61,407 bases of DNA, from the NCBI GenBank assembly GCA_902609285.1, contig CACLRL010000006.1, forward strand, positions 1 through 61,407, given 5' to 3'. Position 1 is the stretch's first letter. Each line of letters opens with the position of its first letter. The DNA is from an uncultured Candidatus Actinomarina sp. Its GTDB lineage: Bacteria; Actinomycetota; Acidimicrobiia; Actinomarinales; Actinomarinaceae. The notes below the pieces were generated by a model that worked only from the letters and a program-made list of their open reading frames with translations, did no database searches and was not told the DNA's origin. This document shows positions 1-61,407 of this stretch, in pieces. A program made the translations under genes and the position numbers.

Positions 1-1805
1 AAGAAGCTCATCAAGCTTTGGCGATTGCAATGAATCGTATTGGTGCAAAATCTGGATCAGGTGAAGGCGGAGAAGATCCTGAAAGATATGGAACAGAAAA
101 AAATTCTAAAATTAAACAAATTGCTTCAGGAAGGTTTGGTGTAACTCCAGACTATTTGGCATCTGCTGAGGAGTTCCAAATTAAAATGGCTCAAGGTTCA
201 AAACCTGGAGAAGGTGGACAGTTACCTGGATTTAAAGTAGATACGCATATTGCAAAATTAAGACATACTGTAGAAGGTATTACATTGATATCACCTCCAC
301 CTCATCATGATATTTATTCTATAGAAGACCTTGCCCAGCTAATTTACGATTTGAAGACATTCAATCCAGATAACCCTGTAAATGTAAAACTTGTTTCTGA
401 ACCAGGTGTTGGTGTGATTGCTGTTGGTGTTGCAAAAGCAGGGGCAGACGTAATTACGATTGCAGGAAGTGATGGAGGCACAGGAGCTAGTCCATGGACA
501 AGTATTAAACATGCTGGATCGCCATGGGAGCTTGGATTAAGTGAAACACATCAAGCACTAGTGGAGAATAATATGAGGGATAAAGTACTTCTAGAAGTTG
601 ATGGAGGATTAAGATCGCCAAAAGATATTATCATCGCCACTCTTTTAGGTGCCGATAGATATGGATTTGGAACTCTTCCACTCTTAGCATTGGGATGTAA
701 AATGGTTCGCCAGTGTCATGAGAACACATGCCCAGTAGGGATAGCTACCCAAGATGAGAACCTAAGAGCAAAATTTGTTGGGGCACCAGAGCAAGTTATG
801 CAATTATTTAAATTTATAGCTGAAGATATTAAATCATACCTGGATATTTTTAATGTTTCTTCTCTTAATGACCTGATTGGCCACGCTGAATTATTAGGTT
901 TGAAAGTAATGGATAACAATCTTCCAAAGAGTCTTCATAAACTTCTTAGAAATGCTGTTTCAGACAAAAAAAATCCAGGCTTTATTAGGCACGATGAAGG
1001 TAGGTTATCTAGACGACTTACTTCTGAGGTCTTGAAAGGACTCAAATCCCAAGAGTCAACTATTATTCAATACCCGATTTCAAATGAAGATAGAAGTATA
1101 GGTGCAAGGATTTCAGGTGAAGTGTCAATGCAAAATCTAGGTAAGGAACTTAAAACCAATCCTACGTACATAAGCTTATCGGGTGCTGCGGGACAAAGTT
1201 TTGGTTCATTTATTAGAGATGGCATAAATCTTAAACTTATTGGAAGCGCAAACGATTATGTTGGAAAAGGAATGGGTGGAGGTAGCATAACCATTATTCC
1301 TCAAGGTACGAAAAATAAAGGTGCGTATCATGCTGCTGGAAATGCTTTACTATATGGAGCCACTGGTGGACAGCTCTATATTTCAGGGAGAGTTGGCCAA
1401 AGGTTTGGCGTAAGAAATAGTGGAGGAATAGCAGTTGTCGAGGGTTGTAGCGCCCATGCTGCAGAATACATGACAGGAGGTACTTTAATTATCCTTGGCA
1501 GTATCGGATTTAACTTTGGTGCTGGCATGACTGGTGGTAAGGTTACTGTTCTCAAAACACAAAAAAACTTTACACAGTACATCTCAAAATCTGCTCCCGA
1601 ATATCGTGACATGAACGATATTGATACGCTTGAGTTGAGGGCATTTTTAAACAAACACATTGAACAAACTGACTCCGAGTTAGCAAAAGATATCTTGAAA
1701 AAAGAAAAAGATTGGTCAAAAATGTTTGCAGTATTTGGTGGAATTGCCAACGTTACTGAACAGGACATAAACAGAGCGCAAGAGACAATAGAAGCACTAG
1801 ATTAA
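1..1805 (+). CDS. gltB: Glutamate synthase large subunit, 3' part (5' end outside window)
   Basis: C-terminal ~600 residues of the large (alpha) subunit of glutamate synthase, which makes two glutamates from 2-oxoglutarate and glutamine. The frame is open to the window edge (first whole codon at 3), so the real start lies upstream. The sequence begins inside the FMN-binding synthase domain (AIAMNRIGAKSGSGEGGEDP). The 3Fe-4S cysteines in C-x5-C-x4-C spacing are encoded at 696, 714 and 729 (CKMVRQCHENTC). The last ~250 residues form the Gly-rich beta-helix domain (GGGSITIIP, GGQLYISGRVGQRFGVRNSG, GGTLIILG). The small subunit gltD usually follows, but deoC is next here, so gltD must be upstream or elsewhere. 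Identity is very secure. Confidence 0.96.
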   Translation, partial: EAHQALAIAMNRIGAKSGSGEGGEDPERYGTEKNSKIKQIASGRFGVTPDYLASAEEFQIKMAQGSKPGEGGQLPGFKVDTHIAKLRHTVEGITLISPPPHHDIYSIEDLAQLIYDLKTFNPDNPVNVKLVSEPGVGVIAVGVAKAGADVITIAGSDGGTGASPWTSIKHAGSPWELGLSETHQALVENNMRDKVLLEVDGGLRSPKDIIIATLLGADRYGFGTLPLLALGCKMVRQCHENTCPVGIATQDENLRAKFVGAPEQVMQLFKFIAEDIKSYLDIFNVSSLNDLIGHAELLGLKVMDNNLPKSLHKLLRNAVSDKKNPGFIRHDEGRLSRRLTSEVLKGLKSQESTIIQYPISNEDRSIGARISGEVSMQNLGKELKTNPTYISLSGAAGQSFGSFIRDGINLKLIGSANDYVGKGMGGGSITIIPQGTKNKGAYHAAGNALLYGATGGQLYISGRVGQRFGVRNSGGIAVVEGCSAHAAEYMTGGTLIILGSIGFNFGAGMTGGKVTVLKTQKNFTQYISKSAPEYRDMNDIDTLELRAFLNKHIEQTDSELAKDILKKEKDWSKMFAVFGGIANVTEQDINRAQETIEALD

Positions 1806-1835
1806 AATACTATTTCTTTATACCAAATAAAGTTA

Positions 1836-1841
1836 TACCAT
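1836..1841 (+). promoter_or_regulatory. Candidate -10 hexamer of deoC (leaderless)
   Basis: TACCAT (TANNNT type) ends 6 nt before the deoC ATG at 1848 and no Shine-Dalgarno sequence is visible. That placement would start the transcript at or next to the start codon. No convincing -35 is seen. Weak on its own. Confidence 0.3.
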
Positions 1842-1847
1842 TAGATA

Positions 1848-2789
1848 ATGAGCTCAAAAACATCGTTTGAAAACACTGTTATTGATTGGTCTTCAACTAT
1901 TGACATGATTGATAATGTCAGAATTGATGAATTAGGCGTAAAAGAACGAACATCTTCATTGGCAACCAGGAGTATTAAAAGAGATTCTAAATTAGAAGGA
2001 CTTAATAAGATCGTTAGCATGTGTGATCTTACAACATTAGAAGGAGAAGATACTGAAGGTAAAATTGCTCAGATGTCATCAAAAGCAATGACACCCGATC
2101 CTAGTGATACTAATGTTCCCAATGCAGCTGCTGTTTGCGTTTATCCCTCTTTAGTTTCAACGGCTAAAAATATAGTCAGAGATTCAAATGTTAAAGTAGC
2201 ATCTGTATCGTCATATTTTCCAAGTGGACAAGCACCATTGGAATCTAAAATTGCTGATACTCAGTTCGCAATTAATGAAGGAGCTGATGAAATTGATATT
2301 GTTATTAATCGAAAAGCTTTTTTCGAAGGTGATTTTAGAAAAGTCTATGATGAAATTGTTTCTTTAAAAGAGATTTGTGGAGATATTGATTTAAAAACGA
2401 TATTAGAAGTTGGGGAACTAGAAACTTATGAAAACATTAAAAAAGCAAGTCTTATTGCACTAAGCGCTGGCTCAGATTTCATAAAAACCTCAACAGGAAA
2501 AATATATAGTGGAGCCTCAAGAGAAGCATGTCTAGTTATGGCAAGAGCAGTTAGAGAATTTGCCGATAGTGGTTATGGAGTGAAGGGTATAAAAGTCGCA
2601 GGAGGTATAAGAGATTCTAAAGATGCGATTCGCTATCTAGTAATTATCAATGAAGAATTGGGAACTGAGTGGTTAACCCCAGAATATTTTAGATTTGGAG
2701 CATCAAGTCTATTAGATGATGTATTGAAACAAATAAAAAAAATAAAAACGAATTCATATCAATCAAGTTATTATTTTCCAAGGGGCTAA
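1848..2789 (+). CDS. deoC: Deoxyribose-phosphate aldolase
   Basis: Splits 2-deoxyribose 5-phosphate into glyceraldehyde 3-phosphate and acetaldehyde in deoxynucleoside catabolism; cytoplasmic class I aldolase. At 313 aa it is the longer DeoC form, with an extra N-terminal ~60 residues compared with the ~250 aa E. coli enzyme. Visible active-site residues: the Schiff-base Lys213 in FIKTSTGK, the second Lys249 in GIKVAGGIR, and Asp150/Asn154 in EIDIVIN. The gene is followed after 3 nt by an aldehyde dehydrogenase and its truncated partner, which fits disposal of the acetaldehyde product. DeoC beside an ALDH pair is a known arrangement. Start chosen at ATG 1848. Confidence 0.95.
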   Translation: MSSKTSFENTVIDWSSTIDMIDNVRIDELGVKERTSSLATRSIKRDSKLEGLNKIVSMCDLTTLEGEDTEGKIAQMSSKAMTPDPSDTNVPNAAAVCVYPSLVSTAKNIVRDSNVKVASVSSYFPSGQAPLESKIADTQFAINEGADEIDIVINRKAFFEGDFRKVYDEIVSLKEICGDIDLKTILEVGELETYENIKKASLIALSAGSDFIKTSTGKIYSGASREACLVMARAVREFADSGYGVKGIKVAGGIRDSKDAIRYLVIINEELGTEWLTPEYFRFGASSLLDDVLKQIKKIKTNSYQSSYYFPRG

Positions 2790-2792
2790 ATT

Positions 2793-4232
2793 ATGAATAG
2801 TTGGCAATACTCAGAATCAATCGAATCAGAAAAAATTGTTAATATTGAAAAAAAATATGGAAATTTTATTGACGGAAAATTTGTCACTCCAAAATCAAAA
2901 CAATATATCGATACTATTTCTCCTTCAACTGAGAAAATTTTATCTTCTATTTCAATTGGAAATCAACAAGATGTTGATTACGCAGTAGTATCAGCAAAAG
3001 AAGGGTTGAAAAAGTGGAGTAAAACTGCTCCTTCAGAAAGAGCAAAATATTTATTCAAACTTGCGAGATTGATTCAAGAAAGATCAAGAGAATTTGCTGT
3101 ATTGGAAAGCTTAGATGGAGGTAAGCCGATAAAAGAATCAAGAGACTTTGATCTTCCACAAGTTGCTCAAAACTTCTTCTACTATGCTGGATGGGCTGAC
3201 AAGCTGGATATTGCTTGGGGTAACGAGAAATATAAACCTTATGGAGTTGTAGGACAAATTATCCCATGGAACTTCCCGCTTTTGATGTTGTCATGGAAAG
3301 TAGCTCCAGCTTTAGCAACTGGTAATACAGTTGTTTTAAAGCCAGCTGAGACAACACCTCTTACTGCTTTATTATTTGCTGAATTATGCGAAGAAGTAGG
3401 TCTTCCAGATGGGGTTTTTAATTTAGTAACTGGTGATGGGTCTACAGGATCACATCTTGTAAACCATAAAGATATTAAAAAAATTGCTTTTACTGGCTCT
3501 ACTGGCGTAGGTAAATATATCCAAAAATCTCTGGCTGGTAGAGACGTTGGTTTGACTTTGGAGCTTGGCGGAAAAGCAGCAAATATCGTTTATAGTGATG
3601 CAGCTTTAGATGAAGCAGTCGAGGGAGTTGTTAACGGTATATTTTTTAATCAAGGACATGTTTGTTGTGCAGGAAGTAGATTACTTGTTCAAGAGGATAT
3701 TGAAGAAAAATTTATTAAAAAACTAGAAAAGAGAATGCAGACATTAAATGTTGGCAATCCATTAGATAAAAATACTGATGTAGGTGCTATAAATTCAAAA
3801 GATCAATTAGATAAGATTGAAAAATTGGTAAATGAAGGTATTGCAGATGGTGGAGATTTATACCAAATTGAATGTGAACTTCCTAAAAATGGATTTTGGT
3901 TTAAGCCAAGTTTATTTACAAGCGTTCAGGCAAATTATAAAATCGCAACTGAAGAGATATTTGGACCTGTTCTTACTACTTTAACTTTTAGAACTCCAGA
4001 AGAAGCTGTTGAGATTGCTAACAATACTGAATATGGTCTTTCTGCAGGTATCTGGACCGAAAAAGGTTCAAAAATATTATGGACTGCCGATAGGCTCGAA
4101 GCAGGAGTAATTTGGGCAAATACATTCAATAAATTTGATCCAGCATCACCTTTTGGTGGTTATAAAGAATCAGGCTTTGGTAGGGAAGGAGGAAGGCATG
4201 GTCTTCTTTCATACTTAAAGGTGTCATCATGA
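2793..4232 (+). CDS. Aldehyde dehydrogenase, catalytic half of a split ALDH16-like pair
   Basis: NAD(P)-dependent aldehyde dehydrogenase of 479 aa, a full ALDH domain. Visible motifs: IIPWNFP with the oxyanion Asn, FTGSTGVGKYIQ of the cofactor-binding site, ELGGKAANIV with the general-base Glu, and catalytic Cys291 in QGHVCCAGSR. The C-terminal PFGGYKESGFGREGG is also typical. Lying between deoC (3 nt gap) and an ALDH-like gene without a catalytic Cys (ATGA overlap), it probably oxidises the acetaldehyde from DeoC, or a related short aldehyde. The pair resembles the two domains of the ALDH16 family cut into two genes. Substrate is inferred from context only. Confidence 0.9.
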   Translation: MNSWQYSESIESEKIVNIEKKYGNFIDGKFVTPKSKQYIDTISPSTEKILSSISIGNQQDVDYAVVSAKEGLKKWSKTAPSERAKYLFKLARLIQERSREFAVLESLDGGKPIKESRDFDLPQVAQNFFYYAGWADKLDIAWGNEKYKPYGVVGQIIPWNFPLLMLSWKVAPALATGNTVVLKPAETTPLTALLFAELCEEVGLPDGVFNLVTGDGSTGSHLVNHKDIKKIAFTGSTGVGKYIQKSLAGRDVGLTLELGGKAANIVYSDAALDEAVEGVVNGIFFNQGHVCCAGSRLLVQEDIEEKFIKKLEKRMQTLNVGNPLDKNTDVGAINSKDQLDKIEKLVNEGIADGGDLYQIECELPKNGFWFKPSLFTSVQANYKIATEEIFGPVLTTLTFRTPEEAVEIANNTEYGLSAGIWTEKGSKILWTADRLEAGVIWANTFNKFDPASPFGGYKESGFGREGGRHGLLSYLKVSS

Positions 4233-5056
4233 CAGACGTAAAAAAAACGTATAAAAATTATGTTCATGGTAAATTCGTTAGATCTGAATCTGGAAAAGTT
4301 TATTCAATTGATTTAAAAGATGAAAAATATGAGATTCCTTTAACTTCAAAAAAAGATTTAAGGGATGCGGTTACATCTTCTAAAGAAGGATTTAAAAATT
4401 GGAACCAATTAACGATGTATAATAGATCTCAAATTCTCTACAGATTATCAGAAATGATTGAGGGAAATAAAGATAGTTATATTTCTTTATTACAAGATCA
4501 TGGATTATCTAAACTTGATTCAAAAAATGATATCAATCATGCAATAGAGACAATCGTTTGGTATGCAGGTTTTGTTGATAAATGGGAGCAATTAACTGGT
4601 AATCTGAACCCTGTAGCTGGTCAATATTTCAACATTTCTCATCAGGAAGCTATTGGTGTTACATTTACGCTAAGTCCAAATTCAATGTCACTAAATGAAT
4701 TAGTAAAATCAATTCTTCCTGCATTGACTGTTGGTTGCTCTGTTATCAATTTTTCAGATAAAAATGCTGTCATTGCATTGAAGTTATCTGAGGAAGTTAA
4801 CAATTCTGACTTTCCATCAGGCAGCATCAATCTTATATCAGGTAAATTTGAAAATATTATTGAAGACGTTGGAGGTCATGTTGAGATTAAACATGCAGCA
4901 ATTTATGAGGATATTTCAAAAAAATCAAAAGAGGTTCTTGGTCAAAAAGGATCGGAATCTATCAAAAGGATTTCTTTACTACCTTCAATGAGTGGGTTAA
5001 GCTCAATTCTCCCTTTTATTGAAACAAAAACAGTTTGGCACCCCAAAGGTAAATAA
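4229..5056 (+). CDS. ALDH-like protein lacking the catalytic domain (pseudo-ALDH)
   Basis: 275 aa; start overlaps the previous stop (ATGA), so translation is probably coupled. The sequence follows the cofactor-binding half of an aldehyde dehydrogenase: YVHGKFV near the N-terminus, a helical ALDH-like stretch (DLRDAVTSSKEGFKNW), ILPALTVGCSVINFS and FPSGSINLISG. The oxyanion-motif position reads TLSPNSMS instead of PWNFP. There is no ELGGK motif and no catalytic Cys, and the protein ends where the catalytic domain would start. It is therefore unlikely to be an enzyme alone. The C-terminal ALDH-like domain of ALDH16 proteins also lacks the catalytic Cys, so this may be that domain encoded separately. 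No sign of decay such as stops or frameshifts. Confidence 0.75.
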   Translation: MTDVKKTYKNYVHGKFVRSESGKVYSIDLKDEKYEIPLTSKKDLRDAVTSSKEGFKNWNQLTMYNRSQILYRLSEMIEGNKDSYISLLQDHGLSKLDSKNDINHAIETIVWYAGFVDKWEQLTGNLNPVAGQYFNISHQEAIGVTFTLSPNSMSLNELVKSILPALTVGCSVINFSDKNAVIALKLSEEVNNSDFPSGSINLISGKFENIIEDVGGHVEIKHAAIYEDISKKSKEVLGQKGSESIKRISLLPSMSGLSSILPFIETKTVWHPKGK

Positions 5057-5105
5057 ACTGTCTTACCTTCAATGTAAAATTTTATTATTACTCATTAACC
5101 CTGTT

Positions 5106-5134
5106 TAAGCTGTCTTGTTTGACAAGACAGCTTA
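5106..5134. terminator. Perfect 13-bp inverted repeat with 3-nt loop
   Basis: Arms TAAGCTGTCTTGT and its exact complement are separated by TTG. It lies 50 nt after the pseudo-ALDH stop and before the thioesterase gene. It probably ends the deoC operon transcript, although no T-run follows on either strand, so it is not a classical intrinsic terminator. An operator is the alternative. Confidence 0.4.
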
Positions 5135-5160
5135 TTCATATAACTTGTTATTATTACATG

Positions 5161-5583
5161 ATGATTGAAGAGGACCTCGAAGATACATTAGAAAATGAAG
5201 GAATGCCGGTACCAAATGTATGGGTTGAGCTTGAAGGTGAGTTTTTAGATTTTGATAAAGATAATGAAACATTGAAATGTAAATTTCCTGTTCGTGAAAG
5301 ATACTTCAATCCTCTACCAACGACGCTTGGAGGAATTATAGATTCTTGGATAGATATTACGATGGGTCCTCTAACTGTTTTACTTGGTCAGAAAGCAGTT
5401 AATAAGAATTTCTCAATAAAATATTTAAAACCTGTTGGACCATCTATAAAATATGTCACTGCAGTCGCATGGAGAGAAAGTATTGATGGTCGAAATAGTC
5501 TATATAAGGGAGAACTTTATTTAGATAATGGCGACCTGGCTGCGGTTGCTGAATCAGAATTTGTAGAAATAAGAAAATCTTAG
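5161..5583 (+). CDS. PaaI-type hotdog thioesterase
   Basis: About 140 aa single hotdog domain, expected to hydrolyse an acyl-CoA thioester. The central TTLGGIIDSWIDITMGPLTV has the long-helix pattern of PaaI/HGG thioesterases, followed by beta strands (FSIKYLKP, YKGELYLDNGDLAAVAESEF). Start: an upstream in-frame TTG at 5119 lies inside the 5106-5134 hairpin and is rejected. ATG codons occur at 5158 and 5161, and TATTAT at 5149-5154 lies 6 nt before the second one, so 5161 is chosen as a leaderless start. The stop overlaps the convergent transporter gene by 4 nt. Substrate unknown. Confidence 0.75.
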   Translation: MIEEDLEDTLENEGMPVPNVWVELEGEFLDFDKDNETLKCKFPVRERYFNPLPTTLGGIIDSWIDITMGPLTVLLGQKAVNKNFSIKYLKPVGPSIKYVTAVAWRESIDGRNSLYKGELYLDNGDLAAVAESEFVEIRKS

Positions 5584-6428
5584 GTTCTCGAATACATAAA
5601 AGCAGAAGATAATATAACGCCCATTCCTACAAACTGAATTGAATTAGTTATCTCATTTAAAAACTGATAACCAAAGAAAATAGAAAATATTGGAATCATA
5701 TAGACAATAAATGAGCTAGATATTCTCCCAACACTTTCTAACAATTTATAATATGTCAAAAATGCGATCCCAGTACCACCAATTCCCAATATGAGCATTG
5801 GGATCAATGAAACTTCAACAGTTGGTATTTTAAAGGATGCAGTCGTCCCAAGCATTATTAGTGAGAGAAGGAGTGCATATCTTATTACAATTTTTATAAC
5901 AATTAATGAATCATATTTTTTTATCAATGGCTCAACCATATTTACTGCAATTCCATATGATATTGAGGCAATCAATGCGTAAAGAAAACCAATCTCAAAC
6001 GATATATCATTGATTCCTTCACTTAAAGAAATAAGCCCCACCCCAATAAAACCTGTGACTATATAGAAAATCTGAATCTTTGTTACTTTCAATTTGTAAA
6101 ATACAACAGCAATAAAAGCAACAAAAATTGGAGTCGAACCATTGATCAATCCTGCTAATGAAGATGTTATGGTTTGTTCAGCAATGCCGAACATATAAAA
6201 AGGAAGTGCCATCCAAAAAAATGAAATTATAAATATTTTTACATGGTCTTCTTTTACAATATTTTCTTTGGCCCTAACAAATATATTTATGAATAAAGCT
6301 CCAATTAAAATTCTGTAGATAGCTATATCTGATGGATTAAGTTCTTCTAGTGAATACTTAATCATTAAAAATGAGGATCCCCAAATTGAAGATGTTACGA
6401 TAGCTAATAAAAAATTTTTAAAATTCAC
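5580..6428 (-). CDS. EamA/DMT-family membrane transporter
   Basis: 282 aa with about ten hydrophobic segments in two halves, the usual EamA (drug/metabolite transporter) fold. The N-terminal SSIWGSSFLMIKYSLEELNP and the glycine-rich second repeat (GFIGVGLISLSEGI, ILGIGGTGIAFLTYYKLLESV) are typical. Acts in the inner membrane, usually exporting a metabolite; substrate not predictable. It starts with GTG at 6428 with only a poor Shine-Dalgarno. A 125-nt leader upstream (6429-6553) contains a branched stem structure and a short upstream ORF, so expression is probably controlled after transcription starts. Confidence 0.85.
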   Translation of the reverse strand: MNFKNFLLAIVTSSIWGSSFLMIKYSLEELNPSDIAIYRILIGALFINIFVRAKENIVKEDHVKIFIISFFWMALPFYMFGIAEQTITSSLAGLINGSTPIFVAFIAVVFYKLKVTKIQIFYIVTGFIGVGLISLSEGINDISFEIGFLYALIASISYGIAVNMVEPLIKKYDSLIVIKIVIRYALLLSLIMLGTTASFKIPTVEVSLIPMLILGIGGTGIAFLTYYKLLESVGRISSSFIVYMIPIFSIFFGYQFLNEITNSIQFVGMGVILSSAFMYSRT

Positions 6429-6447
6429 AAGCTTCGAAGCTTAACAT
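6418..6447 (-). other. Short upstream ORF overlapping the DMT transporter start
   Basis: ATG at 6447, nine codons (MLSFEACEF), stop at 6420-6418, so it overlaps the transporter GTG (6428) in another frame. AAGGA lies 4 nt before the ATG, a better ribosome site than that of the transporter itself. It spans the 14-bp perfect palindrome AAGCTTCGAAGCTT (6429-6442). Could couple or attenuate transporter translation; could also be chance. Confidence 0.3.
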
Positions 6448-6462
6448 AGATTCCTTATTAGT

Positions 6463-6530
6463 TTGGAGCCACCCCCAACAGGGTAGTTGAATAGTGTCAG
6501 TGGTTCAGACTTACACAAAAGCGGCTCCAA
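6463..6530 (-). promoter_or_regulatory. Candidate structured RNA leader (three-way junction) of the DMT transporter
   Basis: Read on the minus strand, an 8-bp closing helix P1 pairs 6530-6523 (TTGGAGCC) with 6470-6463. Inside are P2, GTGT (6516-6513) with ACAC (6497-6494), and P3, ACCC (6484-6481) with GGGT (6474-6471). P3 stacks directly on P1. No T-run follows, so it is not a terminator. It lies between the pgl stop and the transporter, 34 nt upstream of the GTG, and is followed by AAGGA and a short ORF. The layout resembles a riboswitch leader. I do not recognise a known class, and the strand is inferred from the downstream gene. Confidence 0.45.
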
Positions 6531-6553
6531 TGTAAGTTTAGATGATAGATATT

Positions 6554-7219
6554 TTAGATTATTTGATCAGTGACAATTTCTATATTATTTGAAAACTTTT
6601 TTAGAGAGTTAATTGGTAAATTATTATCAGCATTCACAGATTTAAGAATATCGTTCTTGTTTTTTCCAGTAGCCAAAATAAAAATTTTATCTATTTTTCC
6701 AAGCAATTTAAACGTCGCAGTCACTCTCCATTTTGTTTTTATGTTTACTTCATTAGCGACATATAGGGATTCTTTCTCCATTGTTGCTTCTGAATTTGGG
6801 AACAAGGAAGCAATGTGACCATCTTGACCTAATCCAAGAATCGCAACATTGTAATTCTTGATTTTGTCTTTAATTTTTTTTTCATAAATTTCTGCATCCA
6901 ATTGTGGGCTATCACCGCTGAAGTCAAACTTTAAAACTTCTGCCTGCGTTGGTTCAAAGTAGGAATTTATTAAATTCTGGTTTGATAAATCATCTTTAGC
7001 TTCTACCCACCTGTCATCGACTGTCCAAATAATTGTTTGGGATAAGTTATTAAAAGTTTCTGACATTATTGAATATGCAAATCGTGGTGTTTCACCGCCA
7101 GATAATCCAAGAGAAAATGCTCCATCTGAATTTTCAATTAAATCTTTAATGTGATTTACAACATAGATTGAAGCACTTTCATGATTATTTTCTGAATGAA
7201 TATTTATATCTCGAGCCAT
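6554..7219 (-). CDS. pgl: 6-phosphogluconolactonase
   Basis: Hydrolyses 6-phosphogluconolactone in the oxidative pentose phosphate pathway. 221 aa, normal for bacterial Pgl (DevB/NagB-like fold). Family motifs: FSLGLSGGETPRFAYSIM, the phosphate-binding loop near residue 40; TIIWTVDDRWV; and AILGLGQDGHIASLFPNS with the GxGxDGHxASLFP signature around residue 130. Start set at ATG 7219 because the longer TTG start (7240) would run into the divergent murA gene. No zwf or gnd is nearby. Confidence 0.92.
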   Translation of the reverse strand: MARDINIHSENNHESASIYVVNHIKDLIENSDGAFSLGLSGGETPRFAYSIMSETFNNLSQTIIWTVDDRWVEAKDDLSNQNLINSYFEPTQAEVLKFDFSGDSPQLDAEIYEKKIKDKIKNYNVAILGLGQDGHIASLFPNSEATMEKESLYVANEVNIKTKWRVTATFKLLGKIDKIFILATGKNKNDILKSVNADNNLPINSLKKFSNNIEIVTDQII

Positions 7220-7256
7220 AAAAAAATTGTTACACTTCAAACTTCAAGTAATATCA

Positions 7257-8525
7257 ATGATAGTGGAAAAACAAATATCAATAGAAGGTAACCATAAATT
7301 AAGTGGTGAAATAACAGTAAAAGGTGCCAAAAATGCTGTTTTAAAAGAAATGATTCTACCAATTCTTTGCGAGGGTGATTATGTCCTTAGTAATGTTCCT
7401 TTGATTGCTGATGTATCTTACATGCAGGAAGTTTTAAATGTACTTGGTATTGAATCAAAATTTTTAGATAATAATTTAGCAATTTCTTCCCCATCACAAA
7501 TTGGAATAGAAGCTCCATATGAAATAGTTCAAAAAATGAGGGCTTCAATAATTATCCTTGGCCCACTATTAGCTAGGCAAGGGGAGGCAAGAATTGCTTT
7601 TCCGGGAGGAGATCAACTAGGACCTAGACCCGTCCAAATGCATTTGGATGCTTTAGAAAAAATGGGAGCAAGGTTTGAATTAAATCATGGCGTTTTAATT
7701 GGAACTTCAGATGGGCTTAAAGGAGTTGAGGTAAATCTTCCATACGCTTCCGTGGGAGCTACGGAAAACACCTTGTTGGCTGCAGTACTAGCAGAAGGAA
7801 AGACAGTAATTGAAAATGCAGCTAGGGAACCAGAGATTGTTGATATTGTAAATATGTTGACAAAAATGGGTGCAAATATTTCTGGTGCAGGCACAAGTGA
7901 AATAATAATTGAAGGCGTTGAGAGATTAAAACCAACAAACCATGAAGTCATAGGTGACAGAGTAGCGGCAGGCACATTTCTCGCAGCAATTTTTTCTACT
8001 AGGGGCTCTGGAAAAGTAATAGGTATAAATCCCGAACATTTACCGATGGAGTTAAAAAAGCTAAAAGAGATGGGAGCAATTATAGATCTTAAAGAAAATT
8101 CTATTTCAGTTGAATATGATGACGGCATAAATTCTATCGAACTTGCAACTTTGCCATTTCCTGGTGTAGCTACAGATCTTCAACCTATTTTTGGTTCTGC
8201 TTTACTTCAAGCTGAGGGTACATCAATATTAACCGAAAATGTTTATGATCAAAGATTTCAATGGATACCAGAAGTTCAGAGAATGGGTGCGAATATTCAA
8301 ACTGGATGGCAACATGCAATGATAAAGGGAGTAAGGAATCTCTCTGGAGCTCCAGTGCAAGCTACTGACATTAGAACAGGAGCAAGCCTAATTATTGCTG
8401 CTTTACAAGCAGATGGAATATCTTCTATAAGTGGAGTAGATCATGTAAATAGGGGTTATGAGAATATCGTTGATTCTTTGAGTTTATTAGGATCAACAAT
8501 CGAATATACTAATAATTATGAGTGA
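7257..8525 (+). CDS. murA: UDP-N-acetylglucosamine 1-carboxyvinyltransferase, Asp-type
   Basis: First committed step of peptidoglycan synthesis: transfers enolpyruvate from PEP to UDP-GlcNAc in the cytoplasm. 422 aa, full length. VKGAKNAVLKEMIL near the N-terminus carries the conserved Lys-Asn of the UDP-GlcNAc site. The active-site loop reads PGGDQLGPRPVQMH, so the residue equal to Cys115 of E. coli MurA is Asp119 (codon 7611-7613). Asp at this site is known in Mycobacterium and Chlamydia and gives natural fosfomycin insensitivity. ATG 7257 chosen; an in-frame TTG at 7227 lies in the narrow divergent promoter gap. Overlaps the following Nfu gene by 8 nt. Confidence 0.96.
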   Translation: MIVEKQISIEGNHKLSGEITVKGAKNAVLKEMILPILCEGDYVLSNVPLIADVSYMQEVLNVLGIESKFLDNNLAISSPSQIGIEAPYEIVQKMRASIIILGPLLARQGEARIAFPGGDQLGPRPVQMHLDALEKMGARFELNHGVLIGTSDGLKGVEVNLPYASVGATENTLLAAVLAEGKTVIENAAREPEIVDIVNMLTKMGANISGAGTSEIIIEGVERLKPTNHEVIGDRVAAGTFLAAIFSTRGSGKVIGINPEHLPMELKKLKEMGAIIDLKENSISVEYDDGINSIELATLPFPGVATDLQPIFGSALLQAEGTSILTENVYDQRFQWIPEVQRMGANIQTGWQHAMIKGVRNLSGAPVQATDIRTGASLIIAALQADGISSISGVDHVNRGYENIVDSLSLLGSTIEYTNNYE

Positions 8526-8796
8526 TCAAGGTATCAATTTTCCATCATTTAAAGAAAGACCTGAAAAGGTTGATATTGACATGGATATTTTGAATGACAC
8601 TATCGAATATATAAGACCAGCAGTTCAAGCAGATGGTGGTGATATTAAATTATCTTCAGTTGAAGATGGTGTTGTCAATATTGAAATGTTGGGTGCTTGT
8701 CAGGGATGCCCTTTATCAATTGCAACATTAAAAAGTGGTATCGAAAGAATTTTAATGGATAAAGTGCCTGGTGTTGAACAGGTAATAGCTACTTAA
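8518..8796 (+). CDS. NifU C-terminal (Nfu) domain iron-sulfur carrier
   Basis: 92 aa single Nfu domain that carries or transfers an Fe-S cluster. Visible: LNDTIEYIRPAVQADGGD at residues ~22-39, then the cluster-binding CxxC in LGACQGCPLSIATLKSGIE and a C-terminal VPGVEQVIAT. Its ATG overlaps the murA stop by 8 nt, so it is co-transcribed with murA. Two further Nfu-related genes lie in this window (52335, and perhaps 25928). It could feed clusters to the many Fe-S enzymes here, but partners are not shown by sequence. Confidence 0.9.
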   Translation: MSDQGINFPSFKERPEKVDIDMDILNDTIEYIRPAVQADGGDIKLSSVEDGVVNIEMLGACQGCPLSIATLKSGIERILMDKVPGVEQVIAT

Positions 8797-8801
8797 ATTT
8801 T

Positions 8802-9431
8802 TTATTTTACGGTATATCTACTGTAAAAATTTAAACCGACCAATCTATTTTCTGCAACTAGAGGTTCTATTTCATACTCAATTCCATTAAAAACTAGTAT
8901 TCCTCCATAATCATTAGGATCAAGAATTTCATTATACAAGCCAAGCCCAGCAAGTATTTCTTCTCTCCCATCTTTGTCAGCAGTATCATCTGATATTGCG
9001 ATGATTAGCAATAGAAATAATTTTGTTTGTTGAGTTGTGGCTTGATCATTTGTTGTTGGAGCAAAAAACTTAACAGTTCTTACTATCTCATTTTCAACAT
9101 CTAAATTTAATATAAATACATTATCACCTACAGAGGCATCACCCCATTTATATACAAGTTCCTCTTGATCAAAGGATGACCATTTAACCTCATCAGGATC
9201 AATCGAAAAAAACAATATCGTATCTTCATCATTTGAAATAGAATTAACAATGCTATTCCATGTAGAAACAAAGGTCTCTGGTGATTTACCTAATGCTGAG
9301 GACCAAGGCTCAAGAGTAGACTCAATTGTTGTTTGTACATTATCGTTCTCTTCATTTTCAATCGATGTAACTTCATCAGAAGCACATGACAAAAACACAA
9401 ATAAAAAAATAATTAATCTTTGTAGCTTCAT
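8802..9431 (-). CDS. Putative lipoprotein of unknown function
   Basis: 209 aa. The N-terminus (MKLQRLIIFLFVFLSCASDE) is a short charged then hydrophobic signal ending in FLSC, a weak lipobox with Cys16 as likely lipidation site. An acidic linker rich in Glu/Asn/Thr follows, then a ~150 residue globular part with no domain I recognise. It overlaps the upstream SRPBCC gene by 4 nt (9428-9431) and is probably co-translated with it. Exported and membrane-anchored by inference. Function unknown. Confidence 0.7.
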   Translation of the reverse strand: MKLQRLIIFLFVFLSCASDEVTSIENEENDNVQTTIESTLEPWSSALGKSPETFVSTWNSIVNSISNDEDTILFFSIDPDEVKWSSFDQEELVYKWGDASVGDNVFILNLDVENEIVRTVKFFAPTTNDQATTQQTKLFLLLIIAISDDTADKDGREEILAGLGLYNEILDPNDYGGILVFNGIEYEIEPLVAENRLVGLNFYSRYTVK

Positions 9432-9868
9432 TTCTCAATAATTTCCTTTAAATTTTTCAAGTTTTTTTTCCAAATAAATTCAATAATTGGCTTTCCGAAA
9501 ATTTCACCGATTGGTCCAGCAAGATAATATGGAAATTTAAGTGTTTCAACCCATTTGAATTTTGTAATGTTTTCTGATATTTCTTCAAATTGCATTTCAC
9601 CCTTACCTGTAACTATACCGATATGTTCAACCCCAATTGATTTTTTTTCTTCCCATTTGGTAAATATCATATAATCATAAAGTTTAATTGGGCCTATTTT
9701 TGTTAACACTTTAATTTCAGTTCCTACACCTGATTTAGTAGTGCTCTGAAAGTTTATTTCCTCAGCATCATTCATCCAATTTGAGTGATTTTCTATAATT
9801 GAAACTTCACTCCATACATCATCGATTGAAGCATTTATTTTAGTCTCTACTGCTATTGTTTTACTCAT
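9428..9868 (-). CDS. SRPBCC (START/polyketide-cyclase-like) family protein
   Basis: 146 aa. The pattern ETKINASIDDVWSEVSIIEN, then NWMNDAEEINFQS, KFKWVETLKFPY and a long C-terminal helix ending KNLKEIIEK is typical of SRPBCC ligand-binding folds. These bind hydrophobic ligands in a deep pocket; the ligand here is unknown. It is the first gene of a two-gene unit with the lipoprotein (4-nt overlap) and is divergent from the cysteine desulfurase gene, separated by 42 nt. Start ATG 9868. Confidence 0.75.
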   Translation of the reverse strand: MSKTIAVETKINASIDDVWSEVSIIENHSNWMNDAEEINFQSTTKSGVGTEIKVLTKIGPIKLYDYMIFTKWEEKKSIGVEHIGIVTGKGEMQFEEISENITKFKWVETLKFPYYLAGPIGEIFGKPIIEFIWKKNLKNLKEIIEK

Positions 9869-9896
9869 TGTGTGTTTTACAATAATAGTTCCTCAC

Positions 9897-9902
9897 TAAA
9901 AT
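9897..9902 (+). promoter_or_regulatory. Candidate -10 of the cysteine desulfurase operon (leaderless)
   Basis: TAAAAT followed by 8 nt and ATG 9911, with no Shine-Dalgarno. It supports ATG 9911 over the TTG at 9905 as the start. Confidence 0.4.
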
Positions 9903-9910
9903 AATTGAGT

Positions 9911-11052
9911 ATGAAAAATAAAGAGTATTTATATTTAGACCACGCAGCATCAACTCCGATGCGTAAGTCTGCTATCACAGAATATGTAAATGCGGAAAGC
10001 TTTGGGTTCGCAAATTCTTCAGGAGGTCACAAACTATCCAGAGACTCTAAAAATTTGTTAGAAGATTCTAGAGAAAAGATCGCTTCACTACTTGAAGTTG
10101 CTCCTGGAGAAATAATTTTCACAAGTGGGGGAACAGAAGCTGACAACTGGACAATAAAGTCATTATTTGGAGCCACTATATCTGATGAAAATCTTGTTAC
10201 TTCAAATATAGAGCATGAAGCTGTTCTTGCATCTGCAGAATGGGTTTCTTCACTTGGTCATGATGTAAATTATGCAAAAGCAAATAAAAAAGGCATAGTA
10301 GAAGAAGATGAATTTCTTAGCCATATAAATGAGAAAACAATTGTTGCATCGTTGATGTGGGGAAATAATGAAACTGGAGTAATTCAACCAATAAAAAAAT
10401 TATCCAAATCTATAAAGTCACTAAATTCAACAACTCTATTTCATTCAGATGTAGTTCAAGGAATTATCTCTGAAAATATTAATTTTCATAATTCTGGTAT
10501 TGAAAGTGCCGCAATATCTGCTCATAAAATTGGCGGACCTAAAGGTGTTGGAGCAATGTTCATTAATAGTAAATATAAATTACCAAGTTTTTTACACGGT
10601 GGTAAACAAGAGCTAGAAAGAAGGGCTGGTACAGTCGATGTTCCAGGCATAGCTTCTTTTGCAGCAGCACTGGAGGAACAACAAAATAAATTTGATGATG
10701 AAGTAGGAATGATGAAAGAAGAAAGAGATATCTTTGAAAATAAATTAAAAAACTCATTAGAAGTTGTTATTGTTGGAGACTCCATTGACAGGCTTCCTCA
10801 TATAAGCAATATTCAATTTGCTGACACTAACTCTGAAGTACTCTTGATAGAGCTTGATTTAAATGGGCTTGGTGTATCGAGAGGATCTGCTTGTGCAAGT
10901 GGTGCTCAGAAACCATCTCATGTTCTTGAGGCGATGAATGTAGATGAAAAATTTATAAACAATCATTTAAGATTCAGCTTTGGTTGGTCAAATCAAAAAG
11001 GTGACGGTTCTAAGGCAGCAGATATTGTTATCAAAGCAGTTCAAGGTATGAA

Positions 11053-11056
<4 letters not shown>
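9911..11056 (+). CDS. Cysteine desulfurase
   Basis: PLP enzyme that takes sulfur from cysteine to form an enzyme persulfide. 381 aa, NifS/IscS type. Visible: LDHAASTPM at the N-terminus, TSGGTEADNWTIKS, the PLP-binding Lys in SAHKIGGPKGVGAMF (~residue 200) and the sulfur-carrying Cys in GSACASGAQKPSHVLEAM (~residue 325). Its stop overlaps the start of mnmA (ATGA), so it most likely supplies sulfur for tRNA 2-thiolation as in other nifS-mnmA pairs. It may also feed Fe-S assembly. ATG 9911 preferred over TTG 9905. Confidence 0.94.
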
Positions 11057-14589
<3,533 letters not shown>

Positions 14590-14627
14590 ACATTAAAATA
14601 CTATCTAATAACTAAAAAGAGACCAAT

Positions 14628-15440
14628 ATGAATATCGAAAAATTTGAAAATAGTGTTGAAAATATAGACTTAGACAATATTACTCAAGATGATGTTGATC
14701 TTATAAAGGAAATAATTCAAAAACTAGATAATGGTGAAATAAGAGTTGTTGAAAAAAATGATAATGAGTGGGTAGTTAATGAATGGGTTAAGAAATCAAT
14801 TTCTTTATACTTTTCGTTCCAGAACTTAAAAGTAATCGAGTCTGGCGATGTAATCTACTTTGATAAACTCGAACCCAAAAAAAATTATGAAAGTTTAAAA
14901 ATTAGAGTTGTTCCTCCTGGGATTGTAAGATATGGAGCATTCTGTGAACCCGGTGTTGTAGTCATGCCAGGTTTTGTAAATATAGGTGCTTATGTGAGTT
15001 CAGGAACAATGGTTGATACGTGGGCAACAGTTGGGTCGTGTGCATATATAGGAAAAAATGTTCATTTATCAGGTGGTGTGGGTATTGGTGGTGTACTCGA
15101 ACCTCCATCAGCTATGCCAGTAATAATTGAGGACGAAGCATTCATTGGTTCAAGAGCAATTATTGTTGAAGGGGTCAGAATTGGAAAAGGTGCTGTAATC
15201 GGCGCTAATGTTACTATCACATCCTCAACACCTATTATCGATGTATCGGGTGAAGAACCAATCGAATATAAAGGAGTAGTTCCAGAAAATTCTGTTGTCA
15301 TTCCTGGTACAAGACCAAAGACATTCCCGAGTGGCGAGTATGATGTTCAATGTGCGTTAATAATTGGAAAAAGAAAAGAATCAACAAATGAAAAGACTTC
15401 ACTCAATGAAGCACTGAGGACATTTGGAGTAGACGTTTGA
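14628..15440 (+). CDS. dapD: 2,3,4,5-tetrahydropyridine-2,6-dicarboxylate N-succinyltransferase
   Basis: Succinylates tetrahydrodipicolinate in the lysine / meso-diaminopimelate pathway. 270 aa, the proteobacterial-length type rather than the longer form found in many Actinobacteria. Left-handed beta-helix hexapeptide repeats run from about residue 105 to 215 (PPGIVRYGAFCEPGVVVMPG, GAYVSSGTMVDTWATVGSCA, IGGVLEPPSAMPVIIEDEA). AGAGACC 4-10 nt before the ATG is the probable ribosome site. dapE follows immediately (TTGA overlap), so the two succinylase-branch steps are coupled. Confidence 0.95.
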   Translation: MNIEKFENSVENIDLDNITQDDVDLIKEIIQKLDNGEIRVVEKNDNEWVVNEWVKKSISLYFSFQNLKVIESGDVIYFDKLEPKKNYESLKIRVVPPGIVRYGAFCEPGVVVMPGFVNIGAYVSSGTMVDTWATVGSCAYIGKNVHLSGGVGIGGVLEPPSAMPVIIEDEAFIGSRAIIVEGVRIGKGAVIGANVTITSSTPIIDVSGEEPIEYKGVVPENSVVIPGTRPKTFPSGEYDVQCALIIGKRKESTNEKTSLNEALRTFGVDV

Positions 15441-16474
15441 ATCTAAACGAATTAACTCAAAAATTAATTGATATTGAATCTGTTACTGGAAATGAAAATG
15501 AAGTAATAAATTTCATTGAAAAGTATCTAAATGATGAAGGATACGATGGTGAAATATTTAGAAATGAGGGGGGACTAATTGTTTCCTCACCTATCTCAAA
15601 TCCAAAAATTGCTTTGGTTGGACATCTTGATACTGTGCCAATTGATGAGAATCAAAAAGTAGTCCTCGATGAGGAAAATATTTATGGCAGAGGTTCTGTA
15701 GATATGAAAGCGGGAGTTGCAGTTATGATGAAAACCCTTCTGGATAAGAATAAGGATGTTATGGGTGTTTTTTATACTGCTGAAGAAGGCTCTTCTGAGC
15801 AAAATGGTCTAAATTTTTTGATGGATATACTAAAAAAAGACTTTTCCATAGAGCTTGCGATAGTGATGGAACCAAGCAGCTTGGAATGTCAATTAGGTTG
15901 CAATGGATCATTAAATGCCAATTTAGATCTTGTTGGTGTTTCAAGTCATTCTGCGAGGCCTTGGATGGGTGAAAATCCTTTTTTTAAACTAAATAAAGTT
16001 GCGGATTATCTATCTGAAAATGAAATAAAAGATTTTGATATCGATGGATTAATCTATAAACAGGTCGTGACTGTTACAACAATCCAAGGAGGTGTTGCCA
16101 ATAACGTAACACCGCCAAAAATCTCAATGAATGTAAATTTTAGATTTGTTCCTACATTTTCTTCAGATGATGCGGAAAATTATATTAAAGATGAACTTGA
16201 ACAATTTGGTGAAGTCACAATTAAAAATATAGCAACAGGAGCTCTTCCTAATAAAAATCTAGGAATGATATCTGAATTTATTAGTAAAACTGGGCTTGAT
16301 GTTACACCAAAACAGGGATGGACAGACGTTGCTAGATTTACAGATGAAGGCATCCCAGCTATTAATTTTGGACCCGGTGACCCTTTGTTAGCTCATACTT
16401 CTAATGAATTTGTTAATAAAAATGAAATATTAGAATCTTATGAGATATTAAAAAAATTCCTTGAAAGTACCTAA
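15437..16474 (+). CDS. dapE: Succinyl-diaminopimelate desuccinylase
   Basis: Zinc M20 peptidase-family enzyme releasing succinate from N-succinyl-LL-DAP. 345 aa. Metal ligands and catalytic residues are visible in order: VGHLDTVP (His), GSVDMKAGVAVM (bridging Asp), YTAEEGSSEQNG (catalytic Glu-Glu), IVMEPSS, and the last His in LAHTSNEF near residue 320. Starts with TTG 15437 overlapping the dapD TGA. TTGGAGT about 8 nt upstream supports this rare start. Followed directly by gatC. Confidence 0.9.
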   Translation: MNLNELTQKLIDIESVTGNENEVINFIEKYLNDEGYDGEIFRNEGGLIVSSPISNPKIALVGHLDTVPIDENQKVVLDEENIYGRGSVDMKAGVAVMMKTLLDKNKDVMGVFYTAEEGSSEQNGLNFLMDILKKDFSIELAIVMEPSSLECQLGCNGSLNANLDLVGVSSHSARPWMGENPFFKLNKVADYLSENEIKDFDIDGLIYKQVVTVTTIQGGVANNVTPPKISMNVNFRFVPTFSSDDAENYIKDELEQFGEVTIKNIATGALPNKNLGMISEFISKTGLDVTPKQGWTDVARFTDEGIPAINFGPGDPLLAHTSNEFVNKNEILESYEILKKFLEST

Positions 16475-16758
16475 TGACAAAAGATTTTAACATAGACGAT
16501 ATATCCAATCTCGCATCTATTCATCTAGAAGAAAAAGAAAAACTCAAACTTCAAAAGGATTTGGAGATAGTCCTTGAACACGTTGATGCTTTAAAAAATA
16601 TTGATGTAAAAGATGAGAAAATTGATATTCATCCTTTAAGTAAAATACTTGATCTAAGAGAGGATGAATCTACACCATCTTTGAGTCATGAAGATGCAAT
16701 GAAGAACTCTCCTGAAACGAAAGATGGACATTTTGTTGTTCCTCCCTCAATTGAGTAA
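16474..16758 (+). CDS. gatC: Aspartyl/glutamyl-tRNA amidotransferase subunit C
   Basis: 94 aa belt-like subunit that holds GatA and GatB together. Typical features: FNIDDISNLASIHLEEKEK at the N-terminus, a central helix LEIVLEHVDALKNIDV, the Pro/Leu-rich LREDESTPSLSHEDAMKNSP and the end GHFVVPPSIE. ATG shares one base with the dapE stop. Six nt separate it from gatA. The full gatC-gatA-gatB set is present in order. Confidence 0.93.
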   Translation: MTKDFNIDDISNLASIHLEEKEKLKLQKDLEIVLEHVDALKNIDVKDEKIDIHPLSKILDLREDESTPSLSHEDAMKNSPETKDGHFVVPPSIE

Positions 16759-16764
16759 CTGATA

Positions 16765-18222
16765 ATGAATAGAAACATACCTTCAATATCAAAATTAAAT
16801 AATTTATTTTTAGATAAAGAGTTAAAACCATCTGAATTATTTGAGCAGGTTTATGAGAATGCGTCCTTTACCGAGTCTATCTTGCATGCTCATTTAGAAC
16901 TTTTTCACGATGAAGGTCTTGAAAACTCAAAAAAATCTGATGAGAGATTTTTAAAAGGTGAGAGTTTAGGAAAGCTTGATGGAATTCCAATCGCTATCAA
17001 AGACAATATTAATGTTTATGGGTATAAAACTACTTGTTCATCAAAAATGCTTTCAAATTATGTATCTCCTTACGACGCGACAGTAATTGGAATGCTAAAA
17101 GAAACAGGTTCAACATTTACGGGAAAGACAAATCTTGATGAATTTGCTATGGGCTCGTCAACTGAGAATTCAGCGTATGGTCCTACAAAAAATCCTTGGA
17201 ATCCAGATTATGTACCTGGAGGGTCCTCAGGAGGATCTGCCGCCGTAGTTTCTGCAGGTTCAGCTGTAGCTTCTTTAGGAAGTGATACAGGTGGATCAAT
17301 TAGACAACCTGCTTCATTTTGCGGTGTAGTTGGTTTTAAGCCGACGTATGGAACGGTATCAAGATTTGGATTAATTGCGTTTGCTTCTTCACTAGATCAA
17401 ATAGGTCCAATCACAAATACTGTAGATGATGCAAGAATTATATTTGATAACATTCAAGGTTATGACCCTAAAGACGCAACATCCATAAAACCTCAATACA
17501 CAGAACCCAAAAATAAAAAATTGAAAATAGGAATAATAAAAGAATTAATGCAAGAAGGAGTTTCAGAAGATTCACAAAATGAAGTAAATAAAGTAACTCA
17601 GCTTTTAGAAAATAGTGGACATGAAGTTTTAGAAACTTCCTTACCACTAACTGAAATGGCTTTAAGTGTTTATTATTTAATTGCTCCAGCTGAATGCTCA
17701 GCAAATTTGTCACGATTTGATGGAGTACGTTTTGGATTAAGAGAGCCAGCTTCAGGGAGTTATGAAATGATGAACAAAACTCGTGCCGTAGGCTTTGGTG
17801 AAGAGGTAAAGAAGCGAATTTTGTTGGGAACGTATGCATTATCTGCGGGTTATTTTGATGAATACTATGGAAGAGCATTAAAAGTCAGATCAAAGATAAT
17901 TTCAGATTTTCAAAAAGCTTTTGATGATTTTGATTTTTTGATATCCCCGACAACTCCATCTCCAGCATTTAAATTTGGAGAAAAAACAGAAAATCCTCTT
18001 GAAATGTATCTCTCTGATTTATGTACTATTCCAGCAAACTTAGCAGGCCTTCCAGCAATAAGCATTCCAACGGGCTTATCTGATAATAACATGCCTCTTT
18101 CTATCCAACTTATGGGAAAACCATGTTCGGATTATTCTTTATTAGATCTTGCAGAGTCAATTGAAGATATGGTTTCGTTTAATCATTTACCAAAGATAAC
18201 AAAAGGTGATAATGAGTCTTAA
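16765..18222 (+). CDS. gatA: Aspartyl/glutamyl-tRNA amidotransferase subunit A
   Basis: Glutaminase subunit that supplies ammonia to GatB. 485 aa, amidase-signature family. The Ser-cisSer-Lys triad is visible: Lys in IAIKDNINVYG (~residue 77), cis-Ser in PGGSSGGSAAVVSAG and nucleophile Ser in GSDTGGSIRQPASFCGVVGF (~175). The central EFAMGSSTENSAYGPTKNPW is the usual GatA signature. Its end overlaps gatB by 11 nt. Works on misacylated Glu-tRNA(Gln), and possibly Asp-tRNA(Asn). Confidence 0.96.
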   Translation: MNRNIPSISKLNNLFLDKELKPSELFEQVYENASFTESILHAHLELFHDEGLENSKKSDERFLKGESLGKLDGIPIAIKDNINVYGYKTTCSSKMLSNYVSPYDATVIGMLKETGSTFTGKTNLDEFAMGSSTENSAYGPTKNPWNPDYVPGGSSGGSAAVVSAGSAVASLGSDTGGSIRQPASFCGVVGFKPTYGTVSRFGLIAFASSLDQIGPITNTVDDARIIFDNIQGYDPKDATSIKPQYTEPKNKKLKIGIIKELMQEGVSEDSQNEVNKVTQLLENSGHEVLETSLPLTEMALSVYYLIAPAECSANLSRFDGVRFGLREPASGSYEMMNKTRAVGFGEEVKKRILLGTYALSAGYFDEYYGRALKVRSKIISDFQKAFDDFDFLISPTTPSPAFKFGEKTENPLEMYLSDLCTIPANLAGLPAISIPTGLSDNNMPLSIQLMGKPCSDYSLLDLAESIEDMVSFNHLPKITKGDNES

Positions 18223-19657
18223 GCCAACCATAGGTATGGAAACACATGTTGAATTAGATACAGAATCCAAAATGTTTTGTTCTTGTAAAGTTGTTGAAAC
18301 CGATGAGCCAAATATTAGTTTATGCCCAACATGTCTAGGTTTGCCTGGAGCCCTCCCAGTCCCAAATAAAAAAGCAATTGAATATATTGTCATGCTTTCA
18401 TTAGGAGCAAATTGTTCAATAACTAAAGAAGGAATGTTTCATAGAAAAAATTATTTCTATCCTGATCTTCCTAAGAACTATCAAATTTCCCAATTTGACT
18501 TTCCTGTAGGAGTTGAAGGATCGTTAGAAATAGTTATTGAAGATAATCTTCATACTGTCGCAATTGAGAGAGTGCACATGGAAGAGGACACAGGTAAAAG
18601 CATTCATTTAGGATCAGGGAGAATAGATTCTGCAACGAGTACTTTACTTGACTTCAATAGATCTGGCGTTCCGCTTGTAGAAGTTGTAACTAAACCAATA
18701 ATATCTTCGGCAAAAATGGCAGTTGCATACATTGAGGAACTTAGACAATTAGTAATTGATTTGGGGATATCAAAAGGAAAGCTAGAGAAAGGAAATTTAC
18801 GATTCGACGCAAATATATCTGTTGCTGAAGAAGGCTCTGATGAACTTGGAGTTAAAGTTGAAATAAAAAATATGAACTCTCTTAAGTCACTTGAAAAAGC
18901 AATAGATTATGAAATATTAAGACAAACAAAAATGGTACAAGATAAGGAATCAATAATTCAAGAAACACGTCATTGGGACGAGAACAAACAAGTGACGCTG
19001 TCAATGAGAACAAAAGAGGGAAGTGCTGATTATAGATATTTTTCAGATCCTGATCTACCAAATATGGTAATAAATGACGAATTTATAGAAATTTCTCAAA
19101 ATCAGATTAAAGAAACTCCTGAAAAGAAAAGAAAAACACTTCTTGATACAGGGTTATCATTATCAGATTCAAATTATTTAGATAAAGGCCAGAGATGGTT
19201 ATATGAACTTTATTTGTCAACGGTAAAGGAAACAGGTGATTGTAAATCGACTTTTAATTTCCTTACTGGTGAACTTCAGGGACAAATGAGAAAAGCAGAA
19301 ATTAGTGAATTGCCTCAGTGGGTTAATTCTGAAAAACTTGCTAGTTTAATTAATCTCTTTGAAAATAATGAAATTTCTTTCACATCTGCAAAAGATATTC
19401 TCGCAAAATTGCTAATTGAAGATATTGATCCTAAATCTTTTGCATCTGATAATAATCTTATCCAATCCTCTGATAATGATGAAATAAAAGCACTTGTAAC
19501 TTTGGTAATTAATGAGAATCAAGATATTGTTGAAAGATTAGAAAATCCTGAAGATAAACTTGTTGGCTTCTTAGTAGGTCAAGTAATGAAAAGCTCCGAG
19601 AGCAAAGTAAATCCAGGATCTGTAAAAGAAGTTCTACTTAAAGAGTTATTTGGATAA
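18212..19657 (+). CDS. gatB: Aspartyl/glutamyl-tRNA amidotransferase subunit B
   Basis: Kinase and transamidase subunit that recognises the misacylated tRNA. 481 aa. GMETHVELDTESKMFCSC starts the cradle domain. The zinc cysteines are CSC and LCPTC; also seen are GLPGALPVPN, RKNYFYPDLPKNYQISQFD and HMEEDTGKS. The C-terminal helical and YqeY-like tail (VGFLVGQVMKSSESKVNPG) binds tRNA. ATG 18212 chosen over GTG 18206. It overlaps gatA by 11 nt and the convergent pgpA by 20 nt. The operon implies indirect Gln-tRNA synthesis. Confidence 0.96.
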   Translation: MSLKPTIGMETHVELDTESKMFCSCKVVETDEPNISLCPTCLGLPGALPVPNKKAIEYIVMLSLGANCSITKEGMFHRKNYFYPDLPKNYQISQFDFPVGVEGSLEIVIEDNLHTVAIERVHMEEDTGKSIHLGSGRIDSATSTLLDFNRSGVPLVEVVTKPIISSAKMAVAYIEELRQLVIDLGISKGKLEKGNLRFDANISVAEEGSDELGVKVEIKNMNSLKSLEKAIDYEILRQTKMVQDKESIIQETRHWDENKQVTLSMRTKEGSADYRYFSDPDLPNMVINDEFIEISQNQIKETPEKKRKTLLDTGLSLSDSNYLDKGQRWLYELYLSTVKETGDCKSTFNFLTGELQGQMRKAEISELPQWVNSEKLASLINLFENNEISFTSAKDILAKLLIEDIDPKSFASDNNLIQSSDNDEIKALVTLVINENQDIVERLENPEDKLVGFLVGQVMKSSESKVNPGSVKEVLLKELFG

Positions 19658-20114
19658 TTTGGTTCACAACCATAGCTGATATTAATCCAATAAAACCAGC
19701 ACCCAAATCGTCATATAAAACACCTAATTTTCCTGGAAGCTTTTCAAGTTCGCCAACAAAAGAAGGCTGTTTCATAATGTCACTTAATCTAAAAACTAAA
19801 AAACCAGATATTAAGGGCAATAATTCAGCTCCAGCTCCAAGTGTGACAAGACTCATTCCACAAACCTCATCAAGTGTAATCCAACTTGGGTCTGAAGACG
19901 CTTCATCATCATCAACAGTTACAAAATAAAAAAGAACAAGAAAAATAAATAAGATTAATAAGTTAAATGTATTCCAAATCCCATACCAATTGTCGCCGAA
20001 GTAGATCACCAATGTAAATAATAAAGAAGCTAAAGTTCCTCCACCTTTTTTACCTTTAAAAAAAGTTTCCCAAAAAAGTCCAACTCCAAATCCTGAAGCA
20101 ATAAAACGTATCAC
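19638..20114 (-). CDS. pgpA: Phosphatidylglycerophosphatase A
   Basis: Membrane phosphatase converting phosphatidylglycerophosphate to phosphatidylglycerol. 158 aa with several hydrophobic helices. Family motifs: FKGKKGGGTLASLLFTLV near the N-terminus; FRLSDIMKQPSFVGELEKLP; and LYDDLGAGFIG, with the conserved Asp pair, at ~135. GTG start at 20114 with TATTAT 7 nt upstream. The 3' end overlaps gatB by 20 nt on the other strand. Confidence 0.88.
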   Translation of the reverse strand: MIRFIASGFGVGLFWETFFKGKKGGGTLASLLFTLVIYFGDNWYGIWNTFNLLILFIFLVLFYFVTVDDDEASSDPSWITLDEVCGMSLVTLGAGAELLPLISGFLVFRLSDIMKQPSFVGELEKLPGKLGVLYDDLGAGFIGLISAMVVNQIIQITL

Positions 20115-20121
20115 AATTTGA

Positions 20122-20127
20122 ATAATA
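20122..20127 (-). promoter_or_regulatory. Candidate -10 of pgpA (leaderless)
   Basis: On the minus strand TATTAT is followed by exactly 7 nt and the GTG start (20114), with no Shine-Dalgarno between. Inferred from spacing only. Confidence 0.4.
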
Positions 20128-20174
20128 GTATTTTTCTTGGATAGAATTTTTAAAAGGTGTAGTATTTATTTACT

Positions 20175-21089
20175 GTGAAAAAATCTGATTTTATATGGTT
20201 TGATGGTGAATTTGTAGATTGGGACAGTGCCCAGATAAATGTAATGACACACACCTTGCATTATGGTACCGGAGTTTTTGAAGGAATAAGAGCACGAAAT
20301 ACTGAAAAAGGTGTCTCTATATTTAGGCTTAATGACCATGTTGATAGGTTATTTGCTTCAGCTGAATCATATAATTTAAAAATCCCATATACCAAAGAAG
20401 TTATTTTTGAAGCTATTAAAGATGTTGTAAGCAAAAACAAACTTGAATCGGCATACATTAGGCCTTTAGTTTTTTTTGGTGAAGGAGAAATGGGGCTTCT
20501 TCCAACAGGTGTACCTGTAAGAGTTTCAATTGCCGCTTGGTTATGGGGCGCTTATTTAGGCGATGATGCAGTTAATGAGGGCGTAAATGTGTGTATATCA
20601 AAATGGAGAAGGATTAGTCCAACAAGTTTTATTCCATTAGCTAAAGGAGTTGGAGGCTATATGAACTCAACTTTAGCAAAAATTGATGCAGTCGATAATG
20701 GTTATGATGATGCAATCATGCTTGGGGATGATGGAACTGTTGCTGAAGGAAGCGGACAAAATATATTTATTATAAAAAATAATCATATATCTACTCCTCC
20801 AAACTCAACAGGTGCTTTAAATGGAATTACGAGAAGAACAGTAATTGAAATTGCAAAAAGTAAAAACATTTCTATCGAAGAAAAGAATTTGACTGTTGAA
20901 GACTTAAAAAATGCTGACGAAGTATTTTTTACCGGAACAGCAACTGGTGTTATCGGTGTAGTAAGTATTGATGGAGATGATATCTCAAATGGGAAAGTTG
21001 GAGAGATAACAGCAGATCTAATAGATTCTTATGAAGATGTTGTAAACGCAAAGGATGATAATTTTAAATCGTATATAACATTGATTTAA
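20175..21089 (+). CDS. ilvE: Branched-chain amino acid aminotransferase
   Basis: Last step in synthesis (first in breakdown) of Leu, Ile and Val; class IV PLP fold. 304 aa. Visible: MTHTLHYGTGVFEGIRA, SAYIRPLVFFGEGEMGL, the PLP Lys in PLAKGVGGYMNSTLAK (~residue 160), the PLP-pocket Glu in TVAEGSGQNIFII and FFTGTATGVIGV. GTG start 20175, with TAGTAT 9 nt upstream. The stop overlaps the next ATG (TAATG). Confidence 0.93.
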   Translation: MKKSDFIWFDGEFVDWDSAQINVMTHTLHYGTGVFEGIRARNTEKGVSIFRLNDHVDRLFASAESYNLKIPYTKEVIFEAIKDVVSKNKLESAYIRPLVFFGEGEMGLLPTGVPVRVSIAAWLWGAYLGDDAVNEGVNVCISKWRRISPTSFIPLAKGVGGYMNSTLAKIDAVDNGYDDAIMLGDDGTVAEGSGQNIFIIKNNHISTPPNSTGALNGITRRTVIEIAKSKNISIEEKNLTVEDLKNADEVFFTGTATGVIGVVSIDGDDISNGKVGEITADLIDSYEDVVNAKDDNFKSYITLI

Positions 21090-21502
21090 TGTCGCAAGAA
21101 CCAAAAATAAACCTTGATAACGCAAAAAGAATTAATGAGCCTTCAATGCCTGTACCAAGAAGATCAAAAAGATATAACGATAAACTTGATCCAAAAAATC
21201 AAGAAATATTTGGAAGTACAGGGCCAGATAGTGGTTTCGCCTTAAAAATTGTAAACAAATATAAATCATTATGGCAACAACACCCAAGGCAAAAACTCGT
21301 AACTTCTATCGTGACTAATTTAATAATTAGTAGAGCTTCTCACTTTGGTAGGGCCCCAACTGTATATGATTTTCATCACATTTTAGGTATTTTAAGAATC
21401 AGTGAAAACAACTTAGGTGATCTCACAGAAGATCTACTTAATAAATGTGCAAAAGATAAAATTAAGGGTCAGTCGCTACTCTCAATAATTAATTTTTACT
21501 AA
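21089..21502 (+). CDS. Conserved-looking hypothetical protein
   Basis: 137 aa, soluble, basic N-terminal half (MPVPRRSKRYNDKLDPK) followed by GSTGPDSGFALKIVNKYKS and a helical C-terminus. I recognise no domain. It overlaps the ilvE stop by one base (TAATG) and is followed 38 nt later by the FAH-family gene. The ordered Gly-Pro-Asp-Ser-Gly motif and tight coupling argue for a real gene. Confidence 0.65.
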   Translation: MSQEPKINLDNAKRINEPSMPVPRRSKRYNDKLDPKNQEIFGSTGPDSGFALKIVNKYKSLWQQHPRQKLVTSIVTNLIISRASHFGRAPTVYDFHHILGILRISENNLGDLTEDLLNKCAKDKIKGQSLLSIINFY

Positions 21503-21540
21503 ACACTCTATTTTTCCTATGCCTTAATATTGAAAGAAGT

Positions 21541-22308
21541 ATGAAAATTGTAAGAGCAAAACATCAAAACGAAATTTTTTATGGTGATCTTATTGATGGC
21601 AAAGTTGTACGCTATGAAGGCTCTCCTCTTGTAGTCTGGGAAAGTACTGAAGAAATATATGAACTCGAGGAAATTGAATTACTAGCACCAGTTCTGCCAT
21701 CAAAAGTAGTTGCAGTAGCAAAAAACTATGCAAAACATGCTGCAGAAATGGGCTTGCCAGGTTATCAATATCAAGCAGATAATCCAGTTTTCTTTATAAA
21801 GCCTTCAACATCAGTAATAGGAACAGGTCAAAATATAATTTATCCAAAAATTGGTCAACATGTTGACCATGAAGGAGAATTGGCTTTAGTAATATCAAAA
21901 ATAAGTAAGAATATTTCAAAAGAAAATTGGACAGATCATGTTCTTGGATTCACAAATGCTAATGATTTATCCGAGAGAGTGCTTCAAGGTAAAACTGGTC
22001 ATTTTACAAGAGCAAAAGGTTTTGATACTTTTTGTCCACTTGGTCCTTACATTCAAACAGAATTTTCAAGCAATCCAGAGCTAAGTGTTAAAGCATATGT
22101 AAATGGAGAATTGAAACAGAACGGCAACACTAGAGATATGATTTTTTCAATTGGTGAAATTCTTGAATTCATTACATCAATAATGACACTATTACCTGGT
22201 GATGTTATTTTGACAGGAACTCCTGAGGGGGTAAGTAAAATTGAACCGGGTGATGAAATAAAGATTGAAATAGAAACTCTTGGAAGTTTAATTAATTTAG
22301 TTGAGTAA
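21541..22308 (+). CDS. Fumarylacetoacetate hydrolase (FAH) family protein
   Basis: 255 aa. FAH-fold metal-dependent enzyme; relatives are 2-hydroxyhepta-2,4-diene-1,7-dioate isomerases, acylpyruvases and oxaloacetate decarboxylases. The metal ligands are seen as Glu-x-Glu in VDHEGELALVISK and Asp in NANDLSERVLQ. AVAKNYAKHAAEMG, FFIKPSTSVIG and LTGTPEGVSKIEPGD complete the signature. Three nt before gltX. The exact substrate cannot be read from the sequence and no aromatic degradation cluster surrounds it, so a housekeeping clean-up role is plausible. Confidence 0.85.
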   Translation: MKIVRAKHQNEIFYGDLIDGKVVRYEGSPLVVWESTEEIYELEEIELLAPVLPSKVVAVAKNYAKHAAEMGLPGYQYQADNPVFFIKPSTSVIGTGQNIIYPKIGQHVDHEGELALVISKISKNISKENWTDHVLGFTNANDLSERVLQGKTGHFTRAKGFDTFCPLGPYIQTEFSSNPELSVKAYVNGELKQNGNTRDMIFSIGEILEFITSIMTLLPGDVILTGTPEGVSKIEPGDEIKIEIETLGSLINLVE

Positions 22309-22311
22309 ATT

Positions 22312-23619
22312 ATGAAATTAAGAATTGCACCGTCACCAACTGGTGAACTTCATATTGGCAATGCAAGAACAGCGCTATTTAATTGGTTATATGCAAGAAA
22401 GCATGATGGAAAATTCTTATTGCGAATTGATGATACCGATGTTGAGAGAAGCACCCCTGAGTTTCAACAAAATATAATTGAAGGTCTTGAATGGTTAGGA
22501 ATTGATTGGGATGAAGGATTTGATAAAGATTCTTCAATATCCTACAAACAATCAGATAGATTTGAACGATATGAAAAAATTGCTCAAGATTTAGTCGAAG
22601 AAGGCTTCGCTTATGAAGACGACGGAGCAATAAGATTCAAAGTTAAGGGTGATCAAAATATCTATTTTGAAGACTATATCCGAGGTGATATGAATTTCAA
22701 CACAAATGATATTGAGGACTTTGTTATTCTTCGATCAGACAAAACGCCAACATATCATTTAGCCTCAACAGTTGATGATATAGATTATGGGATATCAATT
22801 ATTGCTAGGGGAGAGGACATACTTTCATCTACTCCAAAACACATCATGATAATGAAAGCACTTGATGCAAAAGTTCCTGACTTCTGTCATTTACCATTGC
22901 TATTTGGACCTGATGGTAAGAAATTAAGCAAAAGACATGGTGATACATCTGTCTCATCATTTAAGGATCAAGGAATATTAGCGAATGCAATGTTTAACTA
23001 TATGTCAATACTTGGCTGGTCGCCTGGTGACGATTTAGAGATTTTCGAAAGAGATGTAGCAATAGAAAATTTTGATCTTAAAAATGTTCTTCCAAATCCA
23101 GCAATTTTTGACACTGTAAAGTTACTTTGGATGAATGGTCAATACATCAGAAATCTTAACAAAGATGGATTTTCAAAAAAAGCTACCGATAATATATCTG
23201 CGAGTTTGGGAAGAGAGATATTTAAAGAAGAATTAGAAAGAATTAATATAATTCTCCCAGTCGTACAAGAGCGGTTGGAGACATTGAATGACATAACAGA
23301 CCAGATTAAATTTCTTCTAGATGAACCATTCACTGTTAACACTGAAGAATGGAATGGTATTAACAGTGAAAATGTCCAAAATTATCTTAAAAATATTCGA
23401 GAAAATTTTAAGTTGATGGAAAAATTTGATTTAGAAAACATTGAAAACATGATGAGAGATGAATTAAAAGAATTAAATATGAAACCCAATGAGGGATTTC
23501 AAGCAACCAGAATTGCAGTAACAGGTACAAAAATTAGCCCTCCTCTATTTGAGTCAATCTTTGCTCTAGGAAAACCCGGAACGATCGCAAGACTTGCTGA
23601 AATGATTGAAAATTTGTAA
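22312..23619 (+). CDS. gltX: Glutamyl-tRNA synthetase
   Basis: Charges tRNA(Glu) and, in organisms that use GatCAB, also tRNA(Gln) with glutamate. 435 aa class I synthetase, slightly short for the family. HIGH-type motif in APSPTGELHIGNARTALFNW, LLRIDDTDVERST, the KMSKS-type motif in GKKLSKRHGDTSV (~residue 206) and a helical anticodon-binding C-terminus. The next genes downstream are tRNA-Glu, tRNA-Gln and tRNA-Glu, its own substrates. With gatCAB 4 kb upstream this points to a non-discriminating GluRS; no glnS is seen in the window. Confidence 0.96.
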   Translation: MKLRIAPSPTGELHIGNARTALFNWLYARKHDGKFLLRIDDTDVERSTPEFQQNIIEGLEWLGIDWDEGFDKDSSISYKQSDRFERYEKIAQDLVEEGFAYEDDGAIRFKVKGDQNIYFEDYIRGDMNFNTNDIEDFVILRSDKTPTYHLASTVDDIDYGISIIARGEDILSSTPKHIMIMKALDAKVPDFCHLPLLFGPDGKKLSKRHGDTSVSSFKDQGILANAMFNYMSILGWSPGDDLEIFERDVAIENFDLKNVLPNPAIFDTVKLLWMNGQYIRNLNKDGFSKKATDNISASLGREIFKEELERINIILPVVQERLETLNDITDQIKFLLDEPFTVNTEEWNGINSENVQNYLKNIRENFKLMEKFDLENIENMMRDELKELNMKPNEGFQATRIAVTGTKISPPLFESIFALGKPGTIARLAEMIENL

Positions 23620-23646
23620 CAAATAATAAATAAGTTACTATATTCT

Positions 23647-23652
23647 TATACA
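23647..23652 (+). promoter_or_regulatory. Candidate -10 of the tRNA operon
   Basis: TATACA sits 5 nt before the mature 5' end of tRNA-Glu(TTC) and 27 nt after the gltX stop. If used, transcription starts almost at the tRNA 5' end. The tRNAs may instead be read through from gltX. Confidence 0.3.
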
Positions 23653-23657
23653 AATAC

Positions 23658-23730
23658 GGCCCCGTCGTCCAGAGGCCTAGGACGCTTGGTTTTCAACCAA
23701 GAAACGCCGGTTCGAATCCGGTCGGGGCTG
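23658..23730 (+). tRNA. tRNA-Glu (anticodon TTC)
   Basis: 73 nt cloverleaf. The acceptor stem GGCCCCG pairs with CGGGGCT, with a G1-U72 wobble; the discriminator base is G. The anticodon stem CTTGG/CCAAG encloses loop TTTTCAA with anticodon TTC at 23692-23694. The T arm contains GGTTCGAATCC. No CCA is encoded. It is nearly identical to the third tRNA except in the anticodon stem and a few loop bases, so the two are duplicates. Confidence 0.96.
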
Positions 23731-23736
23731 CTACTT

Positions 23737-23808
23737 TCGGGGATGGTGTAATTGGCAACACAATGGGTTCTGGTCCCATCGTTGAGGGTTCAAATCCTTC
23801 TCCCCGAG
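23737..23808 (+). tRNA. tRNA-Gln (anticodon CTG)
   Basis: 72 nt. The acceptor stem TCGGGGA/TCCCCGA has U1-A72 as first pair, the pair known to be read by bacterial GatCAB. The anticodon stem ATGGG/CCCAT encloses loop TTCTGGT, anticodon CTG at 23770-23772. The T arm contains GGTTCAAATCC. No full CCA is encoded (GCA follows). It reads CAG only, so a tRNA-Gln(TTG) is expected elsewhere. Confidence 0.95.
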
Positions 23809-23811
23809 CAA

Positions 23812-23884
23812 GGCCCCGTCGTCTAGAGGCCTAGGACGCCGCCCTCTCAAGGCGGAAACGCCGGTTCAAATCCGGTCGGGGCTG
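23812..23884 (+). tRNA. tRNA-Glu (anticodon CTC)
   Basis: 73 nt. The same GGCCCCG/CGGGGCT acceptor stem with G1-U72. The anticodon stem CCGCC/GGCGG encloses loop CTCTCAA, anticodon CTC at 23846-23848. The T arm contains GGTTCAAATCC. Its last base is directly followed by the stop codon (minus strand) of cofC at 23885, leaving no room for a terminator. Transcription must either end by 3' processing or run antisense into cofC. Confidence 0.95.
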
Positions 23885-24487
23885 CTAAATACTTACGCCT
23901 TTAAACCATCTAGGTATATTTTTCTGAAATTCTTTAAAATCAACTTCGTCATCAATTTCAAAACTAAATTCTTTATTGAACGATATTTTTATATCCAAAT
24001 TTTTTTCTTGAAACATTTTGATGTGTTTTTCAAAACTGTTTTTTCCATAATTTAAATGATGCACCTTTTTACTTCCTCCTAAAAGAGGTGTTCCATTATC
24101 TTTACTCGAACAGATGATAATATCTGACTGTTTGCATTGATTTATCCATTCATTAGCAAAAAATTTATTAATGTAAGGTAAATCTGCATGACAAATAGTC
24201 CAAAAATCATAATCTATTGAATTTAAAGCATCTTCTAATTCTTCATTAATCCCTGTTTTTGTGGAAGAAAATATTTTTATATTATTTTGGTTACAAAACT
24301 CCCTAACAAGACTGTCACTAGTTACACAAACAATCTCAACATGATCATCTTTAAATGATTCAACAATGTTTATTAACATAGCCTTTGAAAGTTCGATTCT
24401 TTTTGATGATGATAAAATTTTATCCAATCTCGACATTGGATTAATAAAATCCCTGACCGGAATTGCAATTAAAAAATTTTTTGTCAT
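23885..24487 (-). CDS. cofC: 2-phospho-L-lactate / phosphoenolpyruvate guanylyltransferase (F420 synthesis)
   Basis: 200 aa nucleotidyltransferase of the CofC/FbiD family, which makes the GDP-linked precursor of coenzyme F420. Visible: FLIAIPVRDFINPMSRLDKI, the CofC form of the N-terminal nucleotide-binding loop; KRIELSKAMLINIV; FWTICHADLPYI with the HADLP metal motif; and DNGTPLLGG where CofC proteins have DGTNALL. This supports an F420-using organism. It stands alone between the tRNA block and divergent pyk, with no cofD/cofE nearby. Moderately sure; another small nucleotidyltransferase is the alternative. Confidence 0.75.
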   Translation of the reverse strand: MTKNFLIAIPVRDFINPMSRLDKILSSSKRIELSKAMLINIVESFKDDHVEIVCVTSDSLVREFCNQNNIKIFSSTKTGINEELEDALNSIDYDFWTICHADLPYINKFFANEWINQCKQSDIIICSSKDNGTPLLGGSKKVHHLNYGKNSFEKHIKMFQEKNLDIKISFNKEFSFEIDDEVDFKEFQKNIPRWFKGVSI

Positions 24488-24530
24488 TAAAGTACTTTAC
24501 ATATTTCATCCTATTAAGTTATATATTGAA

Positions 24531-25928
24531 ATGGCAAGAAAAACTAAAATTATTGCAACAATTGGTCCAAGTCTTAATTCTAAAAAACTAGTTGGTGAGA
24601 TAATTGATGCAGGTGCCAATGTACTTCGACTTAATTTTTCACATGGAACTCATGAAGATCATAAAAAAGTTGTTGAATGGGCAAGATCTTCAAATAAAAA
24701 AATTGCAATTATGCAAGATATTCAAGGACCAAAAATAAGAACGGGTGAATTAGAGCAACCTATTTATTTGGAAAGAAATAAAGAAATTCAATTATCAAAT
24801 GAAATTAAATCTAAAGATAAAGAAACGGTATTAATAAATTATGAAAATTTATTTAAGGACATTCACGAAGGTGAAAGAGTTTTGATTGATGATGGAAAAA
24901 TTGTATTAAGAATTTCTAAGAAAACAAAAACTAAATTTACTTCAATTATTGAAGTTGGGGGAGAACTAAGATCCAATCAAGGAGTTGCTTTCCCAGATTC
25001 TTCACTTTCACTCGCCACTCTTACGGATAAAGATAAAAACGATATTGAATTTGGTAACCAATTAGATGTTGATTTTGTTGCTGTCTCTTTTGTTAGAGAT
25101 GCTGATGATATTCTTAATGTCAAAAAGTTAATTAATCCTAACACAATGGTAATTGCCAAGATTGAACTCAAATCTGCTGTTAAAAACCTGAAATCAATAA
25201 TTCAAGAATCTGATGGTGTTATGGTAGCACGAGGAGACTTGGGTGTTCAATTACCTCTTGAGCGTATACCTATCATACAAAAGGAAATTTTGAATGAAAG
25301 TAACCTACAGGGAAAAATCACGATTACTGCAACTGAAATGCTTACATCAATGATCAGCTCATATCGACCAACAAGAGCAGAGGTTTCTGATATAACCAAT
25401 GCAATTTTAGATGGTACAGATTCAGTTATGTTATCTGCTGAAACATCAATTGGAGATAATCCAATTCTTTCAGTCCAAGCAATGGCAAATATCTGTGAAG
25501 AGGTAGATGAGACCTCAAATAAAAACTATTTGAACAAAAAAGATATTTCAGTTTCTAACGAACTTACAAATTCACTATCTAAAGCTGCAGTTCAGGTAGC
25601 AAATGATTCAAATGCAAAAGCAATTGTTGCTTTTACTGAAACAGGAAGAACTCCACTATTACTATCTAATCACAGACCAGACGCTCCAATATTTACATTC
25701 ACTACAATCGACAAAACTTATAATCAGACAAATTTGCTGTGGGGAGTAGAGCAAGTAAAAATTAATAGACTAGAAACTACTGACGAAATGTTTTCTATTG
25801 CTAATAAGTGGCTAAAAGATGAAATGAATTTTAAGAAAAATGATACAGTTGTAATCGTTGCTGGTACACCTCCAAATAAAGAGGCAGCAACTAACCTTAT
25901 TAGGGTAATGAAGATTGGCGAATTTTAA
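24531..25928 (+). CDS. pyk: Pyruvate kinase
   Basis: Last ATP-forming step of glycolysis. 465 aa, full length without the extra C-terminal PEP-utilising domain. KIIATIGPSLNSKKL starts the protein; FSHGTHEDHKK, MQDIQGPKIRTGEL, MVARGDLGVQLPLERIPIIQ, and the signature ITATEMLTSMISSYRPTRAE with DGTDSVMLSAETSIGDNP follow. ATG 24531 is chosen because the open frame upstream (to 24366) lies over the divergent cofC gene and has no family match. Overlaps the next gene by one base. Confidence 0.96.
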   Translation: MARKTKIIATIGPSLNSKKLVGEIIDAGANVLRLNFSHGTHEDHKKVVEWARSSNKKIAIMQDIQGPKIRTGELEQPIYLERNKEIQLSNEIKSKDKETVLINYENLFKDIHEGERVLIDDGKIVLRISKKTKTKFTSIIEVGGELRSNQGVAFPDSSLSLATLTDKDKNDIEFGNQLDVDFVAVSFVRDADDILNVKKLINPNTMVIAKIELKSAVKNLKSIIQESDGVMVARGDLGVQLPLERIPIIQKEILNESNLQGKITITATEMLTSMISSYRPTRAEVSDITNAILDGTDSVMLSAETSIGDNPILSVQAMANICEEVDETSNKNYLNKKDISVSNELTNSLSKAAVQVANDSNAKAIVAFTETGRTPLLLSNHRPDAPIFTFTTIDKTYNQTNLLWGVEQVKINRLETTDEMFSIANKWLKDEMNFKKNDTVVIVAGTPPNKEAATNLIRVMKIGEF

Positions 25929-26230
25929 TGGGACAAAAAATTGAACTAAAAACCACTCAATTTGGAAAAAATGTTATTTTTGATTTAAATAGATCATTAT
26001 CAGGACAAGATGGTGAAACTTATCACAATATTGCACATGCTTCGTTATCAAACGAAATAAGTGCACAATTAGCAATGAAATTATTTCAATATTCAAATGA
26101 TATTGAAAATATATTTATTCAATCAAATGTAGTCACTGTAAACTTTACAAAAAATATGGGTACAGCTATTAAAGAGTTTGAAAAACAAATTGAGGATTTT
26201 TTTCTATTTTATGGGGATGAAGAGGAATGA
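25928..26230 (+). CDS. Small protein with weak Nfu N-terminal-like similarity
   Basis: 100 aa, soluble, ending in an acidic tail. The stretch ISAQLAMKLFQYSNDIENIFIQSNVVTVNFTK resembles, by eye, the N-terminal domain of Nfu/NifU scaffold proteins (an 'aKkLF ... gV..vf.g.d.vTVtk' pattern). There is no CxxC. It shares one base with the pyk stop and overlaps the epimerase start by 4 nt, so it is part of that operon. I do not claim a function; the Nfu_N resemblance needs a profile search. Confidence 0.6.
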   Translation: MGQKIELKTTQFGKNVIFDLNRSLSGQDGETYHNIAHASLSNEISAQLAMKLFQYSNDIENIFIQSNVVTVNFTKNMGTAIKEFEKQIEDFFLFYGDEEE

Positions 26231-27162
26231 TTGTTGGAGTTACTGGTGCATCCGGATTTATTGGAAAAAGAGTTGTTAAAAAACTTCAAGATTCAGGTCA
26301 CGAAGTAAAGAAATTTGTAAGAAGAGAGGCAAAAAATGATGATGAAATTTTCTGGAGTCCTGCAAAAAAAGAAATTGACATTCAAAAATTCCAAGAATTA
26401 GACGCAATTATTCATTTAGCAGGTGAAAGCATAGCTCCTTCTGAAATTACTGGTTTTTTACCTTTTGCAGGGGGCAGATGGTCAAAAGAAAAAAAATCAA
26501 GAATTTATTGGTCGAGAAAGTGGGCTTCTGATTTATTTATAGATACTTTTAAGTCGGTGGATAAATTTCCAAGTATATTTATTACAGCTTCTGGAAATAA
26601 TATATACGGTGATCATAATGATGAAGTGGTAACAGAAACTACCCCATATAACAGGGGAGAATTTCTTCAAATGGTTGCTGAAGAGTGTTGGGAAGAACCT
26701 CTTGATGAATTAAAAAAATTAAATGTAAGAATAGTCTGTGGAAGAAAAGGTCTAGTTTTGGGAAAAGGGAATATCGCAACAAGTATATTAACACTTGTAT
26801 CAAAATTAAACCTTTCAGGACCATTAGGTTCAGGTATACAATACTGGTCTTGGGTTTCCGTTAACGACGTTGCAAACGCTTACCTTTTTTGCTTAGAAAA
26901 TAATGATATTGACGGTCCTGTAAATATAACTTCACCTGAGCCTCTTCAACAAAAAGAATTTTCAAAAATAGTTGCAAAAATAATGAACAAAGGATATTTT
27001 GCACCACCTGTCCCCAGCTTTGTTATTAAAATAGCACTTGGATGGGAATTGGGTGAATTTCTTGTTCTTGGCGGATTGAGAGCAATACCAGAAAAACTTT
27101 TAAGAGCCGGATTTGAGTTTGAATATCCTACACTTGAGTCAATGAAAGATGATTTTATCTAA
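26227..27162 (+). CDS. TIGR01777-family (YfcH-like) NAD-dependent epimerase
   Basis: 311 aa extended SDR of the YfcH/SDR39U1 type. VGVTGASGFIGKRVVKKL is the NAD(P) loop. IIHLAGESIA, GGRWSKEKKSRI and ITASGNNIYGD (where other SDRs have the active Tyr region) follow, and a C-terminal helical part with GGLRAIPEKLLRAGFEFEYP is diagnostic of the family. The physiological substrate of this family is not firmly known. Linked by overlaps to the small upstream gene and the coiled-coil gene downstream. Confidence 0.88.
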   Translation: MIVGVTGASGFIGKRVVKKLQDSGHEVKKFVRREAKNDDEIFWSPAKKEIDIQKFQELDAIIHLAGESIAPSEITGFLPFAGGRWSKEKKSRIYWSRKWASDLFIDTFKSVDKFPSIFITASGNNIYGDHNDEVVTETTPYNRGEFLQMVAEECWEEPLDELKKLNVRIVCGRKGLVLGKGNIATSILTLVSKLNLSGPLGSGIQYWSWVSVNDVANAYLFCLENNDIDGPVNITSPEPLQQKEFSKIVAKIMNKGYFAPPVPSFVIKIALGWELGEFLVLGGLRAIPEKLLRAGFEFEYPTLESMKDDFI

Positions 27163-27494
27163 TGAGTAATTACGAAGAGAGAATGTCAAAAAAATACAAT
27201 TTTTTCTCAAATGAGAAAGATGAAACTGATACGAATGTTAATGAACCAGATGCCATTATTGAAACATCTTCAAATATTGAAAGTGATGAAGAAAATATGA
27301 TGGTTCCTATTTCTGCATGGAAGAAAGTGTTAGATCAATTAGGTAATTTGCATGAGGCAGATAAGTTAATGGCAGAAGCCAGAGAGAGAGCTGCAAAGGC
27401 AGAAGCTGAAAGTGAATTTCTAAGAGAAAAACTAAAAAACACACGTGATGAACTTAATGTATTTAAAAAGAAAAAAAGGTTTTTCTTTTTTTAA
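27162..27494 (+). CDS. Small coiled-coil protein, actinobacterial type
   Basis: 110 aa. An acidic, low-complexity N-terminus is followed by MVPISAWKKVLDQLGNLHEA and a heptad-rich helix with AEARERAAKAEAESEFLREKL. I recall the pattern 'VP..AW..vLdQLGNLHeA..laeArERAakAE' from uncharacterised actinobacterial proteins; function unknown. The odd C-terminus FKKKKRFFFF is encoded by the arms of an A/T stem-loop that may be the terminator, so its last residues are constrained by RNA. One-base overlap with the epimerase gene. Confidence 0.7.
   Translation: MSNYEERMSKKYNFFSNEKDETDTNVNEPDAIIETSSNIESDEENMMVPISAWKKVLDQLGNLHEADKLMAEARERAAKAEAESEFLREKLKNTRDELNVFKKKKRFFFF
27465..27492. terminator. A/T-rich stem-loop overlapping the coiled-coil gene stop
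   Basis: An 11-bp stem (27465-27475 with 27480-27490) holds one G-C pair and loop AAGG, with T-rich and A-rich sides that could end transcription on both strands. It lies between two convergent genes that are 6 nt apart. Weak stem, so moderate confidence. Confidence 0.4.
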
Positions 27495-27500
27495 AAAAAT

Positions 27501-28721
27501 CTAATTTAATATATTTTCTTCATCAGAAACACCTCTGATGATAAAAAATGAAATTAAAAGTAATAATACAAGTGATAACATTGCTATATTTCTTCCATAA
27601 TCAAGAGTATTTACTATAAATCCCCACAAAATAGGTCCTACAATAGTTGCAAATCTTCCAACTGTAGAATAGAGTCCATAAAACTCACCAAGGTGTTCTT
27701 TCGGACTTAATCTTGTCATGAAAACTCTATCTACTGCAAAAATACCACCAATGTTAAAGCCACCGATTACACCTGTGACATAAATTAACCAATCAATATT
27801 AAATTCTGTTGATATCACTGCGATAATCAATGAGACCATCCAACAACCCAAACTAAACAATGTACATTTTCTTGGTCCATATTTATCGCCTGCTTTGCCA
27901 TAAACATATCCACCTATAATGGAGATAATTATTGCTAATGCAAGTAAATTTTGACTATCTTCAGCAGTAAGACCAGCTTCTTCAACAAGATACACAGCTA
28001 AAAGGCCACTTATTAATGTATTTATTGCATCAGCATAGAAAAATCTTCCAACAAGAAACCTTGTTAAGCCAGTATATTCTCTTGAGTGTTTCCATGATTT
28101 TATAACTATGTAAAGAGATTCTCTAAATCTTACTTTGACTTTGTTAATATTAAATTTCTTCTCCTCAATAAATAAAAAAGCTGGGATAGAAAATAAAAGA
28201 AATAGAATCGCCACTGACCTGAAGATTTCAACATAACTATAACCAAAACTCTGCAAGAGAGATGCTACCCCAAAACCAATAAGTGACCCAATGTATCCAA
28301 AAGCAACTCCCATACCTGAAATCTTTCCTCTATTACTTTCGTTACTTACTGAAACAAGAAGGGCATCATAAACAACAGATCCAAGATTGAATCCAATTAA
28401 TGACAAAATAAACAACATAACTGAAACATTGACATTGAATGTTCCAAGAAAAAAGGTAGCAATTATGCAAATCACGGTTGTAATCAGCAGTAAAGGTTTT
28501 TTGCCTTGAGCGCCATCACTCCTTGCACCCACCCAAGGGCCTGTCAATGCTACAATTACCATTGCTCCAGAAGTTGCAAGACCTAATGCTTGATCTGTCC
28601 ATCCCTGTTCAGACACCAACCAGACGGAGAAATATAATCCAGGAATTACAAATGCATAAACTGTATTTGCTAAATCAAAAAGTAACCAAGAGTATAAACT
28701 TTTTTTCTTAACTTCTTCCAT
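27501..28721 (-). CDS. UMF1/Atg22-like MFS transporter
   Basis: 406 aa, about 12 hydrophobic helices. The N-terminus LYSWLLFDLANTVYAFVIPG matches the 'W..YDWAnsaf' opening of the UMF1 branch of the MFS. GPWVGARSDGAQGKKPLL is the loop 2-3 MFS motif, and the second half begins near VYGKAGDKYGPRK. Substrate unknown; family members are proposed to export amino acids or drugs. One base overlap with the aminotransferase upstream. A second UMF1 paralogue lies at 30803. Confidence 0.85.
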   Translation of the reverse strand: MEEVKKKSLYSWLLFDLANTVYAFVIPGLYFSVWLVSEQGWTDQALGLATSGAMVIVALTGPWVGARSDGAQGKKPLLLITTVICIIATFFLGTFNVNVSVMLFILSLIGFNLGSVVYDALLVSVSNESNRGKISGMGVAFGYIGSLIGFGVASLLQSFGYSYVEIFRSVAILFLLFSIPAFLFIEEKKFNINKVKVRFRESLYIVIKSWKHSREYTGLTRFLVGRFFYADAINTLISGLLAVYLVEEAGLTAEDSQNLLALAIIISIIGGYVYGKAGDKYGPRKCTLFSLGCWMVSLIIAVISTEFNIDWLIYVTGVIGGFNIGGIFAVDRVFMTRLSPKEHLGEFYGLYSTVGRFATIVGPILWGFIVNTLDYGRNIAMLSLVLLLLISFFIIRGVSDEENILN

Positions 28722-29905
28722 TAAATTGAGTCTAGAGCGTCTTTAAGTCTTGTGAGACCTTCCTCAAGATCATTATCGCTGAGAGCATAAGAACATCTTA
28801 AAAATCCCTTTTTTCCAAATACCTCACCTGGAACAAAAGCTATAAAATATTTTTCAAGTAACCAATCACAAAGTTCAATTGAGGATGAAACGTTTTCGAT
28901 AAGCCCTTTTGTGTAGTGGCTAATATCTGGGAAAACATAGAAGGCACCTGTTGCTTTTGGAACTTTAATGTTATTTATATTATCAAATTGTTTCAGAGCG
29001 TATTCTCTTCTTTTATTAAATGCTTTTTTCATTTCATTTGTACTATCTAATCCATTTTTCAACGCAGAATAAGCAGCTACTTGAGAAATATTCGCAACAT
29101 TAGATGTCGCGTGAGACTGAATTTTTTTAGATAAGCCAATTACCTTATCATTTCCAAGTATCCAACCAACTCTCCAGCCAGTCATAGAATATGCTTTTGC
29201 AACTCCATTCACTATTACAGTCTTCTCAAAATCTTTATCAATAGTTGCTGGTGATGGTGATGTCATGCCTTCGTACACTAAATGTTCATATAGTTCATCA
29301 GAAATTATCCAAATATCTCTTTCAAATGCCCAGTTGTATATTTCTACTGCTTCTTCTTTTGAGTAAACTACACCAGTTGGATTTGATGGTGATACCCAGA
29401 CAAGTACCTTTGTTTTTTCAGTTAATTTATTTTCGAGTTCATCAACAGTTACTTTAAAATCATTTTCAAAACTGGTATCTACAATTACAGGTTGTCCTCC
29501 AGAAATTTTTACTGCTTCAGGATATGTAGTCCAGTAGGGGGATGGAATTAAGACTTCGTCACCAGGATCAAGTAGAGACATAAATGTTGTAAGTATCGCT
29601 TGTTTTCCCCCATTGGTTACTACAACATTATCAGCATCAACTTCAAAATTTGAATATTCAGCGGTTGTTCTTGAAATTTCATCTCTTAATATTTTTAATC
29701 CTCCAACAGCAGAATATTTATGATAAGTTGGATTCTCAGATGCAATTTTTACATCTTCTATTACATGTGCCGGGGTAGGAAAATCTGGTTCTCCAGCTCC
29801 AAAACCAATTACTGGTTTACCCTGTTCTTTTAATAGCCTTGCTTTATTTGATATTGCCATAGTTCCTGATGGCGTTATATTTTTGTTTAATTTAGAAATT
29901 TCCAC
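28721..29905 (-). CDS. Class I aminotransferase (aspartate aminotransferase type)
   Basis: About 394 aa PLP enzyme, subgroup I-gamma aspartate aminotransferase type. Visible: VIGFGAGEPDFPTPAHV, VTNGGKQAILTTF, VWVSPSNPTGVVYSKEEA, ISDELYEHLVY, the PLP Lys in NGVAKAYSMTGWRVGWILG (~residue 235) and the substrate Arg in FLRCSYA near the end. Start: ATG 29923 has no ribosome site, whereas TTGGAGA lies 6 nt before an in-frame GTG at 29905, which I prefer. Likely transfers amino groups between aspartate/glutamate and oxo-acids. Confidence 0.9.
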   Translation of the reverse strand: MEISKLNKNITPSGTMAISNKARLLKEQGKPVIGFGAGEPDFPTPAHVIEDVKIASENPTYHKYSAVGGLKILRDEISRTTAEYSNFEVDADNVVVTNGGKQAILTTFMSLLDPGDEVLIPSPYWTTYPEAVKISGGQPVIVDTSFENDFKVTVDELENKLTEKTKVLVWVSPSNPTGVVYSKEEAVEIYNWAFERDIWIISDELYEHLVYEGMTSPSPATIDKDFEKTVIVNGVAKAYSMTGWRVGWILGNDKVIGLSKKIQSHATSNVANISQVAAYSALKNGLDSTNEMKKAFNKRREYALKQFDNINNIKVPKATGAFYVFPDISHYTKGLIENVSSSIELCDWLLEKYFIAFVPGEVFGKKGFLRCSYALSDNDLEEGLTRLKDALDSI

Positions 29906-29973
29906 ATTTATCTCCAATGTCATTTTAACGAAATAATTTATAAACTAACTAAGTGATTTATTAAACTTGGCGT

Positions 29974-30810
29974 ATGTCCAAAATTTTATATGGTAAACCT
30001 GTTGCTGAAAATCTCGATATTCAGAGCAAAGATATTTTTAAGGATTACCAATTTAAACATGATAAGCTTCCAAGATTAACGGCCATAACTGTTGGAGACA
30101 ATCCTGCCTCCTTAATGTATGTATCTGTAAAAGAAAAAAAAGCGCAGGAATTAGGGGTTGAATTCAATTGGATTAAATTAAATGAAGCCACATCAGAAAG
30201 TGAACTTCAAGAAGCTATAGTTAAAAATTCTTCTTCTTCACAAGGAATGATTATCCAGCTTCCACTGCCTCAACACTTAGAAATTGAGAAGATTATTGAT
30301 TTAATTCCAAGTGATATTGATGTAGATGGACTAACGTCATTTAATTTAGGAAAGCTTTATTCAGACAACTTTAATGTTATTCCCGCAACTTCATTCGCAA
30401 TTCTTGAATTATTGTCACATTATCAAATTGATACTGAAGATAAAAATATAGTCATTGCAGGTAGATCAAGGTTAGTAACTTCACCCCTTTCAAAAATTTT
30501 AAGTTCTAAACAATATAATGCGAATGTCACAGTAATTCACAGCAGAACTTCTAATCAGAAAGAGTTTATCTCAAATGCAGATATTTTTATTTCTGGAGTT
30601 GGAAAATCAAAATTGTATGATAGGTCATATTTTAAAGAAAACTCGTATGTTATTGATGTTGGAATTTCTGTTGTCGACGGTAAATCATATGGTGATATAG
30701 ATATCTCTGATTTAGATAATTACCTAAGTGGAAGAGCTCCCTATCCGGGAGGAGTAGGGCCAATAACTGTTTCTGGTTTGTATGCAAATTTAGCTAAATT
30801 GATTAGCTAG
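29974..30810 (+). CDS. folD: Methylenetetrahydrofolate dehydrogenase / cyclohydrolase
   Basis: Bifunctional one-carbon enzyme interconverting 5,10-methylene-THF, methenyl-THF and 10-formyl-THF. 278 aa. The catalytic Lys is in SLMYVSVKEKKAQELG (~residue 55); IQLPLPQHL and PSDIDVDGLTSFNLGKL follow. The NADP loop is GRSRLVTSPLSKIL and the end PYPGGVGPITVSGLYAN is the FolD signature 2. The 3' end overlaps the convergent transporter by 8 nt. Confidence 0.94.
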   Translation: MSKILYGKPVAENLDIQSKDIFKDYQFKHDKLPRLTAITVGDNPASLMYVSVKEKKAQELGVEFNWIKLNEATSESELQEAIVKNSSSSQGMIIQLPLPQHLEIEKIIDLIPSDIDVDGLTSFNLGKLYSDNFNVIPATSFAILELLSHYQIDTEDKNIVIAGRSRLVTSPLSKILSSKQYNANVTVIHSRTSNQKEFISNADIFISGVGKSKLYDRSYFKENSYVIDVGISVVDGKSYGDIDISDLDNYLSGRAPYPGGVGPITVSGLYANLAKLIS

Positions 30811-32113
30811 CTGCCCATTCTTCTTCTGTGATCTGAGCATTTATATCAACATTTCTTAAAAGTAAATATCCTATAACAAAAAATATTGAAATACCTGGTA
30901 ATGAAAGCCTTGGATTGCCTGTAGTTGAACTGACGTAGCTATAGATCAAGGGTCCCCATATTGCAGAAAATCTGGAAATTACAGAAAAGAAACCCATAAA
31001 TTCTCCCTCTGCTCCTTTTGGTAACATTGTTGCATACACACTTCGGCTAACTGACTGCAGTCCGCCCATTCCCATACCAACTACTACACCTAAAAGGATG
31101 ACGGGTAAAAGTTGTTCAGCTGGTACAAAGTAAGCGCCATTTCCAGCCATAAAGAAAAGCGCAATTGTAAATACCAAGGTGTTTTTCTGACCAATTCTTC
31201 CAGCAAGATATCCAGCGAGTCTTGCTCCAATAAAAGCGATAAATTGAACTACAAGATAAACAACGATTATGGATGTCTGATCCAGCAAAAGCACTTCACT
31301 AAAAAATGGACCTGCCATATTTATGACAGTTTGTGCCCCATCCCAGTAGAAAATATATGCCAATAAAAAATATAGTAAGAATGGAAATTTTCTAACTTTT
31401 TTAAGAGTATTTAAATTAGTCTTCCATCCAGTAGATAGATAGTTTGTACTTACTCTTTCTTCTGGTTTACTCTCGTCTATTTTCATTCTGGAAAAGCTAA
31501 ATATTGAAAATAATAGCCACCATAAACCTGCAAACGCTATTGCAATTCTTGACGCTAATGCTGCATCAATCCCAATCAATGAAGGTCCGAGTTGAATGAT
31601 AACCAAAGAAAGAAGAAGCTGTAAGCCTCCTCCTAAATACCCAAGTGCATATCCTTTTGCAGAAACTTGGTCAATAGTATCTTCCGTAGTTATATCTTTT
31701 AAAACACTGTCGTAAAAAACATTAGATCCAGTCGCACCAAGTTGAGCTAGGAAATATATCAAAAGAGTCAAAACAACGTCTCCTGATTGAGCAAAATAAA
31801 ATGTTGATGCAAATATTGCCCCTCCATAAGCAAAAGACTTGAATAATCTCATTCTGGATCCAGCTAGGTCAGCTACTGCACCAATTGTTGGCATAATTAG
31901 AAAGAAGATAAATAAAACAGAACCAATTGCAAATCCCCATACTTCAGCACCTGTATATAAATTACCTCTAAATAAAAATCCCTCTTCTGGTACAACAACA
32001 CTTACAAAATATACTGGCATAACTGCACCAAGAGTTGTAGTTTCATATGCTGACTTTGCCCAATCATACATTGACCATCCGAAAATAGTTTTTTTGTTAT
32101 TTTTTTCAGCCAT
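30803..32113 (-). CDS. UMF1/Atg22-like MFS transporter
   Basis: 436 aa, about 12 membrane helices. The N-terminus GWSMYDWAKSAYETTTLGAV is the classic UMF1 opening and MPTIGAVADLAGSRMRLFK the MFS loop motif. GMGMGGLQSVSRSVYATMLP is in the second half. A distant paralogue of 27501-28721. Its ribosome site GAGGGG (before ATG 32113) pairs with CCCC upstream in a stem-loop at 32119-32160, suggesting control of translation. Substrate unknown. Confidence 0.85.
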   Translation of the reverse strand: MAEKNNKKTIFGWSMYDWAKSAYETTTLGAVMPVYFVSVVVPEEGFLFRGNLYTGAEVWGFAIGSVLFIFFLIMPTIGAVADLAGSRMRLFKSFAYGGAIFASTFYFAQSGDVVLTLLIYFLAQLGATGSNVFYDSVLKDITTEDTIDQVSAKGYALGYLGGGLQLLLSLVIIQLGPSLIGIDAALASRIAIAFAGLWWLLFSIFSFSRMKIDESKPEERVSTNYLSTGWKTNLNTLKKVRKFPFLLYFLLAYIFYWDGAQTVINMAGPFFSEVLLLDQTSIIVVYLVVQFIAFIGARLAGYLAGRIGQKNTLVFTIALFFMAGNGAYFVPAEQLLPVILLGVVVGMGMGGLQSVSRSVYATMLPKGAEGEFMGFFSVISRFSAIWGPLIYSYVSSTTGNPRLSLPGISIFFVIGYLLLRNVDINAQITEEEWAAS

Positions 32114-32118
32114 ATTTT

Positions 32119-32160
32119 CCCCTCAAATATGACTTTAATCAAAATATTTAATTGATGGGG
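32119..32160 (-). promoter_or_regulatory. Stem-loop that would hide the ribosome site of the UMF1 gene
   Basis: In the minus-strand RNA, CCCC-a-TCAA (32160-32152) pairs with TTGAGGGG (32126-32119), eight base pairs with one bulged base and an AU-rich inner stem. The GAGGGG part is the Shine-Dalgarno of the gene starting at 32113. It could act as a translational switch or simply be a chance fold. Confidence 0.35.
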
Positions 32161-32218
32161 CTTTACAGGTAAAAATAAATAAAAAAGTTAATTATCCTTC
32201 ATCAAATGGAAAAAAAAT

Positions 32219-33310
32219 ATGGGATTTAAGTGCGGTATTGTTGGTTTACCTAATGTTGGAAAATCAACATTATTTAATGCTTTAACTCAGGCAGATATAG
32301 AGTCAGAAAATTATCCATTTTGCACAATTGAACCAAATGTTGGAATTGTTCCAATATCCGACAACCGTTTAGATAAATTATCTGAAATTGTAAATCCTAA
32401 GAAAGTAATACCAGCTGTTATGGAATTTGTAGATATAGCAGGTTTGGTTGAAGGAGCTTCCAAAGGAGAGGGTTTAGGAAATCAGTTTTTAGCAAATATT
32501 CGTGAGACTGAAGCAATAATTCATGTTGTACGTGCTTTTGAAAATGATGATATAGTGCATGTTTCTGGAAAAGTTTCACCAGTTGATGATATTGAAGTTA
32601 TAAATACTGAACTTGTTTTGGCTGATTTAAGTACAGTAGAAAAACTTTATCAAAAATCAATCAAGAACTCAAAATCTGGAGAAAAAGAAGGAATACTTTT
32701 AAAGAACTTATTAGAAAAAATATTGCCTGTCCTTGAGAAAGGAGAGAGCATTAGGCAACTGTCCTTTAATGAGGAGGAATTAAAAATACTGAAAGGTTTT
32801 CAACTGTTAACTTTAAAACCAGTTTTATATGTAGCAAACATAAGTGAAAGCGGATTCAAGGATAATGTTTTTCTTGATGAAATTATCGAATATGCAAAAA
32901 AGGACAATTCTAAAGTAGTGGCTATTTGTGCTGACGTAGAACAACAAATTTCTAAATTTGACCCTGTAGAGAAAAGTGAATATTTATTAGAGATGGGCCA
33001 AAGCGACTCAGGGCTAGATCGATTAATTAATGCAGGCTACAGACTCTTAGGATTACAAACATACTTTACAGCTGGTCCCGAGGAAGTAAGAGCATGGACA
33101 ATTAATATTGGCGATAAAGCACCAAAAGCAGCTGGAAAAATACACGGTGATTTTGAAAAAGGATTTATACGTGCTGAAACTATTGGATTTGATGATTTCA
33201 TTTCAAACAATGGAGAAAAAGGTGCAAAAGAAGCTGGTAGGTTAAGGTCTGAAGGAAAAGATTATATTGTTAAAGATGGGGATGTTTTACATTTTCTTTT
33301 CAATAATTAA
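32219..33310 (+). CDS. ychF: Ribosome-associated GTPase/ATPase YchF
   Basis: 363 aa Obg-family P-loop protein, homologue of OLA1, binding ribosomes and preferring [19 protein letters not shown] is the Walker [15 protein letters not shown] is the switch region. [20 protein letters not shown] is the G3 region. The G4 position reads YVANISESG instead of NKxD, as usual in YchF. The C-terminal TGS domain contains [14 protein letters not shown] and [16 protein letters not shown]. Divergent from the UMF1 gene. Confidence 0.96.
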
Positions 33311-33405
33311 ACTTAAAAATAAGGTAAAAATTAAAAAACTCAATAAATTTAAGTTATTTTATATAAGTTTTTAAAAGTAGTCCTTTATGAAAATCGTATA
33401 TATAG

Positions 33406-33411
33406 GATAAT
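33406..33411 (+). promoter_or_regulatory. Candidate -10 of the RCK/antiporter operon (leaderless)
   Basis: GATAAT ends 6 nt before the GTG at 33418; no Shine-Dalgarno is present. The 107-nt gap also has an 8-bp inverted repeat AACTTAAA/TTTAAGTT (33310-33317, 33348-33355) that might end ychF transcription; nothing else is seen there. Confidence 0.4.
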
Positions 33412-33417
33412 AAACAC

Positions 33418-34824
33418 GTGAAAGTAATTATCATCGGTGCACACGGAGAAGCACGTCAATTAATAAACAGAATAAGTACTGGTTGGAGTGTATCAGTAAT
33501 AGATATGGATCAAGAAAAATTAAGAAATTTTAATCCAAACAGACAAATAGAAAAGTATCAAGGTGATGGCACATCAACCTTAGTCTTAAAAAAAGCAGGC
33601 ATAGAAAATGCTAGTGCAATTGTAACTCTTACCAATGATGATGAAGTTAATATTGAAGCTTTAAAAATTGCAAAACAAAATGCAATCTTTAGATTATCTT
33701 CGATCGTAAATGATCAAAATAATTTACAACAATATAAAGACTTAGATGTAGAGGTTGTTGATCCAGACATATTAATAGGCAGAAGGTTAGAACATATCCT
33801 AGAGCCAAGAAGAGTAGTTTCACAAGCTTTTGCAGGCGGTAGGGCAGAAGCAATTGAGTTAGAAATTAATTCGGATAGCCCCGCTAGAGGCAAAAAACTA
33901 AAAGACATTGGATCAGACTTTTTTATTGTTGGTGCGCTATTAAGAAAAGGAAACGTTGTGATACCACATGGTGACACCGAACTGGAAACGGGGGATTTAG
34001 TGACAATTGTTCTTCAATCTGGAGCTTTCGCAAATGTAATTAACTTGTTTTCTGGTTCAGAATCAAGATTTCCTTTAGAGTTTGGCAAAAACGTTGCAGT
34101 TTATTTAAACAATGATGATGAATTAAAAAATTTATCTGAAGCAGAATATTTTATAAGAAATACAAAAGCTGATAAACTTGAAATTTTAACTTCTGGAGAT
34201 ATATTTGCTGATAAAAAAGAGGAACAAGCTGAAACCTATAAAGCGATAATGAAAGATCAAGATTTTGAACTTTATGATGTACAAAAATCACTCTTAAAGG
34301 AGATAGAGGCAAACAAAGAGACTTTTTCGATAGGAACAGTTTTAATTCCTTTTGATGAAAAAGAAGTTACAAAATCCAAAATTAAAACATATATTAATTT
34401 TTCAAATAAAAACAAGATTCCATTTCTTTTTTCAAGGTCGACTTTTCCATATAAAAAAATTGGAATCCTAGTAAGTAGTGATTTTAGTGATAACAGCCCA
34501 GTTAATGTTGCATTTGATTTGGCCTCTTCTCTTTCTGCAGAAATTGTGGGATTAAATATTAAGCAACCAAAATTTTTACAATCCGAAACATCAAATAAAT
34601 CTGGATTATATTCTGAGAGAATACAAGATTTGGCTTTATCTAACGAAGTTCAATGTGAAATCATTAATGCTGAGGGTAACGAGGCAAAAGTTTTCACATC
34701 TTTTACTGATAAGATAGATCTTTCAATTATAAGTCAAACAAGCCAATCAAATTGGCAAGGCAAGAAAATTGCTGAATTTGTTTTACAGAACTCAAAATCT
34801 TCAGTTTTATATATACCTAGTTAA
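33418..34824 (+). CDS. RCK (TrkA-type) regulator fused to a Usp-like domain
   Basis: 468 aa soluble protein. An N-terminal NAD-binding RCK domain (KVIIIGAHGEARQLINRI, then TLTNDDEVNIEALKIA) is followed by an RCK_C domain (SPARGKKLKDIG, HGDTELETGDLVTIVLQS) to about residue 215. After that come ~110 residues I cannot assign and a C-terminal universal-stress-like part (KKIGILVSSDFSDNSPVNVA ... SSVLYIP). It shares one base (TAATG) with a CPA2 antiporter gene, so it most likely gates that transporter according to NAD(H) or nucleotide state. GTG start, apparently leaderless. Confidence 0.85.
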   Translation: MKVIIIGAHGEARQLINRISTGWSVSVIDMDQEKLRNFNPNRQIEKYQGDGTSTLVLKKAGIENASAIVTLTNDDEVNIEALKIAKQNAIFRLSSIVNDQNNLQQYKDLDVEVVDPDILIGRRLEHILEPRRVVSQAFAGGRAEAIELEINSDSPARGKKLKDIGSDFFIVGALLRKGNVVIPHGDTELETGDLVTIVLQSGAFANVINLFSGSESRFPLEFGKNVAVYLNNDDELKNLSEAEYFIRNTKADKLEILTSGDIFADKKEEQAETYKAIMKDQDFELYDVQKSLLKEIEANKETFSIGTVLIPFDEKEVTKSKIKTYINFSNKNKIPFLFSRSTFPYKKIGILVSSDFSDNSPVNVAFDLASSLSAEIVGLNIKQPKFLQSETSNKSGLYSERIQDLALSNEVQCEIINAEGNEAKVFTSFTDKIDLSIISQTSQSNWQGKKIAEFVLQNSKSSVLYIPS

Positions 34825-35978
34825 TGGAAAATTTTGACGCTTTATCTTTAGTAATAATATCTTTAGGTGCATTTCTTTTACCTTTACTTGCTGAGAAAAT
34901 AAATATACCAAGCATTGTTTTAGAAATTGCCTATGGAATTTTAGTTGGCCCCGTACTTGGTATTGTCAAGATTTCTGAATTTATCTCTGGTCTTGCAATT
35001 TTTGGATTCATGTTGCTTATGTTCCTTTCTGGTTTTGAAATTGAATTGGATACATTCAGAGAGAAAGGCTTAAAAACTTTATCAGTTCCACTTTCAATAT
35101 ATGTATTGACTGTAGCAACATCATTTTATTTGATAATTACCTTAGATTATCCACTATTCCTTGCACTCGTACTATGTACAACAAGTGTAGATATTGTCAT
35201 AACTGTACTCAGAAGTGACGACACAATTAAAACAAATTATGGCCAGACATTATTTATGTCGGCACTCATAGCTGACATATTTACTTTGATTGGAGTAACA
35301 GTTTTTGCATCTTTACAACATTCAGAAGGTTTCTCTTTATCTAATCTAAATGTAATCTTGTACTTTTTAATCGTTATATTAATCCTTAGAATTATTCGAA
35401 GAATAGCATGGTGGAATCCTCAACTTTTTTCAAGAATGTTTGATGGAAGTGATCCAGAGGAAATGGGAATCAGAAGCTCTATTGCATTGATGTTAACTTT
35501 AGTTGGTGTTGCAGTGTTATTTGATATTGAATATATTCTAGGGGCATTTTTGGCTGGAACATTATTTGCATTTATATTTCCAAATAGAGGAAGTTTAGAA
35601 AATAGCCTTAAGGGCTTCTCATATGGATTTCTGATTCCAATATTTTTCATCAATATTGGGTTGAATTATGACATCGAGGTTTTCAAAAATACTGAGTTCT
35701 ATGTCGAAGTAATTAGTCTTTTGGGAATAGCTTTGGTTGTTAAGGTTATTCCATCATTTCTTTTAATATTTACAAAGATAAAACTCAGACAACTTTTCGC
35801 TGGAGGATTTCTTCTTGCTGCAAGATTTAGTTTAATTATCGCCATGGCTGAAATTGGTGTTGAACTTGAACTAATATCCAAATCTTTAGAGCAACAAATC
35901 ATCCTTCTTGCGGTTCTTACAGCAACAATATCACCAATATTTTATAACTTATTTTCTCCTAAAACATCAGAGGCTTAA
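34824..35978 (+). CDS. CPA2-type cation/proton antiporter (Kef-like, membrane part only)
   Basis: 384 aa with about 12 membrane helices. LLPLLAEKINIPSIVLEIAYGILVGP is split over the first helices, then LMLLMFLSGFEIELDTF; the central CTTSVDIVITVLR lies where CPA2 proteins have the ion-site Asp. FFINIGLNYDI and a C-terminal helix run follow. There is no fused RCK domain; the separate RCK gene immediately upstream provides it. Expected to exchange K+ or Na+ for H+ in the inner membrane; ion not predictable. Confidence 0.87.
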   Translation: MENFDALSLVIISLGAFLLPLLAEKINIPSIVLEIAYGILVGPVLGIVKISEFISGLAIFGFMLLMFLSGFEIELDTFREKGLKTLSVPLSIYVLTVATSFYLIITLDYPLFLALVLCTTSVDIVITVLRSDDTIKTNYGQTLFMSALIADIFTLIGVTVFASLQHSEGFSLSNLNVILYFLIVILILRIIRRIAWWNPQLFSRMFDGSDPEEMGIRSSIALMLTLVGVAVLFDIEYILGAFLAGTLFAFIFPNRGSLENSLKGFSYGFLIPIFFINIGLNYDIEVFKNTEFYVEVISLLGIALVVKVIPSFLLIFTKIKLRQLFAGGFLLAARFSLIIAMAEIGVELELISKSLEQQIILLAVLTATISPIFYNLFSPKTSEA

Positions 35979-35979
35979 A

Positions 35980-36891
35980 TTGAAAAAAAGAGTAATTCTT
36001 TTTTTAAAAGGCGTTGGAATGGGTGCAGCCGACATAGTTCCTGGTGTATCTGGAGGTACGATCGCCTTAATTACTGGCATTTATGAAGAACTTATTGAAT
36101 CCGTAAGAGGAATCGATTTTTCATTATTTAAAATATTGTTTAAAGATGGTGCAAAAGAATTCTGGTTAAAGCTAAATGGTAACTTTCTATTGACAATTTA
36201 TTTAGGAATTACTGCAGCAGTTTTTTCATTAGCAAGCATAATTAGTTACCTATTAGAGAATCATGAATACAAAATTTGGGGATTATTTTTTGGTTTAGTT
36301 TTATCTTCTGGGGTAATGATCATTAAACAAGTTGAAAACATAAATAACAAAAATATTTTCTTTTTAGTAATGGGAGTCTTAATCGCAGGATTAATCTCAT
36401 TTCTTTCACCAGCTTCTACACCCAACACTTCATTATTTATATTTTTGTCAGGATCAATAGCAATTACAGCTACGATACTTCCTGGCATAAGTGGATCATT
36501 TATTCTTCTTTTGCTTTCAAAATATGAATTTATAATTAATGCAATAAAAAACTTTGATTTACAGATACTTTTCATTTTTGCTTCTGGATGTATCGTAGGG
36601 CTAATTATTTTTAGTAGAGTTTTATCATATTTATTTAAAAATTTCAAAAATGAAATTTTGTCACTTCTTTCAGGTTTTTTGATTGGTTCATTAGTAAAGA
36701 TTTGGCCATTTCGAAATGTTTTAGAATCTCGAATAAATAGTGAAGGAGAGTTGGAAGCAGTCGTGACAAGACCAGAGCTTCCAAACCTAGAAAATGTGGA
36801 TCAAATATTGTTCTTTATTATTTTTACAATTGTTGGATATGTACTCATTAATTTTTTACAAAAGAAATCTTTCGAGGATAATAAAGAATAA
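35980..36891 (+). CDS. DUF368 family membrane protein (PopT-like polyprenyl-phosphate transporter)
   Basis: 303 aa, 8-9 membrane helices. LFLKGVGMGAADIVPGVSGG is the DUF368 signature near the N-terminus, repeated in inverted form as ATILPGISGSFILLLLSKY. DUF368 proteins were shown to recycle undecaprenyl phosphate across the membrane (PopT). The open frame extends upstream into the antiporter gene, but TTG 35980 preceded by AGAGG at 7 nt gives the expected N-terminus, so I use it. Cell-envelope role by family knowledge. Confidence 0.85.
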   Translation: MKKRVILFLKGVGMGAADIVPGVSGGTIALITGIYEELIESVRGIDFSLFKILFKDGAKEFWLKLNGNFLLTIYLGITAAVFSLASIISYLLENHEYKIWGLFFGLVLSSGVMIIKQVENINNKNIFFLVMGVLIAGLISFLSPASTPNTSLFIFLSGSIAITATILPGISGSFILLLLSKYEFIINAIKNFDLQILFIFASGCIVGLIIFSRVLSYLFKNFKNEILSLLSGFLIGSLVKIWPFRNVLESRINSEGELEAVVTRPELPNLENVDQILFFIIFTIVGYVLINFLQKKSFEDNKE

Positions 36892-36910
36892 AGTAAGTTA
36901 AAATCAAAGT

Positions 36911-37048
36911 ATGAGATTAGGATTACCTGAATTACTTATCATCTTATCAATTTTATTATTGCTTTTCGGAGCCAAAAGATTACCAGGTTTGGCAAGATCA
37001 TTAGGAAAATCAACTAGAGAGTTTAAAACTGGTTTAGAAGAAGAATAA
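36911..37048 (+). CDS. tatA: Sec-independent translocase subunit TatA/TatE
   Basis: 45 aa, too small for most gene callers. One N-terminal membrane helix (LPELLIILSILLLLFGAKRL) with the conserved Pro/Glu start and the FGAKRLP hinge, followed by an amphipathic helix (LPGLARSLGKSTREFKTGL) and an acidic end. This is the standard TatA/E plan but with almost no C-terminal tail. It lies 19 nt after the DUF368 gene and 2 nt before the cytochrome c gene. tatC is not in the window. It would form the pore for folded Tat substrates. Confidence 0.88.
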   Translation: MRLGLPELLIILSILLLLFGAKRLPGLARSLGKSTREFKTGLEEE

Positions 37049-37050
37049 AA

Positions 37051-37338
37051 ATGAAAAAAGTTCTTTTTTTGTTTCTCTTTTTATTTATTGCATGTGGATC
37101 TCAAGAATCAGTTGAGCTGACAACAGGAAAAGAAATATATACGGCTAGATGTTCGGCATGCCATCTAGACGACTTTTCGGGAAGAGTTGGACCGAGTTTA
37201 AAAATGAGTAATGTGTTGGATAAACCAGACTCATATTGGCTTCAAACTATTTTAAAAGGCAAGGGATCAATGCCTGCAGTACGAATCACTGAAGAACAAG
37301 CTCAATTAGTCATAGACTATATACGAGATAGCAATTAA
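37051..37338 (+). CDS. Lipoprotein class I cytochrome c
   Basis: 95 aa. Signal peptide MKKVLFLFLFLFIACGS with lipobox FIAC, so membrane-anchored outside the cytoplasm. Heme c site CSACH at ~34-38 and the Met ligand in GKGSMPAV at ~73; the rest is a compact mono-heme cytochrome fold. Two nt after tatA. A small electron shuttle to an oxidase is likely. Its end overlaps malQ on the other strand by 4 nt. Confidence 0.9.
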   Translation: MKKVLFLFLFLFIACGSQESVELTTGKEIYTARCSACHLDDFSGRVGPSLKMSNVLDKPDSYWLQTILKGKGSMPAVRITEEQAQLVIDYIRDSN

Positions 37339-38873
37339 TTTCTATTTGTTGAGTGATTTAGAGCATTTAAAGAACCTGTTACACCTTTGAGAGATTCAAA
37401 ATTATCTAATCTCCAAATCCAATTATTTTCAGATGTACCAGGAATATTAAATCTTGCTTTAGAGTCAAGCTCTAATAAATCTTGAACGGTTGTAACGGCT
37501 AATTGACAATTCGACTCCCAAACTAAAGATATAAAATTCCAAACGTCATTATCAAATTTGTTGTCTAGAGTCTCTGAGTAGTCTAAAAAATTTTCGTATT
37601 TAGATTTATTTACTTTATCAAACCACTCTTTAGTTGTAGGACTGTCATGAGTTCCTGTATAGGCAGCAAGACTAAAATCCCAATTATTAGGATGAGTTTC
37701 TTCAAAATAATCATCAGATGCCTCATCAAATAAACTTTCTTTATCTACTACTTCACTGTCTCCTGCGTAAGAAAGATTTTCATCTGAATCTGGAATTCTT
37801 TGTTGAAGAACTTTCATTCCTGGAATGTTGTATTCTTCTAATACTTGTTTAGTTTCTTTCAAAATAACACCTAAATCTTCAGCTAATAGTTTTGTTAAAT
37901 CAACATCCTTACTAATTTCCTTAAAGAAATCGAATCTTGGGCCTTCTCTCCAGTAACCATTTAATGCTGATTCTCCTTTAGGTATTGACCAGTATTTAAA
38001 AAATCCGATAAAATGATCAATCCTTAAATAGTCATATAAATTTAGTGACTTATTTAATTTTTCTTTCCAATACTTAAAGTCGTCATCCTTATGTAAATCC
38101 CATCTATATAATGCGTTTCCCCAAATTTGACCTTCCATATTAAAACTATCTGGAACTGCACCAGAGACCAATTCCATATTTCCAGTTTCATCAAGCTCAA
38201 ACATTTCTTTATCTAGCCATACGTCAGCTGAATCATGGTTTACATATATGGGTATATCTCCAAGAATTTGTACATTTTTATCATTTGCATACTTTTTGAG
38301 TGATTTCCATTGATTAAAAAATTCATATTGAGTTAAAACATGAAAGTTAACTAACTCTGTATTCTCTATTATTAATTTATCAAATAAGTCTTCACTATAA
38401 TCTTGATAAATATTGTCCCATTCATTCCATGATTTTTGATTTAAATCCTTCAAAATTAAAAATGTTATATGTTTTTTTATCAAATCATCATCAAGAAATG
38501 ATGTAAAAATTTTATCTTGGAGATTTATATTTTTAGATACATTTTTAAAAATATCATCCTTAAATTTATATACATCTTTATATTGAACGAAATCATTTGA
38601 AAATTGTGGTGTGACAATATCAATTTTTTCATATTTAGTTAGTTTTTCTATATCAACTAAATATCTGTTACCAAGAATTGATGATGGGCTTGAGTATGGT
38701 GAAAATTCATCTAGACTTGTTAGCCCTAAAGGTAGAACCTGCCATATATTTGTTGATGACTCGTTTAAAAAATCAATAAAATTTCTCGAAGTTTCACCAA
38801 AATCTCCAATCCCATACTTACTAGGCAAGGCAGTTGGGTGCATAATTAGACCTGCTGACTTTTTAATATCCAA
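37335..38873 (-). CDS. malQ: 4-alpha-glucanotransferase (amylomaltase)
   Basis: GH77 enzyme that disproportionates malto-oligosaccharides. 512 aa. Visible: SAGLIMHPTALPSKYGIGDF at the N-terminus, then WQVLPLGLTSLDEFSPYSSP. Catalytic residues: the nucleophile Asp in YLRIDHFIGFFKYW (~residue 280), the acid/base Glu in LLAEDLGVI (~330) and the stabilising Asp in YTGTHDSPTTKEW (~390). TTG start with GAAAGG 6 nt upstream. Divergent from the broken GH13 gene and beside the sugar ABC locus. Confidence 0.94.
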   Translation of the reverse strand: MDIKKSAGLIMHPTALPSKYGIGDFGETSRNFIDFLNESSTNIWQVLPLGLTSLDEFSPYSSPSSILGNRYLVDIEKLTKYEKIDIVTPQFSNDFVQYKDVYKFKDDIFKNVSKNINLQDKIFTSFLDDDLIKKHITFLILKDLNQKSWNEWDNIYQDYSEDLFDKLIIENTELVNFHVLTQYEFFNQWKSLKKYANDKNVQILGDIPIYVNHDSADVWLDKEMFELDETGNMELVSGAVPDSFNMEGQIWGNALYRWDLHKDDDFKYWKEKLNKSLNLYDYLRIDHFIGFFKYWSIPKGESALNGYWREGPRFDFFKEISKDVDLTKLLAEDLGVILKETKQVLEEYNIPGMKVLQQRIPDSDENLSYAGDSEVVDKESLFDEASDDYFEETHPNNWDFSLAAYTGTHDSPTTKEWFDKVNKSKYENFLDYSETLDNKFDNDVWNFISLVWESNCQLAVTTVQDLLELDSKARFNIPGTSENNWIWRLDNFESLKGVTGSLNALNHSTNRN

Positions 38874-38928
38874 ATCAAACCTTTCAATAGAATTATATAG
38901 TAAAATATTTTTATTCAGATTAGGTTAT

Positions 38929-40711
38929 ATGGTAGAAAGTCACTCAGTAGAATTTACAGATAAAGACGAAGCACAGAAATTAGAGTTTTTTGAAGGTGAT
39001 GTCCATTTAGGGCATTATGATTTTAGATTTGATATCAACGATAAAAAGTTTTTTTCACCTACAAAAAAAGGTGATGTAAACCTAAGAATTCACAGCGAAC
39101 CAAATATTAAAAAAGTTTGGATATTGGTTGAAGACCATGATTTAAGGCCCATTGAACTTGAACTGTATGCTGAAACAGATAGGTTTAAATTTTGGAATGT
39201 AAACCTTAATTTTAAAAAAGATATATCGAAATTTAGCTTTGCTGCACAATCAATGGATGATTTAAATATTTACTACGGTACCAGCGGAGTAGCAAACTTT
39301 ATTTCTCCATCAGAAAAATGGATTTATAATTCAAAAGAATTTATAAGGCATGATATTCCAGATTGGGTCTTTGGATCAGTCATGTATCAAATTTTTCCTG
39401 AAAGATTTAGAAACGGAAATGATGATCTGACACCTGAAAATGCTTTGCCTTGGGAAACTGAACCCACAAGATTGGGCTTTCACGGAGGAGATATTTAAGG
39501 AACTAATTGAAGATGCCCATAAAAAAAATATGAAAGTTGTTTTAGATTGTTCGCTTAACCATGTTCATCCAAGACACTATGCCTTTCAAGATTTAGTTGA
39601 AAAAGGTGAAAAATCTGAATACAAGGATTGGTTTACTGTGTTTGATTATCCTGTTCGGTTTATACACAGACCTCACTTGTACTCAAACACCTACAAAGTT
39701 GGTTGGGATGGTAATCAAGAAGAATATAAAGCATATCTAGAAAAGACATTTAAAGAAACTAAAGTTCCAGTAGAGATCAAAGAGGATGAAGGTCCTATTG
39801 TAGAACCAACATTTAAGGCATGGTGGGGGGTTCCAGATATGCCAAAAATGAATTTGAAAAATGACGGGGCACGAAAATGGGCTTTAGATGTAACTGAATA
39901 TTGGATCAAAAATTTTGATATTGACGGTTGGAGAATGGATGTAGCCAAAGAATTAGATTTTTCTTTTTGGAAAGACTTCAGAGATATTGCAATAAAGACA
40001 AAAAAAGATGTAGTACTTATCTCAGAAATATTTGGAGATACTTCTCAATGGCTTCAGGGAGACAGGTTTGACGGGACAATGAACTATTCATTTAGAGAAA
40101 CCATGATAGATTATTTTGCTACAAAACGGATTGATAACAAGGAATTTGCAAATTCTTTATCTAATTTATATTCAATGTATTCATTCGAGGCTTTATCAGC
40201 CTGTCAAAACTTATTAAGCTCGCATGATGTAAGACGTTTTTTAAATCAATGTGAGTCAAACACCGATGGAATATTTGGAGCAGTATTTTTGCAAGCAACT
40301 TTTCCAGGAATAGCAGGGATTTATTACGGTGATGAAATAGGTCTTGGAGGAGGAGGAGATCCTTTCAATAGAGAACCTTTTCCGTGGGATTCTGAAGATA
40401 AATGGAACAAAGATTTAATGAATTTTACAAGCGAACTTATGAATATAAAAGCTAATGAACCTGTCTTAAAATATGGAAATTTTCAGATGGTTAATTTTGA
40501 TAATAATTATGTAATATTTAGAAGAAAGTTTGAGCATGAATCATTTCTTTGTATCGTAAATCGAGATAAGCAAAATGTTGAGATTTCAATAGAAACATTT
40601 GCTCAAAATGTTGAAGCAGTTTATGGAGAATGTGAATTGGAAATAAGTTCAGGAACTTTAAAAATATCAGACATAGCAGATAATTTTGGCTTAATAATTA
40701 AAGAAAATTAA
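38929..40711 (+). pseudogene. Neopullulanase/cyclomaltodextrinase (GH13), broken by internal deletion and frameshift
   Basis: Part 1 (38929-39498, 189 aa) has the N-terminal CBM34-like domain and the start of the barrel (SVMYQIFPERFRNG, LGFHGGD). Part 2 continues in the +1 frame from the same place (IFKELIEDAHKKNMKVVLD) to 40711. It keeps the nucleophile Asp in DGWRMDVAKE, the acid/base Glu in VLISEIFGD and the third Asp in LLSSHDVRRF. At the join (39484-39499), about 45-48 residues that neopullulanases carry between GGDL and the FKELI-like helix are missing. So this is not a simple frameshift. Either the gene is dead or the assembly lost ~140 bp (a length of 3n+2). Confidence 0.85.
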
Positions 40712-40720
40712 ATTCTTTTC

Positions 40721-40744
40721 TTAATTAGAAATTTTTCTAATTAA
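40721..40744 (+). terminator. 11-bp perfect inverted repeat after the GH13 gene
   Basis: TTAATTAGAAA, 2-nt spacer, TTTCTAATTAA. It starts 10 nt after the GH13 stop. It is A/T-rich and lacks a clear T-run, so it is a weak terminator or a regulator site for the binding-protein gene. Confidence 0.35.
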
Positions 40745-40755
40745 AAATTATAATT

Positions 40756-40788
40756 TTTACATTATTCAATTTTTGAATATACGTATAT
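40756..40788 (+). promoter_or_regulatory. Candidate promoter with overlapping operator of the sugar ABC operon
   Basis: TTTACA (40756-40761) and TATACG (40778-40783) form a poor -35/-10 pair with 16 nt between. The 12-bp perfect palindrome ATATACGTATAT (40777-40788), with central CG as in LacI-family operators, covers the -10. A 7-bp inverted repeat (40763-40779) lies just before it. The ribosome site GAAAGGGAG precedes ATG 40804. Inference from sequence shape only; no regulator gene is in the window. Confidence 0.35.
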
Positions 40789-40803
40789 TAAGAAAGGGAG
40801 TGT

Positions 40804-42105
40804 ATGAATAATGCAAGATTGCGATTTGGCGCAATTTTATTAATTCTTTCCATGGTGCTTGTTGCATGTGGTGGTTCATCTGAAGATACAGTTGAAGAAC
40901 CAGTAGTAGAAGAGGCACCAGCGGAAACACTTGCAGCTCCTGCTACAACTTCTCCACCTCCGGAAAAGTTAGTAGTTTGGGCTGAAGAAAAAGTAGCTGT
41001 TGCCTTAGATCCATTAGTCGGAGCTTATGAGCAAGCAGCAGGTGTTGATGTAGAAGTTGTAATTTATGATTTCGGCTCAATTAAAGATGATGTTCTAACT
41101 GCAGGACCTGCGGGAGAAGGACCTGATCTATTTATAAGCCCTCATGATATTGTTGGTGAAGTAGCAACTAATGGTGTTGTTGCGCCAATAGACCTCGGAT
41201 CAATTCAATCAGATATTTTTGATGTTGGAATTGCTGGATTTAGTTATGGTGGAGAAGTTTATGGTTTTCCATATGCAACTGAAGCTATAGCGATGTATTA
41301 CAACTCAGATTTAGTTGATGGTGTTCCATCGACATGGGAAGAAGTAAAGGCGGCATGTGACGCTGCAGGTACTGAACTCTGTGTTGGAGCTCCAGGTGGT
41401 GGAGGAGGCGGAGACGCTTACCACAACATTCCATTTGTCCAATCAGACGGTGGATATATATTTAAATTTGATGGAGGATTTGACTCTTCAGATGTTGGTC
41501 TCGATAATGCTGCAGCATTAGCTTCTGCAGAATATCTTGATTCATTAGTTAAAAATGGAACAATAGCTGCAACTGACTATGGTGCATCTATGACAGCATT
41601 TCAAGAAGGTAGATCTTTGTTTTGGATGACTGGCCCTTGGGCTAGGGGAGATGCTGCTGCAGTAAACTATGGTGTAGGTTTAATTCCTGCATTCGATGGT
41701 AGTGCTGCAACTCCATTCGTTGGAGTTAGAGGTATGTTCATTTCAGCATTTAGTGAAAAAAAGGTATTGGCTCAAAGCTTTATACTTGACTTTTTTGCTA
41801 CTGTTGATGTTCAAGCTGCTATGTATGCTGAAGATCCAAGACTTCCTGCAACAAAATCATTGTTCGCAATTGTTGAAAGTGAAGATCCAATTGCAGCACA
41901 GTTTGCAGCTAGTGCAGCTAACGGTATTCCAATGCCTAACATTCCAGAAATGGGAAGTGTTTGGGGTCCGGTTGGAGATGCAATGTTAATAATTAGAGAC
42001 CAAAACTATGGTACAAATGAAGATACAGGAGTAACTGTTGATTCTGCTTCTGACGCTATGAAATTAGCTGCTCAGCAAGTTAGAGATGCCATTGCAGGTG
42101 GATAA
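40804..42105 (+). CDS. Sugar ABC transporter substrate-binding lipoprotein (MalE/ThuE type)
   Basis: 433 aa. Lipoprotein signal with lipobox LVAC (Cys ~22), then a Glu/Pro/Thr-rich linker to residue ~55, then a cluster-B solute-binding fold: GPDLFISPHDIVGEVATNG, GFPYATEAIAMYYNSDL and FQEGRSLFWMTGPWARG are MalE-like. Binds a sugar, probably maltose, trehalose or a related disaccharide, outside the membrane. First gene of the permease-thuA operon and separated from the permeases by a strong terminator, which should give more binding protein than permease. The best ribosome site in the region precedes it. Confidence 0.92.
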   Translation: MNNARLRFGAILLILSMVLVACGGSSEDTVEEPVVEEAPAETLAAPATTSPPPEKLVVWAEEKVAVALDPLVGAYEQAAGVDVEVVIYDFGSIKDDVLTAGPAGEGPDLFISPHDIVGEVATNGVVAPIDLGSIQSDIFDVGIAGFSYGGEVYGFPYATEAIAMYYNSDLVDGVPSTWEEVKAACDAAGTELCVGAPGGGGGGDAYHNIPFVQSDGGYIFKFDGGFDSSDVGLDNAAALASAEYLDSLVKNGTIAATDYGASMTAFQEGRSLFWMTGPWARGDAAAVNYGVGLIPAFDGSAATPFVGVRGMFISAFSEKKVLAQSFILDFFATVDVQAAMYAEDPRLPATKSLFAIVESEDPIAAQFAASAANGIPMPNIPEMGSVWGPVGDAMLIIRDQNYGTNEDTGVTVDSASDAMKLAAQQVRDAIAGG

Positions 42106-42124
42106 TTAGATAAAAAATTATTTT

Positions 42125-42156
42125 GATCGGGGCTCGCAATGGGCCCCGATTTTTTT
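42125..42156 (+). terminator. Intrinsic terminator between binding-protein and permease genes
   Basis: ATCGGGGC (42126-42133) pairs with GCCCCGAT (42143-42150) around a 9-nt loop, followed by seven T. This is by far the most G/C-rich hairpin in the window. It lies 20 nt after the binding-protein stop and 12 nt before the permease ATG, so partial read-through must supply the permeases. Confidence 0.85.
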
Positions 42157-42167
42157 GTGATATATTT

Positions 42168-43766
42168 ATGTATATGAAAGTTTCAATGATTATCAGGTAT
42201 GTTTTATTGGGTATTTTCAATGCTTTAATGTTTTATATCGTGCCTCTTGCGATAAGCTACGAATCTTGGTTTTTACTTCTGATTGTTGGAATTATAACTT
42301 TTTTAATAAATATTACGTATCTTACTAACAGATTGAAACCATTGAAATGGATTACTCCAGGTTTCATATTTCTTTTAGCATTTGTTGTTTTTCCAGCAGG
42401 ATTTAACTTTTATGTATCTTTTACAAACTGGCAGACAGGTCATATTTTGACTAAGACCCAAGTTATTGAACGTTTAGAAGATTTAACATTTTCTACTGAA
42501 GAACAAAGAGGAGTAGAGTTTGATTTATACGTCATGCAGGATTCAGATTTAGATTATTATTTTCTTGCAGACCTAGACAAAAACAATTTACTTTTTGGAA
42601 AAGCTATTACTTCGGATGAGTTTAATAATGTCAATTATGCAAATCATGAACCTTCATTCAAAGATTCAAATAACAACATTGTTATACCTGAATCACTTTA
42701 TTTATTGTCTGGAAAAGAACAAATCGCAAACTCATCACAATTACAAGATTTATCTTTATTAGTAGATAAAAATACCAGAATAAATCTATACAATATATCA
42801 GTTTTCGGGGCTTCGAGTGGAAGAATATTTTCATCCCAACAAAAATATTCATATGATGACGACACAGATATTCTTTATGACAACACTCAAAATGTAGCAT
42901 GCACACTCGGTGACAGAGGTAACTTTATATGCGGAGGTGAATCTGTTGATCCCGGTTGGAGAATTACAGTTGGTTCAGAGAATTATCAAAGAATCATTGA
43001 CGATGAAAGATTTAGAGGACCTTTGAATACAGTAGCAACATGGACATTTCAATTTGCGTTTTTCTCAGTTGTCCTTGCTTTTTTTGTGGGATTATTTTTA
43101 GCTGTAACACTCAATAATGAAAAAGTAAGATTTCAAAAAGTTTATAGATCAATTTATATAATTCCATATGCAATCCCAGGATTTATTTCAATCTTAGTTT
43201 TCAGAGGTTTACTAAATCCAGATTTTGGATTAGTCAATGATTGGCTTGATCCTATCTATCAATTATTGAATATTGAACCCATAAGGTGGTTTAGGACAGA
43301 GGCAAGTTCTAAAGCAGCAGTTTTATTAGTTAATACATGGTTAGGTTTTCCATATATGTTTTTAATAGTTACTGGTGCACTTCAATCAATTCCAACAGAA
43401 CTTATTGAAGCCTCAAAAGTTGACGGAGCAACACCAAGACAGTCATTCTGGAGAATTACTTTTCCATTATTACTGGTTTCTATATCTCCATTATTAATAG
43501 GAGCGTTTGCTTATAATTTTAATAATTTCACTTTGATTTTTTTACTTACAGGAGGAGGTCCGCCACTCGTTGGTGCTGATGTCTCTGTAGGCTATACGGA
43601 CATTCTTATATCTTTTACATATAATCTCGCTGTTTCTGGCGGAAGAGGTGTTCAGTTTGGGTTAGCAGCTGCTGTGACAACAATTATATTTTTTCTTGTA
43701 TTAATAATTTCAGCTATATCATTTAGATATTCAAAAAGATTAGAGCGGATTTATGGAAACATCTAA
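42168..43766 (+). CDS. Sugar ABC transporter permease with large periplasmic loop (MalF type)
   Basis: About 532 aa. Hydrophobic helices at the N-terminus (RYVLLGIFNALMFYIVPLAI) and WITPGFIFLLAFVVFPAGFN are followed by a ~190-residue extracytoplasmic insertion, as in E. coli MalF, where this loop contacts the binding protein. The core helices follow. The EAA loop is EASKVDGATPRQSFWRITFP. An in-frame TTG at 42123 lies inside the terminator and is rejected; ATG 42168 or 42174 is used, neither with a clear ribosome site. Overlaps the next permease by 14 nt. Confidence 0.9.
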   Translation: MYMKVSMIIRYVLLGIFNALMFYIVPLAISYESWFLLLIVGIITFLINITYLTNRLKPLKWITPGFIFLLAFVVFPAGFNFYVSFTNWQTGHILTKTQVIERLEDLTFSTEEQRGVEFDLYVMQDSDLDYYFLADLDKNNLLFGKAITSDEFNNVNYANHEPSFKDSNNNIVIPESLYLLSGKEQIANSSQLQDLSLLVDKNTRINLYNISVFGASSGRIFSSQQKYSYDDDTDILYDNTQNVACTLGDRGNFICGGESVDPGWRITVGSENYQRIIDDERFRGPLNTVATWTFQFAFFSVVLAFFVGLFLAVTLNNEKVRFQKVYRSIYIIPYAIPGFISILVFRGLLNPDFGLVNDWLDPIYQLLNIEPIRWFRTEASSKAAVLLVNTWLGFPYMFLIVTGALQSIPTELIEASKVDGATPRQSFWRITFPLLLVSISPLLIGAFAYNFNNFTLIFLLTGGGPPLVGADVSVGYTDILISFTYNLAVSGGRGVQFGLAAAVTTIIFFLVLIISAISFRYSKRLERIYGNI

Positions 43767-44619
43767 GTTAACTAAATGGATTAGAGAATACGGGTGGAGG
43801 CATCTTGTTGGAATATTTTTTGTTGTATTTTCGATGTATCCGATTTTATATGTAATTACCAATTCATTTGCAGATTTTGCTAATCTTCAAAATTCAAAAC
43901 TTATTCCAGACGCTTTAACTTTTAAGCATTATAGATCACTATACGAGGACTCATTAGTCCCTTATTTTAGATGGCTATTCAACACTTACAAAATTGCAAG
44001 CATTGCTGGGTTATTTAATGTTCTATTAGGGACATTGGCAGGGTATGCGTTCGCAAGATTAAAGTTTAGAGGAAGAAGAGTAGGTTTGATTACATTAGTT
44101 TTAATTCAAATGTTTCCTGCTTTCCTTGCATTTGTTGCTATTTATCTGTTATTTTTTCAAATTAGCGATGTAGCTCCTTTCATGGGTCTAGGAACGCACT
44201 TTGGTCTAATTTGTGTTTATTTAGGAGGATCGATTGGCTTTAATTCCTGGTTAATAAAAGGGTTTATGGATACTATTCCAACTTCTTTAGATGAGGCAGC
44301 TAAAGTTGATGGTGCAAATGATTCACAAATATTTTTTAGAATTGTTGCTCCTCTTGCAAGGCCAATAATTGTTGTATTATTTGTCATTACCTTTATTGGA
44401 ATTTATTCAGACTATATTCTTGCTGCAGTATTTTTAAAAGATCCCAATTTGTATACGGTAGCCTTGGGCATAAATGTGGTATTTATGGACGACTTTAGTA
44501 ATGAATGGGGAAGTATTGCTGCTGCATCTGTAATAGCTGCAACACCTATAGCTGTTCTATTTTTGTTTTTTCAAAAACAAATAACGGGTGGTCTTACTGC
44601 AGGATCAATAAAAGGATGA
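43753..44619 (+). CDS. Sugar ABC transporter permease (MalG type)
   Basis: 288 aa, six membrane helices. SMYPILYVITNSFADFANLQ near the N-terminus and the EAA loop DEAAKVDGANDSQIFFRIVA (~residue 190) are typical of MalG-type permeases. It pairs with the MalF-type permease (14-nt overlap) and is followed by thuA (ATGA overlap). No ATPase gene is present in the operon, so the complex must borrow one, for example a MsiK-like multi-use ATPase. Confidence 0.92.
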   Translation: METSKLTKWIREYGWRHLVGIFFVVFSMYPILYVITNSFADFANLQNSKLIPDALTFKHYRSLYEDSLVPYFRWLFNTYKIASIAGLFNVLLGTLAGYAFARLKFRGRRVGLITLVLIQMFPAFLAFVAIYLLFFQISDVAPFMGLGTHFGLICVYLGGSIGFNSWLIKGFMDTIPTSLDEAAKVDGANDSQIFFRIVAPLARPIIVVLFVITFIGIYSDYILAAVFLKDPNLYTVALGINVVFMDDFSNEWGSIAAASVIAATPIAVLFLFFQKQITGGLTAGSIKG

Positions 44620-45284
44620 GTAAGAAAGCATTATTTATCGCTGGAGGATGGGGCGGTCATGAGCCAATAGAAACCTCAAAATTTATTATCCAAGAAATAA
44701 AAAAATTTGATATTGAAAGTGATTTAGTTGAAAGTTTAGATGTTATGAGTGATTTAAAATATTTAAAAAAATATGATGTCATTTTACCAGTATGGACAAT
44801 GGGAAATATAGATGATGACAATTGGGAAATTAAAGACTCAAAAATTGGAAACTTGCAAGAAGCTATAAGCTCTGGAATAGGATTAGCTGGCTGGCATGGC
44901 GGAATGACAGATGCTTTTAGAGATAACACAAACTATCAGTTTCTTGTTGGGAGCCAATTCGTTTGCCATCCAGGCAATTTTGTTGATTATGAGGTCGCCA
45001 TTATTGATAAAGATCATCAAAGTGTCGATGGAATTGATAATTTTAGTGTTCACTCAGAACAATATTTTTTACATATTGATCCATCAATAAATGTAATTGC
45101 CTCAACAAAATTTAATAAGAAATACCACGACTGGATTGATGGTGTAGAAATGCCAATTGCATACACAAAAAAATGGGGAAAAGGAAAAGTATTTCATTGT
45201 TCAATAGGGCATTACCTCAAAGATTTTGAAAATTTAAATGTTGTTAAATTAATTACTCAGGGAATCAACTGGGCTACAAAATAA
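44616..45284 (+). CDS. thuA: ThuA family protein (trehalose utilisation)
   Basis: 222 aa glutamine-amidotransferase-like fold of the ThuA family. ALFIAGGWGGHEPIETSKFI, LAGWHGGMTDAFRDNTNYQF, GSQFVCHPGNFVDYEV and YTKKWGKGKVFHCSIGHYL are the conserved blocks. The lone Cys before HPG does not prove catalysis. In Sinorhizobium, thuA and thuB follow the trehalose ABC genes and are needed for trehalose catabolism. Here the same order is kept. ATG overlaps the permease TGA. A longer open frame to 44505 is a shadow inside the permease gene. Confidence 0.85.
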   Translation: MSKKALFIAGGWGGHEPIETSKFIIQEIKKFDIESDLVESLDVMSDLKYLKKYDVILPVWTMGNIDDDNWEIKDSKIGNLQEAISSGIGLAGWHGGMTDAFRDNTNYQFLVGSQFVCHPGNFVDYEVAIIDKDHQSVDGIDNFSVHSEQYFLHIDPSINVIASTKFNKKYHDWIDGVEMPIAYTKKWGKGKVFHCSIGHYLKDFENLNVVKLITQGINWATK

Positions 45285-45285
45285 T

Positions 45286-46332
45286 ATGAACATAGGAATA
45301 ATTGGATGCGGTGCAATTTCAGATCAATATATGATTGGTTTGAACAAGGATAAAGAAATTTTAAAAGTTGTTGCTTGTGCAGATGTAGATTCTAACAAGT
45401 CAGAAGTATTCTCTAAAAAACACAAAATTGATAAGTTATCTGTCGAGGAAATATTTGTTGATAATGATATTGATCTTATTGTAAATCTAACACCTCCATC
45501 CTCTCATTTTGAGATTTCAATGAAATCTCTTAAAAATGGAAAACATGTCTTTTCTGAAAAACCCGTCTCTTTATCAATAAACGAAGGGGAAAAATTATAT
45601 GCAACAATGAAAGAAAATAATGTTTATTTATTTTCTGCCCCTGACACATATCTGGGACCAGCATTCAAAAAAGGGACTGAGTTGGTAAATTCTAATCAGA
45701 TTGGACAAATTATTGGTGGGTCAGCTAGTTTTGTTACTCATGGTGTAGAGGGGTGGCATCCTAATCCTGAATTTTATTATAAGAAAGGGGGAGGGCCTTT
45801 ATTCGACATGGGTCCATATTATTTAACTGCTTTGGTAAAACTACTTGGCCCTGTAACTCAAGTTATCTCTTACTCAAAAAAGAATTTCAATAAGCGTCTT
45901 GTAGACAATCCAGAAGTAAAATATGAGGAAATCGAAGTAGAGATTGATACCCATTATGTTTCATTATTAAAATTCAAATCTGGAGTTGTTGTCGACTTCC
46001 AGGTTAGTTTTGATATATGGAAACCATATGATGGAAAATTGGAAATATATGGGGAAAACTCATCTTTAAAATTTGCAGATCCAAACAACTACGATGGTGA
46101 AATTTCTATTTTTAATAAAGAAACTTATCAATGGGAAAACATATATTCGTCAAAAGACAGTGAAAATAATTACTACAGAGGCTTAGGTGTTGTTGAAATG
46201 GTAAATTCTATAAAAGAAAATAATGTATCTGAGGATGACCTATTTTTACCATTTCATGTATTAAATATTATGTGTACTTTAGAGTCTTATGATTTTGATG
46301 GAAATTGGGCAAATATTACTCAACAATTTTAA
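45286..46332 (+). CDS. Gfo/Idh/MocA-family dehydrogenase (ThuB-like)
   Basis: 348 aa. IGIIGCGAISDQYMIGL is the N-terminal NAD(P) loop. NLTPPSSHFEISMKSLKNGK and HVFSEKPVSLSINEGE carry the conserved EKP Lys. GGGPLFDMGPYYLTALVKLL contains the catalytic-type Asp in the C-terminal domain. One nt after thuA. In the rhizobial operon ThuB is the equivalent dehydrogenase, thought to oxidise the sugar. Here it likely acts on the imported disaccharide or a product; substrate inferred from context. Confidence 0.87.
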   Translation: MNIGIIGCGAISDQYMIGLNKDKEILKVVACADVDSNKSEVFSKKHKIDKLSVEEIFVDNDIDLIVNLTPPSSHFEISMKSLKNGKHVFSEKPVSLSINEGEKLYATMKENNVYLFSAPDTYLGPAFKKGTELVNSNQIGQIIGGSASFVTHGVEGWHPNPEFYYKKGGGPLFDMGPYYLTALVKLLGPVTQVISYSKKNFNKRLVDNPEVKYEEIEVEIDTHYVSLLKFKSGVVVDFQVSFDIWKPYDGKLEIYGENSSLKFADPNNYDGEISIFNKETYQWENIYSSKDSENNYYRGLGVVEMVNSIKENNVSEDDLFLPFHVLNIMCTLESYDFDGNWANITQQF

Positions 46333-46393
46333 ACAATAGATTAGAGAATTTTGACTTTGGACATTAAAATTGTTCTAAGAGAGTGGAGATTAA

Positions 46394-48325
46394 ATGAGCA
46401 AAATACAAGAATTCCTAAAAAACCAAGAAAAATCAGTTATGAGTATTGTTGAAGGTAAAACAATTATTGATTATTTAAACAATAATGCAGAAGAGTCACC
46501 TGATTACCCTGCTTTAAATACCCCAATCAATAATGAATATACAGGATGGGATTCTATTTCTTGGTCAGAATATCAAGAAACAGTTCACAATCTTGCTTCA
46601 GGACTTATTGATATTGGTCTACAAGCTGAAGACAATGCTTTTATTGTTGCAAATAATGTAAAAGAGCATTTTATTTCAGATCTTGGAATCATGCATGCAG
46701 GTGCAGTTCCCTCTACAATCTATAAACAACTTAAATCAGGACAAATCGAATACATCTCCAATCTACTTGAAGCAAAAGTAGCTTTTGTTGGTGATGCAGA
46801 GCTATTTACTGAAGTCAATAAAGCAAAAGATAATTGTCCAGATATGAAGTACATCATAATGATTGAAGATTTTGATCAATATAAAGATTTAGATTACGTG
46901 TTAAGTTATCAAGATCTTATTGAAAAGGGTAAAAAAATTAATGCAGAAAGTAAATCAGAATTAGAAGCAAGAATGGAATCTGTAAAACCAGATTCACTTG
47001 CATGTTTAATTTTTACATCAGGGACAACTGGAAATCCTAAGGGCGTTATGCTTACCCATGAGAATATATTATTTACCATTCAGAGCTTGATAGAGCAATC
47101 GGTAAGTTTAGGAACTAATCCTAGAATTGTTTCTTATTTACCTATGGCCCATATTGCAGCAAGATTAACAGATCATTATCAATCAATTTTTAGAAAAGGT
47201 CAATTATTTCCAGTCCCAGTTCTTGAGGACATGGCTACAGCCCTACCAACTATTAAACCAACTCTCTTTTTCGCAGTTCCTCGGGTTTGGGAAAGATTTC
47301 AATCAGGTTTAATTAATAAAATAAACGAATCAGATAAAAAAGATTTGGCTTTAAGAGCCATTGATAATGGATTAGAAAGAGTTGAATATGAGCAAAGAGG
47401 TGAGACACCACCTTTAGGAATAAGAATTAAAGATGCAATATTTAACAAGCTTGTTTTTGAACGATCATTTAAAGTTGGGTTGGGTCTTGATAATTCTGAA
47501 GTATTCATTACTGCCGCAGCACCTATGAATCCAGAGGTTCAAAAATGGTTTCATGCAATTCATATTGATGTCGCAGAAGTATATGGAATGACAGAAGATA
47601 CAGGACCTGCAACATTTTGTGTTCCAAATTTTGCAAATAATTACTTCCAAAATCTTATGAGAGCCAATGATTTACCTATTCCAGATGTAATGAATCCAAT
47701 TGGTAAAGTTGGTATGCCTATTATGGGTACAGAAATAAAAGTTCTAGATGATGGTGAGTTGTGCATCAAAGGTAAACACGTTGCAAAAGGATATTATAAA
47801 GCAGAAGAAGAAACAAAAGCTGCATTTGATAATGATGGATGGCTTCATACAGGAGATTTAGCCGAGATTGACGAAAACGGTTTTGCAAAAATAATTGGAA
47901 GAAAAAAGGAAATTATTATTACTTCTGGTGGCAAAAACATTGCACCTGTTGAATTAGAAAATCTAATTAAGACACATGAGTTAATAGGCCAAATTTGCAT
48001 GGTAGGAGATGGAAAGAAATTTTTAAGTGCTTTAATTGTTCTTGATGGCGATGGTGGTGCTGAAAAATGGGCTAATGAAAATGGAGTTGATTACAACATT
48101 GAAACTATGTCAAAAAACGAAAAAGTCTTATCAGCTATACAAGAGCATGTTGATCAGTCAAATAGTAAAGTTGCAAATGTTCAACAAATTAAAAAATTTA
48201 CCCTACTGTCAAGTGAATGGACTGATAGTAGTGGCGAGTTAACACCATCTCTCAAATTAAAAAGACATGTTGTTGCGGAGAGATATGAAAACGAAATTGA
48301 AGCAATGTATGAGGAGGCAAAATAA
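46394..48325 (+). CDS. Long-chain acyl-CoA synthetase (AMP-forming)
   Basis: 643 aa ANL-superfamily ligase of FadD15/ACSL type. The P-loop is LIFTSGTTGNPKGVMLTHEN (~residue 205). YLPMAHIAARLTDHY, EVYGMTEDTGPATF, the hinge GWLHTGDLAEIDENGFAKI and GRKKEIIITSGGKNIAPVEL follow. Activates a fatty or other carboxylic acid to its CoA ester. GTGGAGA before ATG 46394 is a good ribosome site. First gene of an operon with an SDR (one-base overlap) and an acyl-CoA dehydrogenase. Confidence 0.93.
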   Translation: MSKIQEFLKNQEKSVMSIVEGKTIIDYLNNNAEESPDYPALNTPINNEYTGWDSISWSEYQETVHNLASGLIDIGLQAEDNAFIVANNVKEHFISDLGIMHAGAVPSTIYKQLKSGQIEYISNLLEAKVAFVGDAELFTEVNKAKDNCPDMKYIIMIEDFDQYKDLDYVLSYQDLIEKGKKINAESKSELEARMESVKPDSLACLIFTSGTTGNPKGVMLTHENILFTIQSLIEQSVSLGTNPRIVSYLPMAHIAARLTDHYQSIFRKGQLFPVPVLEDMATALPTIKPTLFFAVPRVWERFQSGLINKINESDKKDLALRAIDNGLERVEYEQRGETPPLGIRIKDAIFNKLVFERSFKVGLGLDNSEVFITAAAPMNPEVQKWFHAIHIDVAEVYGMTEDTGPATFCVPNFANNYFQNLMRANDLPIPDVMNPIGKVGMPIMGTEIKVLDDGELCIKGKHVAKGYYKAEEETKAAFDNDGWLHTGDLAEIDENGFAKIIGRKKEIIITSGGKNIAPVELENLIKTHELIGQICMVGDGKKFLSALIVLDGDGGAEKWANENGVDYNIETMSKNEKVLSAIQEHVDQSNSKVANVQQIKKFTLLSSEWTDSSGELTPSLKLKRHVVAERYENEIEAMYEEAK

Positions 48326-49227
48326 TGGCTGATGTTAGTTTCGAAAATAGAGTTGTAATTGTTACTGGAGCTGGAAATGGACTTGGAAAAGCTTATGCCT
48401 TAGAACTTGGAAAAAGAGGTGCAAAAGTTGTTGTTAATGACTTGGGTGGTGCTGTTGATGGTTCTGGATCTGGTAATTCTCCTGCTGATGATGTTGTAAA
48501 TGAAATTATCGAAAATGGTGGAGAAGCAGTGGCAAACTATGATTCGGTAGCAACTAAAGATGGTGGAGAGTCAATTGTCCAGACCGCAGTTGATAGTTTC
48601 GGTACTGTAGATGCTGTTATTAACAATGCAGGAATTCTAAGAGATAAGAGTTTTGCAAATATGACTGAAGAAGAATTTTCATTAATTATAGAAGTTCATT
48701 TGAAAGGAACATATTTCGTAACACAACCTGCATTTAAGATTATGAAAGAGAATAATTATGGAAGAATTGTAAATGTTGCATCACCATCGGGCATTTTTGG
48801 TAATTTTGGCCAAACAAATTATGGAGCAGCAAAGATGGGAATTGTTGGATTAACAAATGTCTTAGCTATTGAAGGTGCAAAATATAATATTAAAGTTAAC
48901 GTTATAGCACCTACTGCATATACAAGAATGACAGAAGCTCTTCTTCCAGAAGATGTGGGAAAACTTTTTAGCGCAGAACTTGTTACTCCAATGGTTACAT
49001 ATCTAGCATCTGAAGCTTGCGAACCAACACATGAAATTTTTGGTGTTGCAGCTGGCAGATTTGCAAGAATCGGCATTATTACACATGAAGGATATGTAAA
49101 TACAGAAGCTACCGCAGAAGACATTGCAAGCAATATTGAGGAAATTAGAACAATTACAGATGGTTCTTATCCTTTAAGCAATGAAGATGAGCTCATGCTT
49201 ATACAAAAAGCTATTCAGGGAAATTAG
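48325..49227 (+). CDS. SDR dehydrogenase of the HSD17B4 / 3-hydroxyacyl-CoA type
   Basis: 300 aa. RVVIVTGAGNGLGKAYALEL is the NAD loop; VVVNDLGGAVDGSGSGNSPA is a hallmark of the (3R)-hydroxyacyl-CoA dehydrogenase part of peroxisomal multifunctional enzyme 2. NNAGILRDKSF follows, with catalytic Ser in VNVASPSG and Tyr-x3-Lys in NYGAAKMG (~residue 170). Likely oxidises a 3-hydroxyacyl-CoA in beta-oxidation with the neighbouring acyl-CoA synthetase and dehydrogenase. A MaoC-type hydratase at 56644 could give its (R)-substrate. Confidence 0.9.
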   Translation: MADVSFENRVVIVTGAGNGLGKAYALELGKRGAKVVVNDLGGAVDGSGSGNSPADDVVNEIIENGGEAVANYDSVATKDGGESIVQTAVDSFGTVDAVINNAGILRDKSFANMTEEEFSLIIEVHLKGTYFVTQPAFKIMKENNYGRIVNVASPSGIFGNFGQTNYGAAKMGIVGLTNVLAIEGAKYNIKVNVIAPTAYTRMTEALLPEDVGKLFSAELVTPMVTYLASEACEPTHEIFGVAAGRFARIGIITHEGYVNTEATAEDIASNIEEIRTITDGSYPLSNEDELMLIQKAIQGN

Positions 49228-49246
49228 TACCTCAAGTTTTATGGTG

Positions 49247-49252
49247 TATAAT
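49247..49252 (+). promoter_or_regulatory. Candidate -10 of the acyl-CoA dehydrogenase gene (leaderless)
   Basis: Perfect TATAAT followed by 5 nt and ATG 49258, within the 30-nt gap after the SDR stop. No Shine-Dalgarno. Suggests this gene has its own promoter. Confidence 0.45.
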
Positions 49253-49257
49253 TTTAT

Positions 49258-50475
49258 ATGGTAAAAACTGAGACTAAACCATTAGATTCTGAGGAATTAG
49301 TTTTAAACAGATTACAAGAATTAGTTGATTTTCGAAAAGATGATCAAGACATTAAAGAATTTTGGGCAAAGCAATTTGATTTAGGACTTGCTTGGGTTCA
49401 TTTTCCTGAAGGTGCAGGAGGATTAAACGTTAATCCAAAATATCAATTATTAGTTAATGAAACTCTTCGAAAAGAAGGTATCTCAACAAATAATCGCATT
49501 GCTAATCTTCTTGGAATTGGCATGGGAGCGCCAACTATTACTGAATATGGAACTCAAGAACAAATCGATAAGTATTTAAAACCGATGTTTACAGCAGAAG
49601 AAATTTGGTGTCAATTGTTCTCTGAGCCAGGATCAGGTTCCGATTTAGCTAGTTTGTCAACAAAAGCAGTGGACGATGGTGACGGGTATATAGTAAATGG
49701 ACAAAAAGTTTGGACAACATTAGGACATCTTTCAAAATGGGGATTATTAGTTACAAGAACTGATCCAGATGTTCCAAAGCATAGAGGACTAACATTTTTT
49801 ATCGTTGATATGGAATCTGAAGGTGTCGAAGTAAGACCTTTAAGACAAATAACTGGTGAAGCAGAATTTAACGAAGTTTATTTTACGGATGTAAAAATTC
49901 CTAAAGAGAATGTTCTTGGAGAAGTAGGTGATGGATGGCGAGTCTCTCTAGCAATTTTAATGAATGAAAGAGTTGCTATTGGAGGAAATGTAAGACCAAG
50001 AGGAAGTGGTGCACCAGGACATTTAGTTCAATTATGGAAAGATCGCGAACTAGATGATCCCGTTACGAAAGATAAACTTATGGAATTATGGATACAACAA
50101 GAAGCTGTAAGGTTAACCAATTTGAGAGCATCTGAACTTAGAGAAAAAGGAACACCTGGTCCAGAGGGTTCGACAAGCAAACTTCATGAAGCTGAAATAA
50201 ATAAGGCATCCTACGCTTTTGGTATGGAAATGTTAGGAAATGATGGATTATTATTCCCAAGAGGATATGAGCTATCTCAACCTGAATTAAATTTTGATAA
50301 TGATTCTTACGGTTTTACAGATACACAAAGTTTATTTTTAAGATCCCGAGCAAACTCTATTGAAGGCGGCACATCAGAAATCATGAGAAACATTATTGCA
50401 GAAAGAGTTTTAGGTCTTCCAAGCGAACCAAAATTAGATAAAGATAAAGCTTGGAAAGATTTGCCAAGATCTTAA
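49258..50475 (+). CDS. Acyl-CoA dehydrogenase
   Basis: 405 aa FAD enzyme introducing the 2,3 double bond in an acyl-CoA. QLFSEPGSGSDLASLSTKAV and GQKVWTTLGHLSKWGLLVTR are the flavin-contacting blocks; the C-terminal NSIEGGTSEIMRNIIAERVL carries the position of the catalytic Glu and nucleotide-binding end. The preceding region EAVRLTNLRASELREKG is the usual helical core. Belongs with the upstream acyl-CoA synthetase and SDR. Ends 4 nt into the convergent thiN gene. Confidence 0.93.
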   Translation: MVKTETKPLDSEELVLNRLQELVDFRKDDQDIKEFWAKQFDLGLAWVHFPEGAGGLNVNPKYQLLVNETLRKEGISTNNRIANLLGIGMGAPTITEYGTQEQIDKYLKPMFTAEEIWCQLFSEPGSGSDLASLSTKAVDDGDGYIVNGQKVWTTLGHLSKWGLLVTRTDPDVPKHRGLTFFIVDMESEGVEVRPLRQITGEAEFNEVYFTDVKIPKENVLGEVGDGWRVSLAILMNERVAIGGNVRPRGSGAPGHLVQLWKDRELDDPVTKDKLMELWIQQEAVRLTNLRASELREKGTPGPEGSTSKLHEAEINKASYAFGMEMLGNDGLLFPRGYELSQPELNFDNDSYGFTDTQSLFLRSRANSIEGGTSEIMRNIIAERVLGLPSEPKLDKDKAWKDLPRS

Positions 50476-51089
50476 TTGTTATAAATTAAGCAGAACTTTC
50501 CATCTTCAACCGTAACTTCTATATCATTATCGATTGATATATTTCTTAGAGTAAGAGATTTACCAAATTCAATATTTTCATTATCAAGGTTCCATTGCGC
50601 TCCAGAGATATTTAAATTTTTCAAATTTGTAAATGGAAGGATACTAAACTCAACATTATTTCCGATTGCAATTTTTTTTGTATTAGGAATAAGTACTGTC
50701 TGATCCTTATGTATCCAACAAATTTGCTGGTCTTCTTGAAAGCTAATAATTACAGTTAAAACAGAAAACAAATGGTCAATTTCCCCATATTCTCCACCAA
50801 TAATTGTTATATCCTTAATTTCTTTATCCATTACGTGTTTTATAGCAAGCTCAAAATCTGTTTCATTTTTGTTAGTGTCATATTTTAAAATTTGAACTTC
50901 ATCCTTTTCTGCTCTTTTAATTGTTTTCTCATCTATTGAATCAAGATCACCAATAATTAAATCTGGTTTTAAAAATAATTTGTAAGCTTGTTCTGTTCCT
51001 GAATCTACAGCAACTATAAGATCATAATTTCCTAGCTGATCTCTTTTTGTAGAATTAAGACCACCGTTTACTATAAGTGCATTTTTCAT
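50472..51089 (-). CDS. thiN: Thiamine pyrophosphokinase
   Basis: About 205 aa; transfers pyrophosphate from ATP to thiamine, making ThDP from salvaged thiamine. ALIVNGGLNSTKRDQL at the N-terminus, then IVAVDSGTEQAYKLFLKPD, IIGDLDSIDEKTI (Asp-rich metal site), YDTNKNETDFELAIKH and IIGGEYGEIDHLFSVL are family blocks. ATG 51089 chosen; GTG 51095 is possible. 23 nt after the ATP-grasp gene on the same strand. Confidence 0.9.
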   Translation of the reverse strand: MKNALIVNGGLNSTKRDQLGNYDLIVAVDSGTEQAYKLFLKPDLIIGDLDSIDEKTIKRAEKDEVQILKYDTNKNETDFELAIKHVMDKEIKDITIIGGEYGEIDHLFSVLTVIISFQEDQQICWIHKDQTVLIPNTKKIAIGNNVEFSILPFTNLKNLNISGAQWNLDNENIEFGKSLTLRNISIDNDIEVTVEDGKFCLIYNN

Positions 51090-51112
51090 TTTCACTTGAA
51101 GGTTATCATAAA

Positions 51113-52294
51113 TTATTTAATAATCGGCATTGAAGTGTTCATTGCATTTTTTAATGCATTTAAAACTAAAGCTTTTTCATTTGCTTGAGAAAACACAAAA
51201 CCTAAGTATTTATCACCAAAAGGTGGTTCTAACAAATCTGAGTTCTCGAAAACAGTTATTTCAACTGCCGATACATTATCAATGTTTTCCAATTCATCTT
51301 GATTAATAGAAACAAATTTACCTGTTTGAGGAGTTGGAAGCATGAGTACGCCAACATAATTACTAAGGAGTTCAACAGGTTTTAATTCATCATATAAAAA
51401 GGCATGTAATGTAATTTCTTCAAGAGATACTTTAAACAAGCCAAAACTTAGACATTTTGAACAAAGGCCACCTATCATTCTTGGATTAATTTCAATAATG
51501 AAAATATTTTCATCAAGTATTTTAAATTCAACATGTACAGGCCCATTCTCAAGACCAATTTTTTTACAAGCATCATCAACTAATTCAACTATTTCATTTT
51601 GTAATTTTTCAGATAGTTCACTTGGGGTTATATAGATTGACTCTTCAAAGTAAGGTTCTTTGTATTCAATTGGCTTATCGAAAATTGTTATTTTATTTAA
51701 ATTAGAATTTATTAAGTTACCTTCTAATGCATATTCTTTACCATCTATATGTTGCTCGATAACCATTTCCCGATCTTCACAATCGTTCATTAAATTAATT
51801 ATGTAGTCTTTGTTTTTATTAAAATTATCTATTTTTAAAACACTTTTGCTTGCTGATCCAAAATTTGGTTTTAAAACTGATGTACCATGTTTTTCCACAA
51901 ACATTGCAATATCTTCAAGACTTTTTATAACCATATTTTCTGCTTTTATATTCGATATTAAATTAAAAGTATTTCTTGAATTAAACTTATTCATTGAATG
52001 CTCTATGGCAAATAATTTATTTCCTTTAGCATCTAATAAATCAACTAGATAACCAGCAAATTTTAATGCACTATGGTCAACTGGAAGTACGTGAGTTATT
52101 TTATTAAGTTTTATTAATGTTTCATTGCTTATTTTTTCAGTAAAATTTTGAATAATTACAGTATCACCAAATTGACTTGATACTTGATCGCTGTCTGTAA
52201 TTACCAAAAAATCGATACCTAATCTTTCTGCAGTTTGTACAAAATCATTGGATTTATAGCTATTTTCTGGGATTACTAACAATAGTTTATTCAT
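51113..52294 (-). CDS. ATP-grasp ligase of unknown substrate
   Basis: 393 aa. An N-terminal Rossmann-like part (LLLVIPENSYKSNDFVQTAE) is followed by an ATP-grasp domain: Lys in GTSVLKPNFGSASKSVL, MVIEQHIDGKEYALEGNL, VHVEFKILDENIFIIEINPR with the metal Glu/Asn, then GGLCSKCLSFG. The C-terminal ~100 residues are like those of amino-acid ligases (carnosine synthase / L-amino acid ligase type). So it probably joins a carboxylate and an amine with ATP. It could also be a biotin-carboxylase-like relative. No neighbour reveals the product. Confidence 0.75.
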   Translation of the reverse strand: MNKLLLVIPENSYKSNDFVQTAERLGIDFLVITDSDQVSSQFGDTVIIQNFTEKISNETLIKLNKITHVLPVDHSALKFAGYLVDLLDAKGNKLFAIEHSMNKFNSRNTFNLISNIKAENMVIKSLEDIAMFVEKHGTSVLKPNFGSASKSVLKIDNFNKNKDYIINLMNDCEDREMVIEQHIDGKEYALEGNLINSNLNKITIFDKPIEYKEPYFEESIYITPSELSEKLQNEIVELVDDACKKIGLENGPVHVEFKILDENIFIIEINPRMIGGLCSKCLSFGLFKVSLEEITLHAFLYDELKPVELLSNYVGVLMLPTPQTGKFVSINQDELENIDNVSAVEITVFENSDLLEPPFGDKYLGFVFSQANEKALVLNALKNAMNTSMPIIK

Positions 52295-52321
52295 ATTTAT
52301 TTACACATATCTTGAACTTAC

Positions 52322-52327
52322 TAATAT
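52322..52327 (+). promoter_or_regulatory. Candidate -10 of the two-domain Nfu gene (leaderless)
   Basis: TAATAT followed by exactly 7 nt and ATG 52335, no Shine-Dalgarno. TTACAC at 52301 is a possible -35 with a short spacer. Confidence 0.45.
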
Positions 52328-52334
52328 TAAGTAT

Positions 52335-52967
52335 ATGACTGATGAGTTTAAATTCAATATTGGAGACAGTGCTGTTAGTAAGATTCTTGAGTTAAAAGAA
52401 CAAGAACCTGGAGATAAAGATTATGCTCTATTTTTACAGATTGACGGTGTACAAGGAAATCAATATACATATGATCTTAGTTTTTTAGATCTTGAACAAG
52501 CTAGACCAGATGATAAACGAGTTGATTTTGGTGATTTATCTGTAATTATAGCCAGTAAAGATGTTGATAACTTTAATGGTGCAGTATTAGAAATATCTGA
52601 TGATCCAAATGCACCAGGACTCACAATGGACAACCCAAATACTCCAAGTCCTTCAATGGTAGGTAACCCTGAAGATTTACCTGAACTTACTGGTGAACTT
52701 GCAGAGAAGGTACAAACAGTTCTTGAAAGCCAAATTAATCCAGCAATAGCATCTCACGGAGGAAAGGCATCTTTAGTTGGTATTGAAGGTCAAGATGTTT
52801 ATCTTAGACTTGGTGGGGGCTGTCAAGGATGTGGAATGGCTCAAGTAACACTTACTCAAGGAATAGAAACAGCTTTACGAGATGCTGTACCTGAAATAGG
52901 AAATATTATTGATGCAACTGATCACGCTTCAGGAAATAATCCGTATTTCGAATCGTCTAAAAAATAA
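52335..52967 (+). CDS. nfuA: NfuA-like Fe-S carrier (degenerate A-type domain + Nfu domain)
   Basis: 210 aa. Residues ~1-95 follow an A-type carrier fold (FNIGDSAVSKILELKEQEPG) but have no cysteines, as in NfuA. A Pro/Asn-rich linker follows, then a C-terminal Nfu domain (VLESQINPAIASHGGKASLV) with cluster-binding CxxC in LGGGCQGCGMAQVTLTQGI. Delivers Fe-S clusters to target proteins. The dehydratase of this region (53939) would be one plausible client, an inference from proximity only. Confidence 0.9.
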   Translation: MTDEFKFNIGDSAVSKILELKEQEPGDKDYALFLQIDGVQGNQYTYDLSFLDLEQARPDDKRVDFGDLSVIIASKDVDNFNGAVLEISDDPNAPGLTMDNPNTPSPSMVGNPEDLPELTGELAEKVQTVLESQINPAIASHGGKASLVGIEGQDVYLRLGGGCQGCGMAQVTLTQGIETALRDAVPEIGNIIDATDHASGNNPYFESSKK

Positions 52968-53939
52968 TTAAAAACTGATTACTGTTTTCCCAATATTTTT
53001 TCTAGATAGAAAGTTTTCAAGTGCTAAAGAAGTCTCTTCTATTGGATGAATATTTTTTGGTTGTATCACTAGTTTATCCTTTTCAATAAATTCAATTAAT
53101 TCTTTAAAGTCTTCAGCTGTCTCTTCAGGAGAGGTTGTAGTCCATCTTCCCCACCAAACTCCAACTATTGAGACTCCCTTAACAAGAGTTAAATTTAATG
53201 GAATTTTTGGTATGTTGCCATCTGTAAAACCTATTACAAGCAATCTTCCATTCCATGCTGTTGCTCTCAATGCTTGTTCTGTTACATCTCCTCCAACAGG
53301 ATCCATAACAACATCTACTCCTTTTCCATCAGTAAGTTCTTTTACTGTTTCCTTCAGTTCAACTTGATCATATCTAATAATTTCATCTGCCCCCAATGAC
53401 TTAACATATTCTGCTTTTTCATCACTGCCAACTGCACATATAGTTTTGACTCCCATTATTTTCGCTAATTGTATCGTCGCCGTCCCTATACCCCCTGACG
53501 CACCAAGAACAAGAAGAGACTCATTCTTTTGAATATTTGCTCTTCTTTTGAGTGCGTAATAACAAGTTCCATAATTTATAGGCAAGCTTGCCCCAGCCAT
53601 TGAATCGACTTTTTTTGATACAGGTATAACAAGATTCTTATCTACAGAAACATATTCAGAAAAACCTCCTATTGGCGGCAAAGCTATTACTTTGCTCCCA
53701 ATCTTAAGATCAACATCATCTCCAGTTTCTTCAACATATCCACAAACTTCATTACCAGGAGTAAAAGGTGGGTCCATTACTATTTGATATTTACCTTGAA
53801 CCATTAAAGCATCTGGAAAATTCACACCTGCTGCTTGTACTTTTACTAGTACTTCATTTTTACTTGGCTTTGGTGTTTCAATATCTTTTATCTCAAGTAG
53901 ATTAGGATCACCTATTTTTGTACAAACAACAGCTTTCAT
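52968..53939 (-). CDS. NADPH:quinone oxidoreductase-type MDR dehydrogenase
   Basis: 323 aa zinc-free medium-chain dehydrogenase/reductase. KAVVCTKIGDPNLLEIKDI and VQAAGVNFPDALMVQGKY open the protein; the NADP loop is VLGASGGIGTATIQLAKIMG (~residue 143). The structural zinc cysteines are absent. Its ATG overlaps the stop of the dehydratase gene (TGATG), so the two are translated together. It may reduce an enoyl-CoA such as crotonyl-CoA, or a quinone; homologues do either. ATG 53939 used. Confidence 0.87.
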   Translation of the reverse strand: MKAVVCTKIGDPNLLEIKDIETPKPSKNEVLVKVQAAGVNFPDALMVQGKYQIVMDPPFTPGNEVCGYVEETGDDVDLKIGSKVIALPPIGGFSEYVSVDKNLVIPVSKKVDSMAGASLPINYGTCYYALKRRANIQKNESLLVLGASGGIGTATIQLAKIMGVKTICAVGSDEKAEYVKSLGADEIIRYDQVELKETVKELTDGKGVDVVMDPVGGDVTEQALRATAWNGRLLVIGFTDGNIPKIPLNLTLVKGVSIVGVWWGRWTTTSPEETAEDFKELIEFIEKDKLVIQPKNIHPIEETSLALENFLSRKNIGKTVISF

Positions 53940-55393
53940 CAATCTTCTCTTTCGATTATTCCAGAGAGCTTCTTTGCAAAGTTTTTCTTTTCTTCAATAT
54001 CTACTTTTCTAGAAATTTGTATTCTTTGAGCTTGTGGTGATCCAGCACCATGCATTGATTCAGTTAAATAAGCAACAGCATTTCTTCCTAATGTCATATT
54101 TTCAATAAGTCGTAACATGCTTACACGATCTTCGGTATTTATATCTTCTTTGCCTTTCAAGTATTTCAATAAGTTTGGTGACATCTCACTTTCATTTATG
54201 TCAATACCTGAAGGCATGGATGCAACTAGTCCACCAGCTAAATCTTGTGCCAACCTTCCTATCTCATAAGTTTCTTTTGTAACATGCTGTTTGCAGACAT
54301 TTGCTAATAAATCGTCATTTATATAATTTCCACTCTTTGTTTTTTTTCCTTGCAAAGATGAAGCAATTCCCGTCGCATAAATAGTTTCATTTAATTTATT
54401 CATTTCAATTAATTTTTCTTTAATATGTGATTTATCTTCAACACCGTTATATTCGGCAATACTTGCTGCCGCCCCTATCATTACATCCCCAACACCTGAT
54501 TTACATACATACGATCTTCGATGATAACATGTAAATCTTTCGACAAGCATTGCAGCAAAATCATATTCACCATTCATAAATATAAATTCGTTTGGAATGA
54601 ACACATTATCAAAAATAACCATTGCTTCTTGACCAGCAAAATATTTATTTCCAACATCATATTCACCTGGCTCCATACTTCTGGTGTCACAGGATTGTCG
54701 TCCATAGATGTACGTAATACCTTCTGTCTCAATAGGCAACGCTCCTACAATTGCATAATCTTTATCATTTTCAGTAAGCCTTAAAGTTGGCATAACAACC
54801 ATCCAATGAGAATTTATACATCCTGTTTGATGAGCTTTAGCTCCTGAGACATAAACACCATTATCATCTCTATTAACAACTCTCAAATATAAATCTTGAT
54901 CCGCTTGTTGGTGAGGAGGTTTTGATCTATCACCTTTAACATCAGTCATAGCTCCACCAATCACAAAATTACCCTCATGCATTTTTGTTAAAAAATTGAT
55001 AAATTTGTCATGGTAATTTGTTTTATATTTTTCATCAATCTCATAGGTCACTGAATGAAGGGCATTGAATGCATCCATTCCCACACATCTTTGGAAACAC
55101 GTACCAGTTAACTGACCAAGTTTCCTTTGCATTTCATTTTGCATAAATAAATCTTCACTGCTGTTCGCAATATGTAAAAATCGATTAATTGGCTCATTTG
55201 TATAAGGTGAAATAGTTGTAGCCAAATCAGGGTCTCTATCTGCTAATGCATAAGTTTCAGCCATAGCTTCAATACTTGGTTTGATAATTGGATGAGTGAG
55301 AGGATCTTTTACTAGTTCACCCATGAGATAGATAGTTAGATTTCTATTTTTCAGAGAGTTAATATAATCTTGTTTTGTACGAATTTTGTTCAT
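53939..55393 (-). CDS. 4-hydroxybutyryl-CoA dehydratase / vinylacetyl-CoA isomerase-like flavoprotein
   Basis: 484 aa, family of HpaB hydroxylase and 4-hydroxybutyryl-CoA dehydratase (AbfD). The [4Fe-4S] ligands that separate dehydratases from hydroxylases are present: Cys99 and Cys103 in GTCFQRCVGMDA, the same numbers as in the Clostridium enzyme, plus His291 and Cys297 in CYHRRSYVCKSGVGD. The His-Cys spacing is one residue shorter than in AbfD as I recall it. Other blocks: GAMTDVKGDRSKPPHQQ, YVSGAKAHQTG and EMSPNLLKYLKG. The reaction would be 4-hydroxybutyryl-CoA to crotonyl-CoA by a ketyl radical. Heads a two-gene unit; TATAAT lies 5 nt upstream. Confidence 0.85.
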   Translation of the reverse strand: MNKIRTKQDYINSLKNRNLTIYLMGELVKDPLTHPIIKPSIEAMAETYALADRDPDLATTISPYTNEPINRFLHIANSSEDLFMQNEMQRKLGQLTGTCFQRCVGMDAFNALHSVTYEIDEKYKTNYHDKFINFLTKMHEGNFVIGGAMTDVKGDRSKPPHQQADQDLYLRVVNRDDNGVYVSGAKAHQTGCINSHWMVVMPTLRLTENDKDYAIVGALPIETEGITYIYGRQSCDTRSMEPGEYDVGNKYFAGQEAMVIFDNVFIPNEFIFMNGEYDFAAMLVERFTCYHRRSYVCKSGVGDVMIGAAASIAEYNGVEDKSHIKEKLIEMNKLNETIYATGIASSLQGKKTKSGNYINDDLLANVCKQHVTKETYEIGRLAQDLAGGLVASMPSGIDINESEMSPNLLKYLKGKEDINTEDRVSMLRLIENMTLGRNAVAYLTESMHGAGSPQAQRIQISRKVDIEEKKNFAKKLSGIIERED

Positions 55394-55398
55394 ACATC

Positions 55399-55404
55399 AT
55401 TATA
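55399..55404 (-). promoter_or_regulatory. Candidate -10 of the dehydratase gene (leaderless)
   Basis: On the minus strand a perfect TATAAT, 5 nt, then ATG 55393. The 54-nt gap before the thiolase gene has no Shine-Dalgarno, so the dehydratase-reductase pair probably has its own promoter. Confidence 0.45.
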
Positions 55405-55447
55405 AATTGTAAGTTTGTGATTTAAAATCTAGTTAGAAATTTATAAT

Positions 55448-56626
55448 TTAAATAACTTCAAATAACCCTGCTGCACCCATGCCACCGCCAACACACATAG
55501 TTACAACAACGAATTTTGCGTTTCTTCTCTTACCTTCCATTAATGCGTGCATTGTCATTCTTGCACCAGTCATTCCATATGGATGGCCTATTGAGATTGA
55601 GCCGCCATTGACATTGTAAATACTGTTATCGATACCAAGTTCGTCTCTACAGTATAAAGTTTGAACAGCAAACGCTTCATTTAGCTCCCAAAGGTCTATA
55701 TCTTCAATTTTCAAATTGAATTTATTCAATAAATCTGGAACCGCATACACAGGACCTATTCCCATTTCCTCAGGTGCTAATGCTGATACAGTCATACCTC
55801 TGTAATATCCAAGTGGTTCTAGGCTTCTTTTTTCTGCTTCGCTAGCTTCCATTAGGACAACTGAAGCTGAGCCATCTGATAATTGAGAGGCATTGCCGGC
55901 TGTGATAAACTTTCCTTCTCCGTAAACCGGAGGAAGTGAAGATAAACCGTCTAAATTTGTCTCTGGTCTATTTCCCTCATCTTTTGTTAATTCAACCTCT
56001 TGGTCAGAAACTTCACCAGTTTCTTTATTTTTGACACTCTTAGTTGTAGTTGTTGAAATAATCTCATCATCAAACTTGTTACTTTCTTGAGCTGCTGCAG
56101 TTCTTTGTTGACTTTGTAGGGAATATTCATCTTGATATTCTCTCGAAATATTATATTTTTCAGCAACAAAATCAGCAGTTTCAATCATGGGCATGTAAGC
56201 GTTATCGGCAAGTTTTACAACATTTGGGTCTGGAGCAAATCTCAATTCAGCAGTTTGAACTAATGATATAGATTCGACACCACCAGCAACAACAACATTC
56301 ATATTGTCTGTCATTATTTGTTTCGCACCGGTAGCGATGGCCATCAGGCCGGAAGAACATTGTCTATCTATAGTCATTCCCGGGACTGTAATTGGTAATC
56401 CTGCTGCAATTCCACTCAGTCTTCCAATGTTTAATGCTTGCGACCCTTGTTGTTGAGCACATCCCATAATGACATCTTCAATCTCATTAGGATCAACTTT
56501 TGCTCTTTCGACTGCTTCTTTAATTGAATAAGAACCTAATGTTGGAGCGTCTGTTTTGTTATAAGCTCCACGATAAGCTTTTCCTATAGGTGTTCTTGCT
56601 GCTGATACAATTACTGCTTCTCTCAT
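55448..56626 (-). CDS. Acetyl-CoA acetyltransferase / 3-ketoacyl-CoA thiolase
   Basis: 392 aa. [19 protein letters not shown] start; nucleophile Cys in [20 protein letters not shown] (~residue 89); NEAFAVQ; the His in [15 protein letters not shown]; and the final Cys in [16 protein letters not shown]. Cleaves (or joins) acetyl-CoA units, the last step of the acyl-CoA pathway in this region. 17 nt after the MaoC hydratase gene on the same strand. Confidence 0.94.
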
Positions 56627-56643
56627 TTTTATTATTCTTTCTT

Positions 56644-57105
56644 TTATTCTGTAACTATAAATAAAGTTAAAGGCTCAGCAATTGCTGCTGGTTTATCCTT
56701 ACCTTCTATTTCAATTGTAGCAGTATGTTTTACTAACCATCTACCAGCTTTTTTGTATTGAACATCTGACAAAACAAATCTTCCTCTTATTTTACTATTT
56801 ACAGGGACAGCTTCCATGAAACGAACCTTATCAAGACCATAATTTATTGCCATTTGTATATTTTCTGGCATAACAGTTTTGTCGACTGATAAGAAAGTCA
56901 CCATACTCAACGTCAAGAATCCATGAGCTATTGTAGATCCCCATGGAGTACTTTTAGCCATTTCTTCATCAACATGAATAAACTGATGATCGTTAGTACC
57001 TTCAGCAAACTGATTAATTCTTTCTTGATTTATTTCAAACCAGTCTGAAACACCAACTTCCTTACCGATATATTTTTCCATTTCTTCTGCAGGTACAATC
57101 GTCAT
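56644..57105 (-). CDS. MaoC-like (R)-enoyl-CoA hydratase
   Basis: 153 aa hotdog protein. The hydratase-2 motif is clear: [20 protein letters not shown] with Asp and His, then [13 protein letters not shown]. Adds water to a 2-enoyl-CoA to give the (R)-3-hydroxyacyl-CoA. Strong ribosome site GAGGAGA, and its ATG overlaps the stop of the kinase gene (ATGA). Sits between the LvaA-like kinase and the thiolase, which fits hydration of the enoyl-CoA made by that branch. Confidence 0.9.
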
Positions 57106-58118
57106 ATTATCTCCTCTAATAAATTTTCATTTGCAGCTTTGTTTGCAAACTTTATTGTACTGTTCTTAAATGATTCTATTTCATTTTCATTTGTTTTTCC
57201 ATACGATCCCATTGAATACCTGATATAAACTCCTTCCATTATCATTGCATGTTTCCAAAAAGATAATCTTGCGTAAAATTCAATATCACTTAAATCTAGA
57301 TCTGAATTATTTAAATACAAAGCTATTACATCCTTACGTGTTGGAAATCCTTCAGATAGGGTAGGAGAATAAATAAAAGGTGAGTCTTTCTCCTGTTTTG
57401 TATTCCAAGATGCTATTACTGTACCCATATCTGCAAGTGGATCTCCTAGAGTACAAAGTTCCCAATCCAGAACGGCAGCTACTTGATTATCCTTTACTCG
57501 TACATTATCTAATCTGTAATCTCCATGAACTATTCCAACAGTTTGTTGAGAGGGAATATTATCTAGTAATAATTTTGTAGCAATTTCTAATTCTTTTATT
57601 TCTCTAACTTTTTGAGATTGAAATTGTTTATTCCATCTATTTATTTGACGCTCAACATATTCCTCATGTTTTCCTAAATCATTTAATTCTGAACTTATCA
57701 CGTCAAAATTGTGTATTTCAGAAAGAGCTTTAATAAATGATTTCGTAATTGTATTTTTTTGAATTTCATTAAATTCATCAGCTATTTGGTTATTTGCTAT
57801 GGTCTCACCCTCAATAAATTCCATAATATAAAAATCATCTACGGATAATTCTTTCTTATTGTATAAATACATAGGTTTTGGGACCCTTAAGCCATTTTCA
57901 CTTAGAACTTTTAATATTTTGTATTCCCTGCCCATATTGTGTGCAGATTCTAACTTAAGTCCAAATGGAGGTCTTCTCAATACAAATGAGTTTGCATCAT
58001 CAAAAATTTTGAATGTAATATTTGATCTTCCTACGTTAAACTGTTCAAAGTTAAAATCTTCTGAAATGTTTATAACTGAAGAGATATATTTTTTAAGTTT
58101 TTCACTAAAAAAGTCCAT
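57102..58118 (-). CDS. LvaA/ACAD10-11-type phosphotransferase (4-hydroxyacyl-CoA kinase candidate)
   Basis: 338 aa APH-fold kinase. FNVGRSNITFKIFDDANSFV and LRRPPFGLKLESAHNMGRE match the N-terminal lobe of ACAD10/11 kinase domains; the catalytic loop is HGDYRLDN (His198, Asp200, Asn205) and the metal Asp218 is in AVLDWELCTLGDPLAD. In Pseudomonas putida LvaA phosphorylates 4-hydroxyacyl-CoA, and LvaC (an acyl-CoA dehydrogenase homologue) then removes the phosphate. The partner gene lies divergently at 58176. TAATAT 8 nt before the ATG suggests a leaderless promoter. First gene of the kinase-MaoC-thiolase unit. Confidence 0.85.
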   Translation of the reverse strand: MDFFSEKLKKYISSVINISEDFNFEQFNVGRSNITFKIFDDANSFVLRRPPFGLKLESAHNMGREYKILKVLSENGLRVPKPMYLYNKKELSVDDFYIMEFIEGETIANNQIADEFNEIQKNTITKSFIKALSEIHNFDVISSELNDLGKHEEYVERQINRWNKQFQSQKVREIKELEIATKLLLDNIPSQQTVGIVHGDYRLDNVRVKDNQVAAVLDWELCTLGDPLADMGTVIASWNTKQEKDSPFIYSPTLSEGFPTRKDVIALYLNNSDLDLSDIEFYARLSFWKHAMIMEGVYIRYSMGSYGKTNENEIESFKNSTIKFANKAANENLLEEII

Positions 58119-58126
58119 TTAAGAAC

Positions 58127-58132
58127 ATATTA
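58127..58132 (-). promoter_or_regulatory. Candidate -10 of the kinase-MaoC-thiolase unit
   Basis: TAATAT on the minus strand, then 8 nt, then ATG 58118, no Shine-Dalgarno. Shares the 57-nt divergent gap with the promoter of the dehydrogenase gene, so the two units could be switched together. Confidence 0.4.
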
Positions 58133-58165
58133 ATGAAAGTTTTTTGGTTCAGTTGTTTAAATTGA

Positions 58166-58171
58166 TACAAT
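58166..58171 (+). promoter_or_regulatory. Candidate -10 of the LvaC-like dehydrogenase gene
   Basis: TACAAT lies 4 nt before ATG 58176 and exactly 7 nt before the second ATG at 58179. This favours 58179 as a leaderless start. Confidence 0.4.
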
Positions 58172-58175
58172 AAGA

Positions 58176-59384
58176 ATGATGGATTTTAATTTTTCTAAAG
58201 AATCACTTGAATTACAGGATAAGCTAAAAACTTTTTTCGTAGATCATATTTATCCGAATGAAGACCATTACGAGAACGCAATTATTGACTCTGGTGATCC
58301 ATTGCATATTCCAGAAATCCTAAGTGAACTCAAATCAAAAGCTAAAAAGGAAAATTTATGGAATTTATTTCTCCCTGATAACGAATATGGATATGGGTTA
58401 TCAAATGTTGATTATGCACCATTGGCTGAGATAACCGGTCATAATTGGTGGGCTCCAGAGGTATTTAATTGTTCTGCACCTGATACAGGAAATATGGAAA
58501 TTTTAGCTGAGTTTGGAACATCAGAACAAAAAAAACAATGGCTTGAACCACTTCTTGAAGGAGAAATAAGATCATGCTTTGCAATGACCGAACCAAATGT
58601 GGCTTCCTCTGATGCTACCAATATAGGAAGTTCAATTGTCAGTGACGGAGATAATTATGTCATCAATGGTCGAAAGTGGTGGACTTCAAATGCTATAAAT
58701 CCAAATGCAAAAATATGTATTTTTATGGGTGTTACTAACCCTGATAGCCCTCCATATCAAAGGCAAAGTCAGGTATTAGTACCAATGGATAGCGAAGGAC
58801 TTTCAATAATCAGACCAATGCAAGTATTTGGATATGACGATGGATACACAGGACACCCAGAGCTTTTATTTGAAAATGTTGTTGTTCCAAAATCCAACAT
58901 CATTGGGGGAGAAGGAATGGGATTTAAAATAGCTCAAGCAAGACTTGGACCTGGAAGAATACACCATTGCATGAGGGCTATAGGAATGGCAGAGAGAGCG
59001 TTATCTCTTATGATTGATCGCTCACTTGAAAGAGAAACATTTGGTCAAAAATTGGCTGAACAGGGCGTTATTCAAGATTGGATTGCTCGTTCAAGAATAA
59101 AAATTGAAGAAGCAAGGCTACTAACATTAAAAACTGCTTGGCTTATTGATACTGTTGGTAAAGAAGAAGCAAAAATTGAAATTTCATCTATAAAAGTATC
59201 TGTTGTTGAAGCAGCTTCCTATGTAATTGATAAAGCCATACAGACTCATGGTGCAATGGGGCTATCCCAAGACACTCCGTTGGCAAGAATGTCTGCTGGT
59301 GCTCGCGTATTAAGAATTGCAGATGGACCTGATGAAGTTCATTTGAGATCAATTGCGAAAAGAGAAATTAATAAACATAGGTAG
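58176..59384 (+). CDS. ACAD10/11- or LvaC-type acyl-CoA dehydrogenase homologue
   Basis: 402 aa. CFAMTEPNVASSDATNIGSS, NGRKWWTSNAINPNAKICIF, VFGYDDGYTGHPELLFENV and LGPGRIHHCMRAIGMAERAL are blocks I recognise from ACAD10/11. Near the end LRIADGPDEVHLRSIAKREI has Asp where the base Glu region of ordinary acyl-CoA dehydrogenases lies. Relatives remove phosphate from 4-phospho-acyl-CoA made by the adjacent kinase domain (fused in animals, separate in LvaA/LvaC). Start could be the second ATG, 58179. Followed after 2 nt by the 3-hydroxyacyl-CoA dehydrogenase gene. Confidence 0.9.
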   Translation: MMDFNFSKESLELQDKLKTFFVDHIYPNEDHYENAIIDSGDPLHIPEILSELKSKAKKENLWNLFLPDNEYGYGLSNVDYAPLAEITGHNWWAPEVFNCSAPDTGNMEILAEFGTSEQKKQWLEPLLEGEIRSCFAMTEPNVASSDATNIGSSIVSDGDNYVINGRKWWTSNAINPNAKICIFMGVTNPDSPPYQRQSQVLVPMDSEGLSIIRPMQVFGYDDGYTGHPELLFENVVVPKSNIIGGEGMGFKIAQARLGPGRIHHCMRAIGMAERALSLMIDRSLERETFGQKLAEQGVIQDWIARSRIKIEEARLLTLKTAWLIDTVGKEEAKIEISSIKVSVVEAASYVIDKAIQTHGAMGLSQDTPLARMSAGARVLRIADGPDEVHLRSIAKREINKHR

Positions 59385-59386
59385 TT

Positions 59387-60253
59387 ATGGAAAAAGTTGC
59401 TGTTATTGGTGGGGGACAAATGGGAAGCCAGATTGCTGCCTTATCGGCAATCTCTGGTCATGAAACTAGTATTTTTGATAACAATAAAGAATATCTCGAT
59501 AACAAATTAATATTTACAAAACAAAATATAGAAAACTTAGTTTCAAAAGACTTAATTCAAAAGGAAAGCTTAGATAATTTTAATAAAAATCTTAAAGTCT
59601 ATGATTCACTTGAAACTGTTGTAAAGGATAAAACATTCGTAATTGAAGCTGTTGTTGAAAGATTTGACGTAAAAAAAGATATCTTTGAAATTATTTCTAA
59701 CATTCTTGATGAAAATGTTGTTCTCGCGACAAATAGTTCATTCATAGCTGCATCAGAAATTGCGCAACATTGTAAATATCCAGAAAGATTTCTAAATATG
59801 CATTTCTTTTACCCTCCGTTAAGAATGGATCTTATTGAAATTTCATTCCCAGAATCTACAAAAAAAGAAGTAGTTGACAGGACAAAAGAACTTGGCAATT
59901 TGATGGGAAGAACAGTTATTACTTTAAATAAAGAAACGCCAGGTTTTATCGTAAACAGAATGCTAGGAGCTTTAGTTGATGAGGCTTATGAACTATATGA
60001 TGAAGGAATTGCCGACTTCAAAGATATAGACTTGGCCATTAAAAAGGGTTTAAATCATCCCTTAGGTCCGTTTGAATTAACTGATTACTCAGGCTTAGAT
60101 ATTAGTTATTATTCAAAACTTAAAATTTACAATGAGACAAAAAATCCAAAAGATAAGCCTAAAAAGTTTCTAGAAGAAAAAGTTAAAGATGGAAAATTAG
60201 GGGTAAAAACAGGAGAAGGTTTTTATTATTATGATAAACCTTCAAAATCTTGA
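59387..60253 (+). CDS. 3-hydroxyacyl-CoA (3-hydroxybutyryl-CoA) dehydrogenase
   Basis: 288 aa NAD(P) enzyme. VAVIGGGQMGSQIAALSAIS is the nucleotide loop. TNSSFIAASEIAQHCKYPER, MHFFYPPLRMDLIEI (catalytic His) and ETPGFIVNRMLGALVDEAYE follow, and GLNHPLGPFELTDYSGLDI in the C-terminal domain completes the family. Oxidises the 3-hydroxyacyl-CoA before thiolysis. Two nt after the LvaC-like gene. Ends overlapping the convergent flavoprotein gene by 25 nt. Confidence 0.94.
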   Translation: MEKVAVIGGGQMGSQIAALSAISGHETSIFDNNKEYLDNKLIFTKQNIENLVSKDLIQKESLDNFNKNLKVYDSLETVVKDKTFVIEAVVERFDVKKDIFEIISNILDENVVLATNSSFIAASEIAQHCKYPERFLNMHFFYPPLRMDLIEISFPESTKKEVVDRTKELGNLMGRTVITLNKETPGFIVNRMLGALVDEAYELYDEGIADFKDIDLAIKKGLNHPLGPFELTDYSGLDISYYSKLKIYNETKNPKDKPKKFLEEKVKDGKLGVKTGEGFYYYDKPSKS

Positions 60254-60648
60254 TCTTTAAGATTAAAAAAGAATTCTCTTTCAGCTTTTATTTTTAAAAC
60301 TATCCTTTCAGATTGAATTTCAAATGGGTAAGGTTTATCCCAATACTTATGTGACAGATCGTTAATATTTTTTAAAGCGTCATCACCTGTAATTTCACCA
60401 ACTACGACACCTCTAATTTCAACAAATTTAAACTCATTATCATGTTTCCAGATCATAACATTCACTCTTGGATCATCTTTTACATTTAGATATTTTCTCC
60501 GGTGAATTTCTGTATTTATTAATATATTTTCACCATCTGTATCAACCCACATAACATGTGTCTGAGGAGCACCGCTTTTAAAAAGTGTCGTTAAAGTTGC
60601 ATAATTTGGCTCTTTTGCCATTGCAATCGTTTTTTTATCTAATCCCAT
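60229..60648 (-). CDS. PPOX-class (F420- or FMN-dependent) small flavoprotein
   Basis: 139 aa split-barrel protein. NYATLTTLFKSGAPQTHVMW, ENILINTEIHRRKYLNVKDD and RVNVMIWKHDNEFKFVEIRG are typical of Rv1155-like F420-dependent family members; YWDKPYPF and the end motif follow. Probably binds F420 or FMN; the reductase substrate is unknown. The open frame upstream to 60726 overlaps dtd, so I set the start at ATG 60648, which has TATGAT 6 nt before it. Together with cofC it supports F420 use. Confidence 0.82.
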   Translation of the reverse strand: MGLDKKTIAMAKEPNYATLTTLFKSGAPQTHVMWVDTDGENILINTEIHRRKYLNVKDDPRVNVMIWKHDNEFKFVEIRGVVVGEITGDDALKNINDLSHKYWDKPYPFEIQSERIVLKIKAEREFFFNLKDQDFEGLS

Positions 60649-60653
60649 ATAAT

Positions 60654-60660
60654 TATCATA
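60654..60660. promoter_or_regulatory. Overlapping divergent -10 elements (dtd / PPOX gene)
   Basis: TATCAT (+ strand, 60654-60659) is 8 nt before the dtd ATG, and TATGAT (- strand, 60660-60655) is 6 nt before the PPOX ATG 60648. The two hexamers share five base pairs and the whole intergenic gap is 19 bp. Confidence 0.4.
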
Positions 60661-60667
60661 GAATATT

Positions 60668-61123
60668 ATGAAAGTTGTTTTACAAAGAGTTAAATCTGCT
60701 TCTGTAAATGTTAATAAAAATGTCATATCTAAAATCGATCATGGATTATTGCTTTTATGGGCTATTGAAAAAGGAGATACCTTTGAAGATATTGAAACAT
60801 TAACAAAGAAAATTCTAAAACTTAGAATTTTTGCAGATGAAGAGGGAAAAATGAACAAGTCAATTATCGATGTTTCTGGTGAAATATTACTAGTGAGTCA
60901 ATTTACATTAAATGGAGATATTTCTAAAGGTAATAGGCCTTCTTTTGTAAATTCTGAAGATCCTGAAATAGCAAAACGGATGATTGAAGATGTAAAAATT
61001 GAATTTTCCAATTATTTAAACGTTAAAGAAGGTTCTTTCGGTGCATTAATGGAAGTTTCTCTTGTAAATGACGGTCCTTTAACGATGTATATTCAATCTA
61101 AAAATGGAAATATGGTTAATTAA
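60668..61123 (+). CDS. dtd: D-aminoacyl-tRNA deacylase
   Basis: 151 aa, removes D-amino acids (and Gly mischarged on tRNA-Ala) from tRNAs. VVLQRVKSASVNVNKNVISK start, then LKLRIFADEEGKMNKSIIDV, the SQFTL motif in ILLVSQFTLNGDISKGNRPS and the cross-subunit Gly-cisPro motif in VNDGPLTMYI. Full length. Divergent from the PPOX gene with a 19-bp gap and no ribosome site, so apparently leaderless. Ends 4 nt inside the convergent last gene. Confidence 0.93.
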   Translation: MKVVLQRVKSASVNVNKNVISKIDHGLLLLWAIEKGDTFEDIETLTKKILKLRIFADEEGKMNKSIIDVSGEILLVSQFTLNGDISKGNRPSFVNSEDPEIAKRMIEDVKIEFSNYLNVKEGSFGALMEVSLVNDGPLTMYIQSKNGNMVN

Positions 61124-61407
61124 GCTGACTGTAATTTTATATTCTTTTTACCCTCAGCCTCGCTAAGTTTTTTATCTAGATAATATTCTTCACCAGCCCA
61201 AAGATGTAAACCTAATCCAACTTTCATAGCACATCTTTTGAACGCATCAGATTCTGCATGTTTAGCATTCATACCATCGCTTCCCTGATCATGCTCCACA
61301 TCTCCAATTGAAGTAATTGTTACAGATTTTCCATCGATGAGAGTTGTTAGTTTACCAAAACAACCTACAACTTTTCCACTATTCTCTTGTCTGATAAGCT
61401 CCACAAC
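61120..61407 (-). CDS. Rad52/ERF-like single-strand annealing protein, 3' part
   Basis: Open to the window edge; at least 95 residues visible. DVEHDQGSDGMNAKHAESDA followed by FKRCAMKVGLGLHLWAGEEY matches the 'a.SDA.KRa...fGlGl.LW' helix of the Rad52/ERF/DdrA annealing superfamily, followed by a short charged tail. A GTG at 61404 is the first possible start in the window, but the family N-terminus would need more sequence. Likely role: annealing single-stranded DNA in repair. Based on one short stretch, so moderate confidence. Confidence 0.55.
   Translation of the reverse strand, partial: VVELIRQENSGKVVGCFGKLTTLIDGKSVTITSIGDVEHDQGSDGMNAKHAESDAFKRCAMKVGLGLHLWAGEEYYLDKKLSEAEGKKNIKLQSA

Follow-up and report, generated by a model that had tools for sequence, protein, structure and literature searches.

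The window, that is the whole stretch of DNA that was analysed (61,407 nucleotides from an uncultured Candidatus Actinomarina sp., a marine bacterium of very small size), carries a beta-oxidation locus at 46394-60253, the core of which is a block of genes at 53939-60253. The earlier note had described this block as a degradation module; its gene content stands, and an ORF check of the window recovered all of the named open reading frames at the coordinates and on the strands given here, but the block is not a stand-alone unit, since the ligase, SDR and FadE genes at 46394-50475 belong to the locus too. Protein families were assigned with NCBIfam and Pfam profiles and by sequence comparison with the PDB. 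The AMP-forming acyl-CoA ligase (46394..48325, + strand; PF00501 over cut-off) is nearest to the FadD11-like long-chain type, FadD11 being its best NCBIfam match at 375 bits, below that model's cut-off. The ligase gene adjoins the block in all six named Actinomarina loci, and its product probably brings acids into the pathway as acyl-CoAs. It is followed by an SDR oxidoreductase (48325..49227, + strand; NCBIfam PRK07791, 259 bits, below cut-off), which is a candidate (3R)-hydroxyacyl-CoA dehydrogenase, and by FadE (49258..50475, + strand; PF02770/PF00441), an acyl-CoA dehydrogenase of another type, in whose sequence the HCMR motif discussed below is absent. As far as the search went, it identified neither a ligase for short-chain 4-hydroxyacids nor a CoA transferase; a second ligase exists in genome G000.

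Within and beside the core lie several other genes. These include a quinone-oxidoreductase-type MDR that is PIG3-like (52968..53942, - strand; TIGR02824, 246 bits against a cut-off of 297), the gene for which has an ATG start at 53939, an acetyl-CoA C-acyltransferase or thiolase (55448..56626, - strand; TIGR01930, 422 bits, over cut-off), a MaoC-type enoyl-CoA hydratase (56644..57105, - strand; PF01575, 84 bits) that by family would be R-specific, and a 3-hydroxyacyl-CoA dehydrogenase (3HCDH; 59387..60253, + strand; PF02737/PF00725). The thiolase and the 3HCDH each have a single full-length match in all six of the genus genomes searched (79-94% complete), and two crotonase-family genes are present in the genome. 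Promoter-like sites in 52900-60300 are not in excess over shuffled sequence (26, against a shuffle mean of 31.6).

The gene at 53939..55393 (- strand) encodes an AbfD-type 4-hydroxybutyryl-CoA dehydratase / vinylacetyl-CoA isomerase, with 66% identity and 722 bits to 6vjr (vinylacetyl-CoA delta-isomerase) and 54% identity and 545 bits to 1u8v, which we take to be the C. aminobutyricum enzyme. Four positions that presumably supply the ligands of the 4Fe-4S cluster (C99, C103, H292 and C299 in 1u8v numbering) and eight that we take to be active-site residues (R90, Q101, T190, E257, Y296, K300, E455 and A460) are all kept in the window protein, as in the 1u8v and 6vjr type, and each of the 55 relatives checked has the same twelve. 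By alignment to 1u8v, the codons for C99 to C103, with two Cys ligands, lie at 55085..55099, and those for H291 to C297 (H292 and C299 of 1u8v), with the other two, at 54503..54523, both on the - strand. The family call made earlier from the letters is therefore upheld, and it is finer than what NCBIfam or Pfam would give by themselves ('HpaB-like'). The enzyme is predicted to run the radical [4Fe-4S]-FAD route. AbfD is best known from fermentation and CO2-fixation settings; unlike those enzymes, the protein described here belongs to a surface-ocean actinobacterium and is encoded inside a beta-oxidation locus.

The kinase gene (57102..58118, - strand) encodes a predicted 4-hydroxyacyl-CoA kinase of the LvaA/ACAD10-11 type, 36% identical to the kinase domain of ACAD11. 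Its product scores 152 bits against 9o56, 142 bits against that domain (8v3v) and 130 bits against 3dxp, with the next match, 3ats, at 28 bits. Counterparts of the ACAD11 catalytic Asp and Asn, of the Arg beside the alpha-C Glu and of R176 are all present, and R64, E65, R157, D200, N205 and D218 are kept in all 27 genus loci. R86 of ACAD11 was mapped by motif, because its number in the available part of PMC12440821 differs by two or three from the position of the Arg-Glu pair in the printed sequence. Sequence and ACAD11-type catalytic residues both place the kinase in the LvaA-ACAD10/11 group, and a check for membership of a clade with unrelated function came out negative. Fold comparison identifies an APH fold, with 3dxp as the best PDB match (Z 29.4, rmsd 3.2, 317 residues aligned), followed by 25-hydroxy steroid kinase (Z 25.9, rmsd 3.6, 325 residues) and by the ACAD11 chain, of which only part aligned (Z 19.0, rmsd 3.1, 229 residues). 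No relative of the kinase was confirmed in the viral contigs searched. On a Rhodococcus plasmid, the gene after that of a kinase relative (33%) encodes an acyl-CoA dehydrogenase that did not match the ACAD of the window at E 1e-30, and the kinase family is therefore not always paired with the LvaC type.

Divergent from the kinase gene, and separated from it by 57 bases, lies the gene for an LvaC/ACAD10-11-type acyl-CoA dehydrogenase (ACAD; 58176..59384, + strand), with 54% identity to the ACAD domain of ACAD11. It scores 440 bits against ACAD11 (8v3u) and at least 404 bits against three further chains, with the next match, a short-chain ACAD, at 141 bits. The available part of PMC12440821 reports that HCMR, R626, R631 and the catalytic D753 are common to ACAD10/11 and LvaC and are needed for the ACAD step. 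The signature RLGPGRIHHCMR (58941..58976, + strand) corresponds to R626, R631 and HCMR 634-637 of ACAD11; R256, R261, HCMR 264-267 and D383 are kept in all 26 of the 27 genus loci that cover them, and the signature also occurs in all 42 ACAD rows matched across 43 loci, a figure in which two rows are second copies (in L162 and L164) and L241 is without a match. Sequence and this R-R-HCMR-D signature bear out the earlier assignment of the enzyme to the LvaC-ACAD10/11 group, with a negative result in the same clade check, and the ACAD is expected to eliminate phosphate from a 4-phosphoacyl-CoA.

Taken as enzymes of these families, the gene products probably provide two parallel entry routes that carry 4-hydroxyacyl-CoAs into the core beta-oxidation locus. 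A 4-hydroxyl blocks normal beta-oxidation, and the locus would clear it in two ways. In the first, the kinase would use ATP to form a 4-phosphoacyl-CoA, from which the ACAD11/LvaC-type flavoenzyme would eliminate phosphate to give a 2-enoyl-CoA; in the second, AbfD would remove water from 4-hydroxybutyryl-CoA by a ketyl-radical route to give crotonyl-CoA. The products of both would be hydrated by MaoC or a crotonase, oxidised by the 3HCDH or the SDR, and then cleaved by the thiolase. These reactions, and the joint running of both routes in one cell, are what we infer, with 4-hydroxybutyrate as the likely substrate for AbfD and secondary 4-hydroxyacyl-CoAs for the kinase pair. A division of labour by primary versus secondary 4-hydroxyl seems as likely as the one by chain length that the earlier note raised as a possibility.

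Each component has known counterparts. Like the lva operon of Pseudomonas putida (LvaA, LvaC), the locus has a kinase and ACAD pair with the LvaC/ACAD10/11 signature residues, a likeness measured through ACAD11; unlike that operon, in which a dedicated ligase, LvaE, and further lva genes accompany LvaA and LvaC, it has the two genes in divergent orientation within a beta-oxidation locus, beside abfD, thiolase, MaoC and 3HCDH, and no levulinate-specific ligase was identified here, the ligase at 46394-48325 being nearest to long-chain FadD types. The catalytic and phosphate-contacting residues of mammalian ACAD10/ACAD11 are also kept, but the fused mammalian chain is represented in Actinomarina by two separate proteins encoded on opposite strands. 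Finally, the 25-hydroxy steroid kinase (9ft5, 9fsg; PMC8449060) shares the fold of the window kinase and the principle expected of it, in which an alcohol is phosphorylated to permit elimination, but the two have only 18% identity in structural alignment.

Each of the two routes is known separately; their presence in one locus, as two chemically different means of removing a 4-hydroxyl, appears to be new. In agreement with the earlier statement that no locus combining both had been described, the open-access library searched did not yield a paper with 4-hydroxybutyryl-CoA dehydratase alongside LvaA or ACAD11. PMC7771536 describes Candidatus Actinomarinales as an important player in the epipelagic ocean, where it is widespread; in the main text of that paper fatty acid, acyl-CoA and beta-oxidation are nowhere mentioned, and the lipid side of Actinomarina therefore seems little described. 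In the available parts of two further papers, terms for Actinomarina occur unconnected with 4-hydroxybutyrate terms (PMC12954392) and not linked to acyl-CoA dehydrogenase (PMC12388393). The co-occurrence of both known solutions to the 4-hydroxyl offers a concrete and cheap test of the purpose of each. It also places AbfD in a surface-ocean bacterium, in what looks like heterotrophic lipid metabolism; this is a caution that abfD in marine metagenomes need not signal archaeal CO2 fixation.

Within the genus, the neighbourhood is conserved: the kinase, ACAD, MaoC and thiolase genes lie beside abfD in all 27 AbfD-bearing relatives read, with the kinase and ACAD as divergent neighbours on the same side of abfD in each. 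Unrelated flanking genes (FadE, TPK, NfuA, F420 and DTD) are just as syntenic, in 25-26 of the 27, and conservation in the genus is for this reason weak evidence alone. It would equally suit passive clustering in a streamlined genome, where AbfD and the kinase pair act on unrelated substrates and have only their feeding into beta-oxidation in common. The same account draws support from relative G011, in which abfD alone is absent from an otherwise intact block. Among 35 genus genomes, abfD has no match in six and is a remnant in one. AbfD is an accessory, separable part of the locus, and since abfD is missing in some genomes while G011 keeps the rest, the two routes are not mutually dependent. 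In G028, where 38 residues of an abfD remnant align and KIN, ACAD and HAD are missing after MaoC, a joint loss of abfD and the kinase/ACAD genes was considered and set aside in favour of an inversion, the following genes being reversed further downstream in G011; the kinase of G028 may lie past the contig end.

Outside the genus, all three genes are present in the five Actinomycetota whose AbfD is most similar, with abfD on another contig, as passive clustering would also allow. Of the 30 genomes in the phylum sample that bear AbfD and fall outside the genus, 25 yielded no ACAD11-type gene; G203 has the divergent kinase and ACAD pair too. Against passive clustering stand two Bacteroidota (genomes of 1.3 and 2.2 Mb) among 43 other named bacterial abfD loci, in which ACAD, abfD and kinase are consecutive on one strand, with MaoC and SDRs. 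Both Bacteroidota kinases have D200, N205, D218, R64 and R157, and the operons also carry a TonB receptor, two FadE and several SDRs (by Pfam for L164). Their ACAD falls in a different subclade, a one-clade tree with the Actinomarina ACAD being rejected (p-AU 2e-98), and their gene order differs from that in Actinomarina, both of which point to two separate gatherings. A single clade of the Actinomarina and two Bacteroidota AbfD is not rejected (p-AU 0.06), which leaves the ACAD tree and the gene order as the basis for treating the clusters as independent. The trio has probably been gathered twice, independently, with some marine flavobacteria seeming to have done so separately; the second clustering is evidence independent of genus synteny, and it makes a shared physiological role more likely. 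It is also a hint that seawater offers 4-hydroxy acids or gamma-lactones as a real pool of substrates. The kinase pair is nearby in only two of the 33 abfD loci from other bacteria that extend at least 3 kb to either side of the gene, and among 395 genomes of the order of G461, abfD was found in G461 alone, with no further operons. Of 35 named bacterial genomes that carry an AbfD of this type, 30 also have an ACAD11-type gene somewhere, a count taken among AbfD-bearing genomes alone.

These observations make it possible, as a tentative extension, that the genes form a recurrent module for clearing gamma-hydroxyls, split by kind of alcohol (AbfD for primary 4-hydroxyls, the kinase/ACAD pair for secondary 4-hydroxyls of longer chains), assembled independently in marine bacteria of two phyla and using oxidised or hydroxylated lipids and lactones. 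On this reading, the 4-hydroxybutyryl-CoA taken by AbfD might stem from the last C4 unit of even-chain omega-hydroxy acids, or from free 4-hydroxybutyrate. Passive clustering is unlikely. Less probable still is that the chief work of AbfD here is to isomerise unsaturated intermediates, as a delta3-delta2 (vinylacetyl-CoA) isomerase, and not to dehydrate 4-hydroxybutyryl-CoA. Vinylacetyl-CoA isomerase is a second activity of AbfD-type enzymes, the name of the closest PDB entry, 6vjr, reflects it, and the setting is a general beta-oxidation locus; the crotonase family, however, is a common source of such isomerases that need no Fe-S cluster, and has two genes in this genome, and the twelve cluster and active-site residues are kept throughout the relatives. 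It is similarly improbable that the kinase and ACAD have a different hydroxylated acyl-CoA as substrate, such as one with a tertiary alcohol on an isoprenoid or steroid side chain, the kind of group on which 25-hydroxy steroid kinase acts. The rank of 25-hydroxy steroid kinase above the ACAD11 chain in the fold comparison and the suitability of the Bacteroidota TonB receptor, FadE and SDRs for complex lipids would favour this, but the kinase is much closer in sequence to 9o56, ACAD11 and 3dxp (130-152 bits), 25-hydroxy steroid kinase is absent from its six matches in the PDB sequence search, and the partner ACAD has the complete ACAD10/11 signature.

With regard to the origin of abfD itself, a large tree made by a quick method, with modest supports, places the Actinomarina AbfD near Gammaproteobacteria and apart from its class relatives. 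A horizontal origin was considered on this point and dropped, as a common clade with the class relatives survives a one-clade test (p-AU 0.2). Among relatives from the class and the phylum, no shared partner stands next to abfD, as far as gene calling, which is crude in G+C-rich stretches, allows; in one of the genomes compared (G056), a divergent AMP-ligase gene adjoins abfD.

The genes named or implied in the earlier note lie where that note placed them, and the residues bear out its family identities. Under the generic family names of NCBIfam and Pfam, the product of 53939-55393 (minus strand; AbfD) is HpaB-like, the kinase (57102-58118, minus strand) is an APH protein, and the dehydrogenase (58176-59384, plus strand; ACAD) is an Acyl-CoA_dh protein. 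The sequences of solved structures give a finer identity: AbfD matches 6vjr and 1u8v (66% and 54% identity, respectively), the kinase matches 9o56, ACAD11 and 3dxp, and the dehydrogenase matches ACAD11. The flanking-gene labels TPK, ATP-grasp and DTD are putative and were assigned by reading the sequences directly.

Twelve cluster-ligand and active-site residues of AbfD in 1u8v numbering (R90, C99, Q101, C103, T190, E257, H292, Y296, C299, K300, E455 and A460) are all kept in an alignment with the window AbfD and in 55 of 55 relatives drawn from genus, class and phylum searches. The ACAD11 residues R626, R631, H634 and R637, the HCMR motif and D753, as named in the available text of PMC12440821, correspond to R256, R261, H264-C265-M266-R267 and D383 of the window ACAD. 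This signature is kept in all 26 genus loci that cover those positions, a 27th locus stopping inside the ACAD gene and so falling outside the count; HCMR is absent from the FadE at 49258. The kinase residues R64-E65, R157, D200, N205 and D218 are present in the window, kept in 27/27 genus loci, and invariant across nine aligned kinases that include two from Bacteroidota. The kinase, in its AlphaFold model (mean pLDDT 84), has 3dxp as its best fold match (Z 29.4, rmsd 3.2, 317 aligned), followed by a 25-hydroxy steroid kinase (Z 25.9, rmsd 3.6, 325 aligned), with an ACAD11 chain ranking lower in the model comparison (Z 19.0, rmsd 3.1, 229 aligned).

AbfD is present in 28 of 35 genus genomes (source genome included; one copy is cut at a contig end), and the other seven yielded a 40-residue match in one and none in six. 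Genus completeness ranges from 51 to 94%, and single absences therefore carry little weight. Of the 28 genus relatives whose region was read, 27 carry AbfD, and in all 27 the kinase, ACAD, MaoC (56644-57105) and thiolase (55448-56626) genes adjoin AbfD, although one contig stops inside ACAD and one starts inside AbfD. The core of the earlier interpretation thus survives on both counts, the kinase and dehydrogenase falling with ACAD11-type proteins by sequence and the genes staying together in related genomes. The flanking FadE, TPK, NfuA, F420 and DTD genes are equally syntenic (25-26 of 27 loci), so the clustering reflects retention, not specificity; a putative ATP-grasp-like gene read from the sequence (51113-52294, between TPK and NfuA) is kept in 10/27. 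Genus relative G011 (89% complete) lacks AbfD yet keeps all the rest of the locus, 20 bases separating the ATG of the quinone-oxidoreductase-type gene (QOR) from the thiolase stop codon at the junction, and in relative G028 only 38 residues of an AbfD remnant can still be aligned. AbfD can thus be absent where the kinase pair is kept. The NfuA-like Fe-S carrier gene (52335-52967), which adjoins the AbfD strand, is probably not specific to AbfD, since it is retained in G011. Gene order, elsewhere conserved across the genus, also breaks in G028 between MaoC and the kinase gene, apparently through an inversion (10350-16880 of locus L041).

In the phylum sample, AbfD occurs in 31 of 396 genomes (E up to 1e-100; source genome counted). 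Of the 30 others, all outside the genus, five gave an ACAD11-type match (E up to 1e-60), and each of these encodes the kinase as well; no ACAD11-type gene was detected at that threshold in the other 25, one of which gave a weak match to the kinase. In all five genomes with the three genes, which are drafts in many contigs, AbfD lies on a different contig from the kinase and ACAD; in G203 (Actinomycetota) the latter two are paired divergently, like those of the window. The other block genes were not found in the stretches around AbfD in three class genomes.

Among the best 80 named AbfD loci, from at least 589 confirmed in GTDB genomes, six are from Actinomarina, all with the block, 31 from archaea and 43 from other bacteria (33 of which have 3 kb of flank on each side), one of the latter, L165, sitting with archaea in the AbfD tree. 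In two of these 43, L162 (uncultured Bacteroidetes AG-390-P11) and L164 (uncultured Flavobacteriaceae AC_MB531), both inferred to be marine from sample series and neighbours, ACAD, abfD and kinase genes are consecutive on one strand, 0-17 bases apart. MaoC and SDR genes precede the trio, in L162 with an intervening crotonase gene, and two FadE-type genes follow. The L164 ACAD has HCMR and matches ACAD11 best (293 bits, versus 145 for the first chain after four ACAD11-like ones); its kinase scores 307 bits to 9o56 and 169 bits to ACAD11. In the ACAD tree, the Actinomarina proteins group with Actinomycetota relatives (95/93), and L162 and L164 with rows from a Planctomycete and two Chloroflexi genomes (100/100). 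A single clade of Actinomarina and the two Bacteroidota is rejected (p-AU 2e-98), and gene order also differs, so the genes were probably brought together twice; the AbfD trees lack the resolution to bear on this point. Assuming about 2,000 genes and a pair already together, the chance of abfD landing between a given neighbouring pair in G461 (2.2 Mb) is roughly 1 in 2,000.

Thirty-five named bacterial genomes with AbfD of this type, picked from the 43 loci mostly for longer flanks, were searched for ACAD11-type genes, and 30 gave a match (E up to 1e-60); this co-occurrence is only suggestive, because the count covers AbfD-bearing genomes alone. Kinase relatives are common on plasmids (243 records), being followed by an ACAD carrying the signature in one Ruegeria record and by an acyl-CoA dehydrogenase that does not match the window ACAD in one Rhodococcus record. 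AbfD is on seven plasmid records. On the conjugative Bradyrhizobium elkanii plasmid pK07G (locus L239, 1-10506) it lies near a lactonase-family gene, an SDR, an AMP-binding protein and xanthine-dehydrogenase-family subunits, which might form a lactone or 4-hydroxybutyrate route.

The window is an entire contig of a 928 kb genome (79% complete); its G+C content of about 33% is consistent with the approximately 32.5% given in the available text of PMC7771536, and its AbfD is 91-96% identical to those of Candidatus Actinomarina relatives. In six genus genomes searched (79-94% complete), the block 3-hydroxyacyl-CoA dehydrogenase (59387-60253) and thiolase are the sole full-length family members found, remaining matches being short and weak; the genus genomes searched have four or five Acyl-CoA_dh_M matches, two crotonase genes and one to three AMP-ligases each. 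Directly upstream of the block are one AMP-ligase (46394-48325), one SDR (48325-49227) and one FadE (49258-50475). On these grounds 46394-60253 contains the beta-oxidation set of the genome, interspersed with unrelated TPK, ATP-grasp and NfuA genes. Judged from sequence, two parallel dehydration routes are most likely, in which the AbfD route and the kinase/ACAD route would both feed this single set.

LvaA/LvaC and ACAD10/11 are described in PMC12440821 and PMC11342911, in the available text of which the term 4-hydroxybutyryl-CoA dehydratase is absent. In the open-access library searched, this term occurs nowhere together with LvaA or with ACAD11. The main text of the Actinomarinales genome paper (PMC7771536) has no mention of fatty acid, acyl-CoA, beta-oxidation or hydroxybuty-, and where Actinomarina occurs with 4-hydroxybutyr- or acyl-CoA dehydrogenase terms in the accessible text of open-access papers, they are unconnected.

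Elsewhere in the window, MalE/MalF-like maltose-type ABC transporter genes lie upstream of the beta-oxidation locus (40804-43766), and two adjacent aldehyde-dehydrogenase-family ORFs occupy 2793-5056, the second of which (275 aa) matches the N-terminal half of the family only. Each type of match is seen again in the five further genomes of the genus that were searched.
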